Assembly (NCBI GenBank): GCA_001644045.1
Contig: LUUF01000043.1
Location: 124,001-188,000 of the forward strand
From: Methylomonas methanica
Lineage (GTDB): Bacteria > Pseudomonadota > Gammaproteobacteria > Methylococcales > Methylomonadaceae
Reading direction: 5' to 3'
DNA length: 64,000 bases
In this document: positions 1 through 64,000 of the stretch, piece by piece
Numbering within the stretch: position 1 is the stretch's first letter
Layout: each line of letters starts with the position of its first letter
Notes under the pieces: generated by a model
Seen by the model: only the letters and a program-made list of their open reading frames with translations
The model's database searches: none
What the model was told of the DNA's origin: nothing
Program-made: the position numbers and the translations under genes

Positions 1-41
1 ATTGGCATAAACTGGTAGATCGATGCGATTCCTGCTCATAA
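1..41 (+). CDS. rnpA: RNase P protein component, 3' end only (partial)
   Basis: The frame starting at base 3 reads [12 protein letters not shown] and stops at 39-41, overlapping the start of yidD. A C-terminal Leu/Trp-rich basic tail overlapping yidD is the usual rnpA-yidD arrangement in proteobacteria. Only about a dozen codons are visible, so the call rests mainly on gene order (rnpA-yidD-yidC-mnmE). Confidence 0.45.
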
Positions 42-247
42 CCCTGATCAAGCTTTACAAATACTTCATAAGTCCTTTGCTGGGACCCAGATGTCGTTTT
101 TATCCCAGCTGTTCAAGTTATGGCTTAGAGGCAATCCAGATTCATGGTGCTTTCAAAGGCTCTTACCTCACGCTTCGACGATTATTGAAATGCCATCCGT
201 TCCACGAGGGTGGCATCGATCCTGTTCCGGAAAAATTGAGTAAATAA
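23..247 (+). CDS. yidD: YidD membrane protein insertion efficiency factor
   Basis: The 74-aa protein is of normal YidD length. It has an N-terminal amphipathic/hydrophobic stretch ([17 protein letters not shown]) followed by the family hallmark [15 protein letters not shown] with its conserved cysteines, and a basic middle ending in [13 protein letters not shown]. YidD is a peripheral inner-membrane protein thought to help YidC and Sec insert membrane proteins. It sits directly upstream of yidC with a 2-base gap, so the two are surely co-transcribed. Confidence 0.95.
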
Positions 248-249
248 CA

Positions 250-1959
250 ATGGATAACATAAGATTTGTACTTGTCATGGCGATGTTGATGATCTCCTAC
301 ATGTTGTGGGAGTCGTGGCAGATTGATTACGGTCCCAAGCCGCAGGCCATCATCTCCGACAAGCCCATTGTAGCTGGCGATGCCGGTGTCGTGGCTAACG
401 CGGATCCCGCACAGCCAGGCGCGCAACAAGCCGCCAGTCAGGCCGCTGCCGCGCAAGTAGCCGCCGACAAAGTCATCAAAGTCAAAACCGATGTGTTTGC
501 GTTGGAAATCGATACCGAGGGCGGCACATTACGCAATCTCGATCTATTGCAATATCCGCACGAGAAAGAAAATTCCGCAGTTAGCGCCGCCTACGCTTTA
601 ATCGGTATGCAAGCGCCGGCTAAAGATTTGTCGCCGATTCGCCTGTTCGATAGCAGCCCGGAAAAAATGTTCTTGGCGCAAACCGGTCTGGTTGCCAGTC
701 AGAATTCCGTTGCGGCTCCGGACCATCATGCGGTGTTCACGGCCGAGCAAACCTCTTACGAGCTGGCGGATGGTCAAGAGCAAATCAGCATTCCTTTGAG
801 CTGGACCAATCAGCAAGGCTTGAAAGTTACCAAGACTTTTACCTTCAAACGCGGCAGCTATTTGGTACAAGTCGAGCAAAAAGTCGCCAACCAAACCGCC
901 AACCCTTGGGTCGGTAAACAGTACGACCAATTGCTGCGCGTCGAACACAGCGATAAAAGCAATAACAACTTCATCAGAACTTACTCCGGTGGCGTGGTTT
1001 ACACCGAGAAAGACAAATACAAAAAAGTTAAATACGAAGACATGGCGGACGACACGCTAAACGTGGTCAGCCAAGGCGGTTGGAGTGCGTTTATCCAGCA
1101 TTACTTCGCCGCTGCCTGGATTCCGCCCGCGGATCAGGAAAACCATTTTTACACCAAAGCCCTTAACGATTTCCGCTACGTCATCGGTTCCTATTCGCCG
1201 GATGTCAGTGTTCCCGCCAATAGCGAAGCGGTGCTTAAATCGCAATTGTTTGTAGGTCCTAAAATTCAGCCGGTGATGGAAGCCATCGCGCCGGGTCTGG
1301 AATTAACGGTCGATTACAGCTGGCTGACCGTGGTCGCCAAGCCTATCTACTGGCTGTTGAACCAAATCTACGGCTACGTGGAAAACTGGGGCGTGGCGAT
1401 TTTGGGCGTAACCCTGTGCATCAAATTGCTGTTCTTCAAGCTGTCTAAAGCCAGCTTCCAGTCCATGGCGAAAATGCGCAAAATTCAGCCGCGTTTGAAA
1501 GAATTGCAAGAGCGTTATCCCGATGACCGCCAGAAATTCAACACGGAAATGATGGCGATGTACAAAAAGGAAAAAGTTAATCCGTTGGGCGGCTGTTTGC
1601 CGATCATGGTGCAGATTCCGGTGTTCATTTCCTTGTACTGGGTATTGATCGAAACTGTGGAATTGCGTCAGGCCGAGTTTGCGTTGTGGATCCACGACTT
1701 ATCCGCGCAAGACCCGTTCTATCTGCTGCCTATTTTGTACGGCATCACGATGAAGATTCAGCAAAGTCTGAATCCGGCGCCTATCGATCCGCTGCAAGCG
1801 CAGGTGATGAAAATGTTCCCTATCGTTTTCACCGTGTTCTTCCTGTTCTTCCCTTCCGGTTTGGTACTGTACTGGATCTGCAACAACAGCTTGTCGATCA
1901 TCCAACAGTGGTACATCACCAAGCACGTGCTTGAAGAAGACGCTCACGCACATCATTAA
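250..1959 (+). CDS. yidC: YidC membrane protein insertase (Oxa1 family)
   Basis: The 569-aa protein has the Gram-negative YidC layout. A start-proximal transmembrane segment (residues about 5-20, FVLVMAMLMISYMLW) is followed by a large periplasmic beta-rich domain (about 70-330). The C-terminal Oxa1 core has five membrane segments and includes KISFKLSKASFQSMAKM-type cytosolic loop residues, NPLGGCLPIMVQIPVF and the final GLVLYWICNNSLSIIQQW. It inserts and folds inner-membrane proteins alone or with SecYEG. The protein ends in a short histidine tail. It lies in the rnpA-yidD-yidC-mnmE block, with 5 bases to mnmE. Confidence 0.97.
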   Translation: MDNIRFVLVMAMLMISYMLWESWQIDYGPKPQAIISDKPIVAGDAGVVANADPAQPGAQQAASQAAAAQVAADKVIKVKTDVFALEIDTEGGTLRNLDLLQYPHEKENSAVSAAYALIGMQAPAKDLSPIRLFDSSPEKMFLAQTGLVASQNSVAAPDHHAVFTAEQTSYELADGQEQISIPLSWTNQQGLKVTKTFTFKRGSYLVQVEQKVANQTANPWVGKQYDQLLRVEHSDKSNNNFIRTYSGGVVYTEKDKYKKVKYEDMADDTLNVVSQGGWSAFIQHYFAAAWIPPADQENHFYTKALNDFRYVIGSYSPDVSVPANSEAVLKSQLFVGPKIQPVMEAIAPGLELTVDYSWLTVVAKPIYWLLNQIYGYVENWGVAILGVTLCIKLLFFKLSKASFQSMAKMRKIQPRLKELQERYPDDRQKFNTEMMAMYKKEKVNPLGGCLPIMVQIPVFISLYWVLIETVELRQAEFALWIHDLSAQDPFYLLPILYGITMKIQQSLNPAPIDPLQAQVMKMFPIVFTVFFLFFPSGLVLYWICNNSLSIIQQWYITKHVLEEDAHAHH

Positions 1960-1964
1960 AATCC

Positions 1965-3305
1965 ATGCTTGACGGCGACACCATAGCCGCCATTGCCACG
2001 CCGCCCGGTAACGGCGGCGTCGGCGTCATCCGCATCTCCGGGCCGTCCGCGCCCGGAATCGCGCAAAGCCTCACCGGCAAAGCTCTCCCCAAACCCCGCT
2101 ACGCACTATTTGCCAATTTCCTCGATGACGATGGCCGGGTGATAGACAGCGGCTTGCTGCTGTATTTTGCCGCGCCGGCTTCGTTTACCGGCGAACAGGT
2201 AGTGGAATTGCAAGGCCACGGCGGTAGCGTGGTGCTGGATATGCTGCTACGGCGGGTGTTGGCACTGGGCGCGCGTTTGGCCAACCCCGGCGAATTCAGC
2301 CAGCGGGCTTTTTTGAACAACAAAATCGATCTGGCCCAGGCCGAAGCGATCGCGGACCTGATCAGCAGTGGCACCGAACAAGCTGTGCGCTCCGCGCAGC
2401 AGTCGATGCAGGGCGTGTTTTCCGAACAAATCAACGAACTGATCGATGAACTAATCGAGCTGCGGGTCTTTATCGAAGCCGCCATCGATTTTGTCGATGA
2501 AGAAATCGACTTCCTCGGCGACGGCGTGCTGGCAGGGCGCATCCAGCGCTTGCAAGCCAAGCTCGCCGAAATCTGCAAAACCGCCCAGCAAGGCCGATTG
2601 TTGCATGATGGCATGACCGTGGTGCTGGCCGGCAAACCCAATGCCGGTAAATCCAGTTTGTTAAACGCTCTGGCCGGCCACGATGCAGCGATTGTGACCG
2701 ACATCGCCGGCACCACCCGCGACGTGCTGCGCGAACGCATTCAACTGGACGGCATGCCCTTGCATATCATCGACACCGCCGGCTTGCACGACAGCGACAA
2801 CCTGGTCGAGCAGGAAGGCATCCGCCGCGCCCGCCAGGAAATCGCCAAGGCCGATCGGATTTTATTGCTGATAGACAGCACAGACCCGGACAGCGCCAGC
2901 CTGGACGCCAGTCTGCCGGCCGACATTGCGGTTACCAAAGTCTTCAATAAAATCGATTTGGTCGGCGGCCAAGCTAAAGTCTTGGAAACCCCGCAAGGCA
3001 CCGAAATCCATTTGTCCATCAAACACCGGCAGGGTCTGGATTTGCTGCGCCAACACCTGAAGCAAAGCATGGGCTTTACGGAAAGCACGGATAATGTGTT
3101 TGTCGCCAGAACCCGCCACATACAAGCTTTGCAACTTGCGGCGCAAGCCGTCGATCGTGCCGCCGAGCAGTTGCGGCATCAAGCCCACGAACTGGTCGCG
3201 GAAGAACTGCGCCAGGCCCAAGCCAGCCTGTCCACCATCACCGGCGAATTTACCTCCGATGACCTGCTAGGCGAGATTTTTTCCAGTTTTTGTATCGGAA
3301 AATAA
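1965..3305 (+). CDS. mnmE: tRNA modification GTPase MnmE (TrmE)
   Basis: The 446-aa protein begins DTIAAIATPPGNGGVGVIRISG, the N-terminal formyl-THF-binding TrmE domain. The helical domain contains an inserted GTPase domain whose P-loop GKPNAGKSS lies at residues 223-231, with G2/G3 motifs TTRDV and DTAGL. It ends in the invariant CIGK, where the Cys is functionally essential. With MnmG it installs the 5-carboxymethylaminomethyl group on wobble U34 of certain tRNAs. The length is normal and the start directly follows yidC. Confidence 0.97.
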   Translation: MLDGDTIAAIATPPGNGGVGVIRISGPSAPGIAQSLTGKALPKPRYALFANFLDDDGRVIDSGLLLYFAAPASFTGEQVVELQGHGGSVVLDMLLRRVLALGARLANPGEFSQRAFLNNKIDLAQAEAIADLISSGTEQAVRSAQQSMQGVFSEQINELIDELIELRVFIEAAIDFVDEEIDFLGDGVLAGRIQRLQAKLAEICKTAQQGRLLHDGMTVVLAGKPNAGKSSLLNALAGHDAAIVTDIAGTTRDVLRERIQLDGMPLHIIDTAGLHDSDNLVEQEGIRRARQEIAKADRILLLIDSTDPDSASLDASLPADIAVTKVFNKIDLVGGQAKVLETPQGTEIHLSIKHRQGLDLLRQHLKQSMGFTESTDNVFVARTRHIQALQLAAQAVDRAAEQLRHQAHELVAEELRQAQASLSTITGEFTSDDLLGEIFSSFCIGK

Positions 3306-3324
3306 GCGCTTGGCGCGGTCCGGA

Positions 3325-3720
3325 TCAATCGATTTTTTCCAATATCACCGGTTTGGCGCTAAATACCTCGGCAACCAGTTCCAGTTGCGCGGCAAACAGC
3401 GGCAGGGTTGGAATTTTCCAGGCTTTGCCGGTGAATTTGGCCAGGATATTATTCAACCAAAGCCGGTCAGAGCTGGCGCGATGAATGATGAAACGGTAGG
3501 ATTCGCCGTCGTTGAACACCGCAAAATCTTCCAGCGTGACTTCTATGGTGTGCTCCTCGCCGTATAGCCGGGTCTGTACGTAGACTTTCCGGGCGTCGAG
3601 ATCGAAATTAAATTGGGTTAACTCCGCGATGCCCTTCATGATGATGTTCGCACCCCAAATGATTAGCGCGTTGGGCGTTAATTTGATGACGAAGCGGATC
3701 AAGCTGGATTTAAAACTCAT
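3325..3720 (-). CDS. Conserved hypothetical protein, 131 aa
   Basis: I do not recognise this family. The N-terminus is basic and mildly amphipathic (SSLIRFVIKLTPNALIIWGANIIMKGIAEL). The rest alternates charged and beta-prone residues (FNFDLDARKVYVQTRLYGE, IEVTLEDFAVF) and has no cysteines or obvious catalytic motif. The pattern suggests a small peripheral membrane or lipid-interacting protein, but that is a guess. It is convergent with mnmE, 20 bases from its stop, and stands alone. Codon use resembles the neighbours, which supports a real gene. Confidence 0.7.
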   Translation of the reverse strand: MSFKSSLIRFVIKLTPNALIIWGANIIMKGIAELTQFNFDLDARKVYVQTRLYGEEHTIEVTLEDFAVFNDGESYRFIIHRASSDRLWLNNILAKFTGKAWKIPTLPLFAAQLELVAEVFSAKPVILEKID

Positions 3721-3849
3721 GGCTGGCCTTTAGTTGTTGGCAGGGATAAAGTCATGATTTTAAACATTGTCGGCGGGATTGTTTCGTAAATATTTCAACG
3801 AGTGTCGCTTGCCCGCCAAACCTCAAGCTAATCGGGCGCTCGCGACCGA

Positions 3850-5439
3850 CTAGCTCAAATGCGCATACGCCGGAAACGTTTGCAAACGGCTGTCGTCCAG
3901 CGGTTCGCCGATGGTAAAGTGATACAGACTTTGCCAGCCGTTATCTTTTAAACCCAATACGCCATGCACCGCATCGTCGAAGAAACAGCCAATGCCGGTG
4001 CCGCGCACGCCGGCGGCTTCCGCTTCCAGGTACAAAATCTGTCCCAGCAGGCCGCATTCCCAAAACAGCCGGCGATAGCGCCAGGCTTCGGCTTCCACGT
4101 TGTCGGCAAAGCGCGCCAACATCCCCAGGCTAAAGGCGCTGTCGCTGGCGATGGGTTGGTGGCAGGACAGGGTTTTCGCCGCTTGTCTGACGTTGCCGGC
4201 GGTAAGCCGATAAAACTCGAACGGCGCCTCGACAGGCTGCCATACATAGTCGGCGGAACAAACCGGTTTTAATTCTGCCGCAGCATTCGTGGTGCGCGGC
4301 AGCAAATACAGGCCCGGTTCCAGGCCGTCTACCCGATGCACGAATAAGACCATATTTACTTGTGCCGGCCAATTCCAGGCGCTAAACGGCGGTTTGGCAT
4401 TGGGGAGCAGTGCGGCCAGCATGCGATGAAAGTCGGCCAAGGGCAGATCCGGCGATTTGCCGTTGAAATGCTGAGCACTACGGCGTTGGCGAATCAGGCT
4501 GCTGGCCGGGAGGTTATGGCTGGGCTGCGGTAGATCCAGGCTCGGCAGCGTTATCCGTTCGGCAACGGTGGCCGGCTTTATGGCTTGCGCGGAGACTTCG
4601 TCGATAATCGGCCAGCGGTAAAAATGCCGGCCGCTCAAGCGTTCGGCTTTACCGAACCATTCGGCGCTTTGGGCAAGCTCCGGCAAATGCGTGGTGGAGA
4701 ATTCGCCGTCGGCAGCGTGAGCAGCATGCAATCGGCAGAACAAGTCCGGTGCTTCGTGTTCGGTAGCGACAAAATCGTCGCTACGGTCCAACCCCAGCCA
4801 GGCGGCGATGTCGGCATCGGCAGTCTCGCCCAGCAATTCTATCGACCAGCCCAGACATGCAGCGGCGTAACTCACGGCTGCCAGCGCATGGCCGATGTCG
4901 TGTTGGCAATAACGAAAGGCCCGTTCGCCGTATTTCCAGGCTTCCCGCCAGTGGATTGACGACAGACCTATATAGACTTCCCTGGCCGCCGTATCGGCGG
5001 TAAACCGGCCGCGCCGTTCCAGATGATGATCGTGACTAACGTAATGGTACACACCGGGTTGCATCAGGTCCGGGTCGGTGCAGAGCAAATAAGCCTCGGT
5101 CGGATGCAAGTTGCCGCTTGAAGGATTGCAACGCAAGGCCCAGCGGTCCGGGCCGAATTGCTTCCAGGCCGACAAGCCGAAAGATAGCTCCAACAGCAGA
5201 CCCAGATTGCTCAGGTTTAAAGGCTGCGATTCTATCAGTTCCGGTTTGTCCAAATCGGCAAACGCACAACTTAGCTCGGCGCCAGGCAGCGGCAGCTTCA
5301 CTGTTTCGCAACCGCTAAACCGCCGAAATGGATTGGGCTGATCGTCCCAGTCCAACGATTCCGGGCCTTTGGCGTAGGCATTCAATTGGTGTTTGGTGCG
5401 GTTGTGGTATTGGATGACGGACTCGGAAGGAGTGGGCAT
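3850..5439 (-). CDS. SagB-type nitroreductase/dehydrogenase, two tandem domains
   Basis: The 529-aa protein has two FMN nitroreductase-fold halves. The first carries the SagB-like signature LRCNPSSGNLHPTEAYLL (about 105-120), LGWSIELLG and the N-terminal YHNRTKHQLNAYAKGPESLDW segment. The second starts near SSLIRQRRSAQHFNGK (about 310) and includes LGMLARFADNVEAEAWRYRR and GIGCFFDDAVH. Single-domain SagB proteins oxidise azolines to azoles in thiazole/oxazole-modified peptides. Stand-alone double-domain forms occur widely with unknown substrates. No cyclodehydratase, precursor peptide or transporter is nearby, so azole synthesis cannot be claimed. The start ATG follows a GGAAGG-like stretch poorly, but no better start exists. 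Confidence 0.85.
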   Translation of the reverse strand: MPTPSESVIQYHNRTKHQLNAYAKGPESLDWDDQPNPFRRFSGCETVKLPLPGAELSCAFADLDKPELIESQPLNLSNLGLLLELSFGLSAWKQFGPDRWALRCNPSSGNLHPTEAYLLCTDPDLMQPGVYHYVSHDHHLERRGRFTADTAAREVYIGLSSIHWREAWKYGERAFRYCQHDIGHALAAVSYAAACLGWSIELLGETADADIAAWLGLDRSDDFVATEHEAPDLFCRLHAAHAADGEFSTTHLPELAQSAEWFGKAERLSGRHFYRWPIIDEVSAQAIKPATVAERITLPSLDLPQPSHNLPASSLIRQRRSAQHFNGKSPDLPLADFHRMLAALLPNAKPPFSAWNWPAQVNMVLFVHRVDGLEPGLYLLPRTTNAAAELKPVCSADYVWQPVEAPFEFYRLTAGNVRQAAKTLSCHQPIASDSAFSLGMLARFADNVEAEAWRYRRLFWECGLLGQILYLEAEAAGVRGTGIGCFFDDAVHGVLGLKDNGWQSLYHFTIGEPLDDSRLQTFPAYAHLS

Positions 5440-5531
5440 GGGTTGGCCTTAAGTAAGGTGAGTATTTTATTCATTCAAGCACACGCTACGCTCGGTGCAT
5501 AGAAGCTTCCAACTAATACGGATTCAGGCTT

Positions 5532-5560
5532 GGCATTCCCACGCTGAGCTGAGGAATGCC
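5532..5560. repeat. Inverted repeat GGCATTCC / GGAATGCC
   Basis: Perfect 8-bp arms flank a 13-base loop in the 220-bp gap between the SagB-like gene and the NifZ-domain gene. It lies downstream of the latter on the minus strand. It could act as a terminator or be a member of a dispersed palindromic family. No T-run follows. Confidence 0.55.
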
Positions 5561-5659
5561 CCAAGGCAAGACACCGCTCGCCCTGGGCAATAGCGAGAAC
5601 TTTGCCGGGGCGTGACGGCTGGCGGTTAAATCGTCTATTAACCCTCGGCCGGTATTTGG

Positions 5660-5929
5660 TTAATGGGTAACCAATTCCTCTTCCGGTAGGATCAAATCTT
5701 CGGTCCAACAACCTATCGGCCGGCCCAGATTCAGGTCCTGATCTTCGAAGCGCACCAGAAACACGGTAAGGCCCGGATCTTCCTCGACATGGCCTTTCAT
5801 CACGATCACGCCTCGGGCACCTTCCTGCGCCAGCACTTCGCCTTCTTCGCTCTCGGGCATGCTGCCGTCGTCCACAATGGTATGCGCGGCATACACCACA
5901 TCGCCCAAATCTAAATCTTCTACGTTCAT
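5660..5929 (-). CDS. NifZ-domain small protein, divergent from iscA-nifUS
   Basis: The 89-aa acidic protein begins MNVEDLDLGDVVYAAHTI. The segment GDVVYAAHTIVDDGSMPES through GARGVIVMKGHVEE to LTVFLVRFE follows the NifZ domain pattern GD-V-N-DG--P----G-LL--G--G-V---G-----I-YSVHF. I chose the ATG at 5929 over the one at 5968 because a CAGGAG ribosome site sits 6 bases upstream of it. NifZ is a chaperone-like factor in maturation of the MoFe protein P-cluster. This gene is a second, shorter NifZ-domain gene; the full nifZ is at 14.8 kb. The start codon lies 23 bp from a NifA site shared with the iscA operon, but I found no sigma-54 element on this strand. Confidence 0.75.
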   Translation of the reverse strand: MNVEDLDLGDVVYAAHTIVDDGSMPESEEGEVLAQEGARGVIVMKGHVEEDPGLTVFLVRFEDQDLNLGRPIGCWTEDLILPEEELVTH

Positions 5930-5951
5930 GCTGTGCTCCTGTGAGAGTTTT

Positions 5952-5967
5952 TGTAGCAAAGCCGACA
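5952..5967. promoter_or_regulatory. NifA upstream activator site (TGT-N10-ACA)
   Basis: TGTAGCAAAGCCGACA matches the NifA site consensus exactly. With one flanking base each side it reads TTGTAG-N6-CGACAA, close to the other three sites in the window. It lies 96 bp upstream of the sigma-54 element of iscA, a typical distance for DNA-looping activation. Confidence 0.88.
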
Positions 5968-6063
5968 AAAGCTCCCGGTTTGTTGTGAAACGGCGTGCCG
6001 ATTAAGGTTGGCCTGCTGCCGGTGAGTGAGCAATTTCAGCGGCTTAGCCGAAATTTTCGCGTA

Positions 6064-6079
6064 TGGCATGCTGGTTGCT
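6064..6079 (+). promoter_or_regulatory. Sigma-54 -24/-12 promoter of iscA-nifUS
   Basis: TGGCATGCTGGTTGCT matches TGGCAY-N5-TTGCW exactly, with the obligatory GG-N10-GC spacing. It lies 48 bp before the iscA start. Together with the NifA site at 5952 it predicts nitrogen-controlled transcription. Confidence 0.92.
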
Positions 6080-6126
6080 TTATCTGTTTACAAAATCAAT
6101 GCCAAACCCGTTCAGGAGACTTAAAG

Positions 6127-6483
6127 ATGATTACATTAACCGAAAGCGCCATTCAAGCCGTGGGTCGTTTTATCAGCAGTTCCGACAAGCCGACCGGTGG
6201 GCTGCGCATCGAAGTGACCGATGGCGGTTGTTCCGGGTTGTCTTATGGCATGAAACTGGAAGCAAAAGAAAATCAAGACGACACCGTGATCGATTGTGGC
6301 GCGGTCAAAGTGTTTGTAGATCCACTGAGTTTGCCAAGTCTGGACGGCATGTCCATCGATTTCGTCGATAGTCTGGAAGGTTCCGGATTTAAATTTACCA
6401 ATCCCAACGCGGTTAAAAGCTGTGCCTGCGGATCATCGTTTACCACCGGCGAGAGCGGTGGTGCACCAAAAACCTGTTCTTAA
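6127..6483 (+). CDS. iscA: Nif-specific A-type Fe-S carrier (HesB/IscA family)
   Basis: The 118-aa protein has the A-type scaffold fold with the three ligand cysteines at C35 (GGCSGLSYG), C99 and C101 (SCACGSSF). It carries [2Fe-2S]/[4Fe-4S] clusters to apo-proteins. As first gene of the nifUS operon it corresponds to the IscA-nif protein of Azotobacter. I chose the ATG at 6127, preceded by CAGGAG at a good distance; the upstream in-frame ATG-like extension lies across the promoter and cannot be coding. An extra Cys occurs in the C-terminal tail (KTCS). It is followed 18 bp later by nifU. Confidence 0.93.
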   Translation: MITLTESAIQAVGRFISSSDKPTGGLRIEVTDGGCSGLSYGMKLEAKENQDDTVIDCGAVKVFVDPLSLPSLDGMSIDFVDSLEGSGFKFTNPNAVKSCACGSSFTTGESGGAPKTCS

Positions 6484-6501
6484 GAATTCGAGGAAATAGC
6501 T

Positions 6502-7413
6502 ATGTGGGATTATTCAGATAAAGTAAAAGATCATTTCTTCAACCCCAAAAATGCCGGCGCGGTAGCCGGAGCCAACGCGATTGGCGAAGTGGGTTCCATC
6601 AGCTGCGGCGACGCGTTGCGTCTGACTTTGAAAGTTAATGACGATACCGAAGTGATCGAAGATGCCGGTTTCCAAACCTTCGGTTGCGGTTCGGCGATTG
6701 CCTCGTCTTCGGTATTGACCGAGATCATCAAAGGCTTGACCCTGGACGAAGCTTTGAAAGTCACCAACCAAGACATCGCTTCCGAGTTGGACGGTCTGCC
6801 GCCGGAAAAAATGCATTGCTCGGTGATGGGGCGCGAAGCGCTGCAAGCCGCCGTTGCGAATTATCGCGGTGAAGAATGGAAAGACGATCACGAAGAAGGC
6901 GCGCTGGTTTGCAAATGCTTTGCGATCGATGCGGTGATGATAGAAGAGATGGTGTGGGCCAACAAGTTGCGTACCGTCGAGGATGTGACCAACTACACCA
7001 AGGCTGGCGGCGGTTGCGCGGCCTGCCATGAAGACATCGAAGCGATCCTGGAAAAAGTCCTGAAGGAACGCGGCGAAACCTTCGATCCAAGTGCCGCGCC
7101 GGTTGCCAAACCGGAGCCAGTGGTTGCTAAAGGACCGCTGACCAATCTGCAACGTATCAAGAAAATCGAGGAAGTGATCATGTCCTTCCGGCCGCAATTG
7201 ATGGCCGACGGCGGCGACGTCGAGTTGGTGGAAGTGGTCGACAAAACCGCTTACGTGAACATGACCGGCGCTTGCAACGGTTGCCAAATGTCGGCGATGA
7301 CTATCGCCGGTATCCAACAGCGCTTGATGGAAGTGATGGGCGAATTCATTAAAGTCGTTCCTGCCTCGCAAATGCCGAAATTGGTGACCATAGAGGAGGC
7401 AAGTCATGCCTGA
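6502..7413 (+). CDS. nifU: NifU Fe-S cluster scaffold
   Basis: The 303-aa protein has the three classical NifU modules. The N-terminal IscU-like scaffold has C35, C62 and C106. The central permanent [2Fe-2S] domain has C137, C139, C172 and C175. The C-terminal Nfu domain has C258 and C261 ([10 protein letters not shown]). Positions of the first seven cysteines equal those known for Azotobacter NifU. It assembles transient clusters from iron and NifS-derived sulfur for nitrogenase. The gene overlaps nifS by 8 bases, implying translational coupling. Confidence 0.98.
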
Positions 7414-8620
7414 TATTTATCTGGATAACAACGCGACCACCAAGGTGGATAGCGCGGTGGTCGATGTGATGATCCCGTATTTTACCGAGCAATTCGGCAA
7501 CCCTTCATCGATCCATCGCTTTGCCGACGGCGTGGCGAAGGCGATCAAGAAAGCGCGTTCGCAGGTGCAAGAGCTGATCGGCGCGGAGCACGATTCGGAA
7601 ATCATTTTCACCTCCTGCGGCACGGAATCGGATTCGACCGCGATTTTGTCGGCGATCAAGGCGCAGCCCAATCGTAAGGAAATTATCACCACCTCGGTGG
7701 AGCATCCCGCGGTTTTGGCTTTGTGCGAAAACCTGGAGAAAGAAGGCTACACGATACACCGGATGCCGGTGGACAAATGCGGCCGCTTGAATCTGGAGGC
7801 CTATAAAAACCTATTGTCCGATGAAGTGGCCATAGTGTCGGTGATGTGGGCGAACAACGAAACCGGTACCATCTTCCCGGTCGTGGAAATGGCCGAGATG
7901 GCCAATGCCGCCGGCGTGATGTTTCATACCGACGCGGTGCAGGCAGTCGGCAAGATTCCGATGATGTTGCAAGACACCAAGATCGATATGTTGTCGATTT
8001 CCGGTCACAAATTGCATGCGCCCAAAGGAATTGGCGTGTTGTATCTACGCCGTGGTACCCGCTACCGTCCTTTGTTACGCGGTGGACATCAAGAGCGCGG
8101 TCGCCGGGCCGGCACCGAAAACACTGCCTCCATTGTTGGTTTAGGCAAAGCCTGCGAATTGGCGATAGAGCACATGGAATACGAAAACGTGCAGGTCAAA
8201 GCCATGCGCGACCGCCTGGAGCAAGGCATCACCGCAGCGGTTCCGCATTGCTTTATCACCGGCGATTTGAACAACCGCTTGCCCAATACCACAGACATTG
8301 CGTTCGAGTACATCGAAGGCGAAGCGATATTGATGCTGCTGAACAAAGCCGGCATCGCGGCATCCAGCGGTTCGGCGTGTACTTCCGGTTCCTTGGAGCC
8401 ATCGCATGTGATGCGGGCGATGGACATTCCCTATACTGCCGCGCACGGCACTATCCGCTTCTCGTTCTCTCGCTATAACAATATGAGCGAGGTGGACGAA
8501 GTGTTGAAAGTGATGCCTAGCATCGTCGCCACCTTGCGCAAACTGTCGCCTTATTGGGATAGCGTGAACAATTGCCCGGTTGCCGATCCCGAGCAAGCAT
8601 TCCAGCCGACTTACGCCTAA
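7406..8620 (+). CDS. nifS: NifS cysteine desulfurase
   Basis: The 404-aa PLP enzyme is a class V aminotransferase-fold protein. The PLP lysine is K202 ([14 protein letters not shown]) and the persulfide-carrying cysteine is C325 in [16 protein letters not shown]. It converts L-cysteine to L-alanine and passes sulfur to NifU. The N-terminus [12 protein letters not shown] is typical. It is the last gene of the iscA-nifU-nifS operon; a strong hairpin follows at 8641-8662. Confidence 0.98.
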
Positions 8621-8640
8621 AGGTTTTCTCGGCCACTCTT

Positions 8641-8662
8641 CGCTCCCGCAAAAGCGGGAGCG
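8641..8662 (+). terminator. Hairpin terminator after nifS
   Basis: CGCTCCCGC-AAAA-GCGGGAGCG forms a perfect 9-bp stem with a tetraloop, 20 bases after the nifS stop and just before the convergent gene ending at 8669. The T-tract is weak (GTCTTAG), so efficiency is uncertain. Confidence 0.7.
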
Positions 8663-8668
8663 TCTTAG

Positions 8669-9025
8669 CTAAATCCCGCCATAAATCCTGTTCACCATTC
8701 GGTAAAACCACCTTGGTTTACTCAGGATAATTCCAAACGCGACAACCGGCGTCACCGGTACCGGCGCAATATCGACAATGAATAATCCCAATAAGCTTAA
8801 AAAGCAGTTGATTCTGCTTTGCCTGGTTTGTTCGGCTGAATAGGTCGGGGATACCTCGGCGGGTACACTTGCATTAGCGTACATATTCTCGATTAAGCCC
8901 CTAAACCAGAGCGGCCGCAGCGCAACCACATACATGCCTATCAAGCAGCCGGGTGAAACCGGCCCGAAGCCTATGATGGCAAACAGGGAAAATGCGGCAA
9001 GGCATTTGATTTGGGATGAATTCAT
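8669..9025 (-). CDS. Small membrane protein of unknown function, 118 aa
   Basis: I do not recognise it. Two hydrophobic stretches are visible, at residues about 8-34 (LAAFSLFAIIGFGPVSPGC onward) and about 75-100 (CFLSLLGLFIVDIAPVPVTP, VVAFGIIL). Between them is a polar loop rich in Ser, Ala and Thr. The ends RPLWFRGLIENMY and KPRWFYRMVNRIYGGI resemble each other, which suggests an internal duplication of a TM plus WFRG/WFYR amphipathic motif. It is convergent with nifS and shows no nif-type promoter. Confidence 0.6.
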   Translation of the reverse strand: MNSSQIKCLAAFSLFAIIGFGPVSPGCLIGMYVVALRPLWFRGLIENMYANASVPAEVSPTYSAEQTRQSRINCFLSLLGLFIVDIAPVPVTPVVAFGIILSKPRWFYRMVNRIYGGI

Positions 9026-9113
9026 AAACCATACTGGGTCTGAAAAACAAAAATTACGGGCAATACCAACGACACTGTGGTTGCTGCGCTACGCCTCCCT
9101 AGACGATTAACAA

Positions 9114-9139
9114 AAAAGGCGGTTGTTTAACCGCCTTTT
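9114..9139 (-). terminator. Rho-independent terminator of PEP-CTERM gene
   Basis: AAAAGGCGGTT-GTTT-AACCGCCTTTT is flanked by six As, read as a T-run on the minus strand. It lies 24 bases beyond the stop of the minus-strand gene at 9163 and could work in both directions. Confidence 0.85.
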
Positions 9140-9162
9140 CTGGATTTGGATGCGCTATTTGA

Positions 9163-9792
9163 TCAAATTTTCCGGGTTTTTCTGGTAAGACCCAGACCGG
9201 CTAATGCGGTGCCGAACAACCATACGGCGCCTGGTAAAGGGACGGCGGCAACGTTAAAGTTGATATTGTTAATGCCATTGTTCCAGTCGGTTCCCAAAAT
9301 AATATTTAGCGAATGTGCGGTTAGGTTGGGTGAAAAAGTCTGTGTAGCGAAACGAGAAACCTCGTAGGGCCCGTAATTGACCAGTATATTGGAAAAATCA
9401 TTGCCATCGACCACTCGGAAATCAGTAGCAGTCAACGTGGAGTTAACGGCTCCCGTTGGATATGCCGCAACGTCGAAACTATTCAGGGTTATAGATTGAT
9501 TAGGATTAACCGCAGTCAACTTGATGCTTAAAAGCAAACCGCTGGTATGGGCAAACGCCGCGGTATTGAGGTCTGCGTATCCTGCATTCCACAACAAAAC
9601 ATCTGAATATGCCTCCGAGCCGTTCAGGTTCAAGCTTGAATAAGATACCGTCACATCAGGTGTAGAGCCATATCCGATTGGAATTGGGTCATAGTTGTTA
9701 AAGGGCAGTAACGAGTCAAAATTAATTGTGGCCGCTTGAGTGTTAAATGCGGCGGCAATCAGAATGAGTGGATAAATTTTTTTGGATAACAT
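9163..9792 (-). CDS. PEP-CTERM sorted exported protein
   Basis: The 209-aa protein has a signal peptide (residues 1-20, LSKKIYPLILIAAAFNTQA) and a C-terminal sorting tail VPLPGAVWLFGTALAGLGL followed by basic residues (TRKTRKI). That tail is the PEP-CTERM signal read by exosortase/archaeosortase-type EpsH enzymes in exopolysaccharide-producing bacteria. The body is Asn/Ser/Thr-rich and beta-prone, with no catalytic motif. It is likely a secreted or surface matrix protein. It stands alone, with a terminator directly downstream. No exosortase gene is in this window. Confidence 0.85.
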   Translation of the reverse strand: MLSKKIYPLILIAAAFNTQAATINFDSLLPFNNYDPIPIGYGSTPDVTVSYSSLNLNGSEAYSDVLLWNAGYADLNTAAFAHTSGLLLSIKLTAVNPNQSITLNSFDVAAYPTGAVNSTLTATDFRVVDGNDFSNILVNYGPYEVSRFATQTFSPNLTAHSLNIILGTDWNNGINNINFNVAAVPLPGAVWLFGTALAGLGLTRKTRKI

Positions 9793-10144
9793 CTTAAAAC
9801 TCCTTCAATGTTTGTTTAAGTAAGTCCATCGATTCACTGCAACCCGGCAAAAGTCGGCACAGCTTTTGGTTCACTAAACAGTGCAGCAAACGGCCGGCCA
9901 TTTTTTTTTGTTTCTTTAATGTTGATTTTATTCAATGGCTTAGTGGTGGCTTTCTGTCGAGATTCTATACGTAGGTACTTTAAAGGCCGGATTGTGTAAA
10001 TAAAGCTGACACTGTTGATGCGGTGCAATATTTCGAATCCATCAATTAAACGCTAATTCCGGAACTCGCAATATTTTCCCGATTTGCAAACACTGGAAAA
10101 GGGGAAAACAGCGAAGGGATTGGCTGCGTTCCCCGAACTTTGAC
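9793..10144. other. Intergenic region without recognised gene
   Basis: This 352-bp stretch between two minus-strand PEP-CTERM genes holds an A/T tract (run of Ts near 9902-9910) and no ORF with convincing coding character. No sigma-54 or NifA element was found. A promoter for the gene starting at 9792 is presumably within it but I could not identify one. Confidence 0.4.
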
Positions 10145-11128
10145 TTACGCCGGACGGCGTTTGGCGAAAAGCAAGCCCGTCATGCCGCTAACAAAAAATA
10201 CGATAGAGCTAGGCAGCGGTACCTGACTGACCACGGCACCGGCAAATAGCGCATGAACTTGCGTGGTTGGATGGAAATCGTCCCAAAACACTCGGCTAGC
10301 CGGATCGGAACACGCATCCGGCAAACTTACGCAGGCTTCCGTGGCATTGGTGAACCCGTAGGCAGTAGGATTTTGCACCAGATTGTTAAAAAAATTATAA
10401 GAATCGAATTGCACGATTTGGGTATTGGAGAACGCTGTGGACAAGGTTCCTAGCTGGTCGGCCAGCTCTTGGTTGAATTCGAGGGAATAGTTTTGTGCTG
10501 CCGCGGCCGCAATTGGAGGAAGTGATTGCGCAAAGGGGGTAATGCTCAAATCCGGTAAATTCGGCACCACGATATGCTGCGCGCCAATGCCGATTAAAGC
10601 GCCGACGTAGCCGGCGATATTCCGCGCCGCCAATGTTGCTGAGTCGCCGGTCAAAAAATCGTTAGCCCCGCCCCATACAAAAAACAGCGAGTCTGGCGTG
10701 ACAGCGTTGATAAAGCTCGGTGTCGATGAAAAAAGGCCGACTTGTTGCGTCATGCCGGGCGCGAATTTCGTGCCTGGGCTGGTTTGGCTGCCGCCATCGC
10801 CCTCGTTGCCTATCCCGGTGGTCGAACCCGCGACCGCAAAATTAAAGAAATTGCCGGCATTGCCGCCGCCGGACAGAACGGAGTTAGCTATATATTCCAC
10901 GGCTGTGGGACCGTTGCTAATGCGCCCTTGGTAATAAGGCGGACAGGGGTGGTCAGGATCGCATTGCCCGGCCAGGTTATAAGCACTTAATACCGAGGAA
11001 GCGCTGGTTCCGCTATCCGAGAGACTATCCCCGAAAACGAATAAATTTGAAAAAGGCGTAGCTCCAACTTGGCTGCTAGCCAGGAAAGATGTGAAAAACA
11101 GCGCGAGAACATAGGGTTTCTTCATCAT
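10145..11128 (-). CDS. GDSL/SGNH-family esterase with PEP-CTERM tail
   Basis: The 327-aa protein has a signal peptide (KKPYVLALFFTSFLASSQVGA). The SGNH hydrolase block I FGDSLSDSGT carries the nucleophile Ser, GGANDF is block III, and block V WDDFHPTTQ holds the Asp-His pair. Spacing matches the phospholipase/lecithinase/hemolysin branch of GDSL lipases. The C-terminus VPLPSSIVFFVSGMTGLLF plus AKRRPA is a PEP-CTERM variant, so the enzyme is exported and sorted to the surface. Likely activity is an ester hydrolase of unknown substrate. The start is a double ATG; either codon may be used. Confidence 0.9.
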   Translation of the reverse strand: MMKKPYVLALFFTSFLASSQVGATPFSNLFVFGDSLSDSGTSASSVLSAYNLAGQCDPDHPCPPYYQGRISNGPTAVEYIANSVLSGGGNAGNFFNFAVAGSTTGIGNEGDGGSQTSPGTKFAPGMTQQVGLFSSTPSFINAVTPDSLFFVWGGANDFLTGDSATLAARNIAGYVGALIGIGAQHIVVPNLPDLSITPFAQSLPPIAAAAAQNYSLEFNQELADQLGTLSTAFSNTQIVQFDSYNFFNNLVQNPTAYGFTNATEACVSLPDACSDPASRVFWDDFHPTTQVHALFAGAVVSQVPLPSSIVFFVSGMTGLLFAKRRPA

Positions 11129-11452
11129 GTCTATCTCCGTTGGGTTGTGTGTGAATCTTCAAGAATTTACTGGATAAAGCCCATCGCCGTGTAAGCAGCC
11201 ATCCGGAAGGCATAATATTTTCAGACTGCTTTTTGTTGCAACCTATTAGTGTGTTTATCCGCGCTCTAACTAAGATCCGGGTTTCGCCAAAATCGCTCGA
11301 ATCGATACCTTGCGCGCTATCTCAACAAGTGCCACGGAATTGAGATGACGCCAGCGTAACTCAGGCTGAGCATTCTCGTCTAACGTTTTAATAGTGCTGC
11401 GGGTCTTTCCTTGTATATGGGGATGGCCTGATTTGCATATGTGTTGATGGAT

Positions 11453-11468
11453 TGTCGCGTTTACGACA
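11453..11468. promoter_or_regulatory. NifA upstream activator site for nifV operon
   Basis: TGTCGCGTTTACGACA matches TGT-N10-ACA exactly and extends to the perfect inverted repeat ATTGTCG-N6-CGACAAT. It is centred about 100 bp upstream of the sigma-54 element at 11552. Confidence 0.92.
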
Positions 11469-11551
11469 ATTCGTCTCTCTCCCCGGAAGTTGTCTTGTCG
11501 GCATTACGCCAACGCGTCTTTCCAGCCCATAAATTTCCACGGTTTCCCAGT

Positions 11552-11567
11552 TGGCAAGTCTTTTGCA
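11552..11567 (+). promoter_or_regulatory. Sigma-54 -24/-12 promoter of nifV operon
   Basis: TGGCAAGTCTTTTGCA has GG-N10-GC spacing and a perfect TTGCA -12 element. It lies 70 bp before the nifV ATG. The rest of the 509-bp gap upstream of nifV (11129-11637) holds the NifA site and otherwise nothing recognisable. Confidence 0.92.
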
Positions 11568-11637
11568 TTAATCCTATCGAAGGCGTTATTCACGCTCCGG
11601 TTTTCAAATATTTAACTTTGCGACTCAAGGTTTAGCC

Positions 11638-12762
11638 ATGAAAAGCAACTCCAGAACCATCGTCATCGACGACACCACGCTCCGCGACGGCGAACAATCG
11701 GCCGGCGTAGTGTTCTCGTTGGAGGAAAAGTTGGCGATTGCCGGACAGTTATCCGCGCTGGGTGTGCCGGAGTTGGAGATTGGTATCCCGGCCATGGGTG
11801 CACAGGAACGGGACGAAATAAAAGCCATTGCCGCATTAAAACTGCCCAGCAATTTATTGGTGTGGTCGAGGATGCGGGAAGAAGATTTGCAACACTGCCT
11901 GGGTTTGGGCGTCGGCACGGTGGATTTATCGATTTCCGCGTCCGATCAACATATCCAACACAAACTGAAACAAAGTCGGGCCTGGGTGCTGGCTACCATC
12001 GAGCGCTGCGTGAAGACTGCGGTCGATGCCGGTATGCAGGTTTGTGTGGGTGCCGAGGACGCTTCCCGCGCCGACGGCGATTTTCTGGCGTTGATGGCCG
12101 AGGCTGCGCAAGCTGCCGGCGCCTGCCGGATTCGCTTCGCCGATACGGTCGGCATTATGGAACCGTTCGGTGTATTCGAAGCGATTCGCAAACTGCGCGC
12201 CGTCACCGACATGGATATCGAAATGCACGCCCACGACGATCTGGGCTTGGCAACCGCCAACACCTTGGCCGCGGCATATGCCGGCGCCACTCACGTCAAT
12301 ACCACCGTTAACGGTTTGGGCGAACGGGCCGGCAATGCCGCTTTGGAAGAAGTAGTGGTGGGCTTGAAGCAACTATACGGCTTCGAAACCGGCGTGGATT
12401 TGCGCAATTTTCCAGCTCTGTCCCGTCAGGTTGCGACCGCTTCCGGCGACACGATAGGCAGCCGCAAAAGCCTGATCGGCCGCGATGTGTTCAGCCACGA
12501 AGCCGGCATCCACGTCGACGGTCTGCTGAAAGATCCCAACAATTATCAAGGTGTCGATCCCGCCTTGGTCGGTCGTAGCCACCAGCTAGTGCTTGGCAAG
12601 CATTCCGGCAGTCAAGGCGTGATGCATGCCTACAAGCAACTGGGTATCCAAATTAACCGCTGGCAGGCCGGTCGCCTGCTGCCGTTGATCCGCGAGTTTG
12701 TCAGTTTGCACAAACGCGCACCACAATCGACCGATTTGAATCAATTTTTACACAGCCTATAG
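11638..12762 (+). CDS. nifV: NifV homocitrate synthase
   Basis: The 374-aa enzyme is of the HMGL-like/isopropylmalate synthase family. The N-terminal [12 protein letters not shown] motif carries the catalytic Arg/Asp, [13 protein letters not shown] holds the metal-binding His-x-His, and [14 protein letters not shown] is the second signature. It condenses acetyl-CoA with 2-oxoglutarate to homocitrate, the organic ligand of FeMo-cofactor. The length is typical of NifV and lacks the leucine-regulated C-terminal domain of LeuA. It heads the operon nifV-ORF55-cysE-TPR-ORF40-nifW-nifZ-nifM-clpX under its own NifA/sigma-54 promoter. Confidence 0.96.
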
Positions 12763-12773
12763 CGAGGTGTCAG

Positions 12774-12941
12774 ATGAGTAGCAATCGTCAAAAACCAGCC
12801 GTGCCCAGCACCGCCAAAGTCGACGTACCACAGCACAATCCGGCGCAGCACGAACTGCAGGATGATCGTTACCCCGGTACATTTTTCCGGGTGCCTGGCG
12901 TGCCCATGCCCGGTAAAACCACCTGGAGCTTGGCAAAATGA
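12774..12941 (+). CDS. Small nif-operon ORF, 55 aa
   Basis: This short ORF starts 11 bases after the nifV stop with a GAGGTGTCAG ribosome site, and its TGA overlaps the cysE ATG (ATGA). The product reads [19 protein letters not shown], then about 20 residues of polar, Gln/His-rich sequence, then [19 protein letters not shown] and WSLAK. It is soluble, Pro-rich and has no cysteine. I do not recognise the family. The tight coupling on both sides argues that it is translated, perhaps as a small accessory protein or to couple nifV and cysE translation. Confidence 0.65.
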
Positions 12942-13714
12942 TGTTTTTCTCGCCGTCGCGTCCCAGCGTTGCGTCCGGACTCTGGCAAGACTGGCGCGAC
13001 GATGTGGCCTGCGTATTTGCCCGAGATCCGGCGGCGCGCGGCTTGCCGGAAGTGTTATTGGCTTATCCCGGCGTACATGCGGTATTGTTGCATAGGGTAA
13101 CCAATCGCTTGTGGCATGCGGATTGGAAATTGACCGCGCGTTTACTGGCGGCTTTTGCCCGCTGGCTGACCAATGTCGATATTCATCCCGGCGCGACGAT
13201 AGGCAAGCGCTTTTTTATCGACCACGGAGCCGGCGTGGTGATCGGCGAAACCGCCGAGATCGGTCACGACGTGACGATGTATCACGGCGTGACGCTGGGC
13301 GGCACTACTTGGAACAAGGAAAAGCGCCATCCGACGCTAGGCAATAACGTGCTGATCGGAGCCGGCGCCAAGATCCTCGGTGCGATCACCTTGGGCGACA
13401 ACGTCCGGGTCGGCGCCAACTCGGTGGTGATCAAAGATGTGCCGCCTTGCTGCACGGTGATAGGAATTCCCGGCCGTATCATTCAACAAAAAGGTTTGAA
13501 GATTCAAGATCCGCGCGGTATCGATCTGGACCACCATCTGGTGCCGGATCCGGTCGGCAAAGCGTTGAGCTGTCTAGTGGACCGCCTGGACGAGCTGGAA
13601 AGCAACCAAAAACGCTTTGTGGTGGCGGAAGAGACTTGCGGTAGCTGCGAAGCGGAAGGTGTCTGTCACGGCGAGGATGTGGTGATGCTGAAACAAGCGG
13701 CGGGCGGTAAGTGA
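12938..13714 (+). CDS. cysE: Nif-linked serine O-acetyltransferase
   Basis: The 258-aa protein has an N-terminal helical segment and a left-handed beta-helix of hexapeptide repeats (about 85-185: [36 protein letters not shown]). It acetylates serine to O-acetylserine, the cysteine precursor. In Azotobacter a dedicated cysE copy follows nifV and feeds cysteine to NifS. The C-terminal extension carries three cysteines ([12 protein letters not shown]) not found in standard CysE. They might sense redox or bind a cluster, which is speculation. It overlaps the 55-aa ORF upstream and the next gene by one base downstream. Confidence 0.94.
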
Positions 13715-14253
13715 TGGAAATGGATTTACTGCAATTCGACGCCAAGGATCTGTATTACGAGAAAGCGGACAGCCAGGAAGTGGAGGACTTGATCCAATAT
13801 GCCTCCGAACTTTACGCCAGCGGCGAAGCGGAGTTACCGCTGTTACAGGCTTATTTACGAGCACCGGAATCCTTGAACGTGCTGGTGTCGTTGAATCGAT
13901 TTTATTACTACCAACATCGGCTGACGGACGCCTTGTTGATTTCCGAAAGAGCGTTGACGCTGATCCGACCCGGTATCGATTTTCCGGAAGATTGGCGGCA
14001 GCTGGAAAGAGAACACATCAGCGAGGCGCCGAAAGACTTGCTGACCCGGATCAGGCTGTATTTGTTCACCTTGAAATCAATCGGATTTCTGAACATGCGC
14101 TTGGAAAATCTGGAGTTGAGCCGGGCGATTTTCGAAAAGTTGGTGTCATTGGACGACAAAGACCGGATTGGGGCACGAGGTTTGTTGGAATTGGTCGTGC
14201 GTCGTCAGGAAGCGGCGGAAGGGATTTTCCGCATGCCGCAAGCTTTCGGGTAG
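13714..14253 (+). CDS. Helical-repeat (TPR-like) protein of the nif operon
   Basis: The 179-aa protein is all-helical by inspection, with TPR-like helix pairs such as LLQAYLRAPESLNVLVSLNR, RLTDALLISERALTLI and LENLELSRAIFEKLVSLDD. It has no catalytic motif. The ATG at 13714 overlaps the cysE stop (TGATG). It lies between cysE and nifW and is transcribed with them, so a scaffolding or chaperone role in nitrogenase maturation is plausible but unproven. I recognise it only as a nif-neighbourhood hypothetical; it is not NifW, which is the gene at 14456. Confidence 0.8.
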   Translation: MEMDLLQFDAKDLYYEKADSQEVEDLIQYASELYASGEAELPLLQAYLRAPESLNVLVSLNRFYYYQHRLTDALLISERALTLIRPGIDFPEDWRQLEREHISEAPKDLLTRIRLYLFTLKSIGFLNMRLENLELSRAIFEKLVSLDDKDRIGARGLLELVVRRQEAAEGIFRMPQAFG

Positions 14254-14327
14254 GCATTGCCCATTAAGCAGATGCAATCGATAAGTGATGTTTGTTGTTC
14301 CGCGCAATTAACCTAAAGGTGATCGCC

Positions 14328-14450
14328 ATGATGAAGAAACAAAAATCCGATCCATTTTTGGCCCAAACAGCTGTGATGCTGGTGGTTTTATTAGTGGTGT
14401 ACGCATTGGGAGAACAACCTGCCAATCTTGATCACCTGATGATGAGGTAA
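14328..14450 (+). CDS. Small single-span membrane ORF, 40 aa
   Basis: ATG ATG AAG AAA starts a 40-aa protein with one clear transmembrane helix (residues 14-28, AVMLVVLLVVYALG), a basic N-terminus (MMKKQKSD) and a short His/Met tail. An AAAGGTGATC ribosome site precedes it. Its TAA overlaps the candidate nifW ATG at 14450. N-in topology is expected from the positive-inside rule. I do not recognise it, and it has no known nif counterpart that I can name. Confidence 0.6.
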   Translation: MMKKQKSDPFLAQTAVMLVVLLVVYALGEQPANLDHLMMR

Positions 14451-14455
14451 TGACG

Positions 14456-14770
14456 ATGAGTTTAGAAGAAGATATGGAAGAGCTGGAGGCCGCGGAAGAT
14501 TTTCTGCGGTATTTCGAGCTGGAATACGATACCACCGTCGTCCACGTCAACCGGCTACATATCCTGCAGCGTTTCCACAATTATCTGAGTCAGGCCGGCG
14601 ATAACATGCCGGAAGACGAAGATGCGCAACGGGAAGTCTACAAAAAGCTGTTGCAGCGCGCTTACAGCGATTTCGTGGATTCCGATGCGCAGACCGAAAA
14701 AGTATTCAAGGTCTTCAAAATGATGGAACCGCAAACCGTGTTTGTTTCACTAGGCGACATTAAAACATGA
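14456..14770 (+). CDS. nifW: NifW nitrogenase stabilising/protective protein
   Basis: The acidic protein of about 104 aa shows the NifW core LEAAEDFLRYFELEYDTTVV, then NRLHILQRFHNYL and RAYSDFVDSDAQTEKVFKVF. I prefer the ATG at 14456 (MSLEED) because ATGAGGT lies 9 bases upstream. The ATG at 14450 overlaps the previous stop and has poor spacing. NifW interacts with the MoFe protein and NifZ and affects oxygen stability and P-cluster maturation. The stop overlaps nifZ by 4 bases. Confidence 0.94.
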   Translation: MSLEEDMEELEAAEDFLRYFELEYDTTVVHVNRLHILQRFHNYLSQAGDNMPEDEDAQREVYKKLLQRAYSDFVDSDAQTEKVFKVFKMMEPQTVFVSLGDIKT

Positions 14771-15243
14771 TAGAAGAACGTTACGACGAAGAGCGCTTCG
14801 AATTCGGCGAGCGAGTTAGGCTGACGCGTAACGTTCGCAACGACGGCACTTACCCGGGTATGGATGTCGGCGACTTCTTGCTGCGCCGGGGTAGTGTCGG
14901 CAACGTCATCGAAGTCGGTACATTTTTGCAAGACCAAGTGATCTATACCGTGCATTTTCTGGATGCCGGACGCATGGTGGGCTGTCGGGCCGAAGAGTTG
15001 ATCTCTGCCGATGCACCTTGGAATCCCAGCCGTTTCGAGTTCCGCGATCAGGTGGTTTGCACGATCGACATCCCGACTCAAGACGGCAACTTTCCTGCCG
15101 GCACCCAAGGCGAAATCCTGAAAGTGTTGCGAGACAGCGATCCCTTGCTCTACCACGTGCGTTTTCCGGGTAAAACCATGCAGGTGCCGGAGAGCGTGTT
15201 GGAGCCCGCGGACCCGGCTACGTTTAAAGAACCGGAGGCATAG
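14767..15243 (+). CDS. nifZ: NifZ, two NifZ domains
   Basis: The 158-aa protein starts with the canonical NifZ block FGERVRLTRNVRNDGTYPG, then GDFLLRRGSVGNVIEVGTFL and DQVIYTVHFLDAGRMVGCR. A second, weaker copy follows (FEFRDQVVCTIDIPTQDGNF, GTQGEILKV, LYHVRFPGKTMQVPE). It acts in formation of the second P-cluster of the MoFe protein with NifW. It overlaps nifW and ends 2 bases before the nifM ATG. Confidence 0.95.
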   Translation: MIEERYDEERFEFGERVRLTRNVRNDGTYPGMDVGDFLLRRGSVGNVIEVGTFLQDQVIYTVHFLDAGRMVGCRAEELISADAPWNPSRFEFRDQVVCTIDIPTQDGNFPAGTQGEILKVLRDSDPLLYHVRFPGKTMQVPESVLEPADPATFKEPEA

Positions 15244-15245
15244 TG

Positions 15246-16097
15246 ATGAGCCAGACGTCGATAGAGCCTTACACCCTGTTGCGGGCCTCGTTGAGCCTAT
15301 TCCAGAAGGCGCCGGCCGAATTGGAGCAACTGCAATTGCGCCAGGTGGAAGTGCAAGCCAAAAACGAATACGAGATAGAAGGCCGGGTATTGAATTCGGC
15401 CGAAGCCACCGGTGTGGTAATTTCCGATACGGAACTGGATAGAGCCTATAAGGAAGTGCGCGGCCGTTTCGAAGACGAAGAGGCATTTTTAGCGGCGTTG
15501 AGCGCCAACGGTTTAGATATTGATCTGTTGAAAGCCGCCTTGTACCGGCAGTGTAAGGTCGATGCGGTAATGGATAGAGTGGCCGCGCGGGCGCCCAAGG
15601 TCAACGAGGTGGAAATCGGCATTTTCTACCACTCGCACCCGGAAAAGTTTCACAAACCCGAGCAGCGGCAGGCCAGGCACATCTTGATCAGTATCAATCC
15701 GGATTATCCGGACAATACCCGCGAGGCAGCCTGGCGTCGGATTAACGAGATTGTCGGCACCTTGAAACGCAAACCGCATAAATTTGCCGATCTGGCGCTG
15801 AAATATTCGGAATGTCCGACGGCGGTGCAGGGCGGTGAAGTGGGTACAGTAGCCAAGGGCACCTTGTTTCCGGAACTGGATGCGGTATTGTTTGCTTTAA
15901 AAGAAGACGCCATCAGCGATGTGGTGGAAACCGAGATGGGCTTTCATGTGATTCAGTGCATGAAAATCGTCCTCGCCGAAACCATGTCCTTAAAAAAAGC
16001 GACACCGAAGATTCAGCAGATCATGCAGGATCGTTACCGCAGAAATTGCCAGCGCACGTGGCTGGCCAGTCTGCCCGCAGTCAACAGGAGTGCCTAA
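15246..16097 (+). CDS. nifM: NifM peptidyl-prolyl cis-trans isomerase
   Basis: The 283-aa protein has an N-terminal SurA-like helical part and a parvulin domain at about 130-245 (RQARHILISINPDYPD, ALKYSECPTAVQGGEVGTV, ETEMGFHVIQC). NifM is required to activate the Fe protein (NifH). I use the ATG at 15246 although a GTG stands immediately before it. It lies in the nifWZM-clpX string and overlaps the possible upstream GTG start of clpX. Confidence 0.94.
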   Translation: MSQTSIEPYTLLRASLSLFQKAPAELEQLQLRQVEVQAKNEYEIEGRVLNSAEATGVVISDTELDRAYKEVRGRFEDEEAFLAALSANGLDIDLLKAALYRQCKVDAVMDRVAARAPKVNEVEIGIFYHSHPEKFHKPEQRQARHILISINPDYPDNTREAAWRRINEIVGTLKRKPHKFADLALKYSECPTAVQGGEVGTVAKGTLFPELDAVLFALKEDAISDVVETEMGFHVIQCMKIVLAETMSLKKATPKIQQIMQDRYRRNCQRTWLASLPAVNRSA

Positions 16098-16098
16098 C

Positions 16099-17400
16099 AT
16101 GGTAAAAGAACCCAAGCATTGTTCGTTTTGCGGTATCGAAGCGTCGGCGGCCGTGCCGATGATCGCCGGCACGGAAGGCTATATCTGCGAGGCTTGCGTG
16201 ATGTTGGCCAGTCAGGTGGTATCCAGCTGGGGTAAGAAAAAAGAATTGGCCGATATGCAAGGGCCGCTGCCCAAGCCCGCCGAAATGAAGGCGATGCTCG
16301 ATCAATACGTGATTGGGCAAGACTTGGCTAAGGAAATCCTGTCGGTAGCGGTTTACAACCACTACAAGCGCTTAAAACACGTCGGTAACAAAACCGGCGG
16401 CTTGGGCGAAGCCGATGACAGTATCGAAATCGGTAAATCCAATATTCTGATGATAGGTCCGTCCGGCACCGGGAAAACCCTGCTGGCCAGCACCTTGGCA
16501 AAAATCGTCGGCGTGCCGTTTGCGGTAGCGGATGCCACCACGCTGACGCAGGCCGGTTATGTCGGCGACGACGTGGAGAATATTCTGGTGCGCTTGCTGG
16601 ACGTGGCCGACGGCCAGATCAGCAAGGCCGAATGGGGCATGGTCTATATCGACGAGGTGGACAAGATCGCCCGGAGCCCGGAACAGGCCTTCGGTACCCG
16701 CGACGTTTCCGGCGAAGGTGTGCAACAGGCATTGTTGCGCTTGGTCGAGGGCTCGCATGTCAAGGTTCCTTCCAAGGGCCGGCGCAAGGATCACAGCGGC
16801 AACGATTCGGTGATGGTGGATACCAGCAATATTTTGTTCATAGCCGGCGGCGCGTTTCCGGGCTTGGAAAAGCATGTGGAAAAACGCCTGCTGCCGCCGA
16901 AAACCGCCATCGGTTTTCATGCCGAAGTCAGCAATCCCGACGACAAGCCTACGCTGGAAGCGATGTTGAATGCCACCCAGCCGGACGATTTGAAACGCTT
17001 CGGTTTAATACCCGAGTTTATCGGCCGCTTCCCGGTGCTGGCGCCGCTGGAGCCGCTGGATGTGGATGCCTTGATTCAGGTATTGACCGAGCCGAAAAAT
17101 GCGTTGGTTAAACAATACCAACAGCTATTCGCTTTTGATGAAGTGGAACTGGAGTTTACCCAGGATGCCCTGGTGGAAATCGCCGAGAAAGCCATAGCCC
17201 GCAACACCGGTGCGCGCGGCCTGCGCGGCATTATGGAACACGTATTGCGCCGCACCATGTTCGATCTGCCTTCGCGCCCGGATGTCGAACGCTGCATCGT
17301 CAACGCCGACGTGATTCGGGGTGAGGGCGAGATTGAAGTGGTGCCGCGCGAGAAATCCGGCGAGGCGGATGATTTAAAGCGGTTGTCGGGAGGGGAGTGA
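16099..17400 (+). CDS. clpX: Nif-linked ClpX-type AAA+ unfoldase
   Basis: The 433-aa protein has the N-terminal zinc-binding domain (CSFCG and CEAC), Walker A GPSGTGKT, Walker B VYIDEVDKIA, the pore loop region and sensor motifs. The ATG at 16099 follows CAGGAG at 8 bases. Several positions differ from housekeeping ClpX, which suggests a nif-dedicated paralogue. In Azotobacter the clpX2 gene lies at the same place after nifM and influences levels of NifB/NifEN; the same role is inferred here. No clpP is adjacent. It is the last gene of the nifV operon. Confidence 0.93.
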   Translation: MVKEPKHCSFCGIEASAAVPMIAGTEGYICEACVMLASQVVSSWGKKKELADMQGPLPKPAEMKAMLDQYVIGQDLAKEILSVAVYNHYKRLKHVGNKTGGLGEADDSIEIGKSNILMIGPSGTGKTLLASTLAKIVGVPFAVADATTLTQAGYVGDDVENILVRLLDVADGQISKAEWGMVYIDEVDKIARSPEQAFGTRDVSGEGVQQALLRLVEGSHVKVPSKGRRKDHSGNDSVMVDTSNILFIAGGAFPGLEKHVEKRLLPPKTAIGFHAEVSNPDDKPTLEAMLNATQPDDLKRFGLIPEFIGRFPVLAPLEPLDVDALIQVLTEPKNALVKQYQQLFAFDEVELEFTQDALVEIAEKAIARNTGARGLRGIMEHVLRRTMFDLPSRPDVERCIVNADVIRGEGEIEVVPREKSGEADDLKRLSGGE

Positions 17401-17560
17401 TTTCCTGTTTTTTGACACTTTAGATTGGTGTCGCTGTCGCGACGGATGCTTTTTAAGTCGGTGCTCGGACCGACAGCCGAGATACTTTTCTTTGCTTGTC
17501 CAAAGAAAAGTATCCAAAAGAAAAGACACCCGGATGCCGCGTTGACCCTGCGCTCCGTAG

Positions 17561-17652
17561 CGTTTATCGAGGGTCGGCAGAAGGGGCTTCCCAGCCCCTC
17601 CGCCGACGCGCCGCTTCCTTGCGGCGCCCCTTCGGGTTGTTCTCGATAAACG
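17561..17652. repeat. Large palindromic intergenic element
   Basis: The 11-bp arms CGTTTATCGAG (17561-17571) and CTCGATAAACG (17642-17652) enclose two internal hairpins: AGGGGCTTCCCAGCCCCT near 17581 and a GCCGC/GCGGC stem near 17612. Upstream, 17484-17524 repeats the string AAAGAAAAG. The 382-bp gap between clpX and the glutaredoxin gene holds this and the element at 17702 but no gene. It looks like a dispersed REP/BIME-type repeat. Confidence 0.65.
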
Positions 17653-17701
17653 CCACGGTGCTCGGCGCGGCATACGGGAGATAGTCTACGTAGCTGCGTA
17701 G

Positions 17702-17728
17702 GATGGGCTGAACAACGTGAAGCCCATC
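17702..17728. repeat. Inverted repeat GATGGGCT / AGCCCATC
   Basis: Perfect 8-bp arms with an 11-base loop of the form GATGGGCT-N11-AGCCCATC. It resembles the widespread intergenic class GGTGGGTT-GAACG-AAGTG-AACCCA. It lies 55 bp before the glutaredoxin-BolA gene. Confidence 0.55.
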
Positions 17729-17782
17729 GGTCGCGAAATGACGATTTGCTCTTCAGAATTTTAGTTAATTGAGAATACCACT

Positions 17783-18400
17783 ATGAGCGTTAAAGAAAAA
17801 ATCTTGCAACAACTTGCCGAAAACCCGGTGATTATTTACATGAAAGGCGTGCCTAGCGCACCGGAGTGCGGGTTTTCCGCCAAGACCGTGGGCATCTTGA
17901 ATGAAACCAAGGTCCCCTACGCTTACGTCAACGTATTGCAATCGCCGTTCATCCGCGAAAAGCTGCCGTCTATTTCCAAATGGCCGACGTTTCCGCAAGT
18001 GTTCATCAAGGGCGAACTGGTCGGCGGTGCCGACATCGTCGAATCCATGTACAAGGACGGGACCCTGCTGCCGCTATTGCAAGCGACTGTTCAACCAGCC
18101 GAGAGCGCGGACGCCAGTCAAACTATTACCCATTCCGAAGTGGAAGCCTTGATTTTGGCCTCCTATCCCGGAGCGACCATCGGCATCGAAGGAGCGGGTT
18201 GCGATTTAAACATTACCGTGGTTAGCGAATTGTTCGCCGATCAAGCCATGATCAAGCAACACCAAGGCGTAATGGCGACGCTGAGCGCGCCATTGGCTAG
18301 CGGCCGGCTGCATGCCGTCACGTTGAAAACCCATACGCCCGCAGCCTGGGCCGCGCTACAACCGGCGGCAAATCCGGGCTTGCTCCAGATTCAAATCTGA
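17783..18400 (+). CDS. Monothiol glutaredoxin (CGFS) fused to BolA domain
   Basis: The 205-aa protein joins two partners usually encoded separately. Residues 1-105 form a Grx4/GrxD-type monothiol glutaredoxin with the CGFS cysteine at C29 and the glutathione-binding WPTFPQVFIKGELVGGADI. A short linker (about 106-116) leads to a BolA domain (about 117-195) with VEALILASYPGATIGIEGAG, HQGVMATLSAPL and the conserved C-terminal His in GRLHAVTLKTH. Grx-BolA pairs share a [2Fe-2S] cluster and serve in Fe-S trafficking. Directly upstream of nifF and near the nif genes, it probably handles clusters during nitrogen fixation, like the Grx5-nif gene of Azotobacter. No sigma-54 promoter was found upstream. 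Confidence 0.9.
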   Translation: MSVKEKILQQLAENPVIIYMKGVPSAPECGFSAKTVGILNETKVPYAYVNVLQSPFIREKLPSISKWPTFPQVFIKGELVGGADIVESMYKDGTLLPLLQATVQPAESADASQTITHSEVEALILASYPGATIGIEGAGCDLNITVVSELFADQAMIKQHQGVMATLSAPLASGRLHAVTLKTHTPAAWAALQPAANPGLLQIQI

Positions 18401-18424
18401 TTTAGTTAACAAGGAGATATCACT

Positions 18425-18955
18425 ATGGCAAAAGTAGGCATTTTTTTCGGTACCGATACCGGCAACACTCGCAAAGTCGCCAAGACTATCGCCACCAAGT
18501 TGGGCGATGCCGCCGACAAACCGGTCAATATCAATAAGGCCTCCGTGGATGATTTACTGGCCTACGACGTATTGATTTTGGGTTCGCCCACGTACGGCGA
18601 AGGCGAATTGCCGGGCATGAGCGCCGGACACGATAACGAAAGCTGGGAAGAGTTTCTGCCGACTTTGGCCGGCGCGGATTTTACCGGCAAAACCGTGGCG
18701 ATCTACGGTTTGGGCGACCAGGAAGGTTATCCCGGCCATTTCGTCGATGCCGTGGGTTTCCTGTACGACGCTTTTGCCGATGCCGGCGCGACCATCGTCG
18801 GTATGACCAGTAGCGAAGGCTATACCTTTAAAAAGTCCAAAGCCTTGCTGGGCGACCAGTTCGTTGGCTTGGCTTTGGACGAAGACAACCAGAAAGAGCT
18901 GAGCGAAGGCCGTCTCAGCGATTGGCTGGCTTCGATTTCCGCCGCCTGGGCTTGA
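18425..18955 (+). CDS. nifF: NifF-type long-chain flavodoxin
   Basis: The 176-aa protein has the FMN phosphate loop GTDTGNTRKVAK near the N-terminus, SPTYGEGELPG and GLGDQEGYPGHFVDA, and the long-chain insertion. It matches NifF, the electron donor to the nitrogenase Fe protein. An AAGGAGATATCACT ribosome site lies in the 24-bp gap after the glutaredoxin-BolA gene, so the two are one transcript. Confidence 0.95.
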   Translation: MAKVGIFFGTDTGNTRKVAKTIATKLGDAADKPVNINKASVDDLLAYDVLILGSPTYGEGELPGMSAGHDNESWEEFLPTLAGADFTGKTVAIYGLGDQEGYPGHFVDAVGFLYDAFADAGATIVGMTSSEGYTFKKSKALLGDQFVGLALDEDNQKELSEGRLSDWLASISAAWA

Positions 18956-18965
18956 TAGGCCAGCC

Positions 18966-19406
18966 ATGATCGAAGAAGCGGCCGTCGTTACCCGCGTTAG
19001 CGACGGCCGAACCTGGATCAAAAGTCTGCAAAGCAATGCCTGCAGCGGCTGTTTGCAACAACAGTCCTGCGGCACGGCCACGCTGGCAAAGTTTTTGCCA
19101 AAACGCGAGTTTCCAGTCGATTGCGAAATAAACCTGCAAGCCGGCGACCACGTGATGGTGGCGATAGACGACGGTCAACTGCTGCTCACATCGCTATTAC
19201 TCTACCTGGTGCCGTTGATTTTCATGCTGGTTGGCGTCGGTTTGGCCGAAGCCTGGTTACCCGCGCCGTATAACACCGATTACTTACCCGAAGTTGCGTT
19301 CGCAACATTGTTGGCCGGCTTTTGGTTGATTAATCGCAGTCAAAATCTGTTACTGCTTCATCTCTGTTTTAAGCCGCAGATCGTCAAAAAACTCGGCGAC
19401 GAGTGA
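18966..19406 (+). CDS. rseC: RseC/MucC family membrane protein
   Basis: The 146-aa protein has a cytosolic N-terminal domain with clustered cysteines (CSGCLQQQSCG), two transmembrane helices (about 75-97 LLLTSLLLYLVPLIFMLVG and 110-128) and a basic tail. RseC belongs to the SoxR-reducing complex next to Rnf-type electron transport and in other species sits with rseAB. Here it follows nifF by 10 bases, without sigma-E genes. Its product may work in redox control or an Rnf-type electron path to flavodoxin; that link is inference from position. Confidence 0.88.
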   Translation: MIEEAAVVTRVSDGRTWIKSLQSNACSGCLQQQSCGTATLAKFLPKREFPVDCEINLQAGDHVMVAIDDGQLLLTSLLLYLVPLIFMLVGVGLAEAWLPAPYNTDYLPEVAFATLLAGFWLINRSQNLLLLHLCFKPQIVKKLGDE

Positions 19407-19415
19407 GTTTCCGCT

Positions 19416-19431
19416 TGTTGAATGGCTAACA
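19416..19431. promoter_or_regulatory. NifA upstream activator site before 106-aa gene
   Basis: TGTTGAATGGCTAACA fits TGT-N10-ACA exactly, with flanks giving TTGT-N10-ACAA. It lies 114 bp upstream of the sigma-54 element at 19545. Confidence 0.85.
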
Positions 19432-19544
19432 ATTTCGCCCGGATGTTGTGCGGTTGTTGCAATGCTGCCTCGAAATAATACACGCAAACTGTGATGCACC
19501 CCTGAAAGTCCTTGTCGCCCGGGCCTTGCGGCGGTTTCATTCCG

Positions 19545-19560
19545 TGGCATTGATGTTGCT
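19545..19560 (+). promoter_or_regulatory. Sigma-54 -24/-12 promoter of 106-aa gene
   Basis: TGGCATTGATGTTGCT is a full match to TGGCAY-N5-TTGCW with GG-N10-GC spacing. It is 95 bp upstream of the ATG at 19656. With the NifA site it makes the next gene a predicted nif-regulon member. Confidence 0.9.
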
Positions 19561-19655
19561 GTAGGTCAATTGAAAACCATTGGGATTTTCAAGCGGTAGC
19601 GGGCACGCGCCAAGGCCCGTTGCCCATTTTTTGGCAATGTCATTAAGGTGATGAG

Positions 19656-19976
19656 ATGAGCGAAGTTCTATTGGTGGGTTTGATTATGTTGATTGTGGCG
19701 GCCTGCGCATTCGCGCCCCTGGGTTGCATGCTCTCGGCTTATGCAAAGTCGTCGAGTAAATCCGGCGGTGCTGGTAAAGCAGTAGCAGGTAGCGCCGGTG
19801 ATTTAGGGAGGGGTTTGCCCGAGGATTCCATCCTCAAACGGCATTTTTTGACGCAATTGCAAAGCGAGATTGAAGCGACTTTGTTTCCGCGGCCAACCGA
19901 CTCGATGCTGCAACGGCATTACGATTCGTTGGTGGCGGCCAAGGTGGAAAACCGATTGCAAATTATCGGAAAATAA
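19656..19976 (+). CDS. Unknown NifA-regulated membrane protein, 106 aa
   Basis: The N-terminus has one strong transmembrane segment (residues 4-30, VLLVGLIMLIVAACAFAPLG, then CML). A Ser/Gly/Ala-rich flexible linker follows (about 31-50), then a charged helical tail with a repeated LKRHF/LQRHY pattern (SILKRHFLTQLQSEIE and SMLQRHYDSLVAAKVEN). The two His/Arg helices look like an internal duplication of about 30 residues. I do not recognise the family. It is preceded by a complete NifA/sigma-54 promoter, so expression during nitrogen fixation is predicted. It lies upstream of modBC, separated by a hairpin, so a role in molybdenum or electron supply is possible but unproven. Confidence 0.8.
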   Translation: MSEVLLVGLIMLIVAACAFAPLGCMLSAYAKSSSKSGGAGKAVAGSAGDLGRGLPEDSILKRHFLTQLQSEIEATLFPRPTDSMLQRHYDSLVAAKVENRLQIIGK

Positions 19977-19993
19977 CCCCCTTGCCGTCGGTG

Positions 19994-20017
19994 TAGGTGC
20001 GGAGAATTTCGCACCTA
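19994..20017 (+). terminator. Hairpin between 106-aa gene and modB
   Basis: TAGGTGCG-N8-CGCACCTA is a perfect 8-bp stem 18 bases after the stop. No T-run follows, so it may be a weak terminator or attenuator rather than a complete stop. Confidence 0.5.
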
Positions 20018-20051
20018 TATTGCCGATTCCATTCGTCCGTACCGTTTTTCT

Positions 20052-20067
20052 ATACGCCAATGCGTAT
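20052..20067. promoter_or_regulatory. Palindrome upstream of modB, possible operator
   Basis: ATACGC-CAAT-GCGTAT is a perfect 6-bp-arm palindrome 92 bp upstream of the modB start. Its position suits an operator, but it does not match the known ModE half-site pattern, so the binding protein is unknown. Confidence 0.4.
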
Positions 20068-20158
20068 TTTGCTGGCATTTCCCCCGCCCGATTAGCGAAA
20101 ATAGACCGCAGATGTGTCGCCTCGTGGCGATTTCCCCGTCACTTAGACCAGGCTTTGC

Positions 20159-20845
20159 ATGCTAAACGCCGCCGATCTCGACACCTTGTTTTTGACCTTC
20201 CGCGTCGCCAGTCTGGCTACCTTGCTGTTGCTGTTGTTGGGTACGCCGTTGGCCTGGAAGCTGGCGCGCAGCCGCTCGCGCTGGAAAGGCGTGATCAATA
20301 GCATCGTGGCGCTGCCGCTAGTGTTGCCGCCGACGGTATTGGGTTTCTATTTATTGGTGTTGATGGGGCCGGCCGGGGTGGTGGGTAAATTCACCCAGTG
20401 GCTGGGTATCGGCACCTTGCCGTTCAGCTTTGGCGGCTTGGTCGTGGCGTCGGTATTGTATTCGCTGCCGTTCGTGGTGCAGCCTTTGCAAAATGCCTTT
20501 GTGGCGATGGGCGAGGCACCGCTGGAAGCCGCCGCGACCTTGGGAGCGGGGCCGTTGGATCGGTTTTTCAGCGTGGCGCTGCCTTTGGCGAAGCCGGGAT
20601 TTTTAACCGCCGGCGTGCTGGGTTTTACCCATACCGTCGGTGAATTCGGCGTGGTATTGATGGTGGGCGGCAATATTCCCGACAAAACCCGCGTGGTATC
20701 CGTGCAAATTTATAATCATGTCGAAGCCTTGGAATACGGCCAAGCGCATTGGTTGGCCGGCGGCTTGCTGATCTTTTCCTTCCTGGTGTTACTGCTGTTG
20801 TATAACAGCCAACAAACCCAAGCACTGACGCAATCCTTGAAATGA
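20159..20845 (+). CDS. modB: Molybdate ABC transporter permease ModB
   Basis: The 228-aa protein has five to six membrane helices and the binding-protein-dependent permease EAA loop ([20 protein letters not shown]). The motifs [19 protein letters not shown] and [20 protein letters not shown] are diagnostic for ModB. It carries molybdate across the inner membrane for FeMo-cofactor and Moco. The stop overlaps modC by 4 bases. No modA lies in the window, so the binding protein must be encoded elsewhere. Confidence 0.95.
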
Positions 20846-21933
20846 CCATGTCCCACGTGTCAAGCATTCAGGCCCGCTTGCGCCTGGCTTACGACCAATT
20901 CGATTTGGCTGTTGATTTAAAGCTGCCGGCCAACGGCGTGACGGTGTTATTTGGTCATTCCGGTTCCGGGAAGACCACGTTGTTGCGTTGCATCGCCGGC
21001 TTGGAGCGGCCGACGCAGGGCTTTTTGAAAATCGGCGAAACGCTTTGGCAAGACAGCGACAGCGATTTTTTCCTGCCCACCCATCGGCGTAACCTGGCTT
21101 ATGTGTTTCAAGAGGCCAATCTGTTCCCGCATTTGTCGGTGCGCGGCAATCTGGATTATGCGGTGCGGCGCTTGCGCACCAAGGATCGGGTATTCCCCTT
21201 AGAACAGGCTATCGAATTGCTGGCGATAGGCCCGTTGCTGGCGCGTTTGCCTGCCCGGCTATCCGGCGGCGAGCGGCAACGGGTCGCGATTGCCAGAGCC
21301 TTGGCGGCTAGTCCGGATGTGTTGCTGATGGACGAGCCGCTGGCCTCGCTGGACGAACAACGCAAGCAGGATATTCTGCCTTACCTGACCGGCTTGCATC
21401 AGGCCTTGCAGATACCGATTCTGTACGTCACCCACTCCTTGCAAGAGGTGAATCAACTGGCGGACCACTTGCTGGTGTTGGCCGCCGGCAAAGCGGTGGC
21501 CTGCGGGCCGCTGGCTGAAACGTTGACTCGGCTGGACGGGCCCATGGCCTTGGATCGGCAAGCGGCCAGCGTCTGGCAGGGCAAGTTGATTAGCCACGAA
21601 GCCGAGTATCATCTCAGCCATGCCGAATTCGCCGGCGGCAGTCTGAGTTTGCCGTATTTGGACATGCCGATTGGTAGCCCGGTGAGAATTAGAATTTACG
21701 CCCGCGACGTCAGTATTACCTTGCAACCGCCGGAAGCGTCCAGCATTCTGAACATTTTGCCGGCCCGGGTGCTGGCGCTTAGCGAAATGGGGCAGGGCCA
21801 AACCGTCGTGCAATTGGCGGTGGGCGACGAGGTGCTGCTGGCGCATATCACGCAAAAATCGGCGATGTTGTTAGGTGTGCAGCCAGGCATGGCCGTATAC
21901 GTGCAAATCAAGGGTACTTCCATAGTCCGGTAG
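20842..21933 (+). CDS. modC: Molybdate ABC transporter ATPase ModC
   Basis: The 363-aa protein has Walker [14 protein letters not shown], the signature [15 protein letters not shown], Walker [13 protein letters not shown] and a C-terminal Mop/TOBE domain of about 130 residues ([39 protein letters not shown]). The Mop domain binds molybdate and gates the transporter. ATG or the second ATG two codons on may start translation. The gene is coupled to modB. Confidence 0.95.
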
Positions 21934-22173
21934 GCATTTACCGCCCACGTTTACGGTTTGGCATTTAGTTTGCTCAACCGATTTCTTGTCGCTGGCGCGC
22001 ATTTCTGCTGCATGAAATGTGATAGCCCTCAAAAAACGCAACGAATTTTTCGATGTTGGCGCGCTGCGAACGCCTTATCCGCATTTAGCGACTATCTTGT
22101 AAAGGGTTTGCCGGAAAGGGTATCGCGGGATGGATAGCCAACGGCAGTTCGTCATCTCAAGATAATAAAAAAA

Positions 22174-24204
22174 ATGAAAGCAACGATATGGCTTAATGGC
22201 CGGTATCAAACACAAGCGACGAATCGATTAAACCTATTCCTGTTCGGTATGGCGCTTAACTTCAATATTCTGGGTAGCGCGGTGGCCGACAGCGCGCCGG
22301 ATATCGAAGATTTTTCCATCAACGAATTAATGCAAATGGAAGTGTCGTCGGCTTCCAGAAAATCGCAAACCGTATCCGATACGGCCGCAGCGGCGTTCGT
22401 GATCAGTCAGGAAGACATCCGCCGCTCCGGTGCCACCAGTATTCCCGATGCGCTTCGCCTCGCTCCCGGTCTTGAGGTGGCGCAAATCAACGCCAGCGTC
22501 TGGGCCGTCACCGCGCGGGGCTTCAATGGCCGTTACGCCAATAAATTGCTGGTACTGATGGACGGCCGCACTGTTTACACACCGTTATTTTCCGGCGTGT
22601 TCTGGGATTTACAGGATACGTTGATGGAAGACATAGACCGTATCGAGGTAATCCGTGGACCGGGCGCGGTTATGTGGGGCGCCAACGCGGTAAACGGCGT
22701 GATTAACATCATCACCAAGAAAGCCAAGGACACGCAAGGCAACCTGTTCGTGGCCGGCGGCGGCAACCAGGAGCGCGGTTTCGCCGGTTACCGGCACGGC
22801 GGCCGCGTCGGCGACGACGGCAGTTACCGGGTATATGCCAAAACTTTCGAACGCGATACCTTTGTCAGTGCGGACGGAAACAGGCTGCACGACGACTGGC
22901 GTTCGGTGCAGGGCGGTTTTCGCATCGACGACCGTATCTCAAACGACAGCCGTTACACGGTTCAAGGTGATGTCTACCGCAAAAATGTCGGCAACACGGT
23001 TCCGGCACAGACGGTTGCCCCGCCGTTCAATACGCCGTTCAATGTCGACGAGCATGCCGAAGGCGCCAACCTGCTGGCGCGCTGGGAGGGCAATCTTGGC
23101 GATGGCTCCGAGTTTATGTTGCAGGGCTATTACGACCGGGTTAATTTCAGCGCGGCGGCGCTGTCCGACAGCCAGGACATGTTGGACATCGATTTTCAAC
23201 ATCGCCTGCATCCCAACTCCGACCACGATTTGATGTGGGGCGCCAGCTACCGCTTCATTCATAGCGCGGCGACCAATAGCGCGGCAATCTCCTTCAATCC
23301 GAACAGTCTGGGATACCATAACGGCAGCGTCTTCGTGCAGGACGACATCACGCTGATCGACGACACCTTGCGCTTGACCTTGGGTACCAAACTGGAAGAG
23401 AGCCATTTCGGTAATACTCAGGTGCAACCCAATGCCCGGTTGATGTGGACGCCGGACCCAAAACATTCGGTGTGGGCGTCGGTATCCAGAGCCGCCCGGA
23501 CCCCGTCCCGCGGCGAAGCGCAGGCCAATATCGCATTGGGCAGCGCCCCGCCGCCGTTCACGATGATTCAGGTGATGGGACAACCCGATCCGAATTTACG
23601 GGCTGAAAAAGTCTTTGCCGCTGAAATCGGTTATCGGACGCAATGGACCGATAAGATTTCCACCGACATCACCGCATTCAGCAACCATTACACCGACTTG
23701 ATCATGTTTCGCCAGGGTGTGCTCGATTTGACAACATTGACACAGCCGATGATCTGGTACAACAACACCCGCGAAGTCACCACTCGCGGCATCGAAATCG
23801 CCGGTGAATGGCAAGCATTGGACTGGATGCGCTTTACCGGCAATTACAGTCACCTGAAAATCGAAAGACCGTACGACACCAACAATCCGGATATCGCCGG
23901 CCTCAGTCCGCGCCATCGCGGTTCGCTACGTTGGCAAATGGACTTACCGGAAAAAATCAAACTCGACCTGACCTTACGCCACGTCGGCAAGCTGGCCGCG
24001 GTCGGCCAGGAAGTTCAAGCCTATACCACCTTCGATGCGCGTCTGGCTTACGAGCCTTATACCGGTCTGGAACTGGCGGTTATCGCCCAAAATTTGTTTT
24101 CCCCCAGGCATCCGGAATATCGCGATTCATCGGCCATCTCCTTGCCCGGCAGTGCGTTGGAAGTCCCGCGCTCGATCTACGGCAAACTCAGCTGGCGCTT
24201 TTGA
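22174..24204 (+). CDS. TonB-dependent outer-membrane receptor
   Basis: The 676-aa protein has a signal sequence ending near GSAVA-DSA and an N-terminal plug (about 60-175: AFVISQEDIRRSGATSIPDA, VIRGPGAVMWGANAVNGVI). A 22-strand barrel ends in the aromatic-terminated strand YGKLSWRF. The FSINELMQMEVSSASRK stretch after the signal is typical of a branch often found beside YfiR and hybrid kinases. The ligand is unknown; no siderophore genes are nearby. It starts the block receptor-lipocalin-YfiR-kinase-cyclase. Confidence 0.92.
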   Translation: MKATIWLNGRYQTQATNRLNLFLFGMALNFNILGSAVADSAPDIEDFSINELMQMEVSSASRKSQTVSDTAAAAFVISQEDIRRSGATSIPDALRLAPGLEVAQINASVWAVTARGFNGRYANKLLVLMDGRTVYTPLFSGVFWDLQDTLMEDIDRIEVIRGPGAVMWGANAVNGVINIITKKAKDTQGNLFVAGGGNQERGFAGYRHGGRVGDDGSYRVYAKTFERDTFVSADGNRLHDDWRSVQGGFRIDDRISNDSRYTVQGDVYRKNVGNTVPAQTVAPPFNTPFNVDEHAEGANLLARWEGNLGDGSEFMLQGYYDRVNFSAAALSDSQDMLDIDFQHRLHPNSDHDLMWGASYRFIHSAATNSAAISFNPNSLGYHNGSVFVQDDITLIDDTLRLTLGTKLEESHFGNTQVQPNARLMWTPDPKHSVWASVSRAARTPSRGEAQANIALGSAPPPFTMIQVMGQPDPNLRAEKVFAAEIGYRTQWTDKISTDITAFSNHYTDLIMFRQGVLDLTTLTQPMIWYNNTREVTTRGIEIAGEWQALDWMRFTGNYSHLKIERPYDTNNPDIAGLSPRHRGSLRWQMDLPEKIKLDLTLRHVGKLAAVGQEVQAYTTFDARLAYEPYTGLELAVIAQNLFSPRHPEYRDSSAISLPGSALEVPRSIYGKLSWRF

Positions 24205-24231
24205 TTTTTCAACCCATAAAGAGTATCGACC

Positions 24232-25320
24232 ATGCGTAAGCTCTGGAAAAAATTGCCCTGGATTATTGCCGGGGTTGTGCTGATTATCGGCCTGCTGAAG
24301 CCGCCGCTGTTACCCTGGATGCTGTTAGTATTGACCGTGCTGGCGTGTTTGTTTCTGCCGCGCCGTGGCTTGATCGGTCCGGTCGAACTGCCTGCCGACG
24401 ATGCATTTTTACCCAGCGAGCAAGTGCAGTGGTGGTATTGGACCGGGCATTTATTCACCGATGACGGTCGCCGCTTCGGTTTCGAAATCGTGTTTTTCTC
24501 GTTCGACAGTCTGGTGATTTTTCGCGATCAGTTGGTGCAGGCCGCGGTTACCGACGTAAATGGTCAGCGTTTTTCGTTCGAAGAGTTTGTCGAATTCCAT
24601 CTGCCCAAGCGCACGCCCAACGGCTTCAACCTCACCTCCGGCACCGACAATAAAGTCACGGCGGTCGGTGGCGACGGCCACGACCGCTTGCATGCGCAGG
24701 TCGGCAACTATGTGCTGGATTTGGAACTCAATGCCACCCAGCCACCAGCGCTGCATTACGGCGGCGATCCTCATCCTTACCGGTTCGGCGGCTACACCTA
24801 CTATTACTCTCGGCCGAAAATGGCGACCACCGGCACCATCAGTATCGGCGGCCAGACTTTTCAGGTCACCGGCAATAGTTGGTTCGACAGACAATATGGC
24901 GAACTCTACCAAGCCATTTTGCAGGGTTGGCAATGGTTTGCGATCGAACTGGATGACAACCGGCAAATCATGCTGTTTGACTTCAAGGGTAGCGACACTT
25001 CGGTAGAAAAATCAGGCTCGATTACCGACGCGCAAGGGCAAACTGTCACGCTGGCCGCGCACGAGTTCACGGTTACCGTGCAGGGCGAATGGACCAGTCC
25101 CAATACCGGCTGCACGTACCCCTCCGGCTGGGAAGTTGAGATCCGCGGGGAAAAATTTACCGTGCAGCCCTTGGTGCTGTATCAGGAACTGCGCGCGCAG
25201 CATACTCTTTGGGTTGGGCCTACATACTGGGAAGGCGCGTGCAGCGTAACCGGTGCGACCGCCGGTCAGGCCTACGTGGAGTTGAACGGCTTTTGCCGTT
25301 GTCCAGGCAGAGGTGCTTAA
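24232..25320 (+). CDS. CrtC/AttH-like lipocalin-fold protein
   Basis: The 362-aa protein has a membrane anchor at residues 8-40 (LPWIIAGVVLIIGLL, LPWMLLVLTVLACLFLP). The fold signature of the hydroxyneurosporene synthase/AttH family follows (EQVQWWYWTGHLFTDDGRRF, FGFEIVFFSFD, NSWFDRQYG and WQWFAIELDDNRQIMLFDF). CrtC adds water to carotenoids; AttH-like members are exported and of unknown function. With no carotenoid genes here and a TonB receptor directly upstream (27-bp gap), a lipid or hydrophobic ligand-handling role is likelier than carotenoid hydration. Confidence 0.85.
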   Translation: MRKLWKKLPWIIAGVVLIIGLLKPPLLPWMLLVLTVLACLFLPRRGLIGPVELPADDAFLPSEQVQWWYWTGHLFTDDGRRFGFEIVFFSFDSLVIFRDQLVQAAVTDVNGQRFSFEEFVEFHLPKRTPNGFNLTSGTDNKVTAVGGDGHDRLHAQVGNYVLDLELNATQPPALHYGGDPHPYRFGGYTYYYSRPKMATTGTISIGGQTFQVTGNSWFDRQYGELYQAILQGWQWFAIELDDNRQIMLFDFKGSDTSVEKSGSITDAQGQTVTLAAHEFTVTVQGEWTSPNTGCTYPSGWEVEIRGEKFTVQPLVLYQELRAQHTLWVGPTYWEGACSVTGATAGQAYVELNGFCRCPGRGA

Positions 25321-25345
25321 AGTATTAAATGATTTAACGCCTCGC

Positions 25346-25396
25346 GTAGAGACGCAAGCCGGTCTCGGGCACAGCTGCTGGGAGTTGCGTCTCTAC
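25346..25396. repeat. Inverted repeat GTAGAGACGCAA / TTGCGTCTCTAC
   Basis: Perfect 12-bp arms (25346-25357 and 25385-25396) are separated by 27 bases. This GTAGAGACG-type palindrome recurs between genes in many cyanobacteria and proteobacteria. It lies in the 153-bp gap between the lipocalin-like gene and the YfiR gene and may terminate or stabilise transcripts. Confidence 0.7.
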
Positions 25397-25473
25397 CTTA
25401 ACAAGCTTGCTAGCCGGTTGCCGGCAAATAAAATCATCGCAAATCGGCCCAGTCGTTTCTTAACCAAAACCTG

Positions 25474-26139
25474 ATGCAAAAAGGACCAAGCAGACATTAC
25501 GAAACGACCGGCCTGAAAAGCCCGTGCTGCGCGTTAGGCGTGCTGTCGGGTATTGTCAAAAGCTACCTGGGCAAGCGTTTTTTTGCGCCGCAATCCAGAC
25601 GCTATCTGACGCGCAACTTGGTGCTCGCCGGTTTTTGCCTGCTGTTGTTCGGTCGGCAAGCACTGCCGGCCGAGAGTCTGTCTGAAGCGCAGATCAAAGC
25701 CGCTTATCTTTACAATTTTGCCAAATTCGTGGAATGGCCCGCCGACGTATTGCCGCCCGGCGCGGAAATCTTGTTATGCGTGGTCGGCAACAACGTCCTG
25801 GACGGCGAGTTGCAAGCCCTGGATGGGCGCAAGGCCGGCGAGCATACCCTGCGGTTTGTGCAGCGCGGCTATGCCGATCCTAACCTGAATAATTGCCATC
25901 TGTTGTTCCTCGGCGGTTCCGAACAGCAGCGCTTTGTGGTGACCTTAAAGGCGCTACGCGACGCGCCGGTGCTGACCTTATCCGACATCGAAGATTTTGC
26001 GGAAAAAGGTGGCGGCATCAGCTTGCTGTTTCGCGACAACAAGGTGGTATTTGAAGTTAATCTGGAACCGATTCGTAACGCGCGGCTGCATTTACCCGGC
26101 CAACTGTTAAATATTGCAGCTACTGTTTACGGGAGATAG
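25474..26139 (+). CDS. YfiR-family periplasmic regulator
   Basis: The 221-aa protein has a long basic N-terminus, then a signal/TM segment (about 50-66, [18 protein letters not shown]) and the YfiR (DUF4154) domain: [52 protein letters not shown] and [19 protein letters not shown]. In Pseudomonas YfiR is a periplasmic repressor of the diguanylate cyclase YfiN. Here the partner is presumably the adjacent hybrid kinase with its periplasmic CHASE8-like domain. The real start may lie inside the long N-terminus. It is 4 bases from the kinase start. Confidence 0.88.
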
Positions 26140-26143
26140 TTTG

Positions 26144-29100
26144 ATGCGCGTCTTGCCCAATTTTGCCAACTGGTCCCTGCGGCGCAAACTGGTGTCCATC
26201 ATCATGTTTAGTTGCGCGGTCTGCCTATTCGTCAGTCTATCGGTATTGGTGGTTAGTTCGGTGGTCGGTCGTTATCGAGGCGTGCTGCACGAATTGTCCA
26301 GCTTGGCCGACGTGTTAGCCGAAAACGGCCAAGCCGCGCTGGTATTTTCCGATAAACCGGAAGCCAGCAGGTTGTTGGAGTCGTTGAAAGACCGGCCTGA
26401 GTTGTATGCGGCCTGGATGGTGTCCGCCGACGGCGGCGTGCTGTCATCGTGGAGCCGGGGAACGGCGGATATTGGCATACCCAACGACTACCGGCGGCCG
26501 TTCCGCGAATTGCGTACCGATTTCTGGAGCCGGCGCGCCGAACTAATCACCCCGGTGATCAAAAATACCGAACTGGTCGGCTATGTAATGCTGCAAGCCG
26601 ATTTCACCGCGCAATGGAACGATCAACTGGCCGACTTGGGCAAGAGTTTGGGCGCCGGCGGGCTGGCGCTGATCTTGGTGTATTTATTGGCCATGCGTTT
26701 GCAGCGCATTATTTCGCGGCCGATAGAAGAATTGGCCGCCGCTGCCCGGCTGATTGCCGAGGACAAAAATTACGCCTTGCGCGTGACTCAGCGCGACCGC
26801 GACGAGATCGGCGATTTGGTGCAGGCGTTTAATGCGATGCTGGGCGAGATTCAATTGCGCGACGAAACGCTCACCGGCCATCGCGACCGCCTGGAAGCCG
26901 AAGTGGCGCAGCGCACCGAAGAGTTATTGCAAGCCAAGGAAGAAGCGGAAGCCGCCTCGCGTTCCAAGGGCATGTTCCTGGCGAATATGAGCCATGAAAT
27001 CCGCACGCCGATGAATGCGATCATCGGTTTGTCGGACCTGGCTTTGAATAACGATCTGTCGCCCAAGTTGCGCGACTATCTGAAGAAAATTCACACCTCC
27101 TCGCTGGCCCTGTTGGGGATTACCAACGATATTCTCGATTACTCCAAAGTCGAAGCCGGACGCATGGAATTGCAGACCGAAGCGTTTAGTCTGGAGGACG
27201 TGCTGGAGAATGTACTGAATCTGTTCATCGTCCGCGCCGAGGAAAAAGGCCTGGAGCTGGTGCTGGAACTCGATTCCGCGGTGCCGCCGCGCTTGATCGG
27301 CGACGCGTTGCGCTTGGGGCAGATATTGAACAATCTGGTCGGCAATGCGGTGAAATTTACCGAGGCCGGGGAAATTCACATCAAGGTGTCGCAGTTGGCA
27401 AAAACCCACGATTACTCGACCTTGAGTTTCTCGGTGCGCGATACCGGCATAGGCATGACGACGGAACAGCTCGACCATTTATTTCAAGCCTTTACCCAGG
27501 CCGACGGATCGATTACCCGTCGCTTTGGCGGCACCGGACTGGGGTTGACCATCAGCAAGCGGCTGGTGGAAATGATGGGCGGTAATTTGGCGGTGCAGAG
27601 TCAGCTTGGCGAAGGCAGTTTGTTTGAGTTTACGCTGTTGCTGCCGTTCCCGGCCGAACAGAAAGCCCGGCAAATTCCCGGTAATCTGCACAGCATGCGC
27701 GTGTTGATCGTCGACGATTTGGACATTTCCCGGCAGATGCTGCGCGATATTTTGTTGGCCTGGGGCTTTCAGGTCGAGGAAGCCGCTTCCGGAATTGAAG
27801 CCTTGGAAACGCTGCGTGCCGCCAACGATGCCAATCGGGACTTCGAATTGGTGTTGCTGGATTGGAAAATGCCCGGACTGGATGGGGTGCAGGTCACTCG
27901 GGAAATCCGCGAGATGGTGCGCCGTACCGAGATTCGCAGCGCCCCGGTCGTGATCATGGTGACCGCCTTCAGTCGCGAGAAATTGCTGAATGCGGCCGGC
28001 GACGCGATACCCGACGATATTTTGGTCAAGCCGGTGATGCCATCGACCTTGCTGGAGGCCTTGACGCGCTTGCAGGGCGGCAGTACCGATCTGGTCAGCG
28101 AAAAAACCCGGCCGTTGCTGGACGGCATGGCGGCCTCGATACGCGGCGCGCGCGTCCTGCTGGTGGAAGACAACGAGGTCAATCAGATCGTGGCCCGCGA
28201 ATATCTGGAAAACTGCGGATTGCAGGTGACAGTGGTCAATAACGGCAGGGAAGGGGTCGAGGCAGTCAGAAAGGCCCGTTACGATGCGGTGTTGATGGAT
28301 TTGCAAATGCCGGAGATGAGCGGCATCGAAGCCACCCGGTTAATTCGCCAGGATGCGCGGTTTGCCGATTTGCCCATCATTGCGATGACGGCGGCGGTAC
28401 AGGAGCGCGAGCGCAACGATTGTTACGCCGCCGGCATGAACGATCATATCGGCAAGCCGGTGCTGCCGCAGACCTTGATGGCGGCGTTGGTGCGCTGGAT
28501 AAAACCGTCAGGGCGAAGCACATCTAGCGATCCAGTGCCGCCAAAGCCAGCCGCTGCCGTTTCCGGTTTGTCCGGAGAGTTGCCGGGATTCGATATGGAG
28601 TATATTCGGATTATGATCGGCGAGGACAGCGGCAAGTTGCAGCGCTTGTTCGAATGCTTTAGAGAAAAGTTTGCCGATACCATGGAACGCCTTAGAGCGC
28701 TGTATAGCGCCGGAAAAACCGAACAGGCGGTGGATTTGCTGCATAATTTGAAGGGAGCCGCCGGCGTGCTTGGCGCAATTGAACTGAGTCGGGCCGCGGC
28801 GAGTCTGGAGGATAGTTTACACGCGGGTATGCCGTTCGACGCTTGCCTTACAGCCTGCGAAGCCAGCTTGGCGGCAACCTTGCATGCTATAGCCGATTTT
28901 ACCGCTGCCAAGGCTGAAACTATTAGAGAGGACGAATCCGTCGATTGGCTGGCGGCAAACGCGTTGGCCGGCCAGTTGCGCGGCTTATTGGAGGGTAGCG
29001 ATTTTGTCCCCAACGAGTTGATCGAACAATTAAAAAACGCCCTGCCGTGCCCGGATACCCTGCAATTGGTAAAAAAAATAGAAAAACAGGTCGGCAATAT

Positions 29101-29176
29101 CGACTACGGGCAGGCTCGAGTGACGCTTGCCGAGTTGGTAAGCTTGATAGCGCCACAGCTACGGAAGAGAGGATAG
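26144..29176 (+). CDS. Hybrid sensor histidine kinase (CHASE8-HAMP-HisKA-HATPase-REC-REC-HPt)
   Basis: The 1010-aa protein has a transmembrane segment at about 17-42, a periplasmic CHASE8-like domain ([25 protein letters not shown]), a second TM (about 165-185), HAMP, and HisKA with the phosphoacceptor H284 ([15 protein letters not shown]). HATPase motifs include DTGIG and [20 protein letters not shown]. Receiver 1 has D573, receiver 2 has D719, and a C-terminal HPt has H867 ([10 protein letters not shown]). I use the ATG at 26144 with a GGGAG site rather than the TTG at 26114. YfiR upstream probably modulates the periplasmic input; the REC-GGDEF protein downstream is the likely output. Confidence 0.95.
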
Positions 29177-29182
29177 ATAGTC

Positions 29183-30106
29183 ATGACTACTGAAGTCTCC
29201 AAACCCTTGATTTTGATCGTCGACGATACGCCTACCAACATTCAGGTGTTGGCGGAAAACTTGATCGACGAGTATCGAATCAAGGTGGCGGTCAGCGGCG
29301 AGGCGGCATTGGAGGCTATAGAGCGGCAAGGCGCGCCCGATTTGATTCTGCTGGATGTGATGATACCGGGTATGGATGGTTACGAAGTCTGCCGGCGTCT
29401 GAAAAGCGACCCGCAAACAGCGGCTATTCCGGTGATATTCGTCACGGCGATGAACGCCGCCACCAACGAAGAATACGGGCTGAATCTGGGGGCGATGGAT
29501 TACATTACCAAGCCGTTTTATTTGCCGGTGGTCAAGGCGCGGATCCGCAATCATATTCGCCTGAAACAAATGACCGATATGTTGGAAGCGATGGCCTGGA
29601 TGGATGGCCTGACCGGAATACCCAATCGCCGGCGTTTCGATCAGGTCTTGGAAAACGAATGGAAACGAGCGCAGCGTAATCAGTTGCCGCTGGCTTTAGT
29701 GATGGTGGATGTGGATTATTTTAAAGCCTATAACGACTGTCACGGCCATGGCGCGGGCGACATTTGCCTGCGGCAGGTGGCAACGCTATTGGCCGCCTCG
29801 GTGAGTCGATCCGGCGATTTGGTGGCGCGTTACGGCGGGGAGGAGTTTGTGATGCTGATGCCGGAAACCGACGCCGAAGGCGCGCAACGCGTCTCCGAAC
29901 TGCTGTGCCGGCGCGTTGAAGCGCAGCAAATTCCGCATACCGGCTCCAGCGCGTCGCCTTGGGTGACGATTAGCGCGGGGTTTGCGGTAGTGGTTCCGGA
30001 GCTGCAACAGTTGCCGTTTGAGTTGCTGGACGAAGCCGATCGTCAGTTGTACTTGGCGAAAGAAAGCGGCCGAAACGGTGCGCGCGGCAACTATTCGACC
30101 GTATAA
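29183..30106 (+). CDS. Response regulator diguanylate cyclase (REC-GGDEF)
   Basis: The 307-aa protein has a receiver domain (1-125) with phospho-Asp D58 (LILLDVMIPGMDG). The GGDEF domain has active-site GGEEF at 218-222. An RSGD motif at 209-212, five residues before it, matches the c-di-GMP product-inhibition I-site RxxD. It synthesises cyclic di-GMP from GTP and probably receives phosphate from the hybrid kinase HPt. It is 6 bases after the kinase stop and is the output of this receptor-lipocalin-YfiR-kinase block. Confidence 0.95.
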   Translation: MTTEVSKPLILIVDDTPTNIQVLAENLIDEYRIKVAVSGEAALEAIERQGAPDLILLDVMIPGMDGYEVCRRLKSDPQTAAIPVIFVTAMNAATNEEYGLNLGAMDYITKPFYLPVVKARIRNHIRLKQMTDMLEAMAWMDGLTGIPNRRRFDQVLENEWKRAQRNQLPLALVMVDVDYFKAYNDCHGHGAGDICLRQVATLLAASVSRSGDLVARYGGEEFVMLMPETDAEGAQRVSELLCRRVEAQQIPHTGSSASPWVTISAGFAVVVPELQQLPFELLDEADRQLYLAKESGRNGARGNYSTV

Positions 30107-30108
30107 CC

Positions 30109-30129
30109 CGGCCGTGTATCAGACGGCCG
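30109..30129. terminator. Hairpin in convergent gap
   Basis: CGGCCGT (30109-30115) and ACGGCCG (30123-30129) form a 7-bp stem between two converging genes. A short T-rich stretch (ATTTCTTTAA) follows about 10 bases later. It may act as a bidirectional terminator. Confidence 0.45.
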
Positions 30130-30145
30130 AGCCGGCGGTATTTCT

Positions 30146-31000
30146 TTAAGCTGCGACAGCCGCGGCTTGTAAGGATTGCAGGAAGTCCTGGCAGTCGGCG
30201 TTAATCAGTTCAAAGCCCATTTTCGCGCTAAAGCGTTTTTCCTTGTCGGTAGGGTTTTTCCGTAAAAACCAGCCTCTATGTTCCTCGGCACCGTAGGTTA
30301 TATCGCTCATCACCATGCGCTCGGAATCGCGGTTTAGCGGCAAGCCCAGCAACAGGTATTTTTTGCCTTTGCGGTAATCCTTTAAAAAGTCGGGAATCGC
30401 GAAACCGCCCATTAGTTCGGTGATGTAATCGACGTAGTCGGCATCGGACGCAATGTAATTGGATTCCGGTCTTGGCGTACCCATCGGTTTAAACAAAATC
30501 GGCAGGTTTCTATCGACTTGTTCCTGCGGAATTTCGAAATAGCTGCTGCCGTCGTAATGATAAATTTTGAAACGAAAGGCGGTCGCGACGATGCGCGCCA
30601 CGCCAACGATTAATGTGTGTTCTTCGTCGGAATAACTATCTTGTAACTGGGTGTCGCGATTGACGTCGACCACGTATTTGGGCCGCCATTCTTTCAGCCA
30701 ATCGTGCATGGAAGCCCGGGTGTATTGAATTTGTCCGTAAGTCTTGTCCAGAAACTGGGATACATAGTTACGGCCGCGCTTCAGCTCCTGGTTCATCGCC
30801 GCGCGCGGAAACTCGTACATCAATTTCGGTGCCATCGGTTTGCCGCCGTTCATCGCCAGAATCAGGCTGTTGCTGTCGGCCGGCATCGGTTCGTGCGTCA
30901 GTTTACTTTTGGCATCGAATACTGCCCCCGGCCCCAGATAAGGGATGACTTGGTTATCGTACAAGCCGCTTAGTATTTCGGTAATTACGTTGTTAGCCAT
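30146..31000 (-). CDS. SIR2-like protein under NifA/sigma-54 control
   Basis: The 284-aa protein begins MANNVITEILSGLYDNQVIP followed by YLGPGAVFD (residues about 21-29), which resembles the NAD-binding start of SIR2-like domains. KKYLLLGLPLNRDSERMVMS and WFLRKNP lie near the C-terminus. These motifs fit a SIR2_2-type fold, but I am not certain. I chose the ATG at 31000 because GGAGCG lies 6 bases upstream; earlier in-frame codons fall inside the promoter. A complete NifA/sigma-54 promoter precedes it, so it should be expressed during nitrogen fixation. It stands alone, so it is transcribed by itself. Possible roles are NAD-dependent regulation or protection of nitrogenase; no function can be asserted. 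Confidence 0.85.
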   Translation of the reverse strand: MANNVITEILSGLYDNQVIPYLGPGAVFDAKSKLTHEPMPADSNSLILAMNGGKPMAPKLMYEFPRAAMNQELKRGRNYVSQFLDKTYGQIQYTRASMHDWLKEWRPKYVVDVNRDTQLQDSYSDEEHTLIVGVARIVATAFRFKIYHYDGSSYFEIPQEQVDRNLPILFKPMGTPRPESNYIASDADYVDYITELMGGFAIPDFLKDYRKGKKYLLLGLPLNRDSERMVMSDITYGAEEHRGWFLRKNPTDKEKRFSAKMGFELINADCQDFLQSLQAAAVAA

Positions 31001-31038
31001 AAAACGCTCCATCGGTAAGTAAAGTGATATTTGACTAA

Positions 31039-31054
31039 AGCAAGTTTTAATCCA
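31039..31054 (-). promoter_or_regulatory. Sigma-54 -24/-12 promoter of SIR2-like gene
   Basis: On the minus strand the sequence is TGGATTAAAACTTGCT, with GG-N10-GC spacing and a perfect TTGCT. The -24 part differs from TGGCAC at its fourth base. It lies 39 bp upstream of the ATG at 31000. Confidence 0.8.
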
Positions 31055-31149
31055 GTTTGTTGATGGACTCGCAAGCTTTATTCCATCTAGGGTTGTGCGG
31101 GGTGGGGAGCGGCTGGGAATGGTAACAACCGTATAAACTTCGGTGAAAT

Positions 31150-31165
31150 TGTCGGAAGTGCGACA
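31150..31165. promoter_or_regulatory. NifA upstream activator site of SIR2-like gene
   Basis: TGTCGGAAGTGCGACA matches TGT-N10-ACA and extends to TTGTCG-N6-CGACAA, the same extended form as at nifV. It is 96 bp upstream of the -24 element. The rest of the 393-bp gap (31001-31393) holds only a REP-like palindrome. Confidence 0.88.
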
Positions 31166-31223
31166 AAGCTGCGGAGTCGCATGGATTGGCGGCAAAGATG
31201 CTAACTTAAGCCTGTTTGTAGGA

Positions 31224-31238
31224 GCGGGCCATGCCCGC
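31224..31238. repeat. REP-like palindrome GCGGGC-CAT-GCCCGC
   Basis: GTAGGAGCGGGCCATGCCCG is the core of a repetitive extragenic palindrome class common in gammaproteobacteria. It is found here as a single copy between the SDR gene and the SIR2-like gene. Confidence 0.65.
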
Positions 31239-31393
31239 GATTGAGGCTTAGATCAAGGACATGCCCTGTTTCTGCAATAACCTGTTCAGAATTTCCTTAA
31301 CGGCATTGGCATTTGGGGCGGGGAAGTTGCTGAGTAGTCCGCCCACGCTTGCCGGTGGGCATATCTAGGGTAGTTAGACAGGCAACGGACAAT

Positions 31394-32197
31394 TTAAATG
31401 GCCGTGAAACCGCCGTCCACGACCAGCTCGGCGCCGGTGACGAAGGAGGAATCATCGGATGCAAGATAGAGAATGGCCTTGGCAACGTCATCCGGTTCGC
31501 CCAGCCGGCCAATCGGATGCATTGCCAATATGTTTCGCCGGGTTTCCGCTTCATCCTTTCCATATCCCACGGCAGTCCATTCCTTCCACGCTTGCTCGAC
31601 CATAGGTGTTTGAATCACGCCCGGATGAACGGAATTCACCCGCACGCCATTGCCTAACACCGCGCACTCATGGGCCACGGACTTGGTGAACAACCGAACA
31701 CCGCCCTTGGTCATGTTATAAGCCGACTGGAATGCGACACCGGTGATACCGGCGACCGAAGAAAGATTGATGATCGACCCGCCCCGCGGTCGAGTCTTTG
31801 AACCTGTTGTCATAGCCGAGATGCCGTATTTGCTGCCGAGAAAGACCCCGTCAAGATTGATTCGGGACACCCAATGCCATTCGTCGAGGGTAAGCTCGGC
31901 AACCGGTCGGATCATTTCCACGCCGGCATTATTCACGAGCGCATCCAGGCCTCCGAACCGGTCGCAGATAAGTTGCATTGCAGCCTGCCAGTCTGCTTCC
32001 CTGGTAACGTCCAACCGTTGAAAAAGGGCCTGATGGCCGGCAGCGAGGATGGTTTCGGTAATAGCTTGTCCGGTGTCCTCGTTGATATCGCTAACCACAA
32101 CACTGGCGCCCGCTTCGGCCAAAACCTGGGCCGTTCTGGCTCCTATACCCTGACCAGCGCCAGTGATTAGCGCTACTTTGCCGTCTAGCTGCTTCAT
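31394..32197 (-). CDS. Short-chain dehydrogenase/reductase
   Basis: The 267-aa classical SDR has the cofactor loop TGAGQGIG (about 12-19), NNAG, the catalytic Ser-Tyr-Lys (INLSSVAGITGVAFQSAYNMTK with the YxxxK) and VHPGVIQTPM. Asp in VVVSDINE favours NAD(H). I chose the ATG at 32197 because AGGGGAAG lies just upstream; the 10 extra residues from 32227 are unlikely. The substrate is unknown. The C-terminus LVVDGGFTAI is typical. It stands next to a lipoprotein gene on the same strand, 45 bp away. Confidence 0.93.
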   Translation of the reverse strand: MKQLDGKVALITGAGQGIGARTAQVLAEAGASVVVSDINEDTGQAITETILAAGHQALFQRLDVTREADWQAAMQLICDRFGGLDALVNNAGVEMIRPVAELTLDEWHWVSRINLDGVFLGSKYGISAMTTGSKTRPRGGSIINLSSVAGITGVAFQSAYNMTKGGVRLFTKSVAHECAVLGNGVRVNSVHPGVIQTPMVEQAWKEWTAVGYGKDEAETRRNILAMHPIGRLGEPDDVAKAILYLASDDSSFVTGAELVVDGGFTAI

Positions 32198-32242
32198 CTG
32201 CTTCCCCTGTTGCTGGTGTTCGGCCAAAATCGCGGAGCTCGT

Positions 32243-32776
32243 TTAGTGCCAGCCACCATACTGCGTCGTTGGGTCGCCACGAAAGCCGGCGGTGGTTTTG
32301 TTGGCTTGGGGTAAGTGCGCGGTGCCTTCGGCGGCGCGGACCATATTGCCGTGGGTATAGCCGCCCATGGTTTTGGCGCTGTTGGCGATGGCCGTGGTGG
32401 TGGGGTTGATGTCGTACTTACTCACATCCGGATAAATCACGACGCTGTGCATGGCTTCGCTGGATTTGCCGCCGGGCGGGGTGTAGGTCAGGATAACCGG
32501 TAACTGTGTGCCGGCCGGGGCTTCGATCTGGTAGCGTTGACTATCGCTTAATTCCACCCGAGCCAGTTCCTTGCCATTCTCACTGTACAAGCTAACCGAG
32601 CCGACCTTTACCGGGCCGGAGTTATTGCTGACTGTACCGTGTAGGGTTTTGGTTTGTTGAAAGCTTTTAGGCGCGCTGGGAGCGACGATGGTTTTGGGTT
32701 GGTCCTGGCCGCAACCGCTCAGACTGGCTACTATCAATATGCCGGCCAGCAATGGACCTTGTTTATTCGGTTTCAT
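32243..32776 (-). CDS. Putative outer-membrane lipoprotein
   Basis: The 177-aa protein has a lipoprotein signal (KPNKQGPLLAGILIVASLSG then C, with lipobox LSGC). A beta-sandwich-like middle follows (TLHGTVSNNSGPVKVGSVSL, YQIEAPAGTQLPVILTYTPP) that looks like a carboxypeptidase regulatory/transthyretin-type domain. The C-terminal part KTMGGYTHGNMVRAAEGTA ends in GDPTTQYGGWH. The role is unknown. I chose MKPN at 32776 over the upstream ATG because the signal peptide starts there. Confidence 0.75.
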   Translation of the reverse strand: MKPNKQGPLLAGILIVASLSGCGQDQPKTIVAPSAPKSFQQTKTLHGTVSNNSGPVKVGSVSLYSENGKELARVELSDSQRYQIEAPAGTQLPVILTYTPPGGKSSEAMHSVVIYPDVSKYDINPTTTAIANSAKTMGGYTHGNMVRAAEGTAHLPQANKTTAGFRGDPTTQYGGWH

Positions 32777-32950
32777 GGTTTTCCCCCACATCGAAGGCTA
32801 TGCAGCCGTTTTATTGTTGTGCCGACAAGATACCCGCTTCGGCGACGCCCGACAAGTCAGTGTTTAGAAGCCGCAGAGCCAAGGCGGCGGTTGAATAATG
32901 ACGCCGACGCCGTTATAGTTGTCGAACTTTTATACTTACAAATCAAGGTT

Positions 32951-33433
32951 ATGCCATCATTCGACATCGTTTCAGAACTCGACAGCCACGAAGTGACCAA
33001 CGCAGTGGACCAAGCCAATAAAGAAGTCTCCACCCGTTTCGATTTCAAGGGTTCCAATGCCTGTTTCGAACAACAAGACGACAGCATCGTGATGAAAGCC
33101 GAATCGACTTTTCAACTTCAACAAATGTTGCCGATTTTATATGCCAAAATGGGCAAACGCGGCATCGACATTTCCAGTTTGGAAAGCGGCAAGATTCAGG
33201 ATACCGGCAAAACCGCTCAACAGTCCATTACCTTGAAGCAGGGCGTAGGCACCGATCTGGCGAAAAAAATCGTCAAACTGATCAAGGACAAGAAACTAAA
33301 AGTTCAGGCTGCGATCAATGGCGATAAGGTGCGCGTGACCGGTAAAAAACGCGACGACTTGCAGGAAGTGATTCAAATGTTGCGCACGGAAGATCTGGAG
33401 CAACCGCTACAGTTCAATAACTTTCGCGATTAG
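32951..33433 (+). CDS. yajQ: YajQ-family nucleotide-binding protein
   Basis: The 160-aa protein is PSFDIVSELDSHEVTNAVDQ at the start and continues STRFDFKG, TGKKRDDLQEVIQMLR and QPLQFNNFRD, all diagnostic for YajQ (DUF520), with two ferredoxin-like halves. It binds nucleotides, and c-di-GMP in some species. I use the ATG at 32951 with an AAGG upstream; the long N-terminal extension from 32654 is antisense to the lipoprotein gene and is not coding. Confidence 0.95.
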   Translation: MPSFDIVSELDSHEVTNAVDQANKEVSTRFDFKGSNACFEQQDDSIVMKAESTFQLQQMLPILYAKMGKRGIDISSLESGKIQDTGKTAQQSITLKQGVGTDLAKKIVKLIKDKKLKVQAAINGDKVRVTGKKRDDLQEVIQMLRTEDLEQPLQFNNFRD

Positions 33434-33586
33434 CCCTGGTTCCGTGGCTCCGGCGCGGTTGTCCGGCGTTGCAACTGCCGTTTCGCGGATGTGGATTCCT
33501 CAAGGAAGTTTCGGTGAAATCCTTCCGGCTGGCCCGGGCTGCGCGGTAAGCCATTGATGCCGTTCGTGTCCAGCTTGGGCCATGAA

Positions 33587-33602
33587 TGGCATAAACTTGG
33601 CC
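33587..33602 (+). promoter_or_regulatory. Possible sigma-54 promoter before redoxin gene
   Basis: TGGCATAAACTTGGCC has GG-N10-GC spacing and a perfect TGGCAT, but the -12 element is TGGC instead of TTGC. It lies 35 bp before the ATG at 33637. No TGT-N10-ACA site was found upstream, so NifA control is not supported. Confidence 0.3.
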
Positions 33603-33636
33603 GGAGACTTCGTTAAAACTATCGGGGGAGAGCGAT

Positions 33637-34293
33637 ATGAAAACGGTAATGATCGGTCAAAAAGTGCCGCCCCTGTCGGTTTCCGAATGGGTGCAGGGAC
33701 AGCCAGTCAATTTCGAGCAATTGCGCGGCAAAGTCGTATTGGTGGCGGTGTTTCAAGTCAACTGTCCCGGCTGTTTCCTGTCTTGTTTGCCGCAGGTGCT
33801 GGCATTGAAGCAGCGTTATGCCGAGAGCGGTTTGACCGTGTTGGGGCTGGCCACCGCGTTCGAGGACTTCGATAAAAATAATCTGGAAAACTTGAAACGT
33901 CTGATCGAAACCGGGGAAGTGGTCGGCGAAACCTTGCGGGTGTTAGGCGAGCGGGGCATATTGCAGCACGGCAAGTTGCCGTATCGCATCGATTTTCCGG
34001 TGGCGATGGATAGATTGACCAAGCGCGAATTCGGCAGTATCGAAAGCGAGATCGACGCCTTTATCAGCCAACGTTTGAGCGATCTGGAACAAGAGATCGG
34101 TCTGCGCCAACCCCACGTGCGTGCACAGGTAAAAGAGTATCTGCAAATGCTGGATTATCACGCCGAAACTTTCGAATTCTTCCAGTTACAAGGTACGCCA
34201 TCGTATATTTTGGTCGATAAGAACGGTTTTCTGGCTGCTTGCCGGTTCGGTGCTTATCCGGATCTGGAAGCCGATATTCTCAAACTGTTGTAA
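33637..34293 (+). CDS. Thioredoxin-fold redoxin (AhpC/TlpA-like)
   Basis: The 218-aa protein has the peroxiredoxin/TlpA-type N-terminus KVPPLSVSEWVQGQPVNFEQ, then LRGKVVLVAVFQVNCPG with a CPGC motif (C43, C46) and a third Cys at C50. An extended middle (about 95-160) and a C-terminal GTPSYILVDKNGFLAACRFG follow. No signal peptide, so it is cytosolic. It probably works as a thiol oxidoreductase or peroxide reductase. A cytosolic redoxin with a CxxC plus Cys four residues on is somewhat unusual. Confidence 0.82.
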   Translation: MKTVMIGQKVPPLSVSEWVQGQPVNFEQLRGKVVLVAVFQVNCPGCFLSCLPQVLALKQRYAESGLTVLGLATAFEDFDKNNLENLKRLIETGEVVGETLRVLGERGILQHGKLPYRIDFPVAMDRLTKREFGSIESEIDAFISQRLSDLEQEIGLRQPHVRAQVKEYLQMLDYHAETFEFFQLQGTPSYILVDKNGFLAACRFGAYPDLEADILKLL

Positions 34294-34454
34294 CAATCTG
34301 TTACGCCTTAGTATGGGCAGAGTAAGAAATTACAAAGCGAGCGATGGTTTGAGATGAAATCTTAGGGCGACATCCATGTCTATTGTTAACGTTTTTTTAG
34401 CAAGCCAAACACGCCGTTTTAGGCGGAGTCAGGCTGGGGTATAGCAATACTTGT

Positions 34455-35195
34455 CTACGCGCGTACGTTGCGACGCAAACCAATCAGGCCAGCTAACGCC
34501 GAGCCAAATAACCAAACCGCACCGGGAACGGGTACCGCAGTCGTTCCGCCTTCAATAAACGGCGTAAACACCAGGCTTTGTGTCGATTGTTTTTTCTCGA
34601 TTAACGCCGAATCGCCGACATTGAAAGATTCGGCGGTTAAGTCGTTTTGAATCCTGACGCGCACATCCGAGTTACCCCAGGCGACAGGGGTATTCAGTGT
34701 CGCGGCAGCCGACCAAGTGCTTAGCGGGCAGCCGGACGAAGTGGCGCATGAGTCTGTCAACGGACCGGCGGAAAAATTGGTCGCGATATGATCCACGCCA
34801 TTCCACAGATTGGTTAAACGCAATTGGCCGGATGCATCGACCGAAGGCGCCAAGGTGACGCTGCCGGAGCGATTGATCAGGCGGTAATCGCCGTTTTCCA
34901 CCAGGCTCACACCGCTCAAACTCAAATTTGCATCGGGTCGAATGTCGAACTGCACATTGCTGTTGGTGAACACTGTGCCTTGGGTGCCGGTTGCTTGGGC
35001 CTTAAAGTTTAGCGGCGAGAATAAAACGCTATTGCCGTCGCCCGATAAGGTCGGGGCGCCAAACAAGCCTAAATTGGTATCGTCATAGATGGCCGTAAAG
35101 CCGTTGCCGTCCAACGAAATTAATGCCGCCGACGCATGTCCGCTTAACATTGAAATAACCCCGGCGCTTGCCAGGAACAAAGTCTTGATTTTCAT
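34455..35195 (-). CDS. PEP-CTERM sorted exported protein
   Basis: The 246-aa protein has a signal peptide (MKIKTLFLASAGVISMLSGHASA) and a C-terminal VPVPGAVWLFGSALAGLIGL followed by RRNVRA, the exosortase sorting signal. The body is beta-prone and rich in Ser, Asn, Gly and Leu. I chose MKIK at 35195; the extra 17 residues upstream carry no signal. It is likely a surface or matrix protein of unknown function, the third such gene in the window. Confidence 0.85.
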   Translation of the reverse strand: MKIKTLFLASAGVISMLSGHASAALISLDGNGFTAIYDDTNLGLFGAPTLSGDGNSVLFSPLNFKAQATGTQGTVFTNSNVQFDIRPDANLSLSGVSLVENGDYRLINRSGSVTLAPSVDASGQLRLTNLWNGVDHIATNFSAGPLTDSCATSSGCPLSTWSAAATLNTPVAWGNSDVRVRIQNDLTAESFNVGDSALIEKKQSTQSLVFTPFIEGGTTAVPVPGAVWLFGSALAGLIGLRRNVRA

Positions 35196-35687
35196 AGGAT
35201 CTCTAAATATTTCATGAATAGACAAGGTAACTTCGAGCCGCAACAATAGCTTTACCTATTGGCTTATCGAAGCGGGTTAAAGTTTGCTGGCCGCATTATG
35301 TTTTGAGTTGGTCTAATGCGTTGCCGCGTCCATTGCCAGCTACCTGTTTCCCGTCTTTTGTCGAGAAAACCTCGAATAAAAACAAAGTTATAGGTTTCTT
35401 CCTGGAAATTCTGTCTTAGCGACCTAACAGAGTTCCGGTCGGTGCGCAATCGTACGAATTGTCCAAGTCAAAACGATTACCGGTCCGTGAAGGTTTGAAG
35501 AAATGTATTACAAAGGTATTCTGCCCATTGCATGGACGGCCGTACTGAAAGTCTAAGGCGGGCCTTCGTTTCTCCTCGACAAAGCCGCATGCGCGGCGGA
35601 ACATAATGCCAACCTATACCTAACAATTCAGGTCATGGTATGGTTGCGCGACTTTTTTTATCCTTGTCGCTTTTTCAGGAAACGCCC
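35196..35687. other. Intergenic region without recognised gene
   Basis: About 490 bp between the divergent PEP-CTERM gene and the HerA-like gene. I found no convincing coding frame, sigma-54 or NifA element. Presumed promoters for both flanking genes were not identified. Confidence 0.4.
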
Positions 35688-37196
35688 ATGACCGAACCCT
35701 TGCTGATCGCCAAATCCCAGACTGCCGAACTTTGTCTGCTGCCGACCATGGCTAACCGCCACGGCTTGATCGCCGGCGCGACCGGTACCGGCAAAACGAT
35801 TACCCTGCAAACCTTGGCCGAGGCGTTTTCGCAAATCGGTGTGCCGGTCTTCATGGCCGATGTGAAGGGCGATTTGTCGGGTATCAGCCGGACCGGCGGC
35901 GGCAATGCCAAAGTCGAGGCGCGGTTGGCGGAGCTGGGTATAGCCGCCGACTATGCGGCGATGCCGACGCTGTTTTGGGATGTGCTGGGTAAAAAGGGCC
36001 ACCCCTTGCGCTCGACGGTGTCTGAGATGGGGCCGCTGCTATTGGCGCGGATGCTGGATTTGAACGAGGTACAAAGCGGCGTACTGACCGCCGCTTTTAA
36101 AATCGCCGACGACAATGGCTGGCTTATATTGGATTTGAAAGACTTGCGGGCCTTGCTGCAATACGCGTCCGAAAATTCCGGGGAGCTGTCTACCGAATAC
36201 GGCAGTATCTCGGCGGCCAGCGTCGGCGCGATCCAGCGCGGTTTGTTGCAACTAGAGCATGAGGGCGGCGAGAACTTGTTCGGCGAGCCGGCCCTGGATT
36301 TCAACGACTTTCTGCAAACCGACGGCGGGCGGGGCGTGATCAATATTCTGGCGGCCGACACGCTCTACAACTCACCGCGTGTCTACGCGACCTTGCTGTT
36401 GTGGTTGTTGTCCGAGTTATTCGAAAATCTGCCGGAAGCCGGCGATTTGGAGAAGCCGAAATTGGTATTTTTCTTCGACGAAGCGCATTTGCTGTTCAAC
36501 GATGCGCCGGCTGCGCTGCTGCAAAAAATCGAACAAGTGGTGCGTTTGATTCGTTCCAAGGGCGTGGGTGTGTATTTTGTCAGTCAGAATCCCTTGGATA
36601 TTCCCGATGTGATTTTGGGGCAGCTCGGTAACCGTGTGCAGCACGCCTTGCGGGCTTTCACGCCGCGTGATCAAAAAGCCGTGAAAGCGGCGGCGGAAAC
36701 CTTTAGAGCCAATCCGGACGTGGATGTCGAAACGGCGATCACCGAACTGGGTGTGGGCGAAGCCTTGGTATCCTTTCTCGATGCAAAAGGCACGCCTTTG
36801 CCGGTACAGCGGGCGATGATCAAGCCGCCAAGCTCCCACGTCGGTGCGGTCAGCGACGCCGAACGCCAGGAGTCTATCAGCACCTCCGTGATTGCCGGCC
36901 ATTACGAAAAGCAGGTCGATCGCGAATCGGCTTACGAAATTCTGAAAGGCCGCGCGGAAAAAGTCGCGCCGCCTGAGCCCGCCAGCGAGAGCGGCGATTC
37001 CGGATCAGGTTTCAATTGGGGCGAAGTGCTAATGGGCGGCGTCGGTGCAGCTACCAAATCCCGGCGCGGCCGCAGCAGCGGCGGTCAAAGCGTGCTGGAA
37101 GCGGCCGCAAAAAGTGCTGCGCGCAGTATCGGTCAGGAAGTGGGCAAACAAATCATCCGCGGCGTGTTGGGATCGTTATTGGGTGGCCGCCGCTAG
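35688..37196 (+). CDS. HerA-like ATPase (DUF853/YjgR family)
   Basis: The 502-aa protein has Walker A GATGTGKT (about 30-37), Walker [13 protein letters not shown] and the sensor stretch [16 protein letters not shown]. It matches the helicase HerA-like family often annotated DUF853. I chose the ATG at 35688, preceded by AGGAAA, over the one at 35640. The C-terminus carries a Gly/Arg-rich tail. YjgR-type proteins are of unknown function; DNA translocation is inferred from the motor family. Confidence 0.9.
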
Positions 37197-37278
37197 CGTC
37201 TAAAACATTGCTGACATAACGCTGTCAGGAGGGCTGTTTTAGGATGACGGCTCTTTTAATCACAACGAGGACAACATC

Positions 37279-37653
37279 ATGATCAACAACGTCGCAACCT
37301 GGTTTGAATTACCTGTCATCGATATGCCGCGCGCGCAGGGTTTTTATCGCAACATTTTGAATGCGTCTTTCAAGGAAGAGGAAATGAGCGGCTATCAAAT
37401 GGCGATTTTTGACTCGGAAGAAGGCGCGGTCAGCGGTATGTTGATATTGGGCGCACATTATCAGCCCAGCGCAACCGGCGCGGTGGTCTATTTCAACGGC
37501 GGCGCCGATTTGAACGAGCCGCTGGCCAAGGTGGAGGCAAACGGCGGCAGCGTGTTGATGCCGAAAACGCCGATCCACGACGGCGAATGCGGTTACTTTG
37601 CGATGCTGCTGGATAGCGAAGGCAACCGTGTTGGTCTGTATTCCCAAGCTTAA
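37279..37653 (+). CDS. VOC-superfamily (glyoxalase-fold) protein
   Basis: The 124-aa protein has a single vicinal-oxygen-chelate repeat pair: TWFELPVIDMPRAQGFYRNI at the start and YFAMLLDSEGNRVGLYSQ at the end. Dimers of such proteins bind metal and act as lyases, dioxygenases or binding proteins. The substrate is unknown. ACGAGGACAACATC is upstream. It is followed by a stem-loop and a WYL regulator, which may control it. Confidence 0.88.
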   Translation: MINNVATWFELPVIDMPRAQGFYRNILNASFKEEEMSGYQMAIFDSEEGAVSGMLILGAHYQPSATGAVVYFNGGADLNEPLAKVEANGGSVLMPKTPIHDGECGYFAMLLDSEGNRVGLYSQA

Positions 37654-37669
37654 CGACCAATAAAACTGG

Positions 37670-37695
37670 CGGGCAGCCTGATTCTCGACTGCCCG
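37670..37695 (+). terminator. Hairpin after VOC gene
   Basis: CGGGCAG (37670-37676) and CTGCCCG (37689-37695) form a 7-bp stem between the VOC gene and the regulator gene. No T-run follows, so it may not block read-through. Confidence 0.4.
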
Positions 37696-37703
37696 ATCTG
37701 CCG

Positions 37704-38390
37704 ATGCGCCGCGCTGACCGTCTGTTTCAAATTGTCCAAATCCTGCGTAACCGCCGGCTGGTTACCGCCAAGGCGCTCGCCGAGCGTCTGGAAGTATCCG
37801 AACGCACCATCTATAGAGACATCCAGGTTTTAAGCCTATCCGGCATTCCTATCGAAGGCGAGGCTGGCGTCGGCTATATGCTGCGCCATAGTCTGGATAT
37901 CCCGCCCATCATGTTCAACGCCGCCGAACTGGAGGCCTTGGTAATCGGCGCGCGCATGGTGAAAACCTGGGCCGGCAAGGAACTGGGGCATTCCGCGCAG
38001 TCGGTGCTGGATAAGGTGACGGCGGTGGTGCCGGCCGAACTGCGCGAGCAACTGGAGCGCAGCAAATTATTCGCGCTACGTTTTTCGCAGCGCGAAGATT
38101 TGGATGTGACAATGGATATTTGCCGCAAGGCACTGGACGGCAAGCGTTTGCTGTCCATGGATTACCGCCGAGCCGACGGTACCTTCAGCCAGCGGCGGAT
38201 CAGGCCGCTGGGTTTGTATTTTTGGGGCAATGTCTGGACCTTGGTGGGCTGGTGCGAACTGCGCGGCGATTTTCGCAATTTCCGGCTGGATCGTATCCTG
38301 CAAGCGCAGGTGACGGATGAAGTGTTTGCCGACGACGCCGGCCAAACCTTGCAGGATTTTATTCGGCGGATGCAGTGCCTGCCGCAGTAA
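37704..38390 (+). CDS. YafY-family transcriptional regulator (HTH_11 + WYL)
   Basis: The 228-aa protein has an N-terminal helix-turn-helix (RADRLFQIVQILRNRRLVTA, KALAERLEVSERTIYRDIQ), a linker, and a WYL domain (about 140-225) with the family pattern YRRADGTFSQRRIRPLGLYF and WTLVGWCELRGDFRNFRLDR. WYL domains bind nucleic acid or nucleotide ligands. It lies 50 bp after the VOC gene and may regulate it. Confidence 0.93.
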   Translation: MRRADRLFQIVQILRNRRLVTAKALAERLEVSERTIYRDIQVLSLSGIPIEGEAGVGYMLRHSLDIPPIMFNAAELEALVIGARMVKTWAGKELGHSAQSVLDKVTAVVPAELREQLERSKLFALRFSQREDLDVTMDICRKALDGKRLLSMDYRRADGTFSQRRIRPLGLYFWGNVWTLVGWCELRGDFRNFRLDRILQAQVTDEVFADDAGQTLQDFIRRMQCLPQ

Positions 38391-38509
38391 GATTGTCCGG
38401 TTAAGGCGAAGATTCGGGTTGCCGAACGCCAGGTTTTCTCTATCATGTCTGTTTAAACTGGCGTTCTTGCCGGTGTTTTCATTTCATTGACTCTCAACTG
38501 ATCCTGCTC

Positions 38510-39928
38510 ATGACAACAATCAACATCCAACAAATGATGGCCGACAGCGGCGTGGCGTTCGGCACCAGCGGCGCGCGTGGCCTGGTCAGTCAAATGACCG
38601 GCGAAGTCTGCGCCGCGTATACGCTGGCCTTTATCCAAGGGTTAAGTCTGGCGGGACGCGGCCAAAAAATCGCGCTGGGCATGGACCTTAGGCCGTCCAG
38701 CCCGGACATCGCCCAAGCCTGTGTGGCGGGCATTCGCCAAGCCGGTTGCGAAGTGGATTTTTGCGGCGTGTTGCCGACCCCTGCGTTAGCCTTGTATGCG
38801 TTGGTGAACGGTCTGCCGGCAATTATGGTCACTGGCAGTCATATTCCGTTCGATCGCAACGGCATCAAGTTTTACCGGGCCGACGGCGAGATCAGCAAGG
38901 CCGACGAAGCGGCGATGACCGGCGCGACGGTTGACGTGCAAGAAGTGGCGGCCGAACTGCCTGCTATTAATCCGGCTGCGCTGACACAATTTCGGCAACG
39001 TTACATCAGTTTATTCGGTCACGATTTGCTAAATGGCTGGCGGGTAGGCGTCTACGAGCATTCCAGCGCTGCGCGTGATGTGCTGAAAGATGTTCTGGCG
39101 GAGCTGGGCGCCGAGGTGATCGGCTTGGCACGCACCGATACCTTTGTGCCTATCGATACCGAAGCAGTCGGTGAGGCTGATCGGCAGCGAGGCCGCAACT
39201 GGGCCGCCGAATACAAACTGGATGCGCTGATTTCCACCGACGGCGACGGCGATCGGCCCTTGATCGGCGACGAAACCGGCGAATGGCTGCGCGGCGATAT
39301 TGTCGGTCTGCTGTGCGCGAAATTTCTGGGCGCTGACACGGTGGTGACGCCGGTTAGTTGCAATACCGCCATCGAAGCGTCCGGTTGGTTCAAGCAGGTA
39401 ATCCGGACCCGGATCGGTTCGCCGTACGTGATCGCCGGCATGGAGCAAGTGCAAAGCGGCGGCGTGGCCGGCTTCGAGGCTAACGGCGGCTTTTTGGCCG
39501 GTAAGGGGTTGTCCGTAAATGGCAAAGCCCTGGCGCCACTGCCGACCCGTGATTCGCTGCTGCCGGCGCTGGCTTTGCTGGCGATGGCGAGCACTCAAAG
39601 TGTGAAGTTATCGGGGTTGTTGCAAGGTTTGCCGCAACGTTACACTGCCAGCGACCGCATCCAGGCGTTTCCGGTTGCCAATAGCTGGGCCTTGCTGGAA
39701 CGCTTGCAAGCCGATGAGACCGCTTATCGCGGATTATGGGGCGACACGTTGGGCGAGCTGGTTAATAGCGATACCACCGACGGTTTACGCTTGACCTTCG
39801 CCAATGGCGAGATAGTGCATCTGCGCCCCTCCGGCAATGCGCCCGAATTGCGTTGTTATGCCGAGGCTGACGCTATGGCGCGCGCGGAAGATTTGGTGGC
39901 TGCAACGCTAAAACGGATTGCCGGTTAA
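38510..39928 (+). CDS. Phosphohexomutase (phosphomannomutase/phosphoglucomutase family)
   Basis: The 472-aa alpha-D-phosphohexomutase has the N-terminal FGTSGARGLV, active-site serine loop TGSHIPFDRNGIKFY, Mg-binding TDGDGDRPL, sugar-specificity loop GFEANGGF and phosphate-binding loop RPSGNAPELR. It interconverts hexose 1- and 6-phosphates. The exact sugar is not clear; IPFDRNG in the serine loop instead of NPPEYNG is a departure. It stands alone. Confidence 0.92.
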   Translation: MTTINIQQMMADSGVAFGTSGARGLVSQMTGEVCAAYTLAFIQGLSLAGRGQKIALGMDLRPSSPDIAQACVAGIRQAGCEVDFCGVLPTPALALYALVNGLPAIMVTGSHIPFDRNGIKFYRADGEISKADEAAMTGATVDVQEVAAELPAINPAALTQFRQRYISLFGHDLLNGWRVGVYEHSSAARDVLKDVLAELGAEVIGLARTDTFVPIDTEAVGEADRQRGRNWAAEYKLDALISTDGDGDRPLIGDETGEWLRGDIVGLLCAKFLGADTVVTPVSCNTAIEASGWFKQVIRTRIGSPYVIAGMEQVQSGGVAGFEANGGFLAGKGLSVNGKALAPLPTRDSLLPALALLAMASTQSVKLSGLLQGLPQRYTASDRIQAFPVANSWALLERLQADETAYRGLWGDTLGELVNSDTTDGLRLTFANGEIVHLRPSGNAPELRCYAEADAMARAEDLVAATLKRIAG

Positions 39929-40001
39929 CCGGTTAATCCGCCGTTAAGCTTTCTTGTAGTATTGTCTAATCTCGATAATAACTAAATACGAGGGTAACAC
40001 C

Positions 40002-40448
40002 ATGCAACATAAAGCAATTTTATTCAGTTCTTTAGTATTGGTTTCCGGCGCTGTGTTTGCGCAGTCGGCGGTATTGGAAGGCGTGGCCAAACAAGCGGCA
40101 AAAGACACGGCAACATCGGTAGCCCCTGGCGCGGTGAAGGGTGTCGAACAGGCAGGTCAGGCTGTGAATCAGGTGCAACAAGTTCAGCAGGGTGTGCAAA
40201 GCGCGCCCGCCGTTCTAAAAGACCAAGCCCAAGACGCAGTTAAAGATGCTGCCCAACAAAAACTGGAGCAAGCGGTACCTGCGGAAGTCAAACAAGGCGC
40301 CGAAACCTTGAAGGCCAACAAGGAGAAGGTAACAGAGTTGAAAGGTAAGGTGGATGCGGCGCCTAAATCAACCGGCGAAGCCGTCAAAGCTGTGAAAGGC
40401 AAAGCCAAGCAAAAAGCGGCGGCAAAAGCGCTGGATTTGTTGAATTAA
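40002..40448 (+). CDS. Exported Ala/Lys/Gln-rich helical protein
   Basis: The 148-aa protein has a signal peptide (KAILFSSLVLVSGAVFAQSA). The mature part is made almost only of Ala, Lys, Gln, Val and Glu in helix-forming heptads (KQAAKDTATSVAPGAVKGVE; AKQKAAAKALDLLN at the end). It is probably a long amphipathic periplasmic helix. I do not recognise a named family; low-complexity composition hampers recognition. A strong terminator follows. Confidence 0.75.
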   Translation: MQHKAILFSSLVLVSGAVFAQSAVLEGVAKQAAKDTATSVAPGAVKGVEQAGQAVNQVQQVQQGVQSAPAVLKDQAQDAVKDAAQQKLEQAVPAEVKQGAETLKANKEKVTELKGKVDAAPKSTGEAVKAVKGKAKQKAAAKALDLLN

Positions 40449-40458
40449 TCAATTAGAA

Positions 40459-40487
40459 AAAGGGCGGCGAACTGCGCCGCCGCCCTT
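40459..40487. terminator. Bidirectional terminator between secreted protein and cysN
   Basis: AAGGGCGGCG-N8-CGCCGCCCTT gives a 10-bp GC-rich stem flanked by As upstream. It lies between convergent genes ending at 40448 and 40527. Confidence 0.75.
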
Positions 40488-40526
40488 CCTATATTTCGCC
40501 AAGACCAGTGCTTGGCGAATATATCA

Positions 40527-42152
40527 CTAACGAATCACTTCCCGATTTTTCAACGCCACGTAAATGTCATCGACGCTGTATTGATCGCAATCGAAACTTA
40601 GATCGGCCACAGCCGGTTTTTCATCCAGACATAAGCACAACAAACCGGCGTTTTTGATCGCGGTGGCCAGCGCATTGTTGGCTTGTTCCAGCACCGTAGT
40701 GGCATGGCCTGTGTCGAACAATTTGCGTTCCAGTTGGTAAGCCACTTGCTGGGCATTGGCACCGCTCAAGGCGATGATGCTGGCGGTTTGGCTGAAACGT
40801 ATCGCTCGCTCTGCGGCGGACACCGGCGACCAGTCTTCCGCGCTCGCGTCGCCGGTAATCATGCCGGCGCCGACCGTGACGTTGGTCAGGCGGTCGATGA
40901 CGATGAACGAGCCTGTGGTTTTATTGCGTTTGTAAGGGTCGAATACTACCGGCGCGTTGACTGCCACGGTGCAGGAGCCGATTTCGTTCAGTTTCAACTC
41001 CATCGCATCGTGGTGTTCCAGCGTGTTGACGTCGATGCGGTGATGAATCATCGATACCGAACCGGACACGCTGCGCGTTGCCAGTTTAATCACGTATTGC
41101 CGTCCAGGCACCATGGCTTGCTCGGTCATCCAGACGATGGTTGCTTTGAATTTGTCGGCGATGCTTGGGGCGGCTTGCTGCTTGCCCAGGATGATGTCGC
41201 CCCGGCTGACGTCGATTTCGTCTTCCAGGGTTAAAGTGACGGCCATGGCTGCAAAAGCCTCGTCCAACTCGCCGTCAAAGGTGACGATGGATTTGATTTT
41301 GCTGGTTTTACCGGACGGTAGCGAGGTGATTTGGTCACCTTTTTTGAATACGCCGGAGGCGACGGTGCCGCAGAAACCGCGAAAATCCAGGTTGGGGCGG
41401 TTGACGTATTGCACCGGGAAGCGGGCGTCGTCGAAATTGTGGTCGCTGGCGATTTCGATGCTGTTCAGCAATTCCATCATCGGCAGGCCGGTAAACCAAG
41501 GCATGTTGGCGCTGGGGTTGACCACGTTATCGCCATCCAAAGCAGACATCGGGATGAAATGCACGTCGTGCAGATCCAGTGTTTTCACAAACGCCAGATA
41601 GTCGTCCTGAATCTTGTGGTAAGTCTCTTCGCTATAGCCCACCAAGTCCATTTTGTTGATCGCGACGATGATGTGTTTCAGGCCCAACAAGGAGGCTATA
41701 AAACTGTGGCGTTTGGTTTGGGTTTGCACGCCGTAACGGGCGTCGATCAAAATCACCGCCAAGTCGCAAGTCGACGCGCCGGTCGCCATGTTGCGAGTGT
41801 ACTGCTCGTGTCCCGGAGTGTCGGCGATGATGAATTTGCGAGTCGAGGTCGAGAAGTAGCGGTAAGCCACGTCGATGGTGATGCCTTGTTCGCGCTCGGC
41901 TTGCAAGCCGTCGACCAGTAAGGCCAAATCGATCTTGCCGGCGCCGGTAGTGCCGGACTTGACGCTGTCGGCCTGTACCGCCGCCAATTGGTCTTCGTAG
42001 ATCATTTTAGAATCGTGCAGCAAACGGCCGATCAAGGTACTTTTGCCGTCGTCGACGTTGCCGCAGGTTAAAAAGCGCAGCAATTCCTTGCGTTCGTGTT
42101 GCGCCAGATAGGCGTTGATGTCGGTGCTGATTAGGTCGGATTGGTGGGACAT
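40527..42152 (-). CDS. cysN: Sulfate adenylyltransferase GTPase subunit CysN with degenerate CysC-like tail
   Basis: The 541-aa protein has EF-Tu-like GTPase motifs [29 protein letters not shown] and NKMD, and two beta-barrel domains. CysN with CysD makes APS from ATP and sulfate. The last 95 or so residues exceed the E. coli CysN length and resemble APS kinase ([20 protein letters not shown]), but the P-loop GxxxxGKS/T is lost, so kinase activity is unlikely. I chose the ATG at 42152 ([10 protein letters not shown]) with AGGAAC upstream. The cysD-cysN pair is split by the two genes upstream. Confidence 0.95.
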
Positions 42153-42187
42153 GGGTGTTCCTAAAAATAATTTGGGTAAAACAGTTT

Positions 42188-42727
42188 TCAACTGACTAAT
42201 TGTTTTTCTCTAGCCATGTCTTCATTAAAGACTTTTATTGCAGTCGGCGAGATATTCCAAAGTTTGATAATTGGCTTGAGGGCCGCTCTAAGATCGTCAT
42301 AAACAGGTCGTAACCAACTGTCTTCACTGTTTTTTACGACTAGAATCAATTCAAAAGCGATGTTTTCTAGTGGAATACTTTTGAATTGTATTGGCAGTTC
42401 CGAATAGCCTGTGTTGTGGCGGTTTAGATAAAATGAAATAAATAAATGCAAGCTGTTGGCTAGTTTTTCATTTATTTGGCTAATGTAGCTTTCAAAATCA
42501 TCTCTATTAGTTGGGTGAGGCGAACTCGTCTTTGCCTCAATAATGGAAACATAATTTGTATTATTTGTTGATTTGAAGAGCAAAAACTCTGCTATCGAGA
42601 TGCCTTCGTTTGATTGCGCCACCTTGTTGAGCTTTAATAACGTGGGGCTTTTCTCTATACGAAAAACAAGTTCTTCAGGAAAAGGACCAAACGACATCCC
42701 TGACTCTTGAATTATTATCATATTCAT
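42188..42727 (-). CDS. PD-(D/E)XK nuclease-like protein, AT-rich insert
   Basis: The 179-aa protein has the segment [20 protein letters not shown] followed by EAKTSS, which fits motifs II/III of PD-(D/E)XK nucleases (acidic residue, hydrophobic strand, E-x-K). Predicted helices follow ([20 protein letters not shown]). An upstream acidic residue is at E in [12 protein letters not shown] do not recognise a named family, and activity is not proven. It overlaps the ATPase stop by one base (TGATG), so the two are coupled. Base composition is clearly AT-richer than cysN and cysD, pointing to horizontal acquisition. It sits between cysD and cysN. Confidence 0.72.
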
Positions 42728-43812
42728 CAGGTTGGCAAATTGACTTCTTCTTTGAACAGGCGAGTAGATTCATCGATAATAGGGTTATCCGGCATATCAT
42801 GCAATAAATCAGATTGAAGCCAGTTGTCGCCTTCTTTGGAAAGCACCGGAATGGAAAGTTTCTGCTTTTGTGCAATCAGGAATAATTTTTTGATGACAAA
42901 GTAAGAATGACTGGCGAGAAAAAATTGAATACCATGTTTGGCAAGTATGGCAATTATATCCATAAACTTCGAAATTAATTCGGGATGCAGGGTAGATTCC
43001 GGTTCATCAATAAATATTATTGAATTTTCATTTAAATAACCGTTTTTTAGTAATACATCCAAAACAGCGATTTTTTTTACCCCTTCTGCGGTTGCTCCAA
43101 TAGTATATCGTTTGCTGGCGTTTTTGTGGATGTCCAGCCTTTCAAAGTACCACTGGTTTGTGGTCTCATCAAATTTTATTCCTCCGTCAATGGCTTCATT
43201 TAAATGAGCGGTTGCTGACTGGAAATCCCAAGAACCACACCCTTTTGTTGGTACTTCTTCATTTGTAAAAAAGTCACGTACTGCGGCATCCATATGATCC
43301 TTTCCAGGTAATATTTGCAAAGCACGTGCTAAGTCCAAGTAAGTATCATCAAAACCAAATAATTGATCTTGTTGCCGAGATTTTAAAATAATTCGGTAAA
43401 ATGACAGTATTTCTTTTGCCGGCAAAAAAATGGAATTGTCCTTTCGGGGTGGGACGTCATTTATCCAGCCATCAACGGCATTTCTGAAGGGCTTAGTTAG
43501 TCTATAACTGAATTTATTGTTATTGCAAGTAAGGCCAAACGACAAATCTGCATCGCTGGCATCTGAAATTAAATTACCAACTCCTTCAGCCTGAAACGTC
43601 CAGAAAAGTTTATTTAATAAAATATGATCAGGTCTGTCAGGATTATCCCCTCGTTTATAATCCTCTAATGTCCGCACAGCACTATATATCGCTTTCAGCA
43701 AAAACGATTTCCCGCAGCCATTATTGCCTATCACCAAATTGATCGGCCCCAGGTTCTGCCAATCTATTTCGGTGAGAGGGCCAAAGTTTTTGAGCTGGAC
43801 GCTATTAATCAT
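42727..43812 (-). CDS. AAA ATPase (OLD/RecF-like), AT-rich insert in cysDN
   Basis: The 361-aa protein begins INSVQLKNFGPLTEIDWQ and has Walker A VIGNNGCGKSFLLKAIYS, a middle helical region (about 75-215), and Walker B/D-loop IIFIDEPESTLHPELISKF. The H-loop region is FFLASHSYFVIKKLF. It belongs to the AAA_15/AAA_21 ATPases used by OLD-like and many defence systems (PARIS AriA, Septu PtuA, retron effectors). No TOPRIM nuclease domain follows in the same protein; the nuclease-like gene is separate and coupled. I use the ATG at 43812; a TTG at 43824 is also possible. AT-rich composition and location inside cysDN suggest a mobile insert. Confidence 0.85.
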   Translation of the reverse strand: MINSVQLKNFGPLTEIDWQNLGPINLVIGNNGCGKSFLLKAIYSAVRTLEDYKRGDNPDRPDHILLNKLFWTFQAEGVGNLISDASDADLSFGLTCNNNKFSYRLTKPFRNAVDGWINDVPPRKDNSIFLPAKEILSFYRIILKSRQQDQLFGFDDTYLDLARALQILPGKDHMDAAVRDFFTNEEVPTKGCGSWDFQSATAHLNEAIDGGIKFDETTNQWYFERLDIHKNASKRYTIGATAEGVKKIAVLDVLLKNGYLNENSIIFIDEPESTLHPELISKFMDIIAILAKHGIQFFLASHSYFVIKKLFLIAQKQKLSIPVLSKEGDNWLQSDLLHDMPDNPIIDESTRLFKEEVNLPT

Positions 43813-43832
43813 CTGCGGTCTCAATAGTAGCT

Positions 43833-44741
43833 TTAGAAGTAGCCTTCCCGCTTCTTCTGCTCCATGGAACCCGCTTGGTCGTGGTCGATCAAACGGCCCT
43901 GGCGTTCGGAGGTGGTGGTCAGCAGCATTTCCTGGATGATTTCCGGCAGCGTGGTCGCGGTCGATTCAACCGCGCCGGTCAAGGGATAGCATCCGAGCGT
44001 GCGGAAACGCACCATTTTCATCTCGACTTTGTCGTCCGGGCCGATCGGCATGCGCTCGTCGTCGACCATGATCAGCATGCCGTCTTTTTCGACCACCGGC
44101 CGCTCTTTGGCAAAATACAAAGGCACGATGGGGATATTCTCCAGGTGAATGTATTGCCAAATATCCAGTTCGGTCCAGTTGGACAGCGGGAATACGCGGA
44201 TGGACTCGCCCTTATCGACTTTGCCGTTATAGATGTTCCAAAGTTCCGGGCGTTGGTTTTTCGGGTCCCAGCGGTGATTTTTATCGCGGAACGAATACAC
44301 CCGTTCCTTGGCACGGGATTTTTCCTCGTCGCGGCGCGCACCGCCGAAGGCCGCATCGAACTGGTATTTGTTCAGGGCTTGTTTCAAACCGTCGGTTTTC
44401 ATCACGTCAGTGTGCTTCTTGCTGCCGTGGGTGAACGGGCCTATGCCTTGGGCAACGCCTTCTTCGTTGATATGCACGATTAAATCCCAGCCCAGTTCGT
44501 TGGCCATCCGGTCGCGAAACTCGATCATTTCGCGGAATTTCCAGGTTGTATCGACATGCAATAACGGGAAGGGCGGTTTGCCGGGGAAGAAGGCTTTGCG
44601 GGTCAGATGCAGCATGACCGCGGAATCCTTACCGATCGAATACAACATTACCGGCTTTTCAAATTCCGCCGCCACTTCGCGAATGATATGGATGCTTTCT
44701 GCTTCGAGCTGTTTCAGATGGGTTAATTTATAATCGGTCAT
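43833..44741 (-). CDS. cysD: Sulfate adenylyltransferase small subunit CysD
   Basis: The 302-aa protein has the PP-loop pyrophosphatase motif [40 protein letters not shown] and [17 protein letters not shown]. It has the same length as E. coli CysD when started at 44741 (MTDYKLTHL); the ATG at 44765 adds eight residues. With CysN it forms APS, the first step of sulfate assimilation and a source of cysteine sulfur for Fe-S clusters. Confidence 0.96.
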
Positions 44742-44831
44742 CAAATATCCGGGGCGCACTGCCATGTTTGCTGTGAAGTGTAAGCCCGCTATTTTAAAGG
44801 CAAACCCCCATCGACGCTATCGGCAAAGCTT

Positions 44832-45254
44832 ATGAGACAGATACACGGATTGGAAAAGTTGGTTGAGCAACAGCCGGGGCGGCTGAATGCGCAAAAACTG
44901 GCGGAGCTACTGCTTACCGATTTACGCCAGTGCCGTTGCAGTATTTACGGCACTATCGGCGACGATGACCGGGTGTTGCTGGCGGAGCTGGATTTGTTGG
45001 CGGACAGCCTGGAATACGAGATGTTCGATCAACGTATCGATTTGATCGTTGCGGGGCCGATATTGCGCAACGATTGCGTGCCGTTAATTTATCGCCTGCA
45101 AGGCCCGCATTTTGCGTTCAGCGGCCGTTGTTCTATGATCGCCAGGGTGTGCGGCGTGGATTTGTATTTGCAGCGCAGTTATACCGGCGTGGTCGGCGAC
45201 GTCGCCCGCCAGAAATTCGCTATTCCTCTCAAGCCGCTGTTGCAAATGCTCTAG
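44832..45254 (+). CDS. Conserved hypothetical protein, 140 aa
   Basis: I do not recognise it. The N-terminal half is helical (GLEKLVEQQPGRLNAQKLAE, LLLTDLRQC); the C-terminal half is beta-rich and Cys-containing (LQGPHFAFSGRCSMIARVCG, VDLYLQRSYTGVVGDVARQK). Cysteines lie at about 33, 35, 80, 99 and 106, so a metal or redox role is conceivable. It stands alone between cysD (divergent) and the glycosyltransferase gene. Confidence 0.6.
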   Translation: MRQIHGLEKLVEQQPGRLNAQKLAELLLTDLRQCRCSIYGTIGDDDRVLLAELDLLADSLEYEMFDQRIDLIVAGPILRNDCVPLIYRLQGPHFAFSGRCSMIARVCGVDLYLQRSYTGVVGDVARQKFAIPLKPLLQML

Positions 45255-45276
45255 CGCTTTAGTCCTTACCCCGATA

Positions 45277-45299
45277 AATCCGGCATCGCGGCGGATTTG
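45277..45299. repeat. Inverted repeat AAATCCG / CGGATTT
   Basis: 7-bp arms with a 9-base loop, framed by CCCC upstream and GGGG downstream. It may serve as terminator for the hypothetical gene ending at 45254, although no T-run follows. Confidence 0.35.
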
Positions 45300-45369
45300 G
45301 GGTACCATGAGGCTTAGGTCCCGCGCATCGGCGCGGGCCATTGGGCTGGATGGCGACGGAGTTAGGCAG

Positions 45370-46740
45370 ATGAAATTCTATGATCGCAGTCGTAGCCTTT
45401 GCGAGTGGGAGCGGGTTGAGGAATGGCGCGAGAAAATGCGCGTTAGCTTGGCGGCCCAGGAAAGCAATAAAGTGTCGCCGTTTCATTTATTGTCGATACC
45501 GGGTGTGTCGGCGGCCGAACAGCGCTTGTGCGCCGATCTGTGGTTAAAAGATCGCACCGATGCTAGTGCGGTGGAGCGGGCCGATCTGGCATTTAGTTAC
45601 GCTACCAGCAGCCGGCCCAAAATTCGTCTGGGATATTTGTCCTGTGATTTTCATGAACACGCCACGGCTTTTTTGTTGGCGGAACTGTTCGAAGCGCATG
45701 ATAGAGAGCAGTTTGAGGTGTATGCATACTCCTATGGCCCGGACGACGGCCTGGGCATGCGCCAGCGGCTGTGCGAGTTTTTCGATAGCTTTGTCGATCT
45801 GCAAGCATTGTCACTATCCGAAGCCGCGCAAGCCATCCACCGCGACAACATCGATATTCTGATCGACTTAAAAGGCTACACCCGCGGCACCCGCACCGAG
45901 ATTCTCAGCTACCGGCCGGCGCCGATTCAAGTCAATTATCTGGGTTATCCCGGTACTTTGGGTGGCGATTTTTGCGACTACATCATTACCGATCCGTACC
46001 TGACGCCAGCCGCCAGCGCCGGCGATTACAGCGAAGCCTTTGCCTACCTGCCGGATAGCTATCAACCGCACGGTCGGCATGCCGAAATCGGTAAGCCCAC
46101 CAAGCGCGCCCAGCATGGTTTGGACGAGCACAGCTTCGTGTTTTGCTGCTTCAATCAGGCCTACAAAATCACGCCGGACGTGTTCGATATTTGGTGCCGG
46201 CTGTTGTACAGCGTGCCGGGTAGCGTGCTGTGGTTATTAAAAAATTCCAAAGCCAAGGGCCGGCTCAGAAACGAGGCCTATCAACGCGGCATCGCGCCGG
46301 ATAGATTGATATTTGCCGACGATTTGCCGCAAATCGAACACTTGGGGCGTTTAGCCTTAGCTGATTTGGTGCTGGATACCCAACCTTACAATGCTCACAC
46401 CACTGCCAGCGATGCGTTGTGGGTAGGCGTGCCGATAGTAACCTGCGTCGGCGATACCTTTGCGTCGCGGGTGGCTGGGAGTTTGTTGCATGCGATTGGC
46501 TTGCCGGAATTAATCGCTGCCGATTTGGAAGGTTATTACGACCTGGCTTTGGAGTTGGCGACCAACCCGGCGCGCTTAAGCGAGGTTAGGCAAAAACTGG
46601 CCGATAATCGCCTGAGTACGCCGTTGTTTGATATTCAGGCCTACACCCGGCATTTGGAAGCCTTGTATAAAACCATGTGGCAGCGGCATGTTGCCGGCGA
46701 TCTGCCGATTGCAATCGGCCAAACCGAACCGCGTCTATAA
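45370..46740 (+). CDS. O-GlcNAc transferase-like glycosyltransferase lacking TPRs
   Basis: The 456-aa protein covers the catalytic part of SPINDLY/OGT enzymes (GT41): SPFHLLSIPGVSAAEQRLCA, then KIRLGYLSCDFHEHATAFLL, DILIDLKGYTRGTRTEILSY, RPAPIQVNYLGYPGTLGGDF and DLVLDTQPYNAHTTASDALW. Usual relatives have TPR repeats before this; here the coding frame starts at the linker and no TPR frame exists upstream. I chose the ATG at 45370 with GGAG upstream; a weak ATG at 45307 is also open. It overlaps the convergent trxC by 6 bases. The target protein is unknown. Confidence 0.88.
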   Translation: MKFYDRSRSLCEWERVEEWREKMRVSLAAQESNKVSPFHLLSIPGVSAAEQRLCADLWLKDRTDASAVERADLAFSYATSSRPKIRLGYLSCDFHEHATAFLLAELFEAHDREQFEVYAYSYGPDDGLGMRQRLCEFFDSFVDLQALSLSEAAQAIHRDNIDILIDLKGYTRGTRTEILSYRPAPIQVNYLGYPGTLGGDFCDYIITDPYLTPAASAGDYSEAFAYLPDSYQPHGRHAEIGKPTKRAQHGLDEHSFVFCCFNQAYKITPDVFDIWCRLLYSVPGSVLWLLKNSKAKGRLRNEAYQRGIAPDRLIFADDLPQIEHLGRLALADLVLDTQPYNAHTTASDALWVGVPIVTCVGDTFASRVAGSLLHAIGLPELIAADLEGYYDLALELATNPARLSEVRQKLADNRLSTPLFDIQAYTRHLEALYKTMWQRHVAGDLPIAIGQTEPRL

Positions 46741-47169
46741 TTGGCTATTGACCAAGCGCACGATGTCTTGTGCGCTCAGCACGCCGGCTTGTCTGGCCAG
46801 TTCCCGGCCGCCCTTGAAGAGAATCAGCGTCGGAATGCTGCGAATGTTGTAACGGGCGCTGAGCTGTTGCTCGGCTTCCGTATCGATCTTGCCCAAGCGA
46901 ACGCGCGGTTCCAACACTTGCGCGGCTTGCGCAAAAGCCGGCGCCATCATTTTGCACGGCCCGCACCAATCTGCCCAAAAATCCACCAGCAGCGGAATGT
47001 CGTTGCGCGCCAGATGGGTTTCAAAACTTTTCGTAGTCAGCGCCAAGGGATGGCCGTTGAATAATACTTGGTGACATTGTCCGCACTTGGGGCCTTGCGA
47101 CAGACGAGTGGTGGGTACGCGGTTGACGGCTTGGCAATGCGGGCAGACTAAATGCAGGGATTCGCTCAT
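46735..47169 (-). CDS. trxC: Thioredoxin 2 (TrxC), zinc-binding
   Basis: The 144-aa protein has an N-terminal zinc domain with two CxxC pairs (CPHCQAVNRV and CGQCHQVLF) and a thioredoxin domain with active site WADWCGPCK. TrxC is a cytosolic oxidative-stress thioredoxin. The C-terminus overlaps the convergent glycosyltransferase stop. It is on the same strand as the protease htpX and cbpMA. Confidence 0.95.
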   Translation of the reverse strand: MSESLHLVCPHCQAVNRVPTTRLSQGPKCGQCHQVLFNGHPLALTTKSFETHLARNDIPLLVDFWADWCGPCKMMAPAFAQAAQVLEPRVRLGKIDTEAEQQLSARYNIRSIPTLILFKGGRELARQAGVLSAQDIVRLVNSQL

Positions 47170-47232
47170 AAATTAATCTCGGCGTTGATGCTGGGTTGTA
47201 TGGGCGAATTCATTCGCCCAAGGAATAACCGA

Positions 47233-48186
47233 TTATCGCCATAAACCGCCGATGCGCCAACGTGCCGGCCGGATAATCACCCGGTTACCGTAGCCCGGCG
47301 CGGCGAACGGTTCTTGCCAAAGTGTTTGTGGCCGGCTCGGGCTCAAGGCTTGTAGACGGCGTATGCGTTCCGCTGTGGGCGGATGAGTACGCAACCAGGA
47401 AGGTTCCGGGTTGCCCCAGCCCGGCAGTAAAATCGACAACCAACCGCCGCTGACTTTCTCGATATGCGCCAACGCCGCCGCCAAACCTAAAGGATCGCCG
47501 GTCAGCGCTGCCGCATTCAGGTCGGCATCGTATTCGCGGATGCGGGATAAACCTAATTGCATCAACAAGGCCAAATGCGGCGAAAACAACAGCAGCAACA
47601 AGCCCGGCCAATTGATTTGAAAGCTGATCTCGCCAAACAGCAATAAGGGGATAGAGAGCAGCAAAAGCAGTTGTCCGGTCGCGGCAAACAAAGCGGTAAT
47701 CCGGCTAATCGCATCGGCCAAACCCATCACCCGCAAATCGTTATTGGCGATATGCGCCATTTCGTGCGCCAACACGCCGGCCAATTCCCGCGAGTCAAGC
47801 TGCTTGAATAAGCCGTCGGTCAACGCGATGGCCGATTGTTTGCGGCTGCCGACCGCAAAAGCATTGATTAGCGGGCTGGGGATGTAATACGGGGTCGGGA
47901 CGCTGGGCAGTTCGGCGCGTTCGGCCAGTACTTGCAGGGTTTGCCACAGAGCCGGCGCTTCTTGCGGATAAATTGGCCGCGCTCGGTAGAGACGCAACGT
48001 CAGGCGCCAGGCTGCCGCCGGTTCGAAAATCAGCGCAAACACGCCGGTCGCCAAGGCGATCCAGATACCTTCTTCCCCGAACAGCAGGCTGCCGGCCAAG
48101 GTGCAGATTGCCAATAGTGCCAACATCAGCAGCGCTGTTTGCAGCCGGTTAAGCCAGCTATGACGATGCCAGACTACGCTCTGCAT
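47233..48186 (-). CDS. M48-family zinc metalloprotease (HtpX-like)
   Basis: The 317-aa protein has N-terminal membrane helices (about 18-55, LLMLALLAICTLAGSLLFG) and the M48 motif VLAHEMAHIANND, with the third ligand Glu in REYDAD. Further hydrophobic spans are at about 165-210. It is a membrane-bound quality-control protease like HtpX. It lies 3 bases from cbpM, implying a shared transcript with the cbpM-cbpA stress genes. Confidence 0.92.
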   Translation of the reverse strand: MQSVVWHRHSWLNRLQTALLMLALLAICTLAGSLLFGEEGIWIALATGVFALIFEPAAAWRLTLRLYRARPIYPQEAPALWQTLQVLAERAELPSVPTPYYIPSPLINAFAVGSRKQSAIALTDGLFKQLDSRELAGVLAHEMAHIANNDLRVMGLADAISRITALFAATGQLLLLLSIPLLLFGEISFQINWPGLLLLLFSPHLALLMQLGLSRIREYDADLNAAALTGDPLGLAAALAHIEKVSGGWLSILLPGWGNPEPSWLRTHPPTAERIRRLQALSPSRPQTLWQEPFAAPGYGNRVIIRPARWRIGGLWR

Positions 48187-48189
48187 GTC

Positions 48190-48498
48190 TTATTCCAGGC
48201 CGGCCCGCCGCAAACGGCGGCGCAATTCGTCGATTTCTTCCTGCATGTCCGCAACCAGCGCGGCCAGCTCCGGCACCGCTTCAAAATTACGTTCCAAGCT
48301 GACGATGCGCCGCACTCGCACCAGATGCGCACTGGAAAAACGCCATTCGCTATGCTGTTGCGGTAGCGGATTGAGTAAGCCTTCTTCAATATGTTTGGTA
48401 ACCCATTCCGGCTCTACCGCGCAGATTGCCGCCAGTTGCTGCAAGGTCAGGCCGCTGTCTTCCAGAACGGCGTCTATCAAGTTCTCGGCTGATGGCAT
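48190..48498 (-). CDS. cbpM: Chaperone modulator CbpM
   Basis: The 102-aa protein is of MerR-like fold, with EDSGLTLQQLAAICAVEPEW at the start and LEAVPELAALVADMQEEIDE near the end. CbpM binds the J-domain of CbpA and inhibits it. It sits 3 bases after cbpA on the minus strand. Confidence 0.92.
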   Translation of the reverse strand: MPSAENLIDAVLEDSGLTLQQLAAICAVEPEWVTKHIEEGLLNPLPQQHSEWRFSSAHLVRVRRIVSLERNFEAVPELAALVADMQEEIDELRRRLRRAGLE

Positions 48499-48501
48499 GC
48501 T

Positions 48502-49446
48502 TTAACTCCTGTGGTTTGTGCGCGGGTCGAAGGCCAGTTCACGCGCCATGGTTTCATAAAGTTCTCGGGCTTTTGGCGAGCTGGCAGGCGGCAATACCAC
48601 CTGAATATCCAGCAGCAAATCGCCGGGTGTCGCGCTGGGAATACCCTTGCCACGCAGCCTAAGTTGCTGGCCGCTTTGCGTACCTTCCGGGATACGCACC
48701 TTTAAGCCGGTATCGAATAAATTCACCGGCACCATCGCGCCCAGCGCCGCTTCCCAAGGCGTGATCGGCAGGCTCATATGCAGATTGCTGCCGTCCACCC
48801 GCAAGCGCGGATGCGGATTGAAATGCACTTCCAGCAACAAGTCGCCGGGCTTACCGCTGCCCATGCCCGGCGCACCCTGGCCGGCCAGGCGAATGATCTG
48901 GCCTTCGTAGACGCCCTTGGGGATTTTTACGTTCAAGGTGCGGATGTCCAAAACCACATGGCCGCCGGCATCCATGCGCGGTACCCGCAAGCTGATTTGC
49001 CGGGCCGCGCCGTTAAAGGCATCGGCTATATCCAGCAACACTTTGGCATGGTGATCCTCGCCTTGGGCATGAAAACCTGCTTGGCCTTCGAATGGTCCGC
49101 CGCGTGTCCGGCCGCCTCCCATCTTGCCGAATAATTCGCTGAAAAAATCGCCAAAATCGGCCGTGTCGGTGCTGGAAAACTCGAAGCCGGCATCCCAGTT
49201 CGGCGGCGGATGAAACTCCTGTCCTGGCCGGTAGCCGCGTCCCAATTGATCGTAAGCCGCGCGTTTTTCTGTGTCGGACAGCACCGCATAAGCTTCGTTA
49301 AGTTCCTTCATGCGTGCTTCGGCATCCGGTTCCTTGGAAATATCCGGATGATATTTGCGCGCCAGCTTGCGGTACGCTTTTTTGATGTCCGCCAGCACTG
49401 CGTCGCGATTGACGCCGAGAATCTGGTAATAATCTTTATATTGCAC
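48502..49446 (-). CDS. cbpA: Curved-DNA-binding DnaJ-class chaperone CbpA
   Basis: The 314-aa protein has the J-domain [20 protein letters not shown] with the HPD motif in [18 protein letters not shown] Gly/Phe-rich part ([13 protein letters not shown]) and two C-terminal substrate-binding domains without a zinc finger follow, as in CbpA. It is a DnaK co-chaperone, here with CbpM. CAGGAG precedes the ATG. Confidence 0.94.
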
Positions 49447-49664
49447 GCAATGCTCCTGTTTACGAGGTGACTAGGGCCGGGCGCTATGTTTTTCATTGAT
49501 TTATAGCGGATAGCATGGGCTAGGACAACTTATAAAATGCGGTAGATCAGCGTTGAACGCAAGAGGCCGCGAGCTGTCAGATGAAGCAACTTAACGCTAG
49601 GACGGATTGGCTTAGGCAAGCGGGAAATGGGGCTCTTGAAATAATTGATTTCAAACCCATATTA

Positions 49665-49694
49665 CTGACAATTATTTTATCGATTTGATAAAAT
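49665..49694 (+). promoter_or_regulatory. Sigma-70 promoter of ssrA
   Basis: CTGACA (49665-49670) and TAAAAT (49689-49694) are separated by 18 bases, and the RNA start follows 10 bases later at 49705. It is a near-consensus housekeeping promoter. Confidence 0.75.
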
Positions 49695-49704
49695 GAAATC
49701 TCTT

Positions 49705-50101
49705 GGGGGTGACATGGCTTCGACGTGGGTAGCAAAACCTCAGGTGCATGCCGAGCACAGTACAGCTCGTAAAACCTACTGAAAACAAGTATTCGCAAAC
49801 GACGAAAACTACTCAGTGGCCTTAGCAGCTTAAAACCTGCACCACTTCTCTGACTGCGTGTACTTATGCGTGCAGAGTTCCTAAGTATCCTTCGGGGTGT
49901 AAGGGAGCGTTCAGGGATCATCTTACATAAGATCGCGCCAAGGCTTAGTTCGGAGCCCGAATCGCTAAATCCAATCGAAATCGCTGTTGATCCTCTTGGC
50001 CCGACGGGTAGTCAACAGTTAAATCAAAAGCGCGGGATAAGCATGTAGAGCTTGTGGCGGAGTGCTTGCGGACGGGGGTTCAATTCCCCCCACCTCCACC
50101 A
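49705..50101 (+). ncRNA. ssrA: Transfer-messenger RNA (tmRNA)
   Basis: The 5' end GGGGGTGACATGGCTTCGAC and the 3' T-arm plus acceptor GGGGGTTCAATTCCCCC then CACCTCCACCA pair as GGGGGTG with CACCTCC (one G-U) to form the tRNA-like acceptor stem. The tag reading frame at 49795-49833 (GCA AAC GAC ...) encodes ANDENYSVALAA and stops with TAA. The resume codon and the ANDENY start are typical; the ALAA end is recognised by ClpXP. A terminator follows. It rescues stalled ribosomes. Confidence 0.97.
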
Positions 50102-50107
50102 AATACC

Positions 50108-50140
50108 AAACCCCAGTCGGGTGATCGGCTGGGGTTTTTT
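50108..50140 (+). terminator. Rho-independent terminator after tmRNA
   Basis: AACCCCAG-N12-CTGGGGTT is followed by six Ts, only 7 bases after the mature CCA end. Confidence 0.92.
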
Positions 50141-50290
50141 ATTGCCTGTTGTCACGCAAATCAGATTCGTTACGCTCGAATCTAACTGGTGCGCGTTGCA
50201 GATGATATATTGCCGAAGCTTGTTGAATTATTAATTGCCGGATGGGGCGCTTATGGCAAACCCCGTTCTTAAGCCAGCGGGAACCCCTTA

Positions 50291-50681
50291 CTGGCGCTGT
50301 TGCCGGTCGAAAGCATGACTCATGCGCATCAAGCGAGTATTACCAAGCAATTAACCTGAGCACACAAAAAACGATTCAGCGCCGTTTATCGAATTTATGC
50401 TGGGAGTGATTTTAGAAACCATTGCCAGCAATGCTGGCAACAATACCCTGCAAGTCGAGATGTTGTTGAAAGTGCTGGTTGGCGTTGATAAAGCACTGAC
50501 ACGTAATGAATTGCAAAGCCGACTGAGCCTAAAAGACCGGGAATCCTTCCGGGAACGTTACTTGAAACCGGCGCTAAGTCTCGGGCCAATCGAAATGACC
50601 CTTCCCGACAAACCCAACAGCCGTTTGCAGCAACATCGTTTGACGGAGCAAGGCCGAAAATTGACTGAAGCTTTCCGATAG
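50291..50681 (+). pseudogene. Decayed Fic-family gene, C-terminal part
   Basis: Three frames give consecutive Fic-protein pieces. 50291-50332 reads LALLPVESMTHAHQ. From 50335 a second frame reads EYYQAINLSTQKT. From 50373 a third reads DSAPFIEFMLGVILETI, then a winged-helix tail with LKDRESFRERYLKPAL and IEMTLPDKPNSRLQQHRLTE ending at 50681. In intact Fic proteins these are one chain (LPVES...HQ.EYYQAL...PFIEFML). At least two frameshifts separate them and the catalytic HxFx(D/E)GNGR part is missing, so the gene is dead. It lies 190 bp past tmRNA, a common insertion hotspot. The ATG at 50397 may still give a short 94-aa wHTH remnant. Confidence 0.85.
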
Positions 50682-50829
50682 CTGCTAGGCAAAACCCGCT
50701 TGTTGCACTATCGTTAAGCCCTCGCGCGCCTAGCTCGGAACGGATAGTTGGCAACCGGCAGGCCGAGCCCGTTAAGCAAGCACTATCTGTCGTGAACATA
50801 AATTACCTGCATTCCATTCTCTTTACATA

Positions 50830-53800
50830 ATGGCTCAATCACCCGGCAAAACCCGAGCCAAGTGCCTGTGCATCGACATCGAAACCGCGCGGCAAGACAG
50901 TTTGCGGCTGCGGGAAATCGGCGCTTACCGGCCTGACACCGATGCGCGCTTGCGTATATCCGGTAAGGCTGCCGATCTGCAGCAAAAGCTGGATCAAATC
51001 AGCGAAGGCGCGGCGTTTGTGTTGGGGCATAACGTGATTGCCTTCGATCAGCCTGCTTTGTCGGTATTGCATCCGGATTTGGCCCTGTACCGCTTGCCCC
51101 TGGTCGATACGCTGGAACTGTCGCCGGTGGCTTTTCCGCAGAATCCCTATCACCGCTTGGTGAAGGACTACAAACTCTGCACAACCACTCGCAACGATCC
51201 GGTCCGCGATGCGGAACTGGCTTACGAGCTGTTTCTGGATCAGGCCGCGGCCTTGCGGCAGCGGGTGGCGGAGCATCCCGACGAAGCGCTGTGTCTGCAT
51301 TTTTTATTGGCGCCGGAGAACGGTAAAGGCGTGGCGAATTTTTTTGCCAGCTTGCGCGCGGCGTTGCGGCCTTCGTTGATCGATGTGCAAGCCGCCTGGC
51401 GGCGGGCGACCGACGGCAAGGTGTGCCGGGCAGGACAGCAGCAAGTCGTTAACGACTATTTGCCCGACCCTGCTTGGCATAAGTCTTTGGCTTATGTGCT
51501 GGCCTGGCTGCGGGTGGCGGGCGGTAATTCAGTGTTGCCGCCCTGGGTGAGTTTGTCCTTCCCGAAAACTCGGGAGTTAATTGCGGCCTTGCGCGATGTG
51601 CCTTGTGACGCTGCCGAGTGCGACTGGTGCCGGGAGCAGCACGATCTGTCGCAACTGCTGCCGCGCTATTTTCCGGGGATAACGCAATTCCGTGCGATGC
51701 CGACTACCGAGGACGGCAGGTCCTTGCAGCAAGTCATCGTCGAACACGGTTTTGCCGGCACGCCGACCCTGGCGATTCTGCCGACCGGCGGCGGCAAATC
51801 CTTGTGTTATCAACTGCCAGCGCTGGCGCGTTTTTATCGCAACGGCAGTCTGACCGTGATCATCTCGCCACTGCAATCCCTGATGAAGGATCAGGTCGAT
51901 AACCTGGAAGCGCGTGGCATCACCTGCGCCGGATACATCAACAGCTTGCTGAATCCTATGGAGCGGCAGGTGATGCTGGATAAATTGCGGCTGGGCGATT
52001 TGGGCTTGATCTTTGTCGCGCCGGAACAATTTCGCAGCAGCGCGTTTGCCAAGGCTCTACAGCATCGGGAAGTCGGAGCTTGGGTATTCGATGAGGCGCA
52101 TTGTCTGTCCAAATGGGGACACGATTTTCGCCCGGATTACTTGTATGTGTCGCGCTTTATCAAGGCCCGGCAAAAGAACAAGCCCTCGCCGGTGTTTTGT
52201 TTTACCGCCACCGCCAAGCCGGACGTGGTGCAAGACATTGTGGAGCATTTTCATAAGCGCCTGGGCATTACGCTGGCCTGTTTGACCGGCGGCGTCAACC
52301 GCGAAAACCTGCTGTACGAAGTGCATGCGGTGCCGGCGCAAGCCAAATATCCGGAAGTGCTGCGTTTGCTGGAGCAAAGCTTGCGCGACGAGGGCGGGGC
52401 TATCGTGTTTTGCGCCCGGCAGAAAACCGTGGAGGAAATGGCTGAATTTTTGAAACAGGCCGGTCTGGATTGCGGCTATTTCCACGGCGGTATGCAGCCC
52501 GAGCAAAAGCGCCAAGTGCAGGAAGCCTTTATCGCCGGCGAACTGCGGGTGATCGCCGCCACCAATGCCTTTGGCATGGGCGTGGATAAAGCCGACGTGC
52601 GGCTGGTGATTCATTTGGATACGCCGGGCTCGCTGGAAAACTATTTGCAGGAAGCGGGCCGTGCGGGGCGCGACCAAGACTTGGCGCGGTGCGTATTGTT
52701 GTATGACGATGCCGATCTGGATGTGCAGTTTCGCTTACTGCGCAATTCGCGGCTGACGCAGCACGATATTGTCGCGATTTTAAAGGCGCTGCGCAGCATC
52801 GAGCGCAAAGATCGCAGCGAAGGTTCGGTGGTGGTCACCAGCGGCGAAATCCTGCTGGAAATTCCGGACAAGCACGGCATCGATCCCGACGCCGCCGATG
52901 CCGACACCAAGGTGCGCATCGCGGTGGCCTGGCTGGAAGAAGCGCGTTTGCTGGAACGCCAGGAAAATCATACCCGCGTGTTTCCGGGCAGCTTGCAGGT
53001 TGCCAGTATCGACGAAGCCCGCGTGTTGTTGCAGAAAAAGCTGGGGCCGAACGCCGACATCGAGCCTTATATCGCATTGTTATCACAGCTGTTTTATAGC
53101 GAAGACGACGAAGGCATCAGCACCGACGACTTGATGCTGGCTACCGGCCGCAACTCTCACGAAGTGCAGAGCATGTTGCGCGAGCTGGACCGCTTTAAAC
53201 TGGTGTCCAACGATACCGAAATCGGCGTGACGCTGTACCGCGATCCCGATACGGTCGACCGGTTGGCGGACTTGCGCAAACTGGAAGATGCGTTGATTGC
53301 CAGTCTGCGCGAGGCCGCGCCGGACGCGGATCGCGAGCAATGGCAGATTCTGAATGTACGGCGGCTGTGCGATACCTTACGCCGGGAGGCTGGTGTGGAG
53401 CTGACGCCGGATAAATTGACCCGACTGATGAAATCGTTTGCCGAAGCGTTTGGCGATGGCACCGGTCTGCGCGGTTTTTTTGCGTTACGTCCGGCCGGGC
53501 AGGATAACCGCTATCTAAAATTGCTGCGCAGTTGGCAGGACATCGACCTGATCCGGCATAAGCGCATGCGGCTGTCTCAGGCCTTGCTGAATTATTTTCT
53601 AGCAAAGCGGCAGGGCAATAATCTGCTGGTCACCTGTAAGCAAGGCGATTTGGAAGCGGCTTTGCAAGCCGATCTGACTTTGCAGGATATGGAGGTGCGC
53701 GACTGGCAGGTGGCATTGGCGGCGGCGCTGATTTATCTGGACAGCAACGAAGTATTGCATCTGGCGCGCGGCAAGGCGGTGTTTCGCGCGGCGATGAGCA

Positions 53801-55992
53801 TCCAGCTGAATGCCGAAGCCCGGCGCCGGCAGTTTAAAAAATCCGATTACACCGAGCTGGCCTTGCATTACAAGGACAAGATTATCCAGGTGCATGTGAT
53901 GGCGGAATATGCCCGGCTGGCGCTGGGCAAGATTCAGGCGGCGATGGCGTTTATCGTCGATTACTTTGGCATGGACAGACAGGAATTCGTGCGCCGCTAT
54001 TTTTCCGGCCGCCAGGATATTCTGGAAATGGCCACCACCGAAGCCGCTCATCGGCGCATTCTCACCGATCTGCAAAATCCCGAGCAGCAAGCCATAGTCG
54101 CCGCGCCGCCCGAAGGCAGTCAACTGGTGCTGGCTGGCCCCGGTTCCGGCAAGACCAAGGTCATCGTGCATCGGGTGGCGTGGTTGCTGCGCGAATGCAT
54201 GGTGTTGCCGGAAGACATAATGGTGTTGAGCTACAACCGCTCTGCTGCGGTTGAAATCCGCAAACGCTTGTGGGCCTTGATCGGTGCCGATGCTGCTGGG
54301 GTGACCGTGCAAACCTTGCACGGCCTGGCGATGCGACTGACCGGGACAAGTTACGCGGTGGCCGCCGAGCATGGCGAGACAGTTGATTTTTCGGCGGTTA
54401 TCAAAAACGCCACCGCGCTGTTAAAACAAGCGGAGCAGGGCGACGAGCTGGGGCCGGGCATACAACGCGACCGCTTGCTGTCCGGTTTGCGCTATTTATT
54501 GGTGGACGAATATCAGGACATCAACTCCGAGCATTACGAACTGATCAGTGCGCTTGCCGGCAGAGCTATCAACAGCGAGGAAGATAAATTGTCGCTATTG
54601 GCGGTGGGCGACGACGATCAGAATATTTACGCGTTCGGCGGTGCGAATGTGCGCTTCATCAAACAGTTTACCGAGGACTATCAGGCCAAGACCTACTACC
54701 TGATCGAAAATTACCGCTCCACGGCGCATATTGTTCATTGCGCGAATCGGGTGATTGCCCCGGCTCGGGAACGGATGAAAACTCAGCACGCGATCCAAAT
54801 CAATTTCGCGCGCCGCGAGACAGTGGATGGCGGCGAATTTGCCGCGCTGGATAGTTTGACGCAAGGCCGAGTGCATATCCTGGAAACGCCCGATCAGCTG
54901 AATGGCGAAGTTGAGGTGGCGCTGGCTGAACTGGTGCAGCTGAACAGCTTGGCAAATGCCGGGCAAACCAGTCATTGGGGCTGCTTTGCGGTGATCGCTA
55001 GGCATTGGGACACGCTGGAGCCAATGGCCGAATTGTGCAGGTTGCAAGGCATTTCGGTACTCTTGTTGCGGGACGATTATTTGCTGAATTTGCATACCAC
55101 CCGGGAAGGTCATGGTTTGCTGGCCTTATTGAACAAACAGCGGCGAAAAGCTCGCAGCGCGAGGGTTTTATTGCGCTGGGGGGCTTTGTCGCGCTGGTTT
55201 AAACGCCGTTATCGGCAGGCTGTCGATGATCTGATTGAACATCCATATCGAGCCATGCTGGCGCAATTCATCATTGCCGTGGAAGCGGCTGCGCCTAGTT
55301 GCCAGCAGGTGGTCAGCAATCTGGTCGAGGCGCTGTACGAATTCGGTTCCGGTAGCCAGTCCGGCGAAAACGACAGCCGGCATGCGCCGCTGCTGTTATT
55401 GACGGCGCACCGCGCCAAGGGCTTGGAATTCGATCATGTATTGATTCTGGATGGCGGCGGCTGGCAGCAAGCTAGCGACGAAGAGCGGCGACTGTTTTAT
55501 GTGGCGATGACGCGTGCCAGGAAAACCCTGACTTTGTGCGTCAAGCGGGGCGGGTGGCATGCTTTTATCCGGGATTGCGAGATGCTTTGCGTCAAAACCC
55601 AGCCGCAACATACAGCGGATTTTCGGCAATTGGGGCAACGCACTTGGCTGGCGGATTTGGGGCAAGTTGTCCTGTCTTGGCCCGGCTATTTTCCTCCTGG
55701 TAAGCCCATCCACCGGGCGATTGCTGCGCTGGACGTGGGTAGCGAGTTGCTTTTGCGGGCTAGAAGCGATGGACAAGCTGGTTGGGAACTAGCGGATGTA
55801 AATGGAGTGGCAGTGACCCGGATGGCACAGGCCTTTACGCCGCCAAAAGGCCAGATCATAAAGGTGCGAGTGGCGGCGATTTCGGTTAGGCATAAAACCG
55901 CTGGCAACACTGAAAATCTGCGGTGCGAGCGTTGGGAGTTAGTGTTGCCGGAAATTCTATATTTGCCGTGTGCAAACGACGGACAGACTTGA
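50830..55992 (+). CDS. Exonuclease-RecQ-UvrD fusion helicase, 1720 aa
   Basis: Three enzyme parts are joined. Residues about 10-140 form a DnaQ-like 3'-5' exonuclease fold (CIDIETA with D16 and E18; LGHNVIAFDQPAL, DAELAYEL). Residues about 300-650 form a RecQ-type SF2 helicase: Walker A LPTGGGKS at 317-324, DEAH at 421-424, CGYFHGGMQPEQKRQ and the motif VI QEAGRAGRD near 607. Residues about 1090-1600 form an SF1 UvrD/Rep-type helicase: AGPGSGKT at 1102-1109, VDEYQD at 1225-1230, GDDDQNIYAFGGAN near 1260, RRLFYVAMTRARKTL near 1553. The middle region (650-1080) has winged-helix-like helices. It likely unwinds and degrades DNA in repair or defence. It is a single complete ORF, close to the tmRNA and the fic remnant. 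Confidence 0.9.
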   Translation: MAQSPGKTRAKCLCIDIETARQDSLRLREIGAYRPDTDARLRISGKAADLQQKLDQISEGAAFVLGHNVIAFDQPALSVLHPDLALYRLPLVDTLELSPVAFPQNPYHRLVKDYKLCTTTRNDPVRDAELAYELFLDQAAALRQRVAEHPDEALCLHFLLAPENGKGVANFFASLRAALRPSLIDVQAAWRRATDGKVCRAGQQQVVNDYLPDPAWHKSLAYVLAWLRVAGGNSVLPPWVSLSFPKTRELIAALRDVPCDAAECDWCREQHDLSQLLPRYFPGITQFRAMPTTEDGRSLQQVIVEHGFAGTPTLAILPTGGGKSLCYQLPALARFYRNGSLTVIISPLQSLMKDQVDNLEARGITCAGYINSLLNPMERQVMLDKLRLGDLGLIFVAPEQFRSSAFAKALQHREVGAWVFDEAHCLSKWGHDFRPDYLYVSRFIKARQKNKPSPVFCFTATAKPDVVQDIVEHFHKRLGITLACLTGGVNRENLLYEVHAVPAQAKYPEVLRLLEQSLRDEGGAIVFCARQKTVEEMAEFLKQAGLDCGYFHGGMQPEQKRQVQEAFIAGELRVIAATNAFGMGVDKADVRLVIHLDTPGSLENYLQEAGRAGRDQDLARCVLLYDDADLDVQFRLLRNSRLTQHDIVAILKALRSIERKDRSEGSVVVTSGEILLEIPDKHGIDPDAADADTKVRIAVAWLEEARLLERQENHTRVFPGSLQVASIDEARVLLQKKLGPNADIEPYIALLSQLFYSEDDEGISTDDLMLATGRNSHEVQSMLRELDRFKLVSNDTEIGVTLYRDPDTVDRLADLRKLEDALIASLREAAPDADREQWQILNVRRLCDTLRREAGVELTPDKLTRLMKSFAEAFGDGTGLRGFFALRPAGQDNRYLKLLRSWQDIDLIRHKRMRLSQALLNYFLAKRQGNNLLVTCKQGDLEAALQADLTLQDMEVRDWQVALAAALIYLDSNEVLHLARGKAVFRAAMSIQLNAEARRRQFKKSDYTELALHYKDKIIQVHVMAEYARLALGKIQAAMAFIVDYFGMDRQEFVRRYFSGRQDILEMATTEAAHRRILTDLQNPEQQAIVAAPPEGSQLVLAGPGSGKTKVIVHRVAWLLRECMVLPEDIMVLSYNRSAAVEIRKRLWALIGADAAGVTVQTLHGLAMRLTGTSYAVAAEHGETVDFSAVIKNATALLKQAEQGDELGPGIQRDRLLSGLRYLLVDEYQDINSEHYELISALAGRAINSEEDKLSLLAVGDDDQNIYAFGGANVRFIKQFTEDYQAKTYYLIENYRSTAHIVHCANRVIAPARERMKTQHAIQINFARRETVDGGEFAALDSLTQGRVHILETPDQLNGEVEVALAELVQLNSLANAGQTSHWGCFAVIARHWDTLEPMAELCRLQGISVLLLRDDYLLNLHTTREGHGLLALLNKQRRKARSARVLLRWGALSRWFKRRYRQAVDDLIEHPYRAMLAQFIIAVEAAAPSCQQVVSNLVEALYEFGSGSQSGENDSRHAPLLLLTAHRAKGLEFDHVLILDGGGWQQASDEERRLFYVAMTRARKTLTLCVKRGGWHAFIRDCEMLCVKTQPQHTADFRQLGQRTWLADLGQVVLSWPGYFPPGKPIHRAIAALDVGSELLLRARSDGQAGWELADVNGVAVTRMAQAFTPPKGQIIKVRVAAISVRHKTAGNTENLRCERWELVLPEILYLPCANDGQT

Positions 55993-56013
55993 GTTTTTCA
56001 GTGCCGAGGTTTC

Positions 56014-56083
56014 GTCGTTCCCGCGCAGGCGGGAACCCAGGAAATTCAAAACTCTGGATCCCCGCTTGCGCGGGGATGACGAT
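56014..56083. repeat. REP-type palindrome pair
   Basis: GTTCCCGCGCAGGCGGGAAC and a second arm GATCCCCGCTTGCGCGGGGA are separated by 21 bases. Both are individually palindromic and inverted relative to each other. This is the class TTCCCGCGCAGGCGGGAATC-CAG known from many proteobacteria. It lies between the fusion helicase and gatB, downstream of both. Confidence 0.75.
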
Positions 56084-56113
56084 AAATTCAGCGATTCGGG
56101 ACGCGTCTCTGAC

Positions 56114-57553
56114 TTAGTTTTTCAGCTTAGCGATCAACATCTTGTTGACTTCGCCAGGATTGGCCTTGCCTTGGGTTTCTTTCATGATTTGGCCGACCAA
56201 GGCCATCAACGCCTTGTCCTTGCCGGTCCGATATTGTTCGACCGGCACCGGGTTGGCGGCGATGACTTTGTCGACGATGGCTTCGATGGCGCCGGTGTCG
56301 GTGATTTGGACCAAGCCTTCTTTTTCGATGATTTCGTCGGCGCTGTCGCTGCCGTTCCAGAGTTTGTCGAATACCTGTTTGGCGGTTTTGCCGGAAATAG
56401 TGTTGTCGGCAATGCGTTTGATCAGTCCGGCCAGACGTTCGGCGCTGACCGGGCAAGCGCCGATTTCCAATCCGGCTTTATTCAATGCGCCGAGCACGTC
56501 ACCGGTCAGCCAGTTGCTGGCCAGTTTGGCTTCGCCGCCGGAGGCTTTGACAACAGTTTCGTAAAAGTCGGCCAGTTCGCGCGACGAGGTCAAGGTGGTG
56601 GCGCTTTCGTTATCCAGGTGGTACTGGTCGATGAAACGTTGTTTCTTGGCATCGGGCAATTCCGGCAGTGTGGCGCGGATTTCGTTTTTTAGTGATTCTT
56701 CAATCAATACCGGCAACAAGTCCGGATCGGGGAAGTAGCGGTAGTCGTTGGCTTCTTCCTTGCTGCGCATTGAGCGGGTTTCGTCCTTGTTGGCGTCGTA
56801 CAGGCGGGTCTCCTGGACAACTTTGTTACCGCTTTCGATCACATCGATTTGCCGTTCGATTTCGTGATTGATGGCTTTTTCGACGAACTTGAAGGAGTTG
56901 ATGTTTTTGATTTCGGCGCGAGTGCCGAATTCTTTTTGGCCTTTCGGGCGCACCGAAACATTGGCGTCACAGCGGAAAGAACCTTCCTGCATGTTGCCGT
57001 CGCAGATTTCCAGATACCTTACCAGCTCGTGCAGTTTACGCATGTAGGCCACGGCTTCCTTGGCCGAACGCATGTCGGGTTCGGAAACGATTTCCAGCAG
57101 CGGGGTGCCGGCGCGATTCAGGTCGATGCCGGTCAGGCCGTGGAAATCTTCGTGCAAGGATTTGCCGGCGTCTTCTTCCAAGTGGGCGCGGGTGATGCCG
57201 ATGCGTTTAGTCTCGCCGTCGACGTCTATGTCCAAATGGCCGTTGCCGACGATGGGTAGCTCGAACTGGCTGATCTGGTAGCCTTTCGGTAAATCCGGGT
57301 AGAAATAGTTTTTACGGGCGAAGACCGAGTGCGGGGCGATTTCGGCGTCGATTGCCAAGCCAAAGGTCACGGCCTTACGCACCGCGTCTCTGTTCAACAC
57401 CGGCAACACACCCGGCAAGCCCAGGTCGACCGCGCAGGCCTGGGTGTTGGGTTCCGCGCCGTATGCGGTGGCGGCACCGGAAAAGATTTTGGATTTGGTC
57501 GAGAGTTGGGTGTGGATTTCCAGGCCGATGACGGCTTCCCATTGTGAGTTCAT
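56114..57553 (-). CDS. gatB: Asp/Glu-tRNA amidotransferase subunit B
   Basis: The 479-aa protein has the GatB core [40 protein letters not shown], and [20 protein letters not shown] with [14 protein letters not shown]-terminal YqeY-like helical domain ends [13 protein letters not shown]. With GatC and GatA it amidates Glu-tRNA(Gln) or Asp-tRNA(Asn). It is separated from gatA by an Uma2-family gene. Confidence 0.97.
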
Positions 57554-57571
57554 TCGTGGTTCCTTTAAAGC

Positions 57572-58174
57572 TTATTCGGCAAAAACGTCGTTCAGGTCGA
57601 TTTGCAGGTCGGGGAATAAATGCGGAATGGCGACTTCGTTGCCGGGGTATAGGCCGCGCAATTGGTATTTACCCTGCTCGTCCAGCACGAATTGCTGGAC
57701 GATTTGTTCGTAGGGGAAGACCAGCCAATATTCGCTAACGCCGCTTTCTTCGTATAAGTCGTATTTCAGGCGCACTTCTTTGCGGCTATTTCCCGGCGAC
57801 AACACTTCAATGATCCAGTCCGGCGCGCCGTCGCAGCCTTGTTCGGTGAGTTTGTTTTTGTCGCAGATTAGGCAAAGATCGGGTTGCACGACGCTGAAAG
57901 CTTCGCGGTTAGTCAGTAGCGATTTGCGGCGGTCGTAAAGCTTGACGTCGAATGGGGCGGCGAACACCCCGCATGGTTTGCGCTTGAAATAGTTTCCCAA
58001 GTGTAGAAACAGGTTGCCGGAGATGCTCTGGTGCTTGCGGTTAGGCGCAGGCGACATCGCCATGATCTTGCCCTTGATTAGCTCGACCGATTCTTCGAGT
58101 TGCCAGGTCAAATAATCGGCGTAGCTATAGGTGCCGTTGGGGTCCAGTTGCGATAATTGCGTGATAGGCGCCAT
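57572..58174 (-). CDS. Uma2-family (DUF820) PD-(D/E)XK-like protein
   Basis: The 200-aa protein shows the Uma2 pattern: SYADYLTWQLEESVELIKGK, MSPAPNRKHQSISGNLFLHL, VQPDLCLICDKNK, GAPDWIIEVLSPGNSRKEVR and LKYDLYEESGVSEYWLV, with the nuclease-like residues D in QPDL and E in EVLS. The function of this family is unknown. I chose the ATG at 58174 with GGAGG upstream. It is wedged between gatA and gatB in the same direction, so it is read with them. Confidence 0.9.
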   Translation of the reverse strand: MAPITQLSQLDPNGTYSYADYLTWQLEESVELIKGKIMAMSPAPNRKHQSISGNLFLHLGNYFKRKPCGVFAAPFDVKLYDRRKSLLTNREAFSVVQPDLCLICDKNKLTEQGCDGAPDWIIEVLSPGNSRKEVRLKYDLYEESGVSEYWLVFPYEQIVQQFVLDEQGKYQLRGLYPGNEVAIPHLFPDLQIDLNDVFAE

Positions 58175-58187
58175 ATTGCCTCCGGTG

Positions 58188-59639
58188 CTATTCGAAGCCT
58201 TTCGGTATTTGCAAGTGCCAGTCGGTGACTTGCTGGTAGCGATGGCCGACATTCAGCAATTTGGCTTCGCTGAAATAGTTGCCGATCACATGCAAGCCGA
58301 CCGGTTTACCGTCTATGAAGCCGGCCGGAATCGACATGGCGGGCAAACCGGCCAGGTTGATGGCTATTGTGTAGATGTCTTCCAAATACATCTGAATTGG
58401 ATCACTGGTTTTTTCGCCGATTTTGAACGCGGTGCTGGGCGTGACGGGGCCCATCAACACATCGACTTCGCTCAATGCGCGTTTGAAATCTTCGCTGATC
58501 AGGCGGCGGACTTGTTGGGCTTTTAAATAATAAGCGTCGTAATAGCCGGCAGATAATGCATAAGTCCCCATCAGGATGCGGCGTTTCACTTCCGCGCCGA
58601 AGGCTTCGCCGCGAGAGCGGGTGTAGAGGTCGGTCAAATCTTCCGGATTTTGGCAGCGGTAACCGAAGCGTACGCCGTCGTAGCGTGACAGGTTGGACGA
58701 GCATTCGGCCGAGGCGATCACGTAATAGGCAGGAATCGCCAGGTTCAGGTTGGGCATGTCCACTTCTTTGACTTCCGCGCCCAGCTTTTGATATTCGGCG
58801 ATGGCGGCCTGAATCGTGGCGGCCATTTGGCTATCCAGCTCGGTGCTGAAAAACTGTTTCGGTAGACCGATTTTCAAACCTTGCAGACTATCGTTCAGGC
58901 CGGCGCTGTAGTCGGGCACGGCTTGATCGACGCTGGTGGAGTCTTTGGGGTCGAAGCCGGCCATCGTTTGCAGCAACAAAGCTGCGTCTGCCGCGCTACG
59001 CGCCATGGGGCCGCCTTGGTCCAAGCTGGAAGCGTAAGCGATCATGCCGTAGCGCGACACCCGGCCGTAAGTGGGTTTCAAGCCGGTGACACCGCACAGT
59101 GCGGCCGGTTGGCGGATCGAGCCGCCGGTGTCGGTGCCGGTCACGGCCGGCGCCAGACGCGCCGCAACTGCCGCCGCCGAGCCGCCGGACGAGCCGCCGG
59201 GCACGCAATCGGTTGCCCAGGGATTACGCACCGGCCCGTAAAAACTGTTCTCGTTGGACGAACCCATTGCAAATTCGTCCATGTTCAATTTGCCCAGCAT
59301 CACCGCACCGGCCCGGTTGAAGTGTTCAACCACGGTAGCGTCGTAAGGGGCAATAAAGTTATCCAGCATTTTCGAGCCGCAGCTGGTTTTAGTGCCTAGC
59401 GTACAGAAAATATCTTTTTGGGCGATGGGGATGCCGGCCAGCGGTCCGGCGTTGCCAGCAGCAAGCAGTTGACAGGCAGCCTGGGCTTGTTGCAAGGCGC
59501 TGTCAGCGCTGACGGTAATAAATGCGTTCAGGTCTTGGTGCTGCTTGATGCGGTCCAGGAAATGTTGGGTCAGCTCAACGCTGGAGAATTCTTTGCTGCG
59601 CAGTCCGGCTGCCAGTTCGCCAAGGGTTTTTTTGTGCAT
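58188..59639 (-). CDS. gatA: Asp/Glu-tRNA amidotransferase subunit A
   Basis: The 483-aa amidase has the catalytic Ser-cisSer-Lys signature: K in IAQKDIF and the glycine/serine loop [20 protein letters not shown] then [10 protein letters not shown]. It supplies ammonia from glutamine for the transamidation. It lies 8 bases after gatC. Confidence 0.97.
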
Positions 59640-59647
59640 AATCGTCC

Positions 59648-59935
59648 TTAATCGATGACTTTGGGAACCAGGTATAACCCGGCTTCGGTTTGCGGGGCGA
59701 TGGTTTGGAAATGGTCGCGCTGATCGATCTCGGTAACCGCGTCTTCGCGCAGGCGCTGTATTTGGTCGAGCGGATGAGCCATCGGCGTCACTCCGTCGGT
59801 GTTTAACTGGTCCATCCGCGTCATTAATTCCAGTACGCCGGATAGGTCTTTTGCATAGTGTTCGACATCTTGTTCAGCAATGCCCAGCCTTGCCAGGTGA
59901 GCGATTTTTTTAACGTCATTCGCCGTTAACGACAT
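59648..59935 (-). CDS. gatC: Asp/Glu-tRNA amidotransferase subunit C
   Basis: The 95-aa protein has the typical GatC helices ([20 protein letters not shown]) and middle [20 protein letters not shown]. It stabilises the GatAB complex. It is the first gene of gatC-gatA-uma2-gatB and is divergent from mreB, sharing a 114-bp gap. Confidence 0.96.
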
Positions 59936-60013
59936 TCTTCTAACTCCAGGTTTTCTTAGTAAAACTATGATACTTTATATCTTGCTCAAATACCTGCTTG
60001 ATTGTTAAAGTAG

Positions 60014-61093
<1,080 letters not shown>

Positions 61094-61116
61094 GCGCTGA
61101 TATAAAAAAATCTCTG

Positions 61117-61158
61117 AAAGGCCGCTTTAACCGTGCAAAGTGGTTAAAGTGGCCTTTT
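61117..61158 (+). terminator. Terminator after mreB
   Basis: AAAGGCCGCTTTAACC-N10-GGTTAAAGTGGCCTTTT forms a long stem with one G-T mismatch and a T-run. It separates mreB from mreCD and probably reduces but does not prevent read-through. Confidence 0.85.
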
Positions 61159-61276
61159 CTACGAAATTTATGCCGCTCGGCAGATGAATTGCCAACGAGC
61201 GGAGGTCGATTGTTCTTGCTGTCGCGTCGACGGGTGCCGGTCTTGCTTGTCGCGTCTTGATTGTTAGAGGTTTGCC

Positions 61277-62173
61277 ATAAAACTCTTATTTGCCAAAGGC
61301 CCTTCGCTTAACACCCGTTTACTGGTGGCATTACTGGTATCTATTTCCATGTTAGTGATCGATTACCGTAGTGAACGCCTGGATCGGGTACGCTCCTTGT
61401 TGTCGGTATTCACCTATCCATTACAGTCGCTTGCCAGTCTGCCGGTCGATTTTTACCAGACGGTGTCCGGGACGATCATTTCTTTCGTCGAATTGCAAAA
61501 AGAAAATCGTCGCTTGAAAGAGGCTCAGTTCGTCAATGATGCGAAATTGTTGAAATTCGCGGCCTTGGAAAAAGAAAACACCCGTCTGCGGATGCTGCTG
61601 GAAAATTCCTTTCAACTGGGCGAGCAAGTGCTGGTGGCCGAGCTGGTTTCGGTAAAACTGGCGCCTTACGAACATACGGTGGTGGTCAATAAAGGTTCGC
61701 GTTTTGGTGTGCATGCCGAGCAGCCGGTGCTGGATGCCAATGGTATCGTCGGTCAGGTGGTGCGGGCTTTGCCGTCCAGTTCGGAAGTGATGCTGATTAG
61801 CGATCCCGATCACGCCATACCGGTACAGGTCAACCGCAACGGTTTGCGCACCATCGCTTTCGGTACCGGCCAACCCAACCGTCTGCATTTGCCGTTTCTG
61901 GCTAATAACGCCGACATCGTGCCGGGCGATTTGCTGGTTACTTCCGGGCTGGGCGGCGTTTTTCCGGCCGGTTACCCGGTGGCAGTGGTCGATAAGTTCG
62001 AAGCCAGGCCGGATAAATCCTTTGCCAACATCTATGCCACGCCCAAGGCGGAACTGGATAAAAGCCGCGAATTTTTGATCGTCTGGAGTCATTCCACGCC
62101 GGTGGTGCTAGGGGATCAGGGTAAAGCGCCAGCCGAGCCGGAAGCCAAGGAAGCCGAGCATGTCGCGCCTTGA
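61277..62173 (+). CDS. mreC: Rod-shape protein MreC, possible ATA start
   Basis: Reading back in frame from the coding region gives F-A-I-K-L-L-F-A-K-G-P-S-L-N-T-R-L-L before the first GTG at 61325. The basic stretch and the transmembrane helix belong together, as MreC normally begins with KxLFxxGPSLxxRLL. No ATG, GTG or TTG is in frame before 61325, but ATA at 61277 has AGAGG 6 bases upstream. Start is thus probably the rare ATA, giving 298 aa. The body has a coiled coil (FVELQKENRRLKEAQFVNDA) and the beta-barrel domain (VAELVSVKLAPYEHTVVVNK). It scaffolds the elongasome in the periplasm. Confidence 0.9.
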   Translation: MKLLFAKGPSLNTRLLVALLVSISMLVIDYRSERLDRVRSLLSVFTYPLQSLASLPVDFYQTVSGTIISFVELQKENRRLKEAQFVNDAKLLKFAALEKENTRLRMLLENSFQLGEQVLVAELVSVKLAPYEHTVVVNKGSRFGVHAEQPVLDANGIVGQVVRALPSSSEVMLISDPDHAIPVQVNRNGLRTIAFGTGQPNRLHLPFLANNADIVPGDLLVTSGLGGVFPAGYPVAVVDKFEARPDKSFANIYATPKAELDKSREFLIVWSHSTPVVLGDQGKAPAEPEAKEAEHVAP

Positions 62174-62648
62174 TTTTGTCGCCACGGCGTACTTCTTCGT
62201 CACCGTGGCGGTGGCGATGGTGCTGCGGGTGATGTCGCTGTTTCCCAGCATGGATGCGTTCAATCCGGACTGGATCGTGCTGGTGTTGATTTATTGGTCG
62301 ATAGCGTTGCCGGAACGTTTTGGGGTGTTCAGCGCCTGGACGATAGGTTTGTTGACCGATGTGTTAACCGGCCGATTGCTTGGCCAGTACGCGTTGATTT
62401 ATGCGTTGATTTGCTATTTCAGTATCAACGAACATCGGCGTTTGCGGCAGTTTCCGATGGTGCAGCAGTGTTTGTTTGTGTTTTTATGTCTGCTGGGTGC
62501 GCAGAGTATGATTTTCGGTATGGAAAGCATGCAAGCCGGCAACCGCTTGTCGCTATCGTTCTGGTATCCGGTGTTATCCGGGACTTTGGTATGGCCGCTG
62601 GTGTTTGTGGTGCTGCGCTATATCCGGGTGATGGCGCGCATCGTTTAA
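62160..62648 (+). CDS. mreD: Rod-shape protein MreD
   Basis: The 162-aa protein has five hydrophobic spans (for example FVATAYFFVTVAVAMVLRVM and WIVLVLIYWSIALPERFGVF) and the MreD pattern SAWTIGLLTDVLTGRLLGQY. The start overlaps mreC by 14 bases. It is the integral membrane partner of MreC and MrdA. Confidence 0.95.
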   Translation: MSRLDFVATAYFFVTVAVAMVLRVMSLFPSMDAFNPDWIVLVLIYWSIALPERFGVFSAWTIGLLTDVLTGRLLGQYALIYALICYFSINEHRRLRQFPMVQQCLFVFLCLLGAQSMIFGMESMQAGNRLSLSFWYPVLSGTLVWPLVFVVLRYIRVMARIV

Positions 62649-62654
62649 CGAGGA

Positions 62655-64000
62655 ATGGATAGAAAATTCGCCATAAAGGATCCGCTAGCGGAGAGCCGCT
62701 TATTTTTAAGCCGTATCGTCGCGGCGTTTATCTTGATCCTGTTTTTGATTGCTGGTCTGGTGGTGCGATTGGTGTATTTGCAGGTGGTCGGTCACGAGCA
62801 CTATGCGACGCTATCCAAGGATAACCGCATCAAAATTTCGCCCCTGTCGCCCACCCGTGGCGTGATTTACGACCGCAAGGGGCGGATGCTTGCAGAAAAT
62901 GTGCCGACCTACAGCTTGGAACTGATTCCGGAACAGATCGAAAATCTCGACGATACGCTACTCAGGCTGCAAAAGCTGTTGGACATTTCCGAAGAAAAAG
63001 TCGATTTGTTTCAAAAGCAACGCAAACGCAATAAATCATTTACCAGCACGCCGTTGCTGCAAAATCTCAGCGACGAAGAAGTGGCTAAATTCGCGGTGGT
63101 CAGGCCGTATTTTCCCGGCGTCGATGTCTATGCGCGTTTGGTGCGGCATTATCCTTACGGCGACTTGGCTTCCCATGTCGTGGGCTATGTCGGGCGTATC
63201 AACGAAAAAGAAATGCAAACCCTGCCGCTGGCCAAATACCGCGGCACCAACCACATCGGCAAAACCGGCATCGAAAAAACCTATGAAGAGCATTTGCTGG
63301 GTACGGCCGGTTACGAAGAAATAGAAACCAACGCCCAGGCCAGGGCTGTCAATACCGTGGCGACGGTGGAGCCGGTGGCGGGGTCCAACATCTATCTGAC
63401 GCTGGACATCGATTTGCAAAAAATCGCCTACGATGCCTTGTCGGAATACAACGGCGCGGCGGTGGCGATCGAAATTAAAACCGGCGGCGTGCTGGTTTTC
63501 GCCAGCCGGCCCGGTTTCGACCCCAATCCCTTTGTTTCCGGGATTTCCGGCAAGGAATACAAGGCCTTGCAGGACTCGCCGGATCAGCCTTTATACAATC
63601 GGGCCTTGCGCGGCCAGTACCCGCCAGGTTCGACAGTCAAACCGTTTTTGGCCTTGGCCGGCTTGGAGTATGGGGTGACCGAGTTCAACCACCGCTTATT
63701 CTGTCCTGGCTATTACAAACTGCCCAATGTCGATCACAAATACCGGGACTGGAAGAAGTGGGGGCACGGTATGGTTGACATGAACGACGCCATTACCCAG
63801 TCCTGCGACGTGTATTTCTACGACCTAGCCTTGGCACTGGGTATCGATAAAATGCACGATTTTATGGATAAATTCAGTTTCGGCCGGAAAACCGGCATCG
63901 ATTTGGTCGGCGAAGTCGATGGTTTGATGCCGTCCAAGGAATGGAAAAAGCATTACCGCAGCCAGGCCTGGTTTCCCGGTGAAACGCTGATTACCGGTAT
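62655..64000 (+). CDS. mrdA: Penicillin-binding protein 2, partial (cut by window end)
   Basis: 448 codons are visible. A cytosolic start MDRKFAIKDPLAESRLFLSR is followed by a transmembrane helix (about 21-40), the PBP dimer domain with RGVIYDRKGRMLAEN, and the transpeptidase domain with active site S326 in PPGSTVKPFLALAG. The second motif SCDVYFYDLALALG is also present. KTG lies beyond the window. It is the elongation-specific peptidoglycan transpeptidase. An ACGAGGA ribosome site lies just upstream, and it follows mreD by 6 bases. Confidence 0.96.
   Translation, partial: MDRKFAIKDPLAESRLFLSRIVAAFILILFLIAGLVVRLVYLQVVGHEHYATLSKDNRIKISPLSPTRGVIYDRKGRMLAENVPTYSLELIPEQIENLDDTLLRLQKLLDISEEKVDLFQKQRKRNKSFTSTPLLQNLSDEEVAKFAVVRPYFPGVDVYARLVRHYPYGDLASHVVGYVGRINEKEMQTLPLAKYRGTNHIGKTGIEKTYEEHLLGTAGYEEIETNAQARAVNTVATVEPVAGSNIYLTLDIDLQKIAYDALSEYNGAAVAIEIKTGGVLVFASRPGFDPNPFVSGISGKEYKALQDSPDQPLYNRALRGQYPPGSTVKPFLALAGLEYGVTEFNHRLFCPGYYKLPNVDHKYRDWKKWGHGMVDMNDAITQSCDVYFYDLALALGIDKMHDFMDKFSFGRKTGIDLVGEVDGLMPSKEWKKHYRSQAWFPGETLITG

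Follow-up and report, generated by a model that had tools for sequence, protein, structure and literature searches.

Introduction

Why would a member of an NAD-linked protein family be switched on together with nitrogenase, and what would its product do there? This question is raised by a single SIR2-like gene in a 64,000-nt stretch of a Methylomonas methanica contig (LUUF01000043.1; hereafter the window), which is preceded by candidate NifA and sigma-54 promoter elements. A sequence-only reading had proposed that the gene is activated by NifA far from the nif genes and that its product may sense NAD or modify a protein of nitrogen metabolism, by a logic similar to that of DraT/DraG. Our comparison with relatives of the locus supports this interpretation in part. 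We consider it probable that the gene is a nif accessory gene under NifA/sigma-54 control and that its product is a SIR2-like, probably non-catalytic protein acting as a stoichiometric binding partner.

The SIR2-like gene and its genomic surroundings

The open reading frame is present as described, with its ATG at 31000 and a product of 284 amino acids (Table 1). Our set of relatives comprised the best 80 of 286 copies found, which together with the window copy gives 81 sequences. An ATG is found at the aligned start position in 79 of the 80 relatives, and in the remaining one, L076, the match begins at residue 5. A longer in-frame reading from a TTG at 31195 was rejected, as this start is unconserved and the in-frame open stretch spans at most 61 codons in 79 of 81 upstream regions. 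The SIR2-like assignment was borne out by a Pfam SIR2_2 match over residues 112-266 (E 5.5e-6, 27 bits against a cut-off of 24.5), and searches of NCBIfam and PADLOC gave no match for the protein. The genome itself holds one match to the gene, and the four nearest copies, all from named Methylomonas, are 94-96% identical to the 284-aa protein. Within the methanotroph-type protein the motif PY[LMI]G is present in 80 of 81 copies, and the segments ASDADYVDYITELMGGFAIP and RDSERMV are very strongly conserved among the relatives.

Table 1. Features of the window that bear on the SIR2-like gene and its regulation
Feature	Position	Strand	Remarks
Second nif cluster: iscA-nifU-nifS, nifV-cysE-nifW-nifZ-nifM-type-clpX, grx-bolA, flavodoxin, modB-modC	6064..21933	+	
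NifA-type promoter TGGCATGCTGGTTGCT before iscA/nifU block	5952-6079	+	TGT-N10-ACA 96 nt upstream
NifA-type promoter TGGCAAGTCTTTTGCA before nifV	11453-11567	+	TGT-N10-ACA 83 nt upstream
SIR2-like CDS	30146..31000	-	284 aa, ATG at 31000; from ORF and relatives' starts
Likely ribosome-binding site GGAG	31007..31010	-	read off the sequence before the ATG
-24/-12 (sigma-54) element TGGATTAAAACTTGCT, TGG-N8-TTGC	31039..31054	-	conserved at the same place, 80/81
NifA upstream activator site TGTCGCACTTCCGACA, TGT-N10-ACA	31150..31165	-	conserved at the equivalent stretch, 78/81

The gene stands alone on the minus strand, outside any nifB-nifZ-nifT operon, and faces a second nif cluster, whose rotamase is of the NifM type. 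The end of modC is 8.2 kb from the SIR2-like gene, and the nifH of the same genome is on another contig. The same arrangement was seen in five relatives (L001-L004 and L116). In another, L006, the gene lies about 0.5 kb from the flavodoxin end of the second nif cluster, and in L007, L008 and L117 it lies about 2 kb from the mod end. With nifUSV, cysE, nifWZ and modBC in the window itself and a distance of only 0.5-2 kb in these close relatives, it is not accurate to describe the gene as remote from nif genes. Among the 104 genomes of the order Methylococcales that carry both the gene and nifH, the two are divergent within 2.5 kb in 40, 2.5-50 kb apart in 16, farther apart on one contig in 14, and on different contigs in 34. 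Furthermore, in L118 the SIR2-like gene directly follows a nifQ-like gene.

The interval between the mod genes and the SIR2-like gene (22174-30106, plus strand) holds genes for a TonB receptor, a CrtC-like lipocalin and a YfiR-like protein, and two further frames which by sequence inspection resemble a hybrid kinase of 1020 aa and a response-regulator/GGDEF protein. L007, L008 and L117 showed no match to this block at that place.

A conserved predicted NifA/sigma-54 promoter

By themselves the two promoter elements are weak, and one sequence proves little. The window holds 14 TGT-N10-ACA sites against 9.0 expected, and 14 was reached by 7 of 100 shuffles. A scan for the strict consensus TGGCACG-N4-TTGCW with up to three mismatches returned 127 sites against 129, without any excess; the -24/-12 element of the SIR2-like gene, which has four mismatches and misses the CACG part of this consensus, was not listed by it. 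The two elements are 95 nt apart, and TGT-N10-ACA sites are usually found some 80-150 bp upstream of the start.

What raises the promoter above chance is its conservation. We searched upstream of the gene for TGG-N8-TTGC at -45 to -70 and for TGT-N10-ACA at -125 to -245. The former, a motif chosen post hoc from the same relatives in which it was then counted, was found in 80 of 81 upstream regions, the latter in 78, and both together in 78, the 81 copies being kin sequences and not 81 independent trials. At 163 other gene starts, drawn from the loci without nifH near the gene and from the window (L014 left out), the corresponding numbers were 0, 7 and 0, and among 20,000 random 500-mers they were 61, 528 and 14. 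In a looser control that included nifH and other nif genes, both elements occurred at 41 of 420 starts. Three copies fell short of both elements: L014 has neither, its nifH lying about 6 kb upstream, and in L054 and L076 the activator site is absent from the -125 to -245 range. The gaps between the elements cluster near 54, 65, 77, 87 and 97 nt among the 81 copies, about one helical turn apart, a pattern that DNA looping would favour; the strength of this apparent periodicity at 10.5 nt was 0.62 over all gaps and 0.46 over the distinct values. A second TGG-N8-TTGC, TGGAATAAAGCTTGC, is present at 31071-31085 on the minus strand, 31 nt upstream of the conserved element, and no element was listed at this place in the relatives.

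A divergent nifH lies within 2.5 kb upstream of the SIR2-like gene in 49 of 80 loci, and the activator site could therefore have been that of nifH. As an explanation of the site by nifH alone, this was set aside: of the 18 loci in which the 2.5 kb upstream are free of nifH, 16 retain both elements. The remaining 13 loci are too short to judge, and all 13 carry both elements. Likewise, one single relocation away from nifH was set aside on the tree of the copies, in which the label "not next to nifH" has to change nine times; this label takes in copies beside the second nif cluster, and the too-short loci were left unlabelled. Since both elements persist in the nifH-distant copies and the tree needs nine changes, the promoter most likely serves the SIR2-like gene itself. 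Against this background it is very improbable that the elements are chance matches and the gene stands outside NifA regulation. The scans of the window, without clear excess, would agree with that view, but the two elements occur together in 78 of 81 copies and at none of the 163 control starts, and 16 of the 18 copies without a nearby nifH retain them.

The genome as a whole points in the same direction. The combined pattern was matched 14 times, at 13 places, while its reversed form had 2 matches. Four of these places precede nifH, nifV, the iscA/nifU block and the SIR2-like gene. A fifth lies 50 nt upstream of a long frame that runs towards nifA; this frame remains open over at least 483 codons, up to where the locus stops some 0.2 kb before nifA, and by its position it could be nifL. 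At the remaining places no nif gene was recognised with our query set; one of them (L145) has in its vicinity a further regulator, whose AAA domain resembles that of NifA. The nifA gene is encoded at C85:74139-75635 (TIGR01817, 638 bits against a cut-off of 528.85). At the sequence level, promoter conservation, its persistence away from nifH and the presence of NifA in the genome thus lend strong support to NifA/sigma-54 control of the gene, and the co-occurrence with nifH described below to its link with nif, as the sequence-only reading had claimed.

Co-occurrence with nifH

Across 201 genomes of this order, which the named relatives indicate to be Methylococcales, the SIR2-like gene was found in 108 and nifH in 106 (limit 1e-60; G130 was counted though under the cut-off). 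Both were present in 104 genomes, the gene only in 4, nifH only in 2 and neither in 91. Three of the four gene-only genomes (G148, G156, G166) carry copies that are partial, split over two frames or interrupted by a stop; in the fourth, G087, the gene is whole and the assembly has 430 contigs. In a sample of the class (274 genomes), nifH accompanied the gene in 21 of 22 cases, the exception being G466, where the gene lies at a contig end, and 5 of 26 nifH-positive genomes had no match to the profile of the methanotroph type (A1), one of which, G213, matches the mixed profile A3. In a sample of the phylum (299 genomes), nifH was present in 13 of 16 gene-positive genomes (exceptions G506, G530 and G711), and 24 of 37 nifH-positive genomes had no gene match. 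The three samples overlap by a few genomes. Matches to nifH under the cut-off, with E of about 1e-61 to 1e-69, were left out in 5 class and 17 phylum genomes; we take them to be chlorophyllide-reductase-like. Partial nifH genes were counted in G279 and G576 and left out in G748 (9.5e-86).

According to these counts, the gene is close to nif-exclusive, yet it is not used by all diazotrophs. Both the co-occurrence and the decay of copies in genomes lacking nifH strongly suggest that it is tied to nitrogenase.

Loci L103, L104 and L105 show such partial or broken SIR2-like copies, in Methylococcales genomes where nifH gave no match. L103 and L105 additionally hold nearby pieces of another nif-cluster gene, L099 909-1871 (minus strand). 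This gene encodes a protein of about 320 aa beside a 4Fe4S leucine-rich-repeat gene in a nifHDK cluster, with copies of 68-89% identity in the nif clusters of L100, L101 and L115; it gave no Pfam match at 1e-4. In the phylum sample, G506 and G711 each carry a nifT-type SIR2-like gene (E about 1e-106) and further fragments of such a gene, with no nifH match at 1e-60.

Catalytic residues of the SIR2-like family

A phmmer search with the 284-aa protein and a search with profile A1 returned no SIR2 protein among solved structures. Such structures were matched only by the profile of the nifT type (A2), by A3 and, weakly, by one rhizobial member. A2 matched 7uxt (4.2e-6) and ThsA (0.0019), and A3 matched KomC (2.1e-5). 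ThsA and KomC, phage-defence SIR2 NADases that are thus among the best solved-structure matches by sequence profile, hold a catalytic Asn and a catalytic His and hydrolyse NAD, whereas the nif-linked SIR2-like family appears to be without both together.

The aligned counterpart of the NADase motif TTNYD is VDxWYD in the nifT type and, by way of the A1-A2 alignment, VDxNRD in the methanotroph type. The catalytic Asn (N112 of ThsA) corresponds to N114 of the 284-aa protein and is Asn in all 81 copies; A3 also aligns the N114 column with the TTNYD of KomC. For the His, KLHG of 7uxt aligns with KPLG in A2 over a weak stretch of 3.3 bits. A single unbroken but weak alignment (9.2 bits, whole-sequence E 0.22) sets it against TPHG of the rhizobial member. 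The A1-A2 alignment carries this position to KPMG in the methanotroph type. The KomC alignment through A3 stops with the His of KomC opposite the Asp of HYDG, a different column, and neither candidate column holds His in the methanotroph type. At the position of ThsA H152, on the 7uxt-based mapping, none of the 81 copies has His, 66 have Met and 15 have Leu. The nifT type of A2 has Trp at the Asn position in 11 of 11 members and keeps the His in 4 of 11; the rhizobial members that we read have Trp for the catalytic Asn, with the His kept. One or the other residue is also missing from 6 further A3 members and from 8 of 9 further phylum loci, counting readable ones. Taken together, on the 7uxt-based mapping 0 of 106 copies therefore hold both catalytic residues.

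Mutational studies of related enzymes show what such replacements can mean. ThsA with either N112A or H152A was reported neither to cleave nor to bind NAD, and the authors warn that the oligomer is disturbed by H152A (PMC7272460). N112 and H152 have been termed a catalytic dyad, and in DSR2 H171A was described as lowering activity (PMC11263360). The methanotroph-type protein is thus likely non-catalytic: since each copy that we examined seems to carry a substitution at one position of the catalytic pair, neither NAD cleavage nor protein deacetylation would be expected. This reading is less certain than the promoter. Other His residues are conserved in the methanotroph type, namely 99 and 128 in 81 of 81 copies and 148 in 71 of 81. 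The counterpart of His 99 in ThsA and KomC is a His without a catalytic role, and His 128 or 148 may serve as a stand-in for the catalytic His.

Related genes in other diazotrophs

Sirtuin-like genes linked to NifA are of a known kind, described from Rhodobacter capsulatus and Mesorhizobium loti and so far unexplained. In R. capsulatus, Rcc03262 was reported as not found in the proteomes of nifA1-A2 mutants, and putative NifA and RpoN sites were described for its operon, nifB1-rcc03265-nifZT-rcc03262; this is the only gene of this kind for which we found experimental NifA dependence (PMC6925177). Rcc03262, likened to our gene by its description, is an operon member, whereas the methanotroph gene stands alone (PMC6925177). 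In M. loti, the sirtuin-like gene msi351 is described as ending a nifB-fdxN-nifZ-fixU operon with a NifA/RpoN promoter, and its mutant as fully effective in nodules (PMC3538637). msi351 thus resembles the methanotroph gene in being sirtuin-like and in having a NifA/RpoN promoter, and differs from it as the last gene of a nif operon. The copy at the corresponding position in Mesorhizobium sp. 131-3-5, which we compared in place of that of R7A, is 25.8% identical to the 284-aa protein over 68% of the latter.

Further examples come from other groups. In Zymomonas mobilis, the SIR2-like ZMO1821 is encoded in the nif cluster, and its protein was reported to increase under N2 fixation (PMC8600466, PMC8594446). 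It is likened to the methanotroph gene, by description, as a nif-linked SIR2-like gene, although its authors' prediction of a deacetylase (PMC8600466) differs from our reading. Pseudomonas stutzeri PST_1325, of the SIR2 family, is listed directly before nifH (PMC11332353), which recalls, from the listed order and description only, the nifH-adjacent arrangement in methanotrophs. For Rhodovulum, a figure legend gives the order nifZ-nifT-SIR2 (PMC9412634). Our literature search, which most subscription journals lay outside, found no paper joining sir2, methanotrophs and nitrogenase, and no expression data for the SIR2-like gene in methanotrophs.

A tblastn search of plasmids returned 59 records, all below 60% identity and 58 of them rhizobial. 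The SIR2-like gene directly follows nifT in all four rhizobial plasmid records examined, and a Methylococcus record from this search has it at a later place in a nif cluster that includes nifT. Hhalign related the methanotroph type to the nifT type with a probability of 99.7 (E 5.3e-27, 270 columns), and in the tree the nifT type forms a separate branch, distant from the methanotroph type.

Possible roles of the SIR2-like protein

In the explanation that we favour, NifA bound at its upstream site would activate sigma-54 RNA polymerase at the -24/-12 element, and the conserved sequences suggest that the protein would therefore be made together with nitrogenase. With one catalytic residue replaced, it would most likely neither cleave NAD nor deacetylate proteins, and it could act stoichiometrically, binding a nucleotide or a protein while nitrogenase is made or protected, presumably useful under some conditions and not absolutely required. 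The full effectiveness of the msi351 mutant must be set against any need for a sirtuin-like nif protein (PMC3538637): the protein may matter under some conditions only, in some diazotrophs only, or not measurably. The nifH-positive phylum genomes with no gene match and the missing CACG part of the -24/-12 element also weigh against the favoured explanation. What a non-catalytic sirtuin-like protein does for nitrogenase is thus the question raised by this family, since the residue pattern argues against enzyme activity throughout, unlike the deacetylase reading from Zymomonas. In methanotrophs the gene can be a separate transcription unit. Given its tight co-occurrence with nifH and its broken copies where nifH is missing, these bacteria offer a clean place to delete it with the other nif genes untouched.

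One form of this explanation is an NAD-binding redox sensor, in which an inactive pocket binds NAD(H) or ADP-ribose and relays the state to a nif protein. The PY[LMI]G motif and the very strongly conserved segments would fit such a pocket, whereas the Asn and His mutants of ThsA were reported not to bind NAD (PMC7272460); we regard the sensor as possible, short of probable. A broader and slightly more tentative proposal is a nitrogenase-dedicated pseudo-sirtuin family that lost its NAD chemistry in two opposite ways, the methanotroph type losing the His and keeping the Asn, the rhizobial type losing the Asn and keeping the His. Such a family might have persisted as a ligand-gated partner that helps to assemble or protect nitrogenase, and the methanotroph gene might have taken its own NifA promoter along on leaving nifH.

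It seems unlikely to us that the protein adjusts nitrogenase proteins as an active NAD-dependent deacetylase or NADase, the former being what the authors of PMC8600466 suggested for ZMO1821. Membership in the SIR2_2 family, the Asn of the catalytic pair in every copy and the other conserved His residues would agree with an enzyme, but the most likely position of the catalytic His holds Met or Leu, and the mutants of ThsA (PMC7272460) and DSR2 (PMC11263360) lost or lowered activity when such residues were replaced.

A reversible modifier of nitrogenase working like DraT/DraG, which the sequence-only reading had raised by analogy and which an NAD-linked family and a nitrogenase-linked promoter would fit, is highly improbable: no copy has both catalytic residues on the likeliest mapping, the catalytic His being probably missing, a DRAT domain is absent from the Pfam matches of the protein, and the same genome encodes a separate DraT over the cut-off at C72. 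Least probable of all is an anti-phage NADase gene that came to lie near nif genes by accident, an idea suggested by the defence NADases ThsA and KomC among the closest solved structures by profile, but opposed by the lack of a PADLOC match, by the NifA-type promoter and by the presence of nifH in 104 of the 108 gene-positive genomes of the order.

Follow-up and report, generated by a model that had tools for sequence, protein, structure and literature searches.

Results

The pnfA-type gene and its surroundings

We analyzed a 64,000-nucleotide stretch of a Methylomonas methanica contig (LUUF01000043.1), hereafter called the window. Its minus strand carries a gene of 284 codons plus a stop codon, encoding a protein with a calculated mass of 32.5 kDa, which we call pnfA-type in view of the identification given below. 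The locus has the following features.

30146 to 31000, minus strand: pnfA-type gene, 284 aa, SIR2_2 fold; ATG at 31000-30998, stop included in the span
30482 to 30484, minus strand: Met173 codon, occupying the catalytic His position of SIR2 proteins (K-x-H-G motif) in the family alignment
30659 to 30661, minus strand: Asn114 codon, matching in alignment the catalytic Asn of SIR2 proteins (T-T-N-Y-D motif)
31039 to 31054, minus strand (read from 31054 to 31039): putative sigma-54 -24/-12 element TGGATTAAAACTTGCT, 16 bases, TGG-N10-GCT; GG at 31053-31052, GC at 31041-31040
31150 to 31165, minus strand: putative NifA upstream activator site (UAS) TGTCGCACTTCCGACA, as read on the minus strand, TGT-N10-ACA, assigned by pattern and conservation

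The gene and both of its promoter elements were found where the initial annotation had placed them. A convergent gene (29183 to 30106) sits downstream, and the nearest same-strand gene upstream has its end at 31394, past the UAS; it is plausible that the pnfA-type gene is transcribed singly. Its description as far from the nif genes holds in part. NifH is absent from the 64-kb window, and the nifD of this genome is on a separate contig (C71). However, translations at about 5995 to 18955, named by eye, belong to what we take to be nifU, nifS, nifV, cysE, nifW/nifZ/nifM-type genes, and a flavodoxin gene. DraT is also encoded in this genome, on another contig.

Two other NifA/sigma-54 pairs lie on the plus strand of the window, at 5952 to 6080 (iscA/nifU-type region) and 11453 to 11570 (before nifV), and both outscore the pnfA one at the -24/-12 element (11 versus 8). 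A gene for a 106-aa protein with a hydrophobic N terminus (19656 to 19976, plus strand) lies between modB and the end of the nif cluster that carries the flavodoxin gene. It is preceded by a strong -24/-12 element (TGGCATTGATGTTGCT) and a TGT-N10-ACA site (promoter at 19416 to 19560), and it appears to be a second NifA-driven orphan.

A conserved NifA/sigma-54 promoter

The UAS pattern alone is no better than chance: the window holds 14 matches versus 8.7 (SD, 2.9) expected, a count reached by 5 of 100 shuffles. Because TGT-N10-ACA is so frequent by chance, the case depends on conservation. We therefore compared relatives of the gene, taken as the best 80 of 286 genome-contig stretches encoding one, many of them from metagenome-assembled genomes. 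A UAS and a -24/-12 element at the right spacing preceded the gene in 77 of the 80, versus 46 of 8,961 random ATGs (0.5%) in the same loci. In 79 loci, a -24/-12 element passing the quality threshold lay 40 to 80 bp before the ATG. The distance from its GG to the ATG was 49 to 64 bp (median, 54; 79 loci), and that from the UAS start to the GG was 71 to 185 bp (median, 112; 77 loci). The pair was missing from L044, L084, and L106. By eye, the UAS of L084 is damaged, and the L044 gene may lie inside a longer operon.

NifH is upstream and divergent in 50 of the 80 loci, and both promoter elements are present in 48 of 49 nifH-divergent loci in the set defined by open reading frame clusters. Another 20 loci have more than 1.8 kb of upstream sequence and no NifH; they were first picked from open reading frame clusters and then searched by tblastn, by which 0 of the 20 hold NifH. 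Both elements are kept in 18 of these 20, and the promoter is therefore likely to serve the pnfA-type gene rather than to be a mere part of the nifH promoter. In the remaining 10 of the 80 loci, the upstream sequence is too short to judge nifH; L087, which carries the end of nifH, is not one of them. The window shares the layout without NifH with several other Methylomonas genomes, and this arrangement reflects a relocation inside the family.

The conserved TGT-N10-ACA and GG-N10-GC elements at this spacing are what we expect of a member of the NifA/sigma-54 regulon. Such control of the window gene, proposed in the initial annotation, is supported by this comparison, by the published nifA and rpoN dependence of pnfA described below, and by a Rhodobacter capsulatus SIR2 protein, Rcc03262, that was reported at 7.3 and 6.6 fmol in the wild type and was not found in a nifA1-nifA2 mutant (PMC6925177).

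Two clades

The relatives fall into two clades, split at 100/100 in a tree of 48 rows with very long branches and no outgroup. Clade A contains the window protein, those of other Methylococcales, Zetaproteobacteria, a Pseudomonadaceae-like family (f6), and other Gammaproteobacteria. Clade B comes from rhizobia and others and is about 21 to 29% identical to clade A. Its genes are located in nif operons, two examples being nifA-nifB-fdx-nifZ-nifT-SIR2 on R. etli p42d and nifS-nifT-SIR2-nifB in Bradyrhizobium, and databases name some of its proteins "SIR2 family NAD-dependent protein deacylase." A search with the window protein gave no sign of active-site complementation between the clades, since none of 101 genomes of the window's own family had a full clade A protein together with a clade B protein.

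The promoter follows this division. Of 13 additional distinct loci in clade A, 10 had both elements (misses, L141, L146, and L148), with the -24/-12 element below threshold in 3 of the 13. In the f6 loci, the UAS was present in 20 of 20 and both elements in 14, the other 6 having no -24/-12 element at the threshold used. Neither the 17 clade B loci nor the 4 f5 loci, with G346 counted in both sets, had both elements.

SIR2 fold with a mostly incomplete catalytic pair

The gene product had been called SIR2-like, and this is supported. Pfam SIR2_2 (PF13289) matches the window protein with 27 bits (cutoff, 24.5; E = 5.5e-6), and the fold match to SIR2 NADases covers residues 1 to 284. The closest solved folds are defense NADases. 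No NCBIfam model matches the window protein, and PADLOC gave nothing for it; a clade B protein, P0121, has weak ThsA and LmuA matches in PADLOC. A PDB sequence search with the window protein alone returned one chance-level match (MvaT; E = 2.1), and profiles were needed.

The window protein has Asn114 but Met173 where SIR2 NADases and deacylases have their catalytic Asn and His. The two catalytic residues occur together in 2 of 532 relatives (2 of 497 distinct; L161 and L165). Among the distinct relatives, 332 have the Asn, and 330 of these carry Met, Leu, or Thr in the His place; all 165 without the Asn have Trp instead. Asn114 and Asp116 are invariant in clade A, a label partly defined by the Asn, and Arg115 is invariant in 235 of 235. 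Motif alignment places the shared invariants G23, D116, P172, G174, Y189, and G219 in the nucleotide pocket. C270 is the single Cys, compared with the four zinc cysteines of a classical sirtuin deacetylase. The scarcity of Asn-plus-His pairs argues against the name NAD-dependent deacylase that some members carry, and it makes doubtful the initial suggestion that the protein modifies a protein of nitrogen metabolism. The accompanying suggestion, that it senses NAD, is possible.

Co-occurrence with nitrogenase

In the family sample (101 genomes), a full-length relative (E below 1e-130) was found in 50 genomes, nifD (above the curated cutoff) in 51, and both in 49. Only 1 of the 50 genomes without nifD had a relative. 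Fisher's exact test for the association gave P = 3e-25, with genomes counted as independent despite their kinship. The exceptions were G004 (77% complete), with a relative and a nifE-type hit and no nifD; G036, with nifD and no relative; and G099, with nifD and, instead, a relative from clade B that is 25% identical. The relatives of G080 and G007, 2 of the 50 carriers, have one internal stop each. Neither nifD nor the pnfA-type gene is intact in three genomes of the family (G023, G043, and G093), each being broken, partial, or missing. In G025, the pnfA-type gene is reduced to fragments, and nifD gave no hit. Where the gene adjoins nifH (50 loci), joint loss of the two may reflect a single deletion.

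A profile search of 274 Gammaproteobacteria (class sample) found 24 carriers. nifD was above the cutoff in 21 and split across two contigs in G626, and it was counted as present in 22, the exceptions being G472 (81% complete) and G552 (weak hit). These proportions (49 of 50 and 22 of 24 carriers with nifD) are what a gene confined to diazotrophs would give. Conversely, 22 of 26 nifD-bearing Gammaproteobacteria carry the gene (G451, G462, G564, and G581 do not), and so it is common, though not universal, among the sampled gammaproteobacterial diazotrophs. All 16 carriers among 299 genomes of the phylum sample have nif-type hits, with nifD above the cutoff in 14 (below in G168 and G353); in this sample, 25 of 39 nifD genomes are without the pnfA-type gene.

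The initial annotation had likened the protein to DraT/DraG regulation. DraT was found in 11 of 35 carriers (of 38 in the class and phylum samples; G000, G472, and G552 were omitted) versus 10 of 14 nif-positive noncarriers, which we picked ourselves from 30 known (4 class, 25 phylum, and G036). In this hand-picked sample DraT is, if anything, commoner without the gene, which makes the analogy doubtful, and the data do not point to a role in the DraT/DraG pathway. The draT gene directly adjoins the pnfA-type gene in the nifH region of three Gammaproteobacteria (G477, G516, and G571).

Identification as pnfA

The gene had been called unassigned, but in its promoter, its size, and its relatives it fits a known gene, pnfA (PST1325) of Pseudomonas stutzeri. 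That gene, published in 2010, is described as divergent from nifHDK, with the same two promoter elements and with expression dependent on nifA and rpoN (PMC2820453). According to the same report, a nonpolar pnfA mutant had 23% nitrogenase activity and unchanged nifH transcription, and complementation restored it, with data not displayed there (PMC2820453). In the absence of oxygen, the mutant behaved like the wild type; its nitrate-supported fixation was abolished, and it remained able to grow on nitrogen-free semisolid medium (PMC2820453). PST_1325 is listed elsewhere as a SIR2 family protein immediately before nifH (PMC11332353), and published tables give a 9- to 10-fold induction (PMC6053447, PMC2820453).

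PnfA is reported to be 31.7 kDa, with 72% identity between P. stutzeri and Azotobacter vinelandii, five close homologs in diazotrophs (49 to 92%), and ten at 20% identity (PMC2820453); this split fits clades A and B. The window protein is 49 to 53% identical to the clade A proteins of f6, which synteny and labels suggest to be Pseudomonadaceae. Within f6, g454 and L156 (g460) are 76 to 82% identical, roughly fitting the published 72% if they are Stutzerimonas and Azotobacter, as we presume from synteny and labels. All 20 f6 loci have the nifH-divergent layout of P. stutzeri, which we do not hold as defining and which the window does not have. From the synteny of the relatives, the promoter, the size, the SIR2 label of PST_1325, and the rough identity levels, we conclude that the window gene is very probably the pnfA ortholog of a Methylomonas-like methanotroph. 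pnfA itself was already known; what is new here is that the whole protein has a SIR2 NADase fold with a mostly incomplete catalytic pair.

Discussion

Comparison shows the gene to be kept with nitrogenase, to have a conserved NifA/sigma-54 promoter of its own, and to encode a protein with the SIR2_2 fold. The P. stutzeri mutant, with its normal nifH transcription, places PnfA after transcription. We suggest that PnfA may act there on nitrogenase activity, maturation, or protection, mainly while oxygen or nitrate respiration runs. Its SIR2 pocket would bind an NAD-like nucleotide and/or a protein partner, and PnfA would be a binder, sensor, or scaffold and not a classical deacylase or NADase. 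A conserved pocket whose catalytic pair is mostly incomplete suggests that PnfA binds its ligand but does not turn it over in the canonical way. However, the invariant Asn114 and Asp116 of clade A, with Arg115 in 235 of 235, keep a changed chemistry conceivable and could mean retained or altered catalysis. Taken whole, this reading (a pnfA ortholog giving posttranscriptional support to nitrogenase through a SIR2-fold binder without canonical catalysis) is on balance probable; its binding mechanism is tentative, with chances we put somewhat below even.

The same mutant, which loses activity and not nifH transcription (PMC2820453), would also fit a protein-only factor that assembles or stabilizes nitrogenase, in which the SIR2 fold is a scaffold that binds no nucleotide. 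The neighbors are suitable, being nifHDK in clade A and nifB, nifZ, nifT, and nifS in clade B. However, residues of the nucleotide pocket are among the shared invariants, and we regard this explanation as rather unlikely. PnfA was earlier guessed to function in electron transfer, a proposal argued from partial UspA/ETF-like similarity and favored by the dependence of the mutant defect on oxygen and nitrate respiration (PMC2820453). That similarity is now displaced by the full-length SIR2 fold match, Pfam detects neither an Fe-S nor a flavin family, and the protein has just one Cys; we consider electron transfer quite unlikely.

It appears improbable to us that the protein is a catalytically active NAD-dependent deacylase or an ADP-ribosyl enzyme modifying nitrogenase or NifA to control them, as was guessed for ZMO1821 of Zymomonas and, for a protein of nitrogen metabolism in general, in the initial annotation. 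ZMO1821 is reported to increase on N2 and was conjectured to act as a deacetylase, with acetylated Nif proteins in the same organism (PMC8600466). It is listed as a nif cluster member, and 27 of 29 detected proteins of that cluster increased, the relevant passages not naming ZMO1821 among them (PMC8594446). It is also reported to be up under phenolic aldehydes (PMC4578398), and its induction is therefore not purely linked to N2. The database deacylase names in clade B and the invariant Asn114 and Asp116 of clade A would also suit such an enzyme. Against it are the substituted His or Asn in nearly all relatives, the single Cys, and the missing DraT link; SIR2_2 proteins are also described as having no zinc module of the kind that canonical deacetylases need. 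A phage defense SIR2 NADase near nif genes by chance is hardly credible, despite the defense NADases among the closest folds and the weak ThsA profile match of P0121, since PADLOC has no match for the window protein, the gene follows nitrogenase, the promoter is of the NifA type, and the catalytic pair is incomplete.

Returning to PnfA as a posttranscriptional support of nitrogenase, a broader and, in our judgment, unlikely extension is that nitrogen fixation co-opted a defense-type SIR2 NADase domain whose active site was split two ways between the clades. PnfA would have kept the Asn and lost the His, whereas the alphaproteobacterial nif-operon branch would mostly have kept the His and lost the Asn. 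Both would be NAD-state sensors that keep nitrogenase active only for as long as electrons and ATP come from respiration, as a layer apart from NifL/NifA and DraT/DraG.

pnfA has a published nitrogenase phenotype, and a SIR2 fold with an incomplete pair replaces the electron-transfer guess with testable nucleotide binding or partner capture. The automatic label "NAD-dependent protein deacylase," which is close to the Zymomonas acetylation hypothesis, may be wrong. The pnfA-type gene is also a candidate part when nif genes are moved into new hosts.

The nearest known system is PnfA (PST1325) itself, which shares the SIR2 family label, the size of about 32 kDa, its own TGT-N10-ACA and -24/-12 elements, the occurrence with nitrogenase, and the nifH-divergent layout of 50 of the 80 relatives. 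It differs in that the window gene is not beside nifH and that a mutant exists for PST1325 alone. Rcc03262, ZMO1821, and the p42d gene after nifT are likewise SIR2_2-type proteins in nif clusters, and a Rhodovulum SIR2 gene is reported after nifT (PMC9412634). By position and label, Rcc03262 and ZMO1821 probably belong to clade B. The published NifA dependence of the former and N2 induction of the latter resemble the predicted control of the window gene. The R. etli p42d protein differs as a clade B member in a nifB/nifZ/nifT operon with no promoter pair of its own and Trp for Asn. Among the matches listed in the open-licence literature, we found no paper with a tested biochemical function for these nif SIR2 proteins. 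ThsA, DSR2, KomC, and human FAM118B have the same fold along the full chain; however, they have the active-site Asn and His and process NAD, whereas 2 of 497 distinct proteins of the family described here have the full pair.
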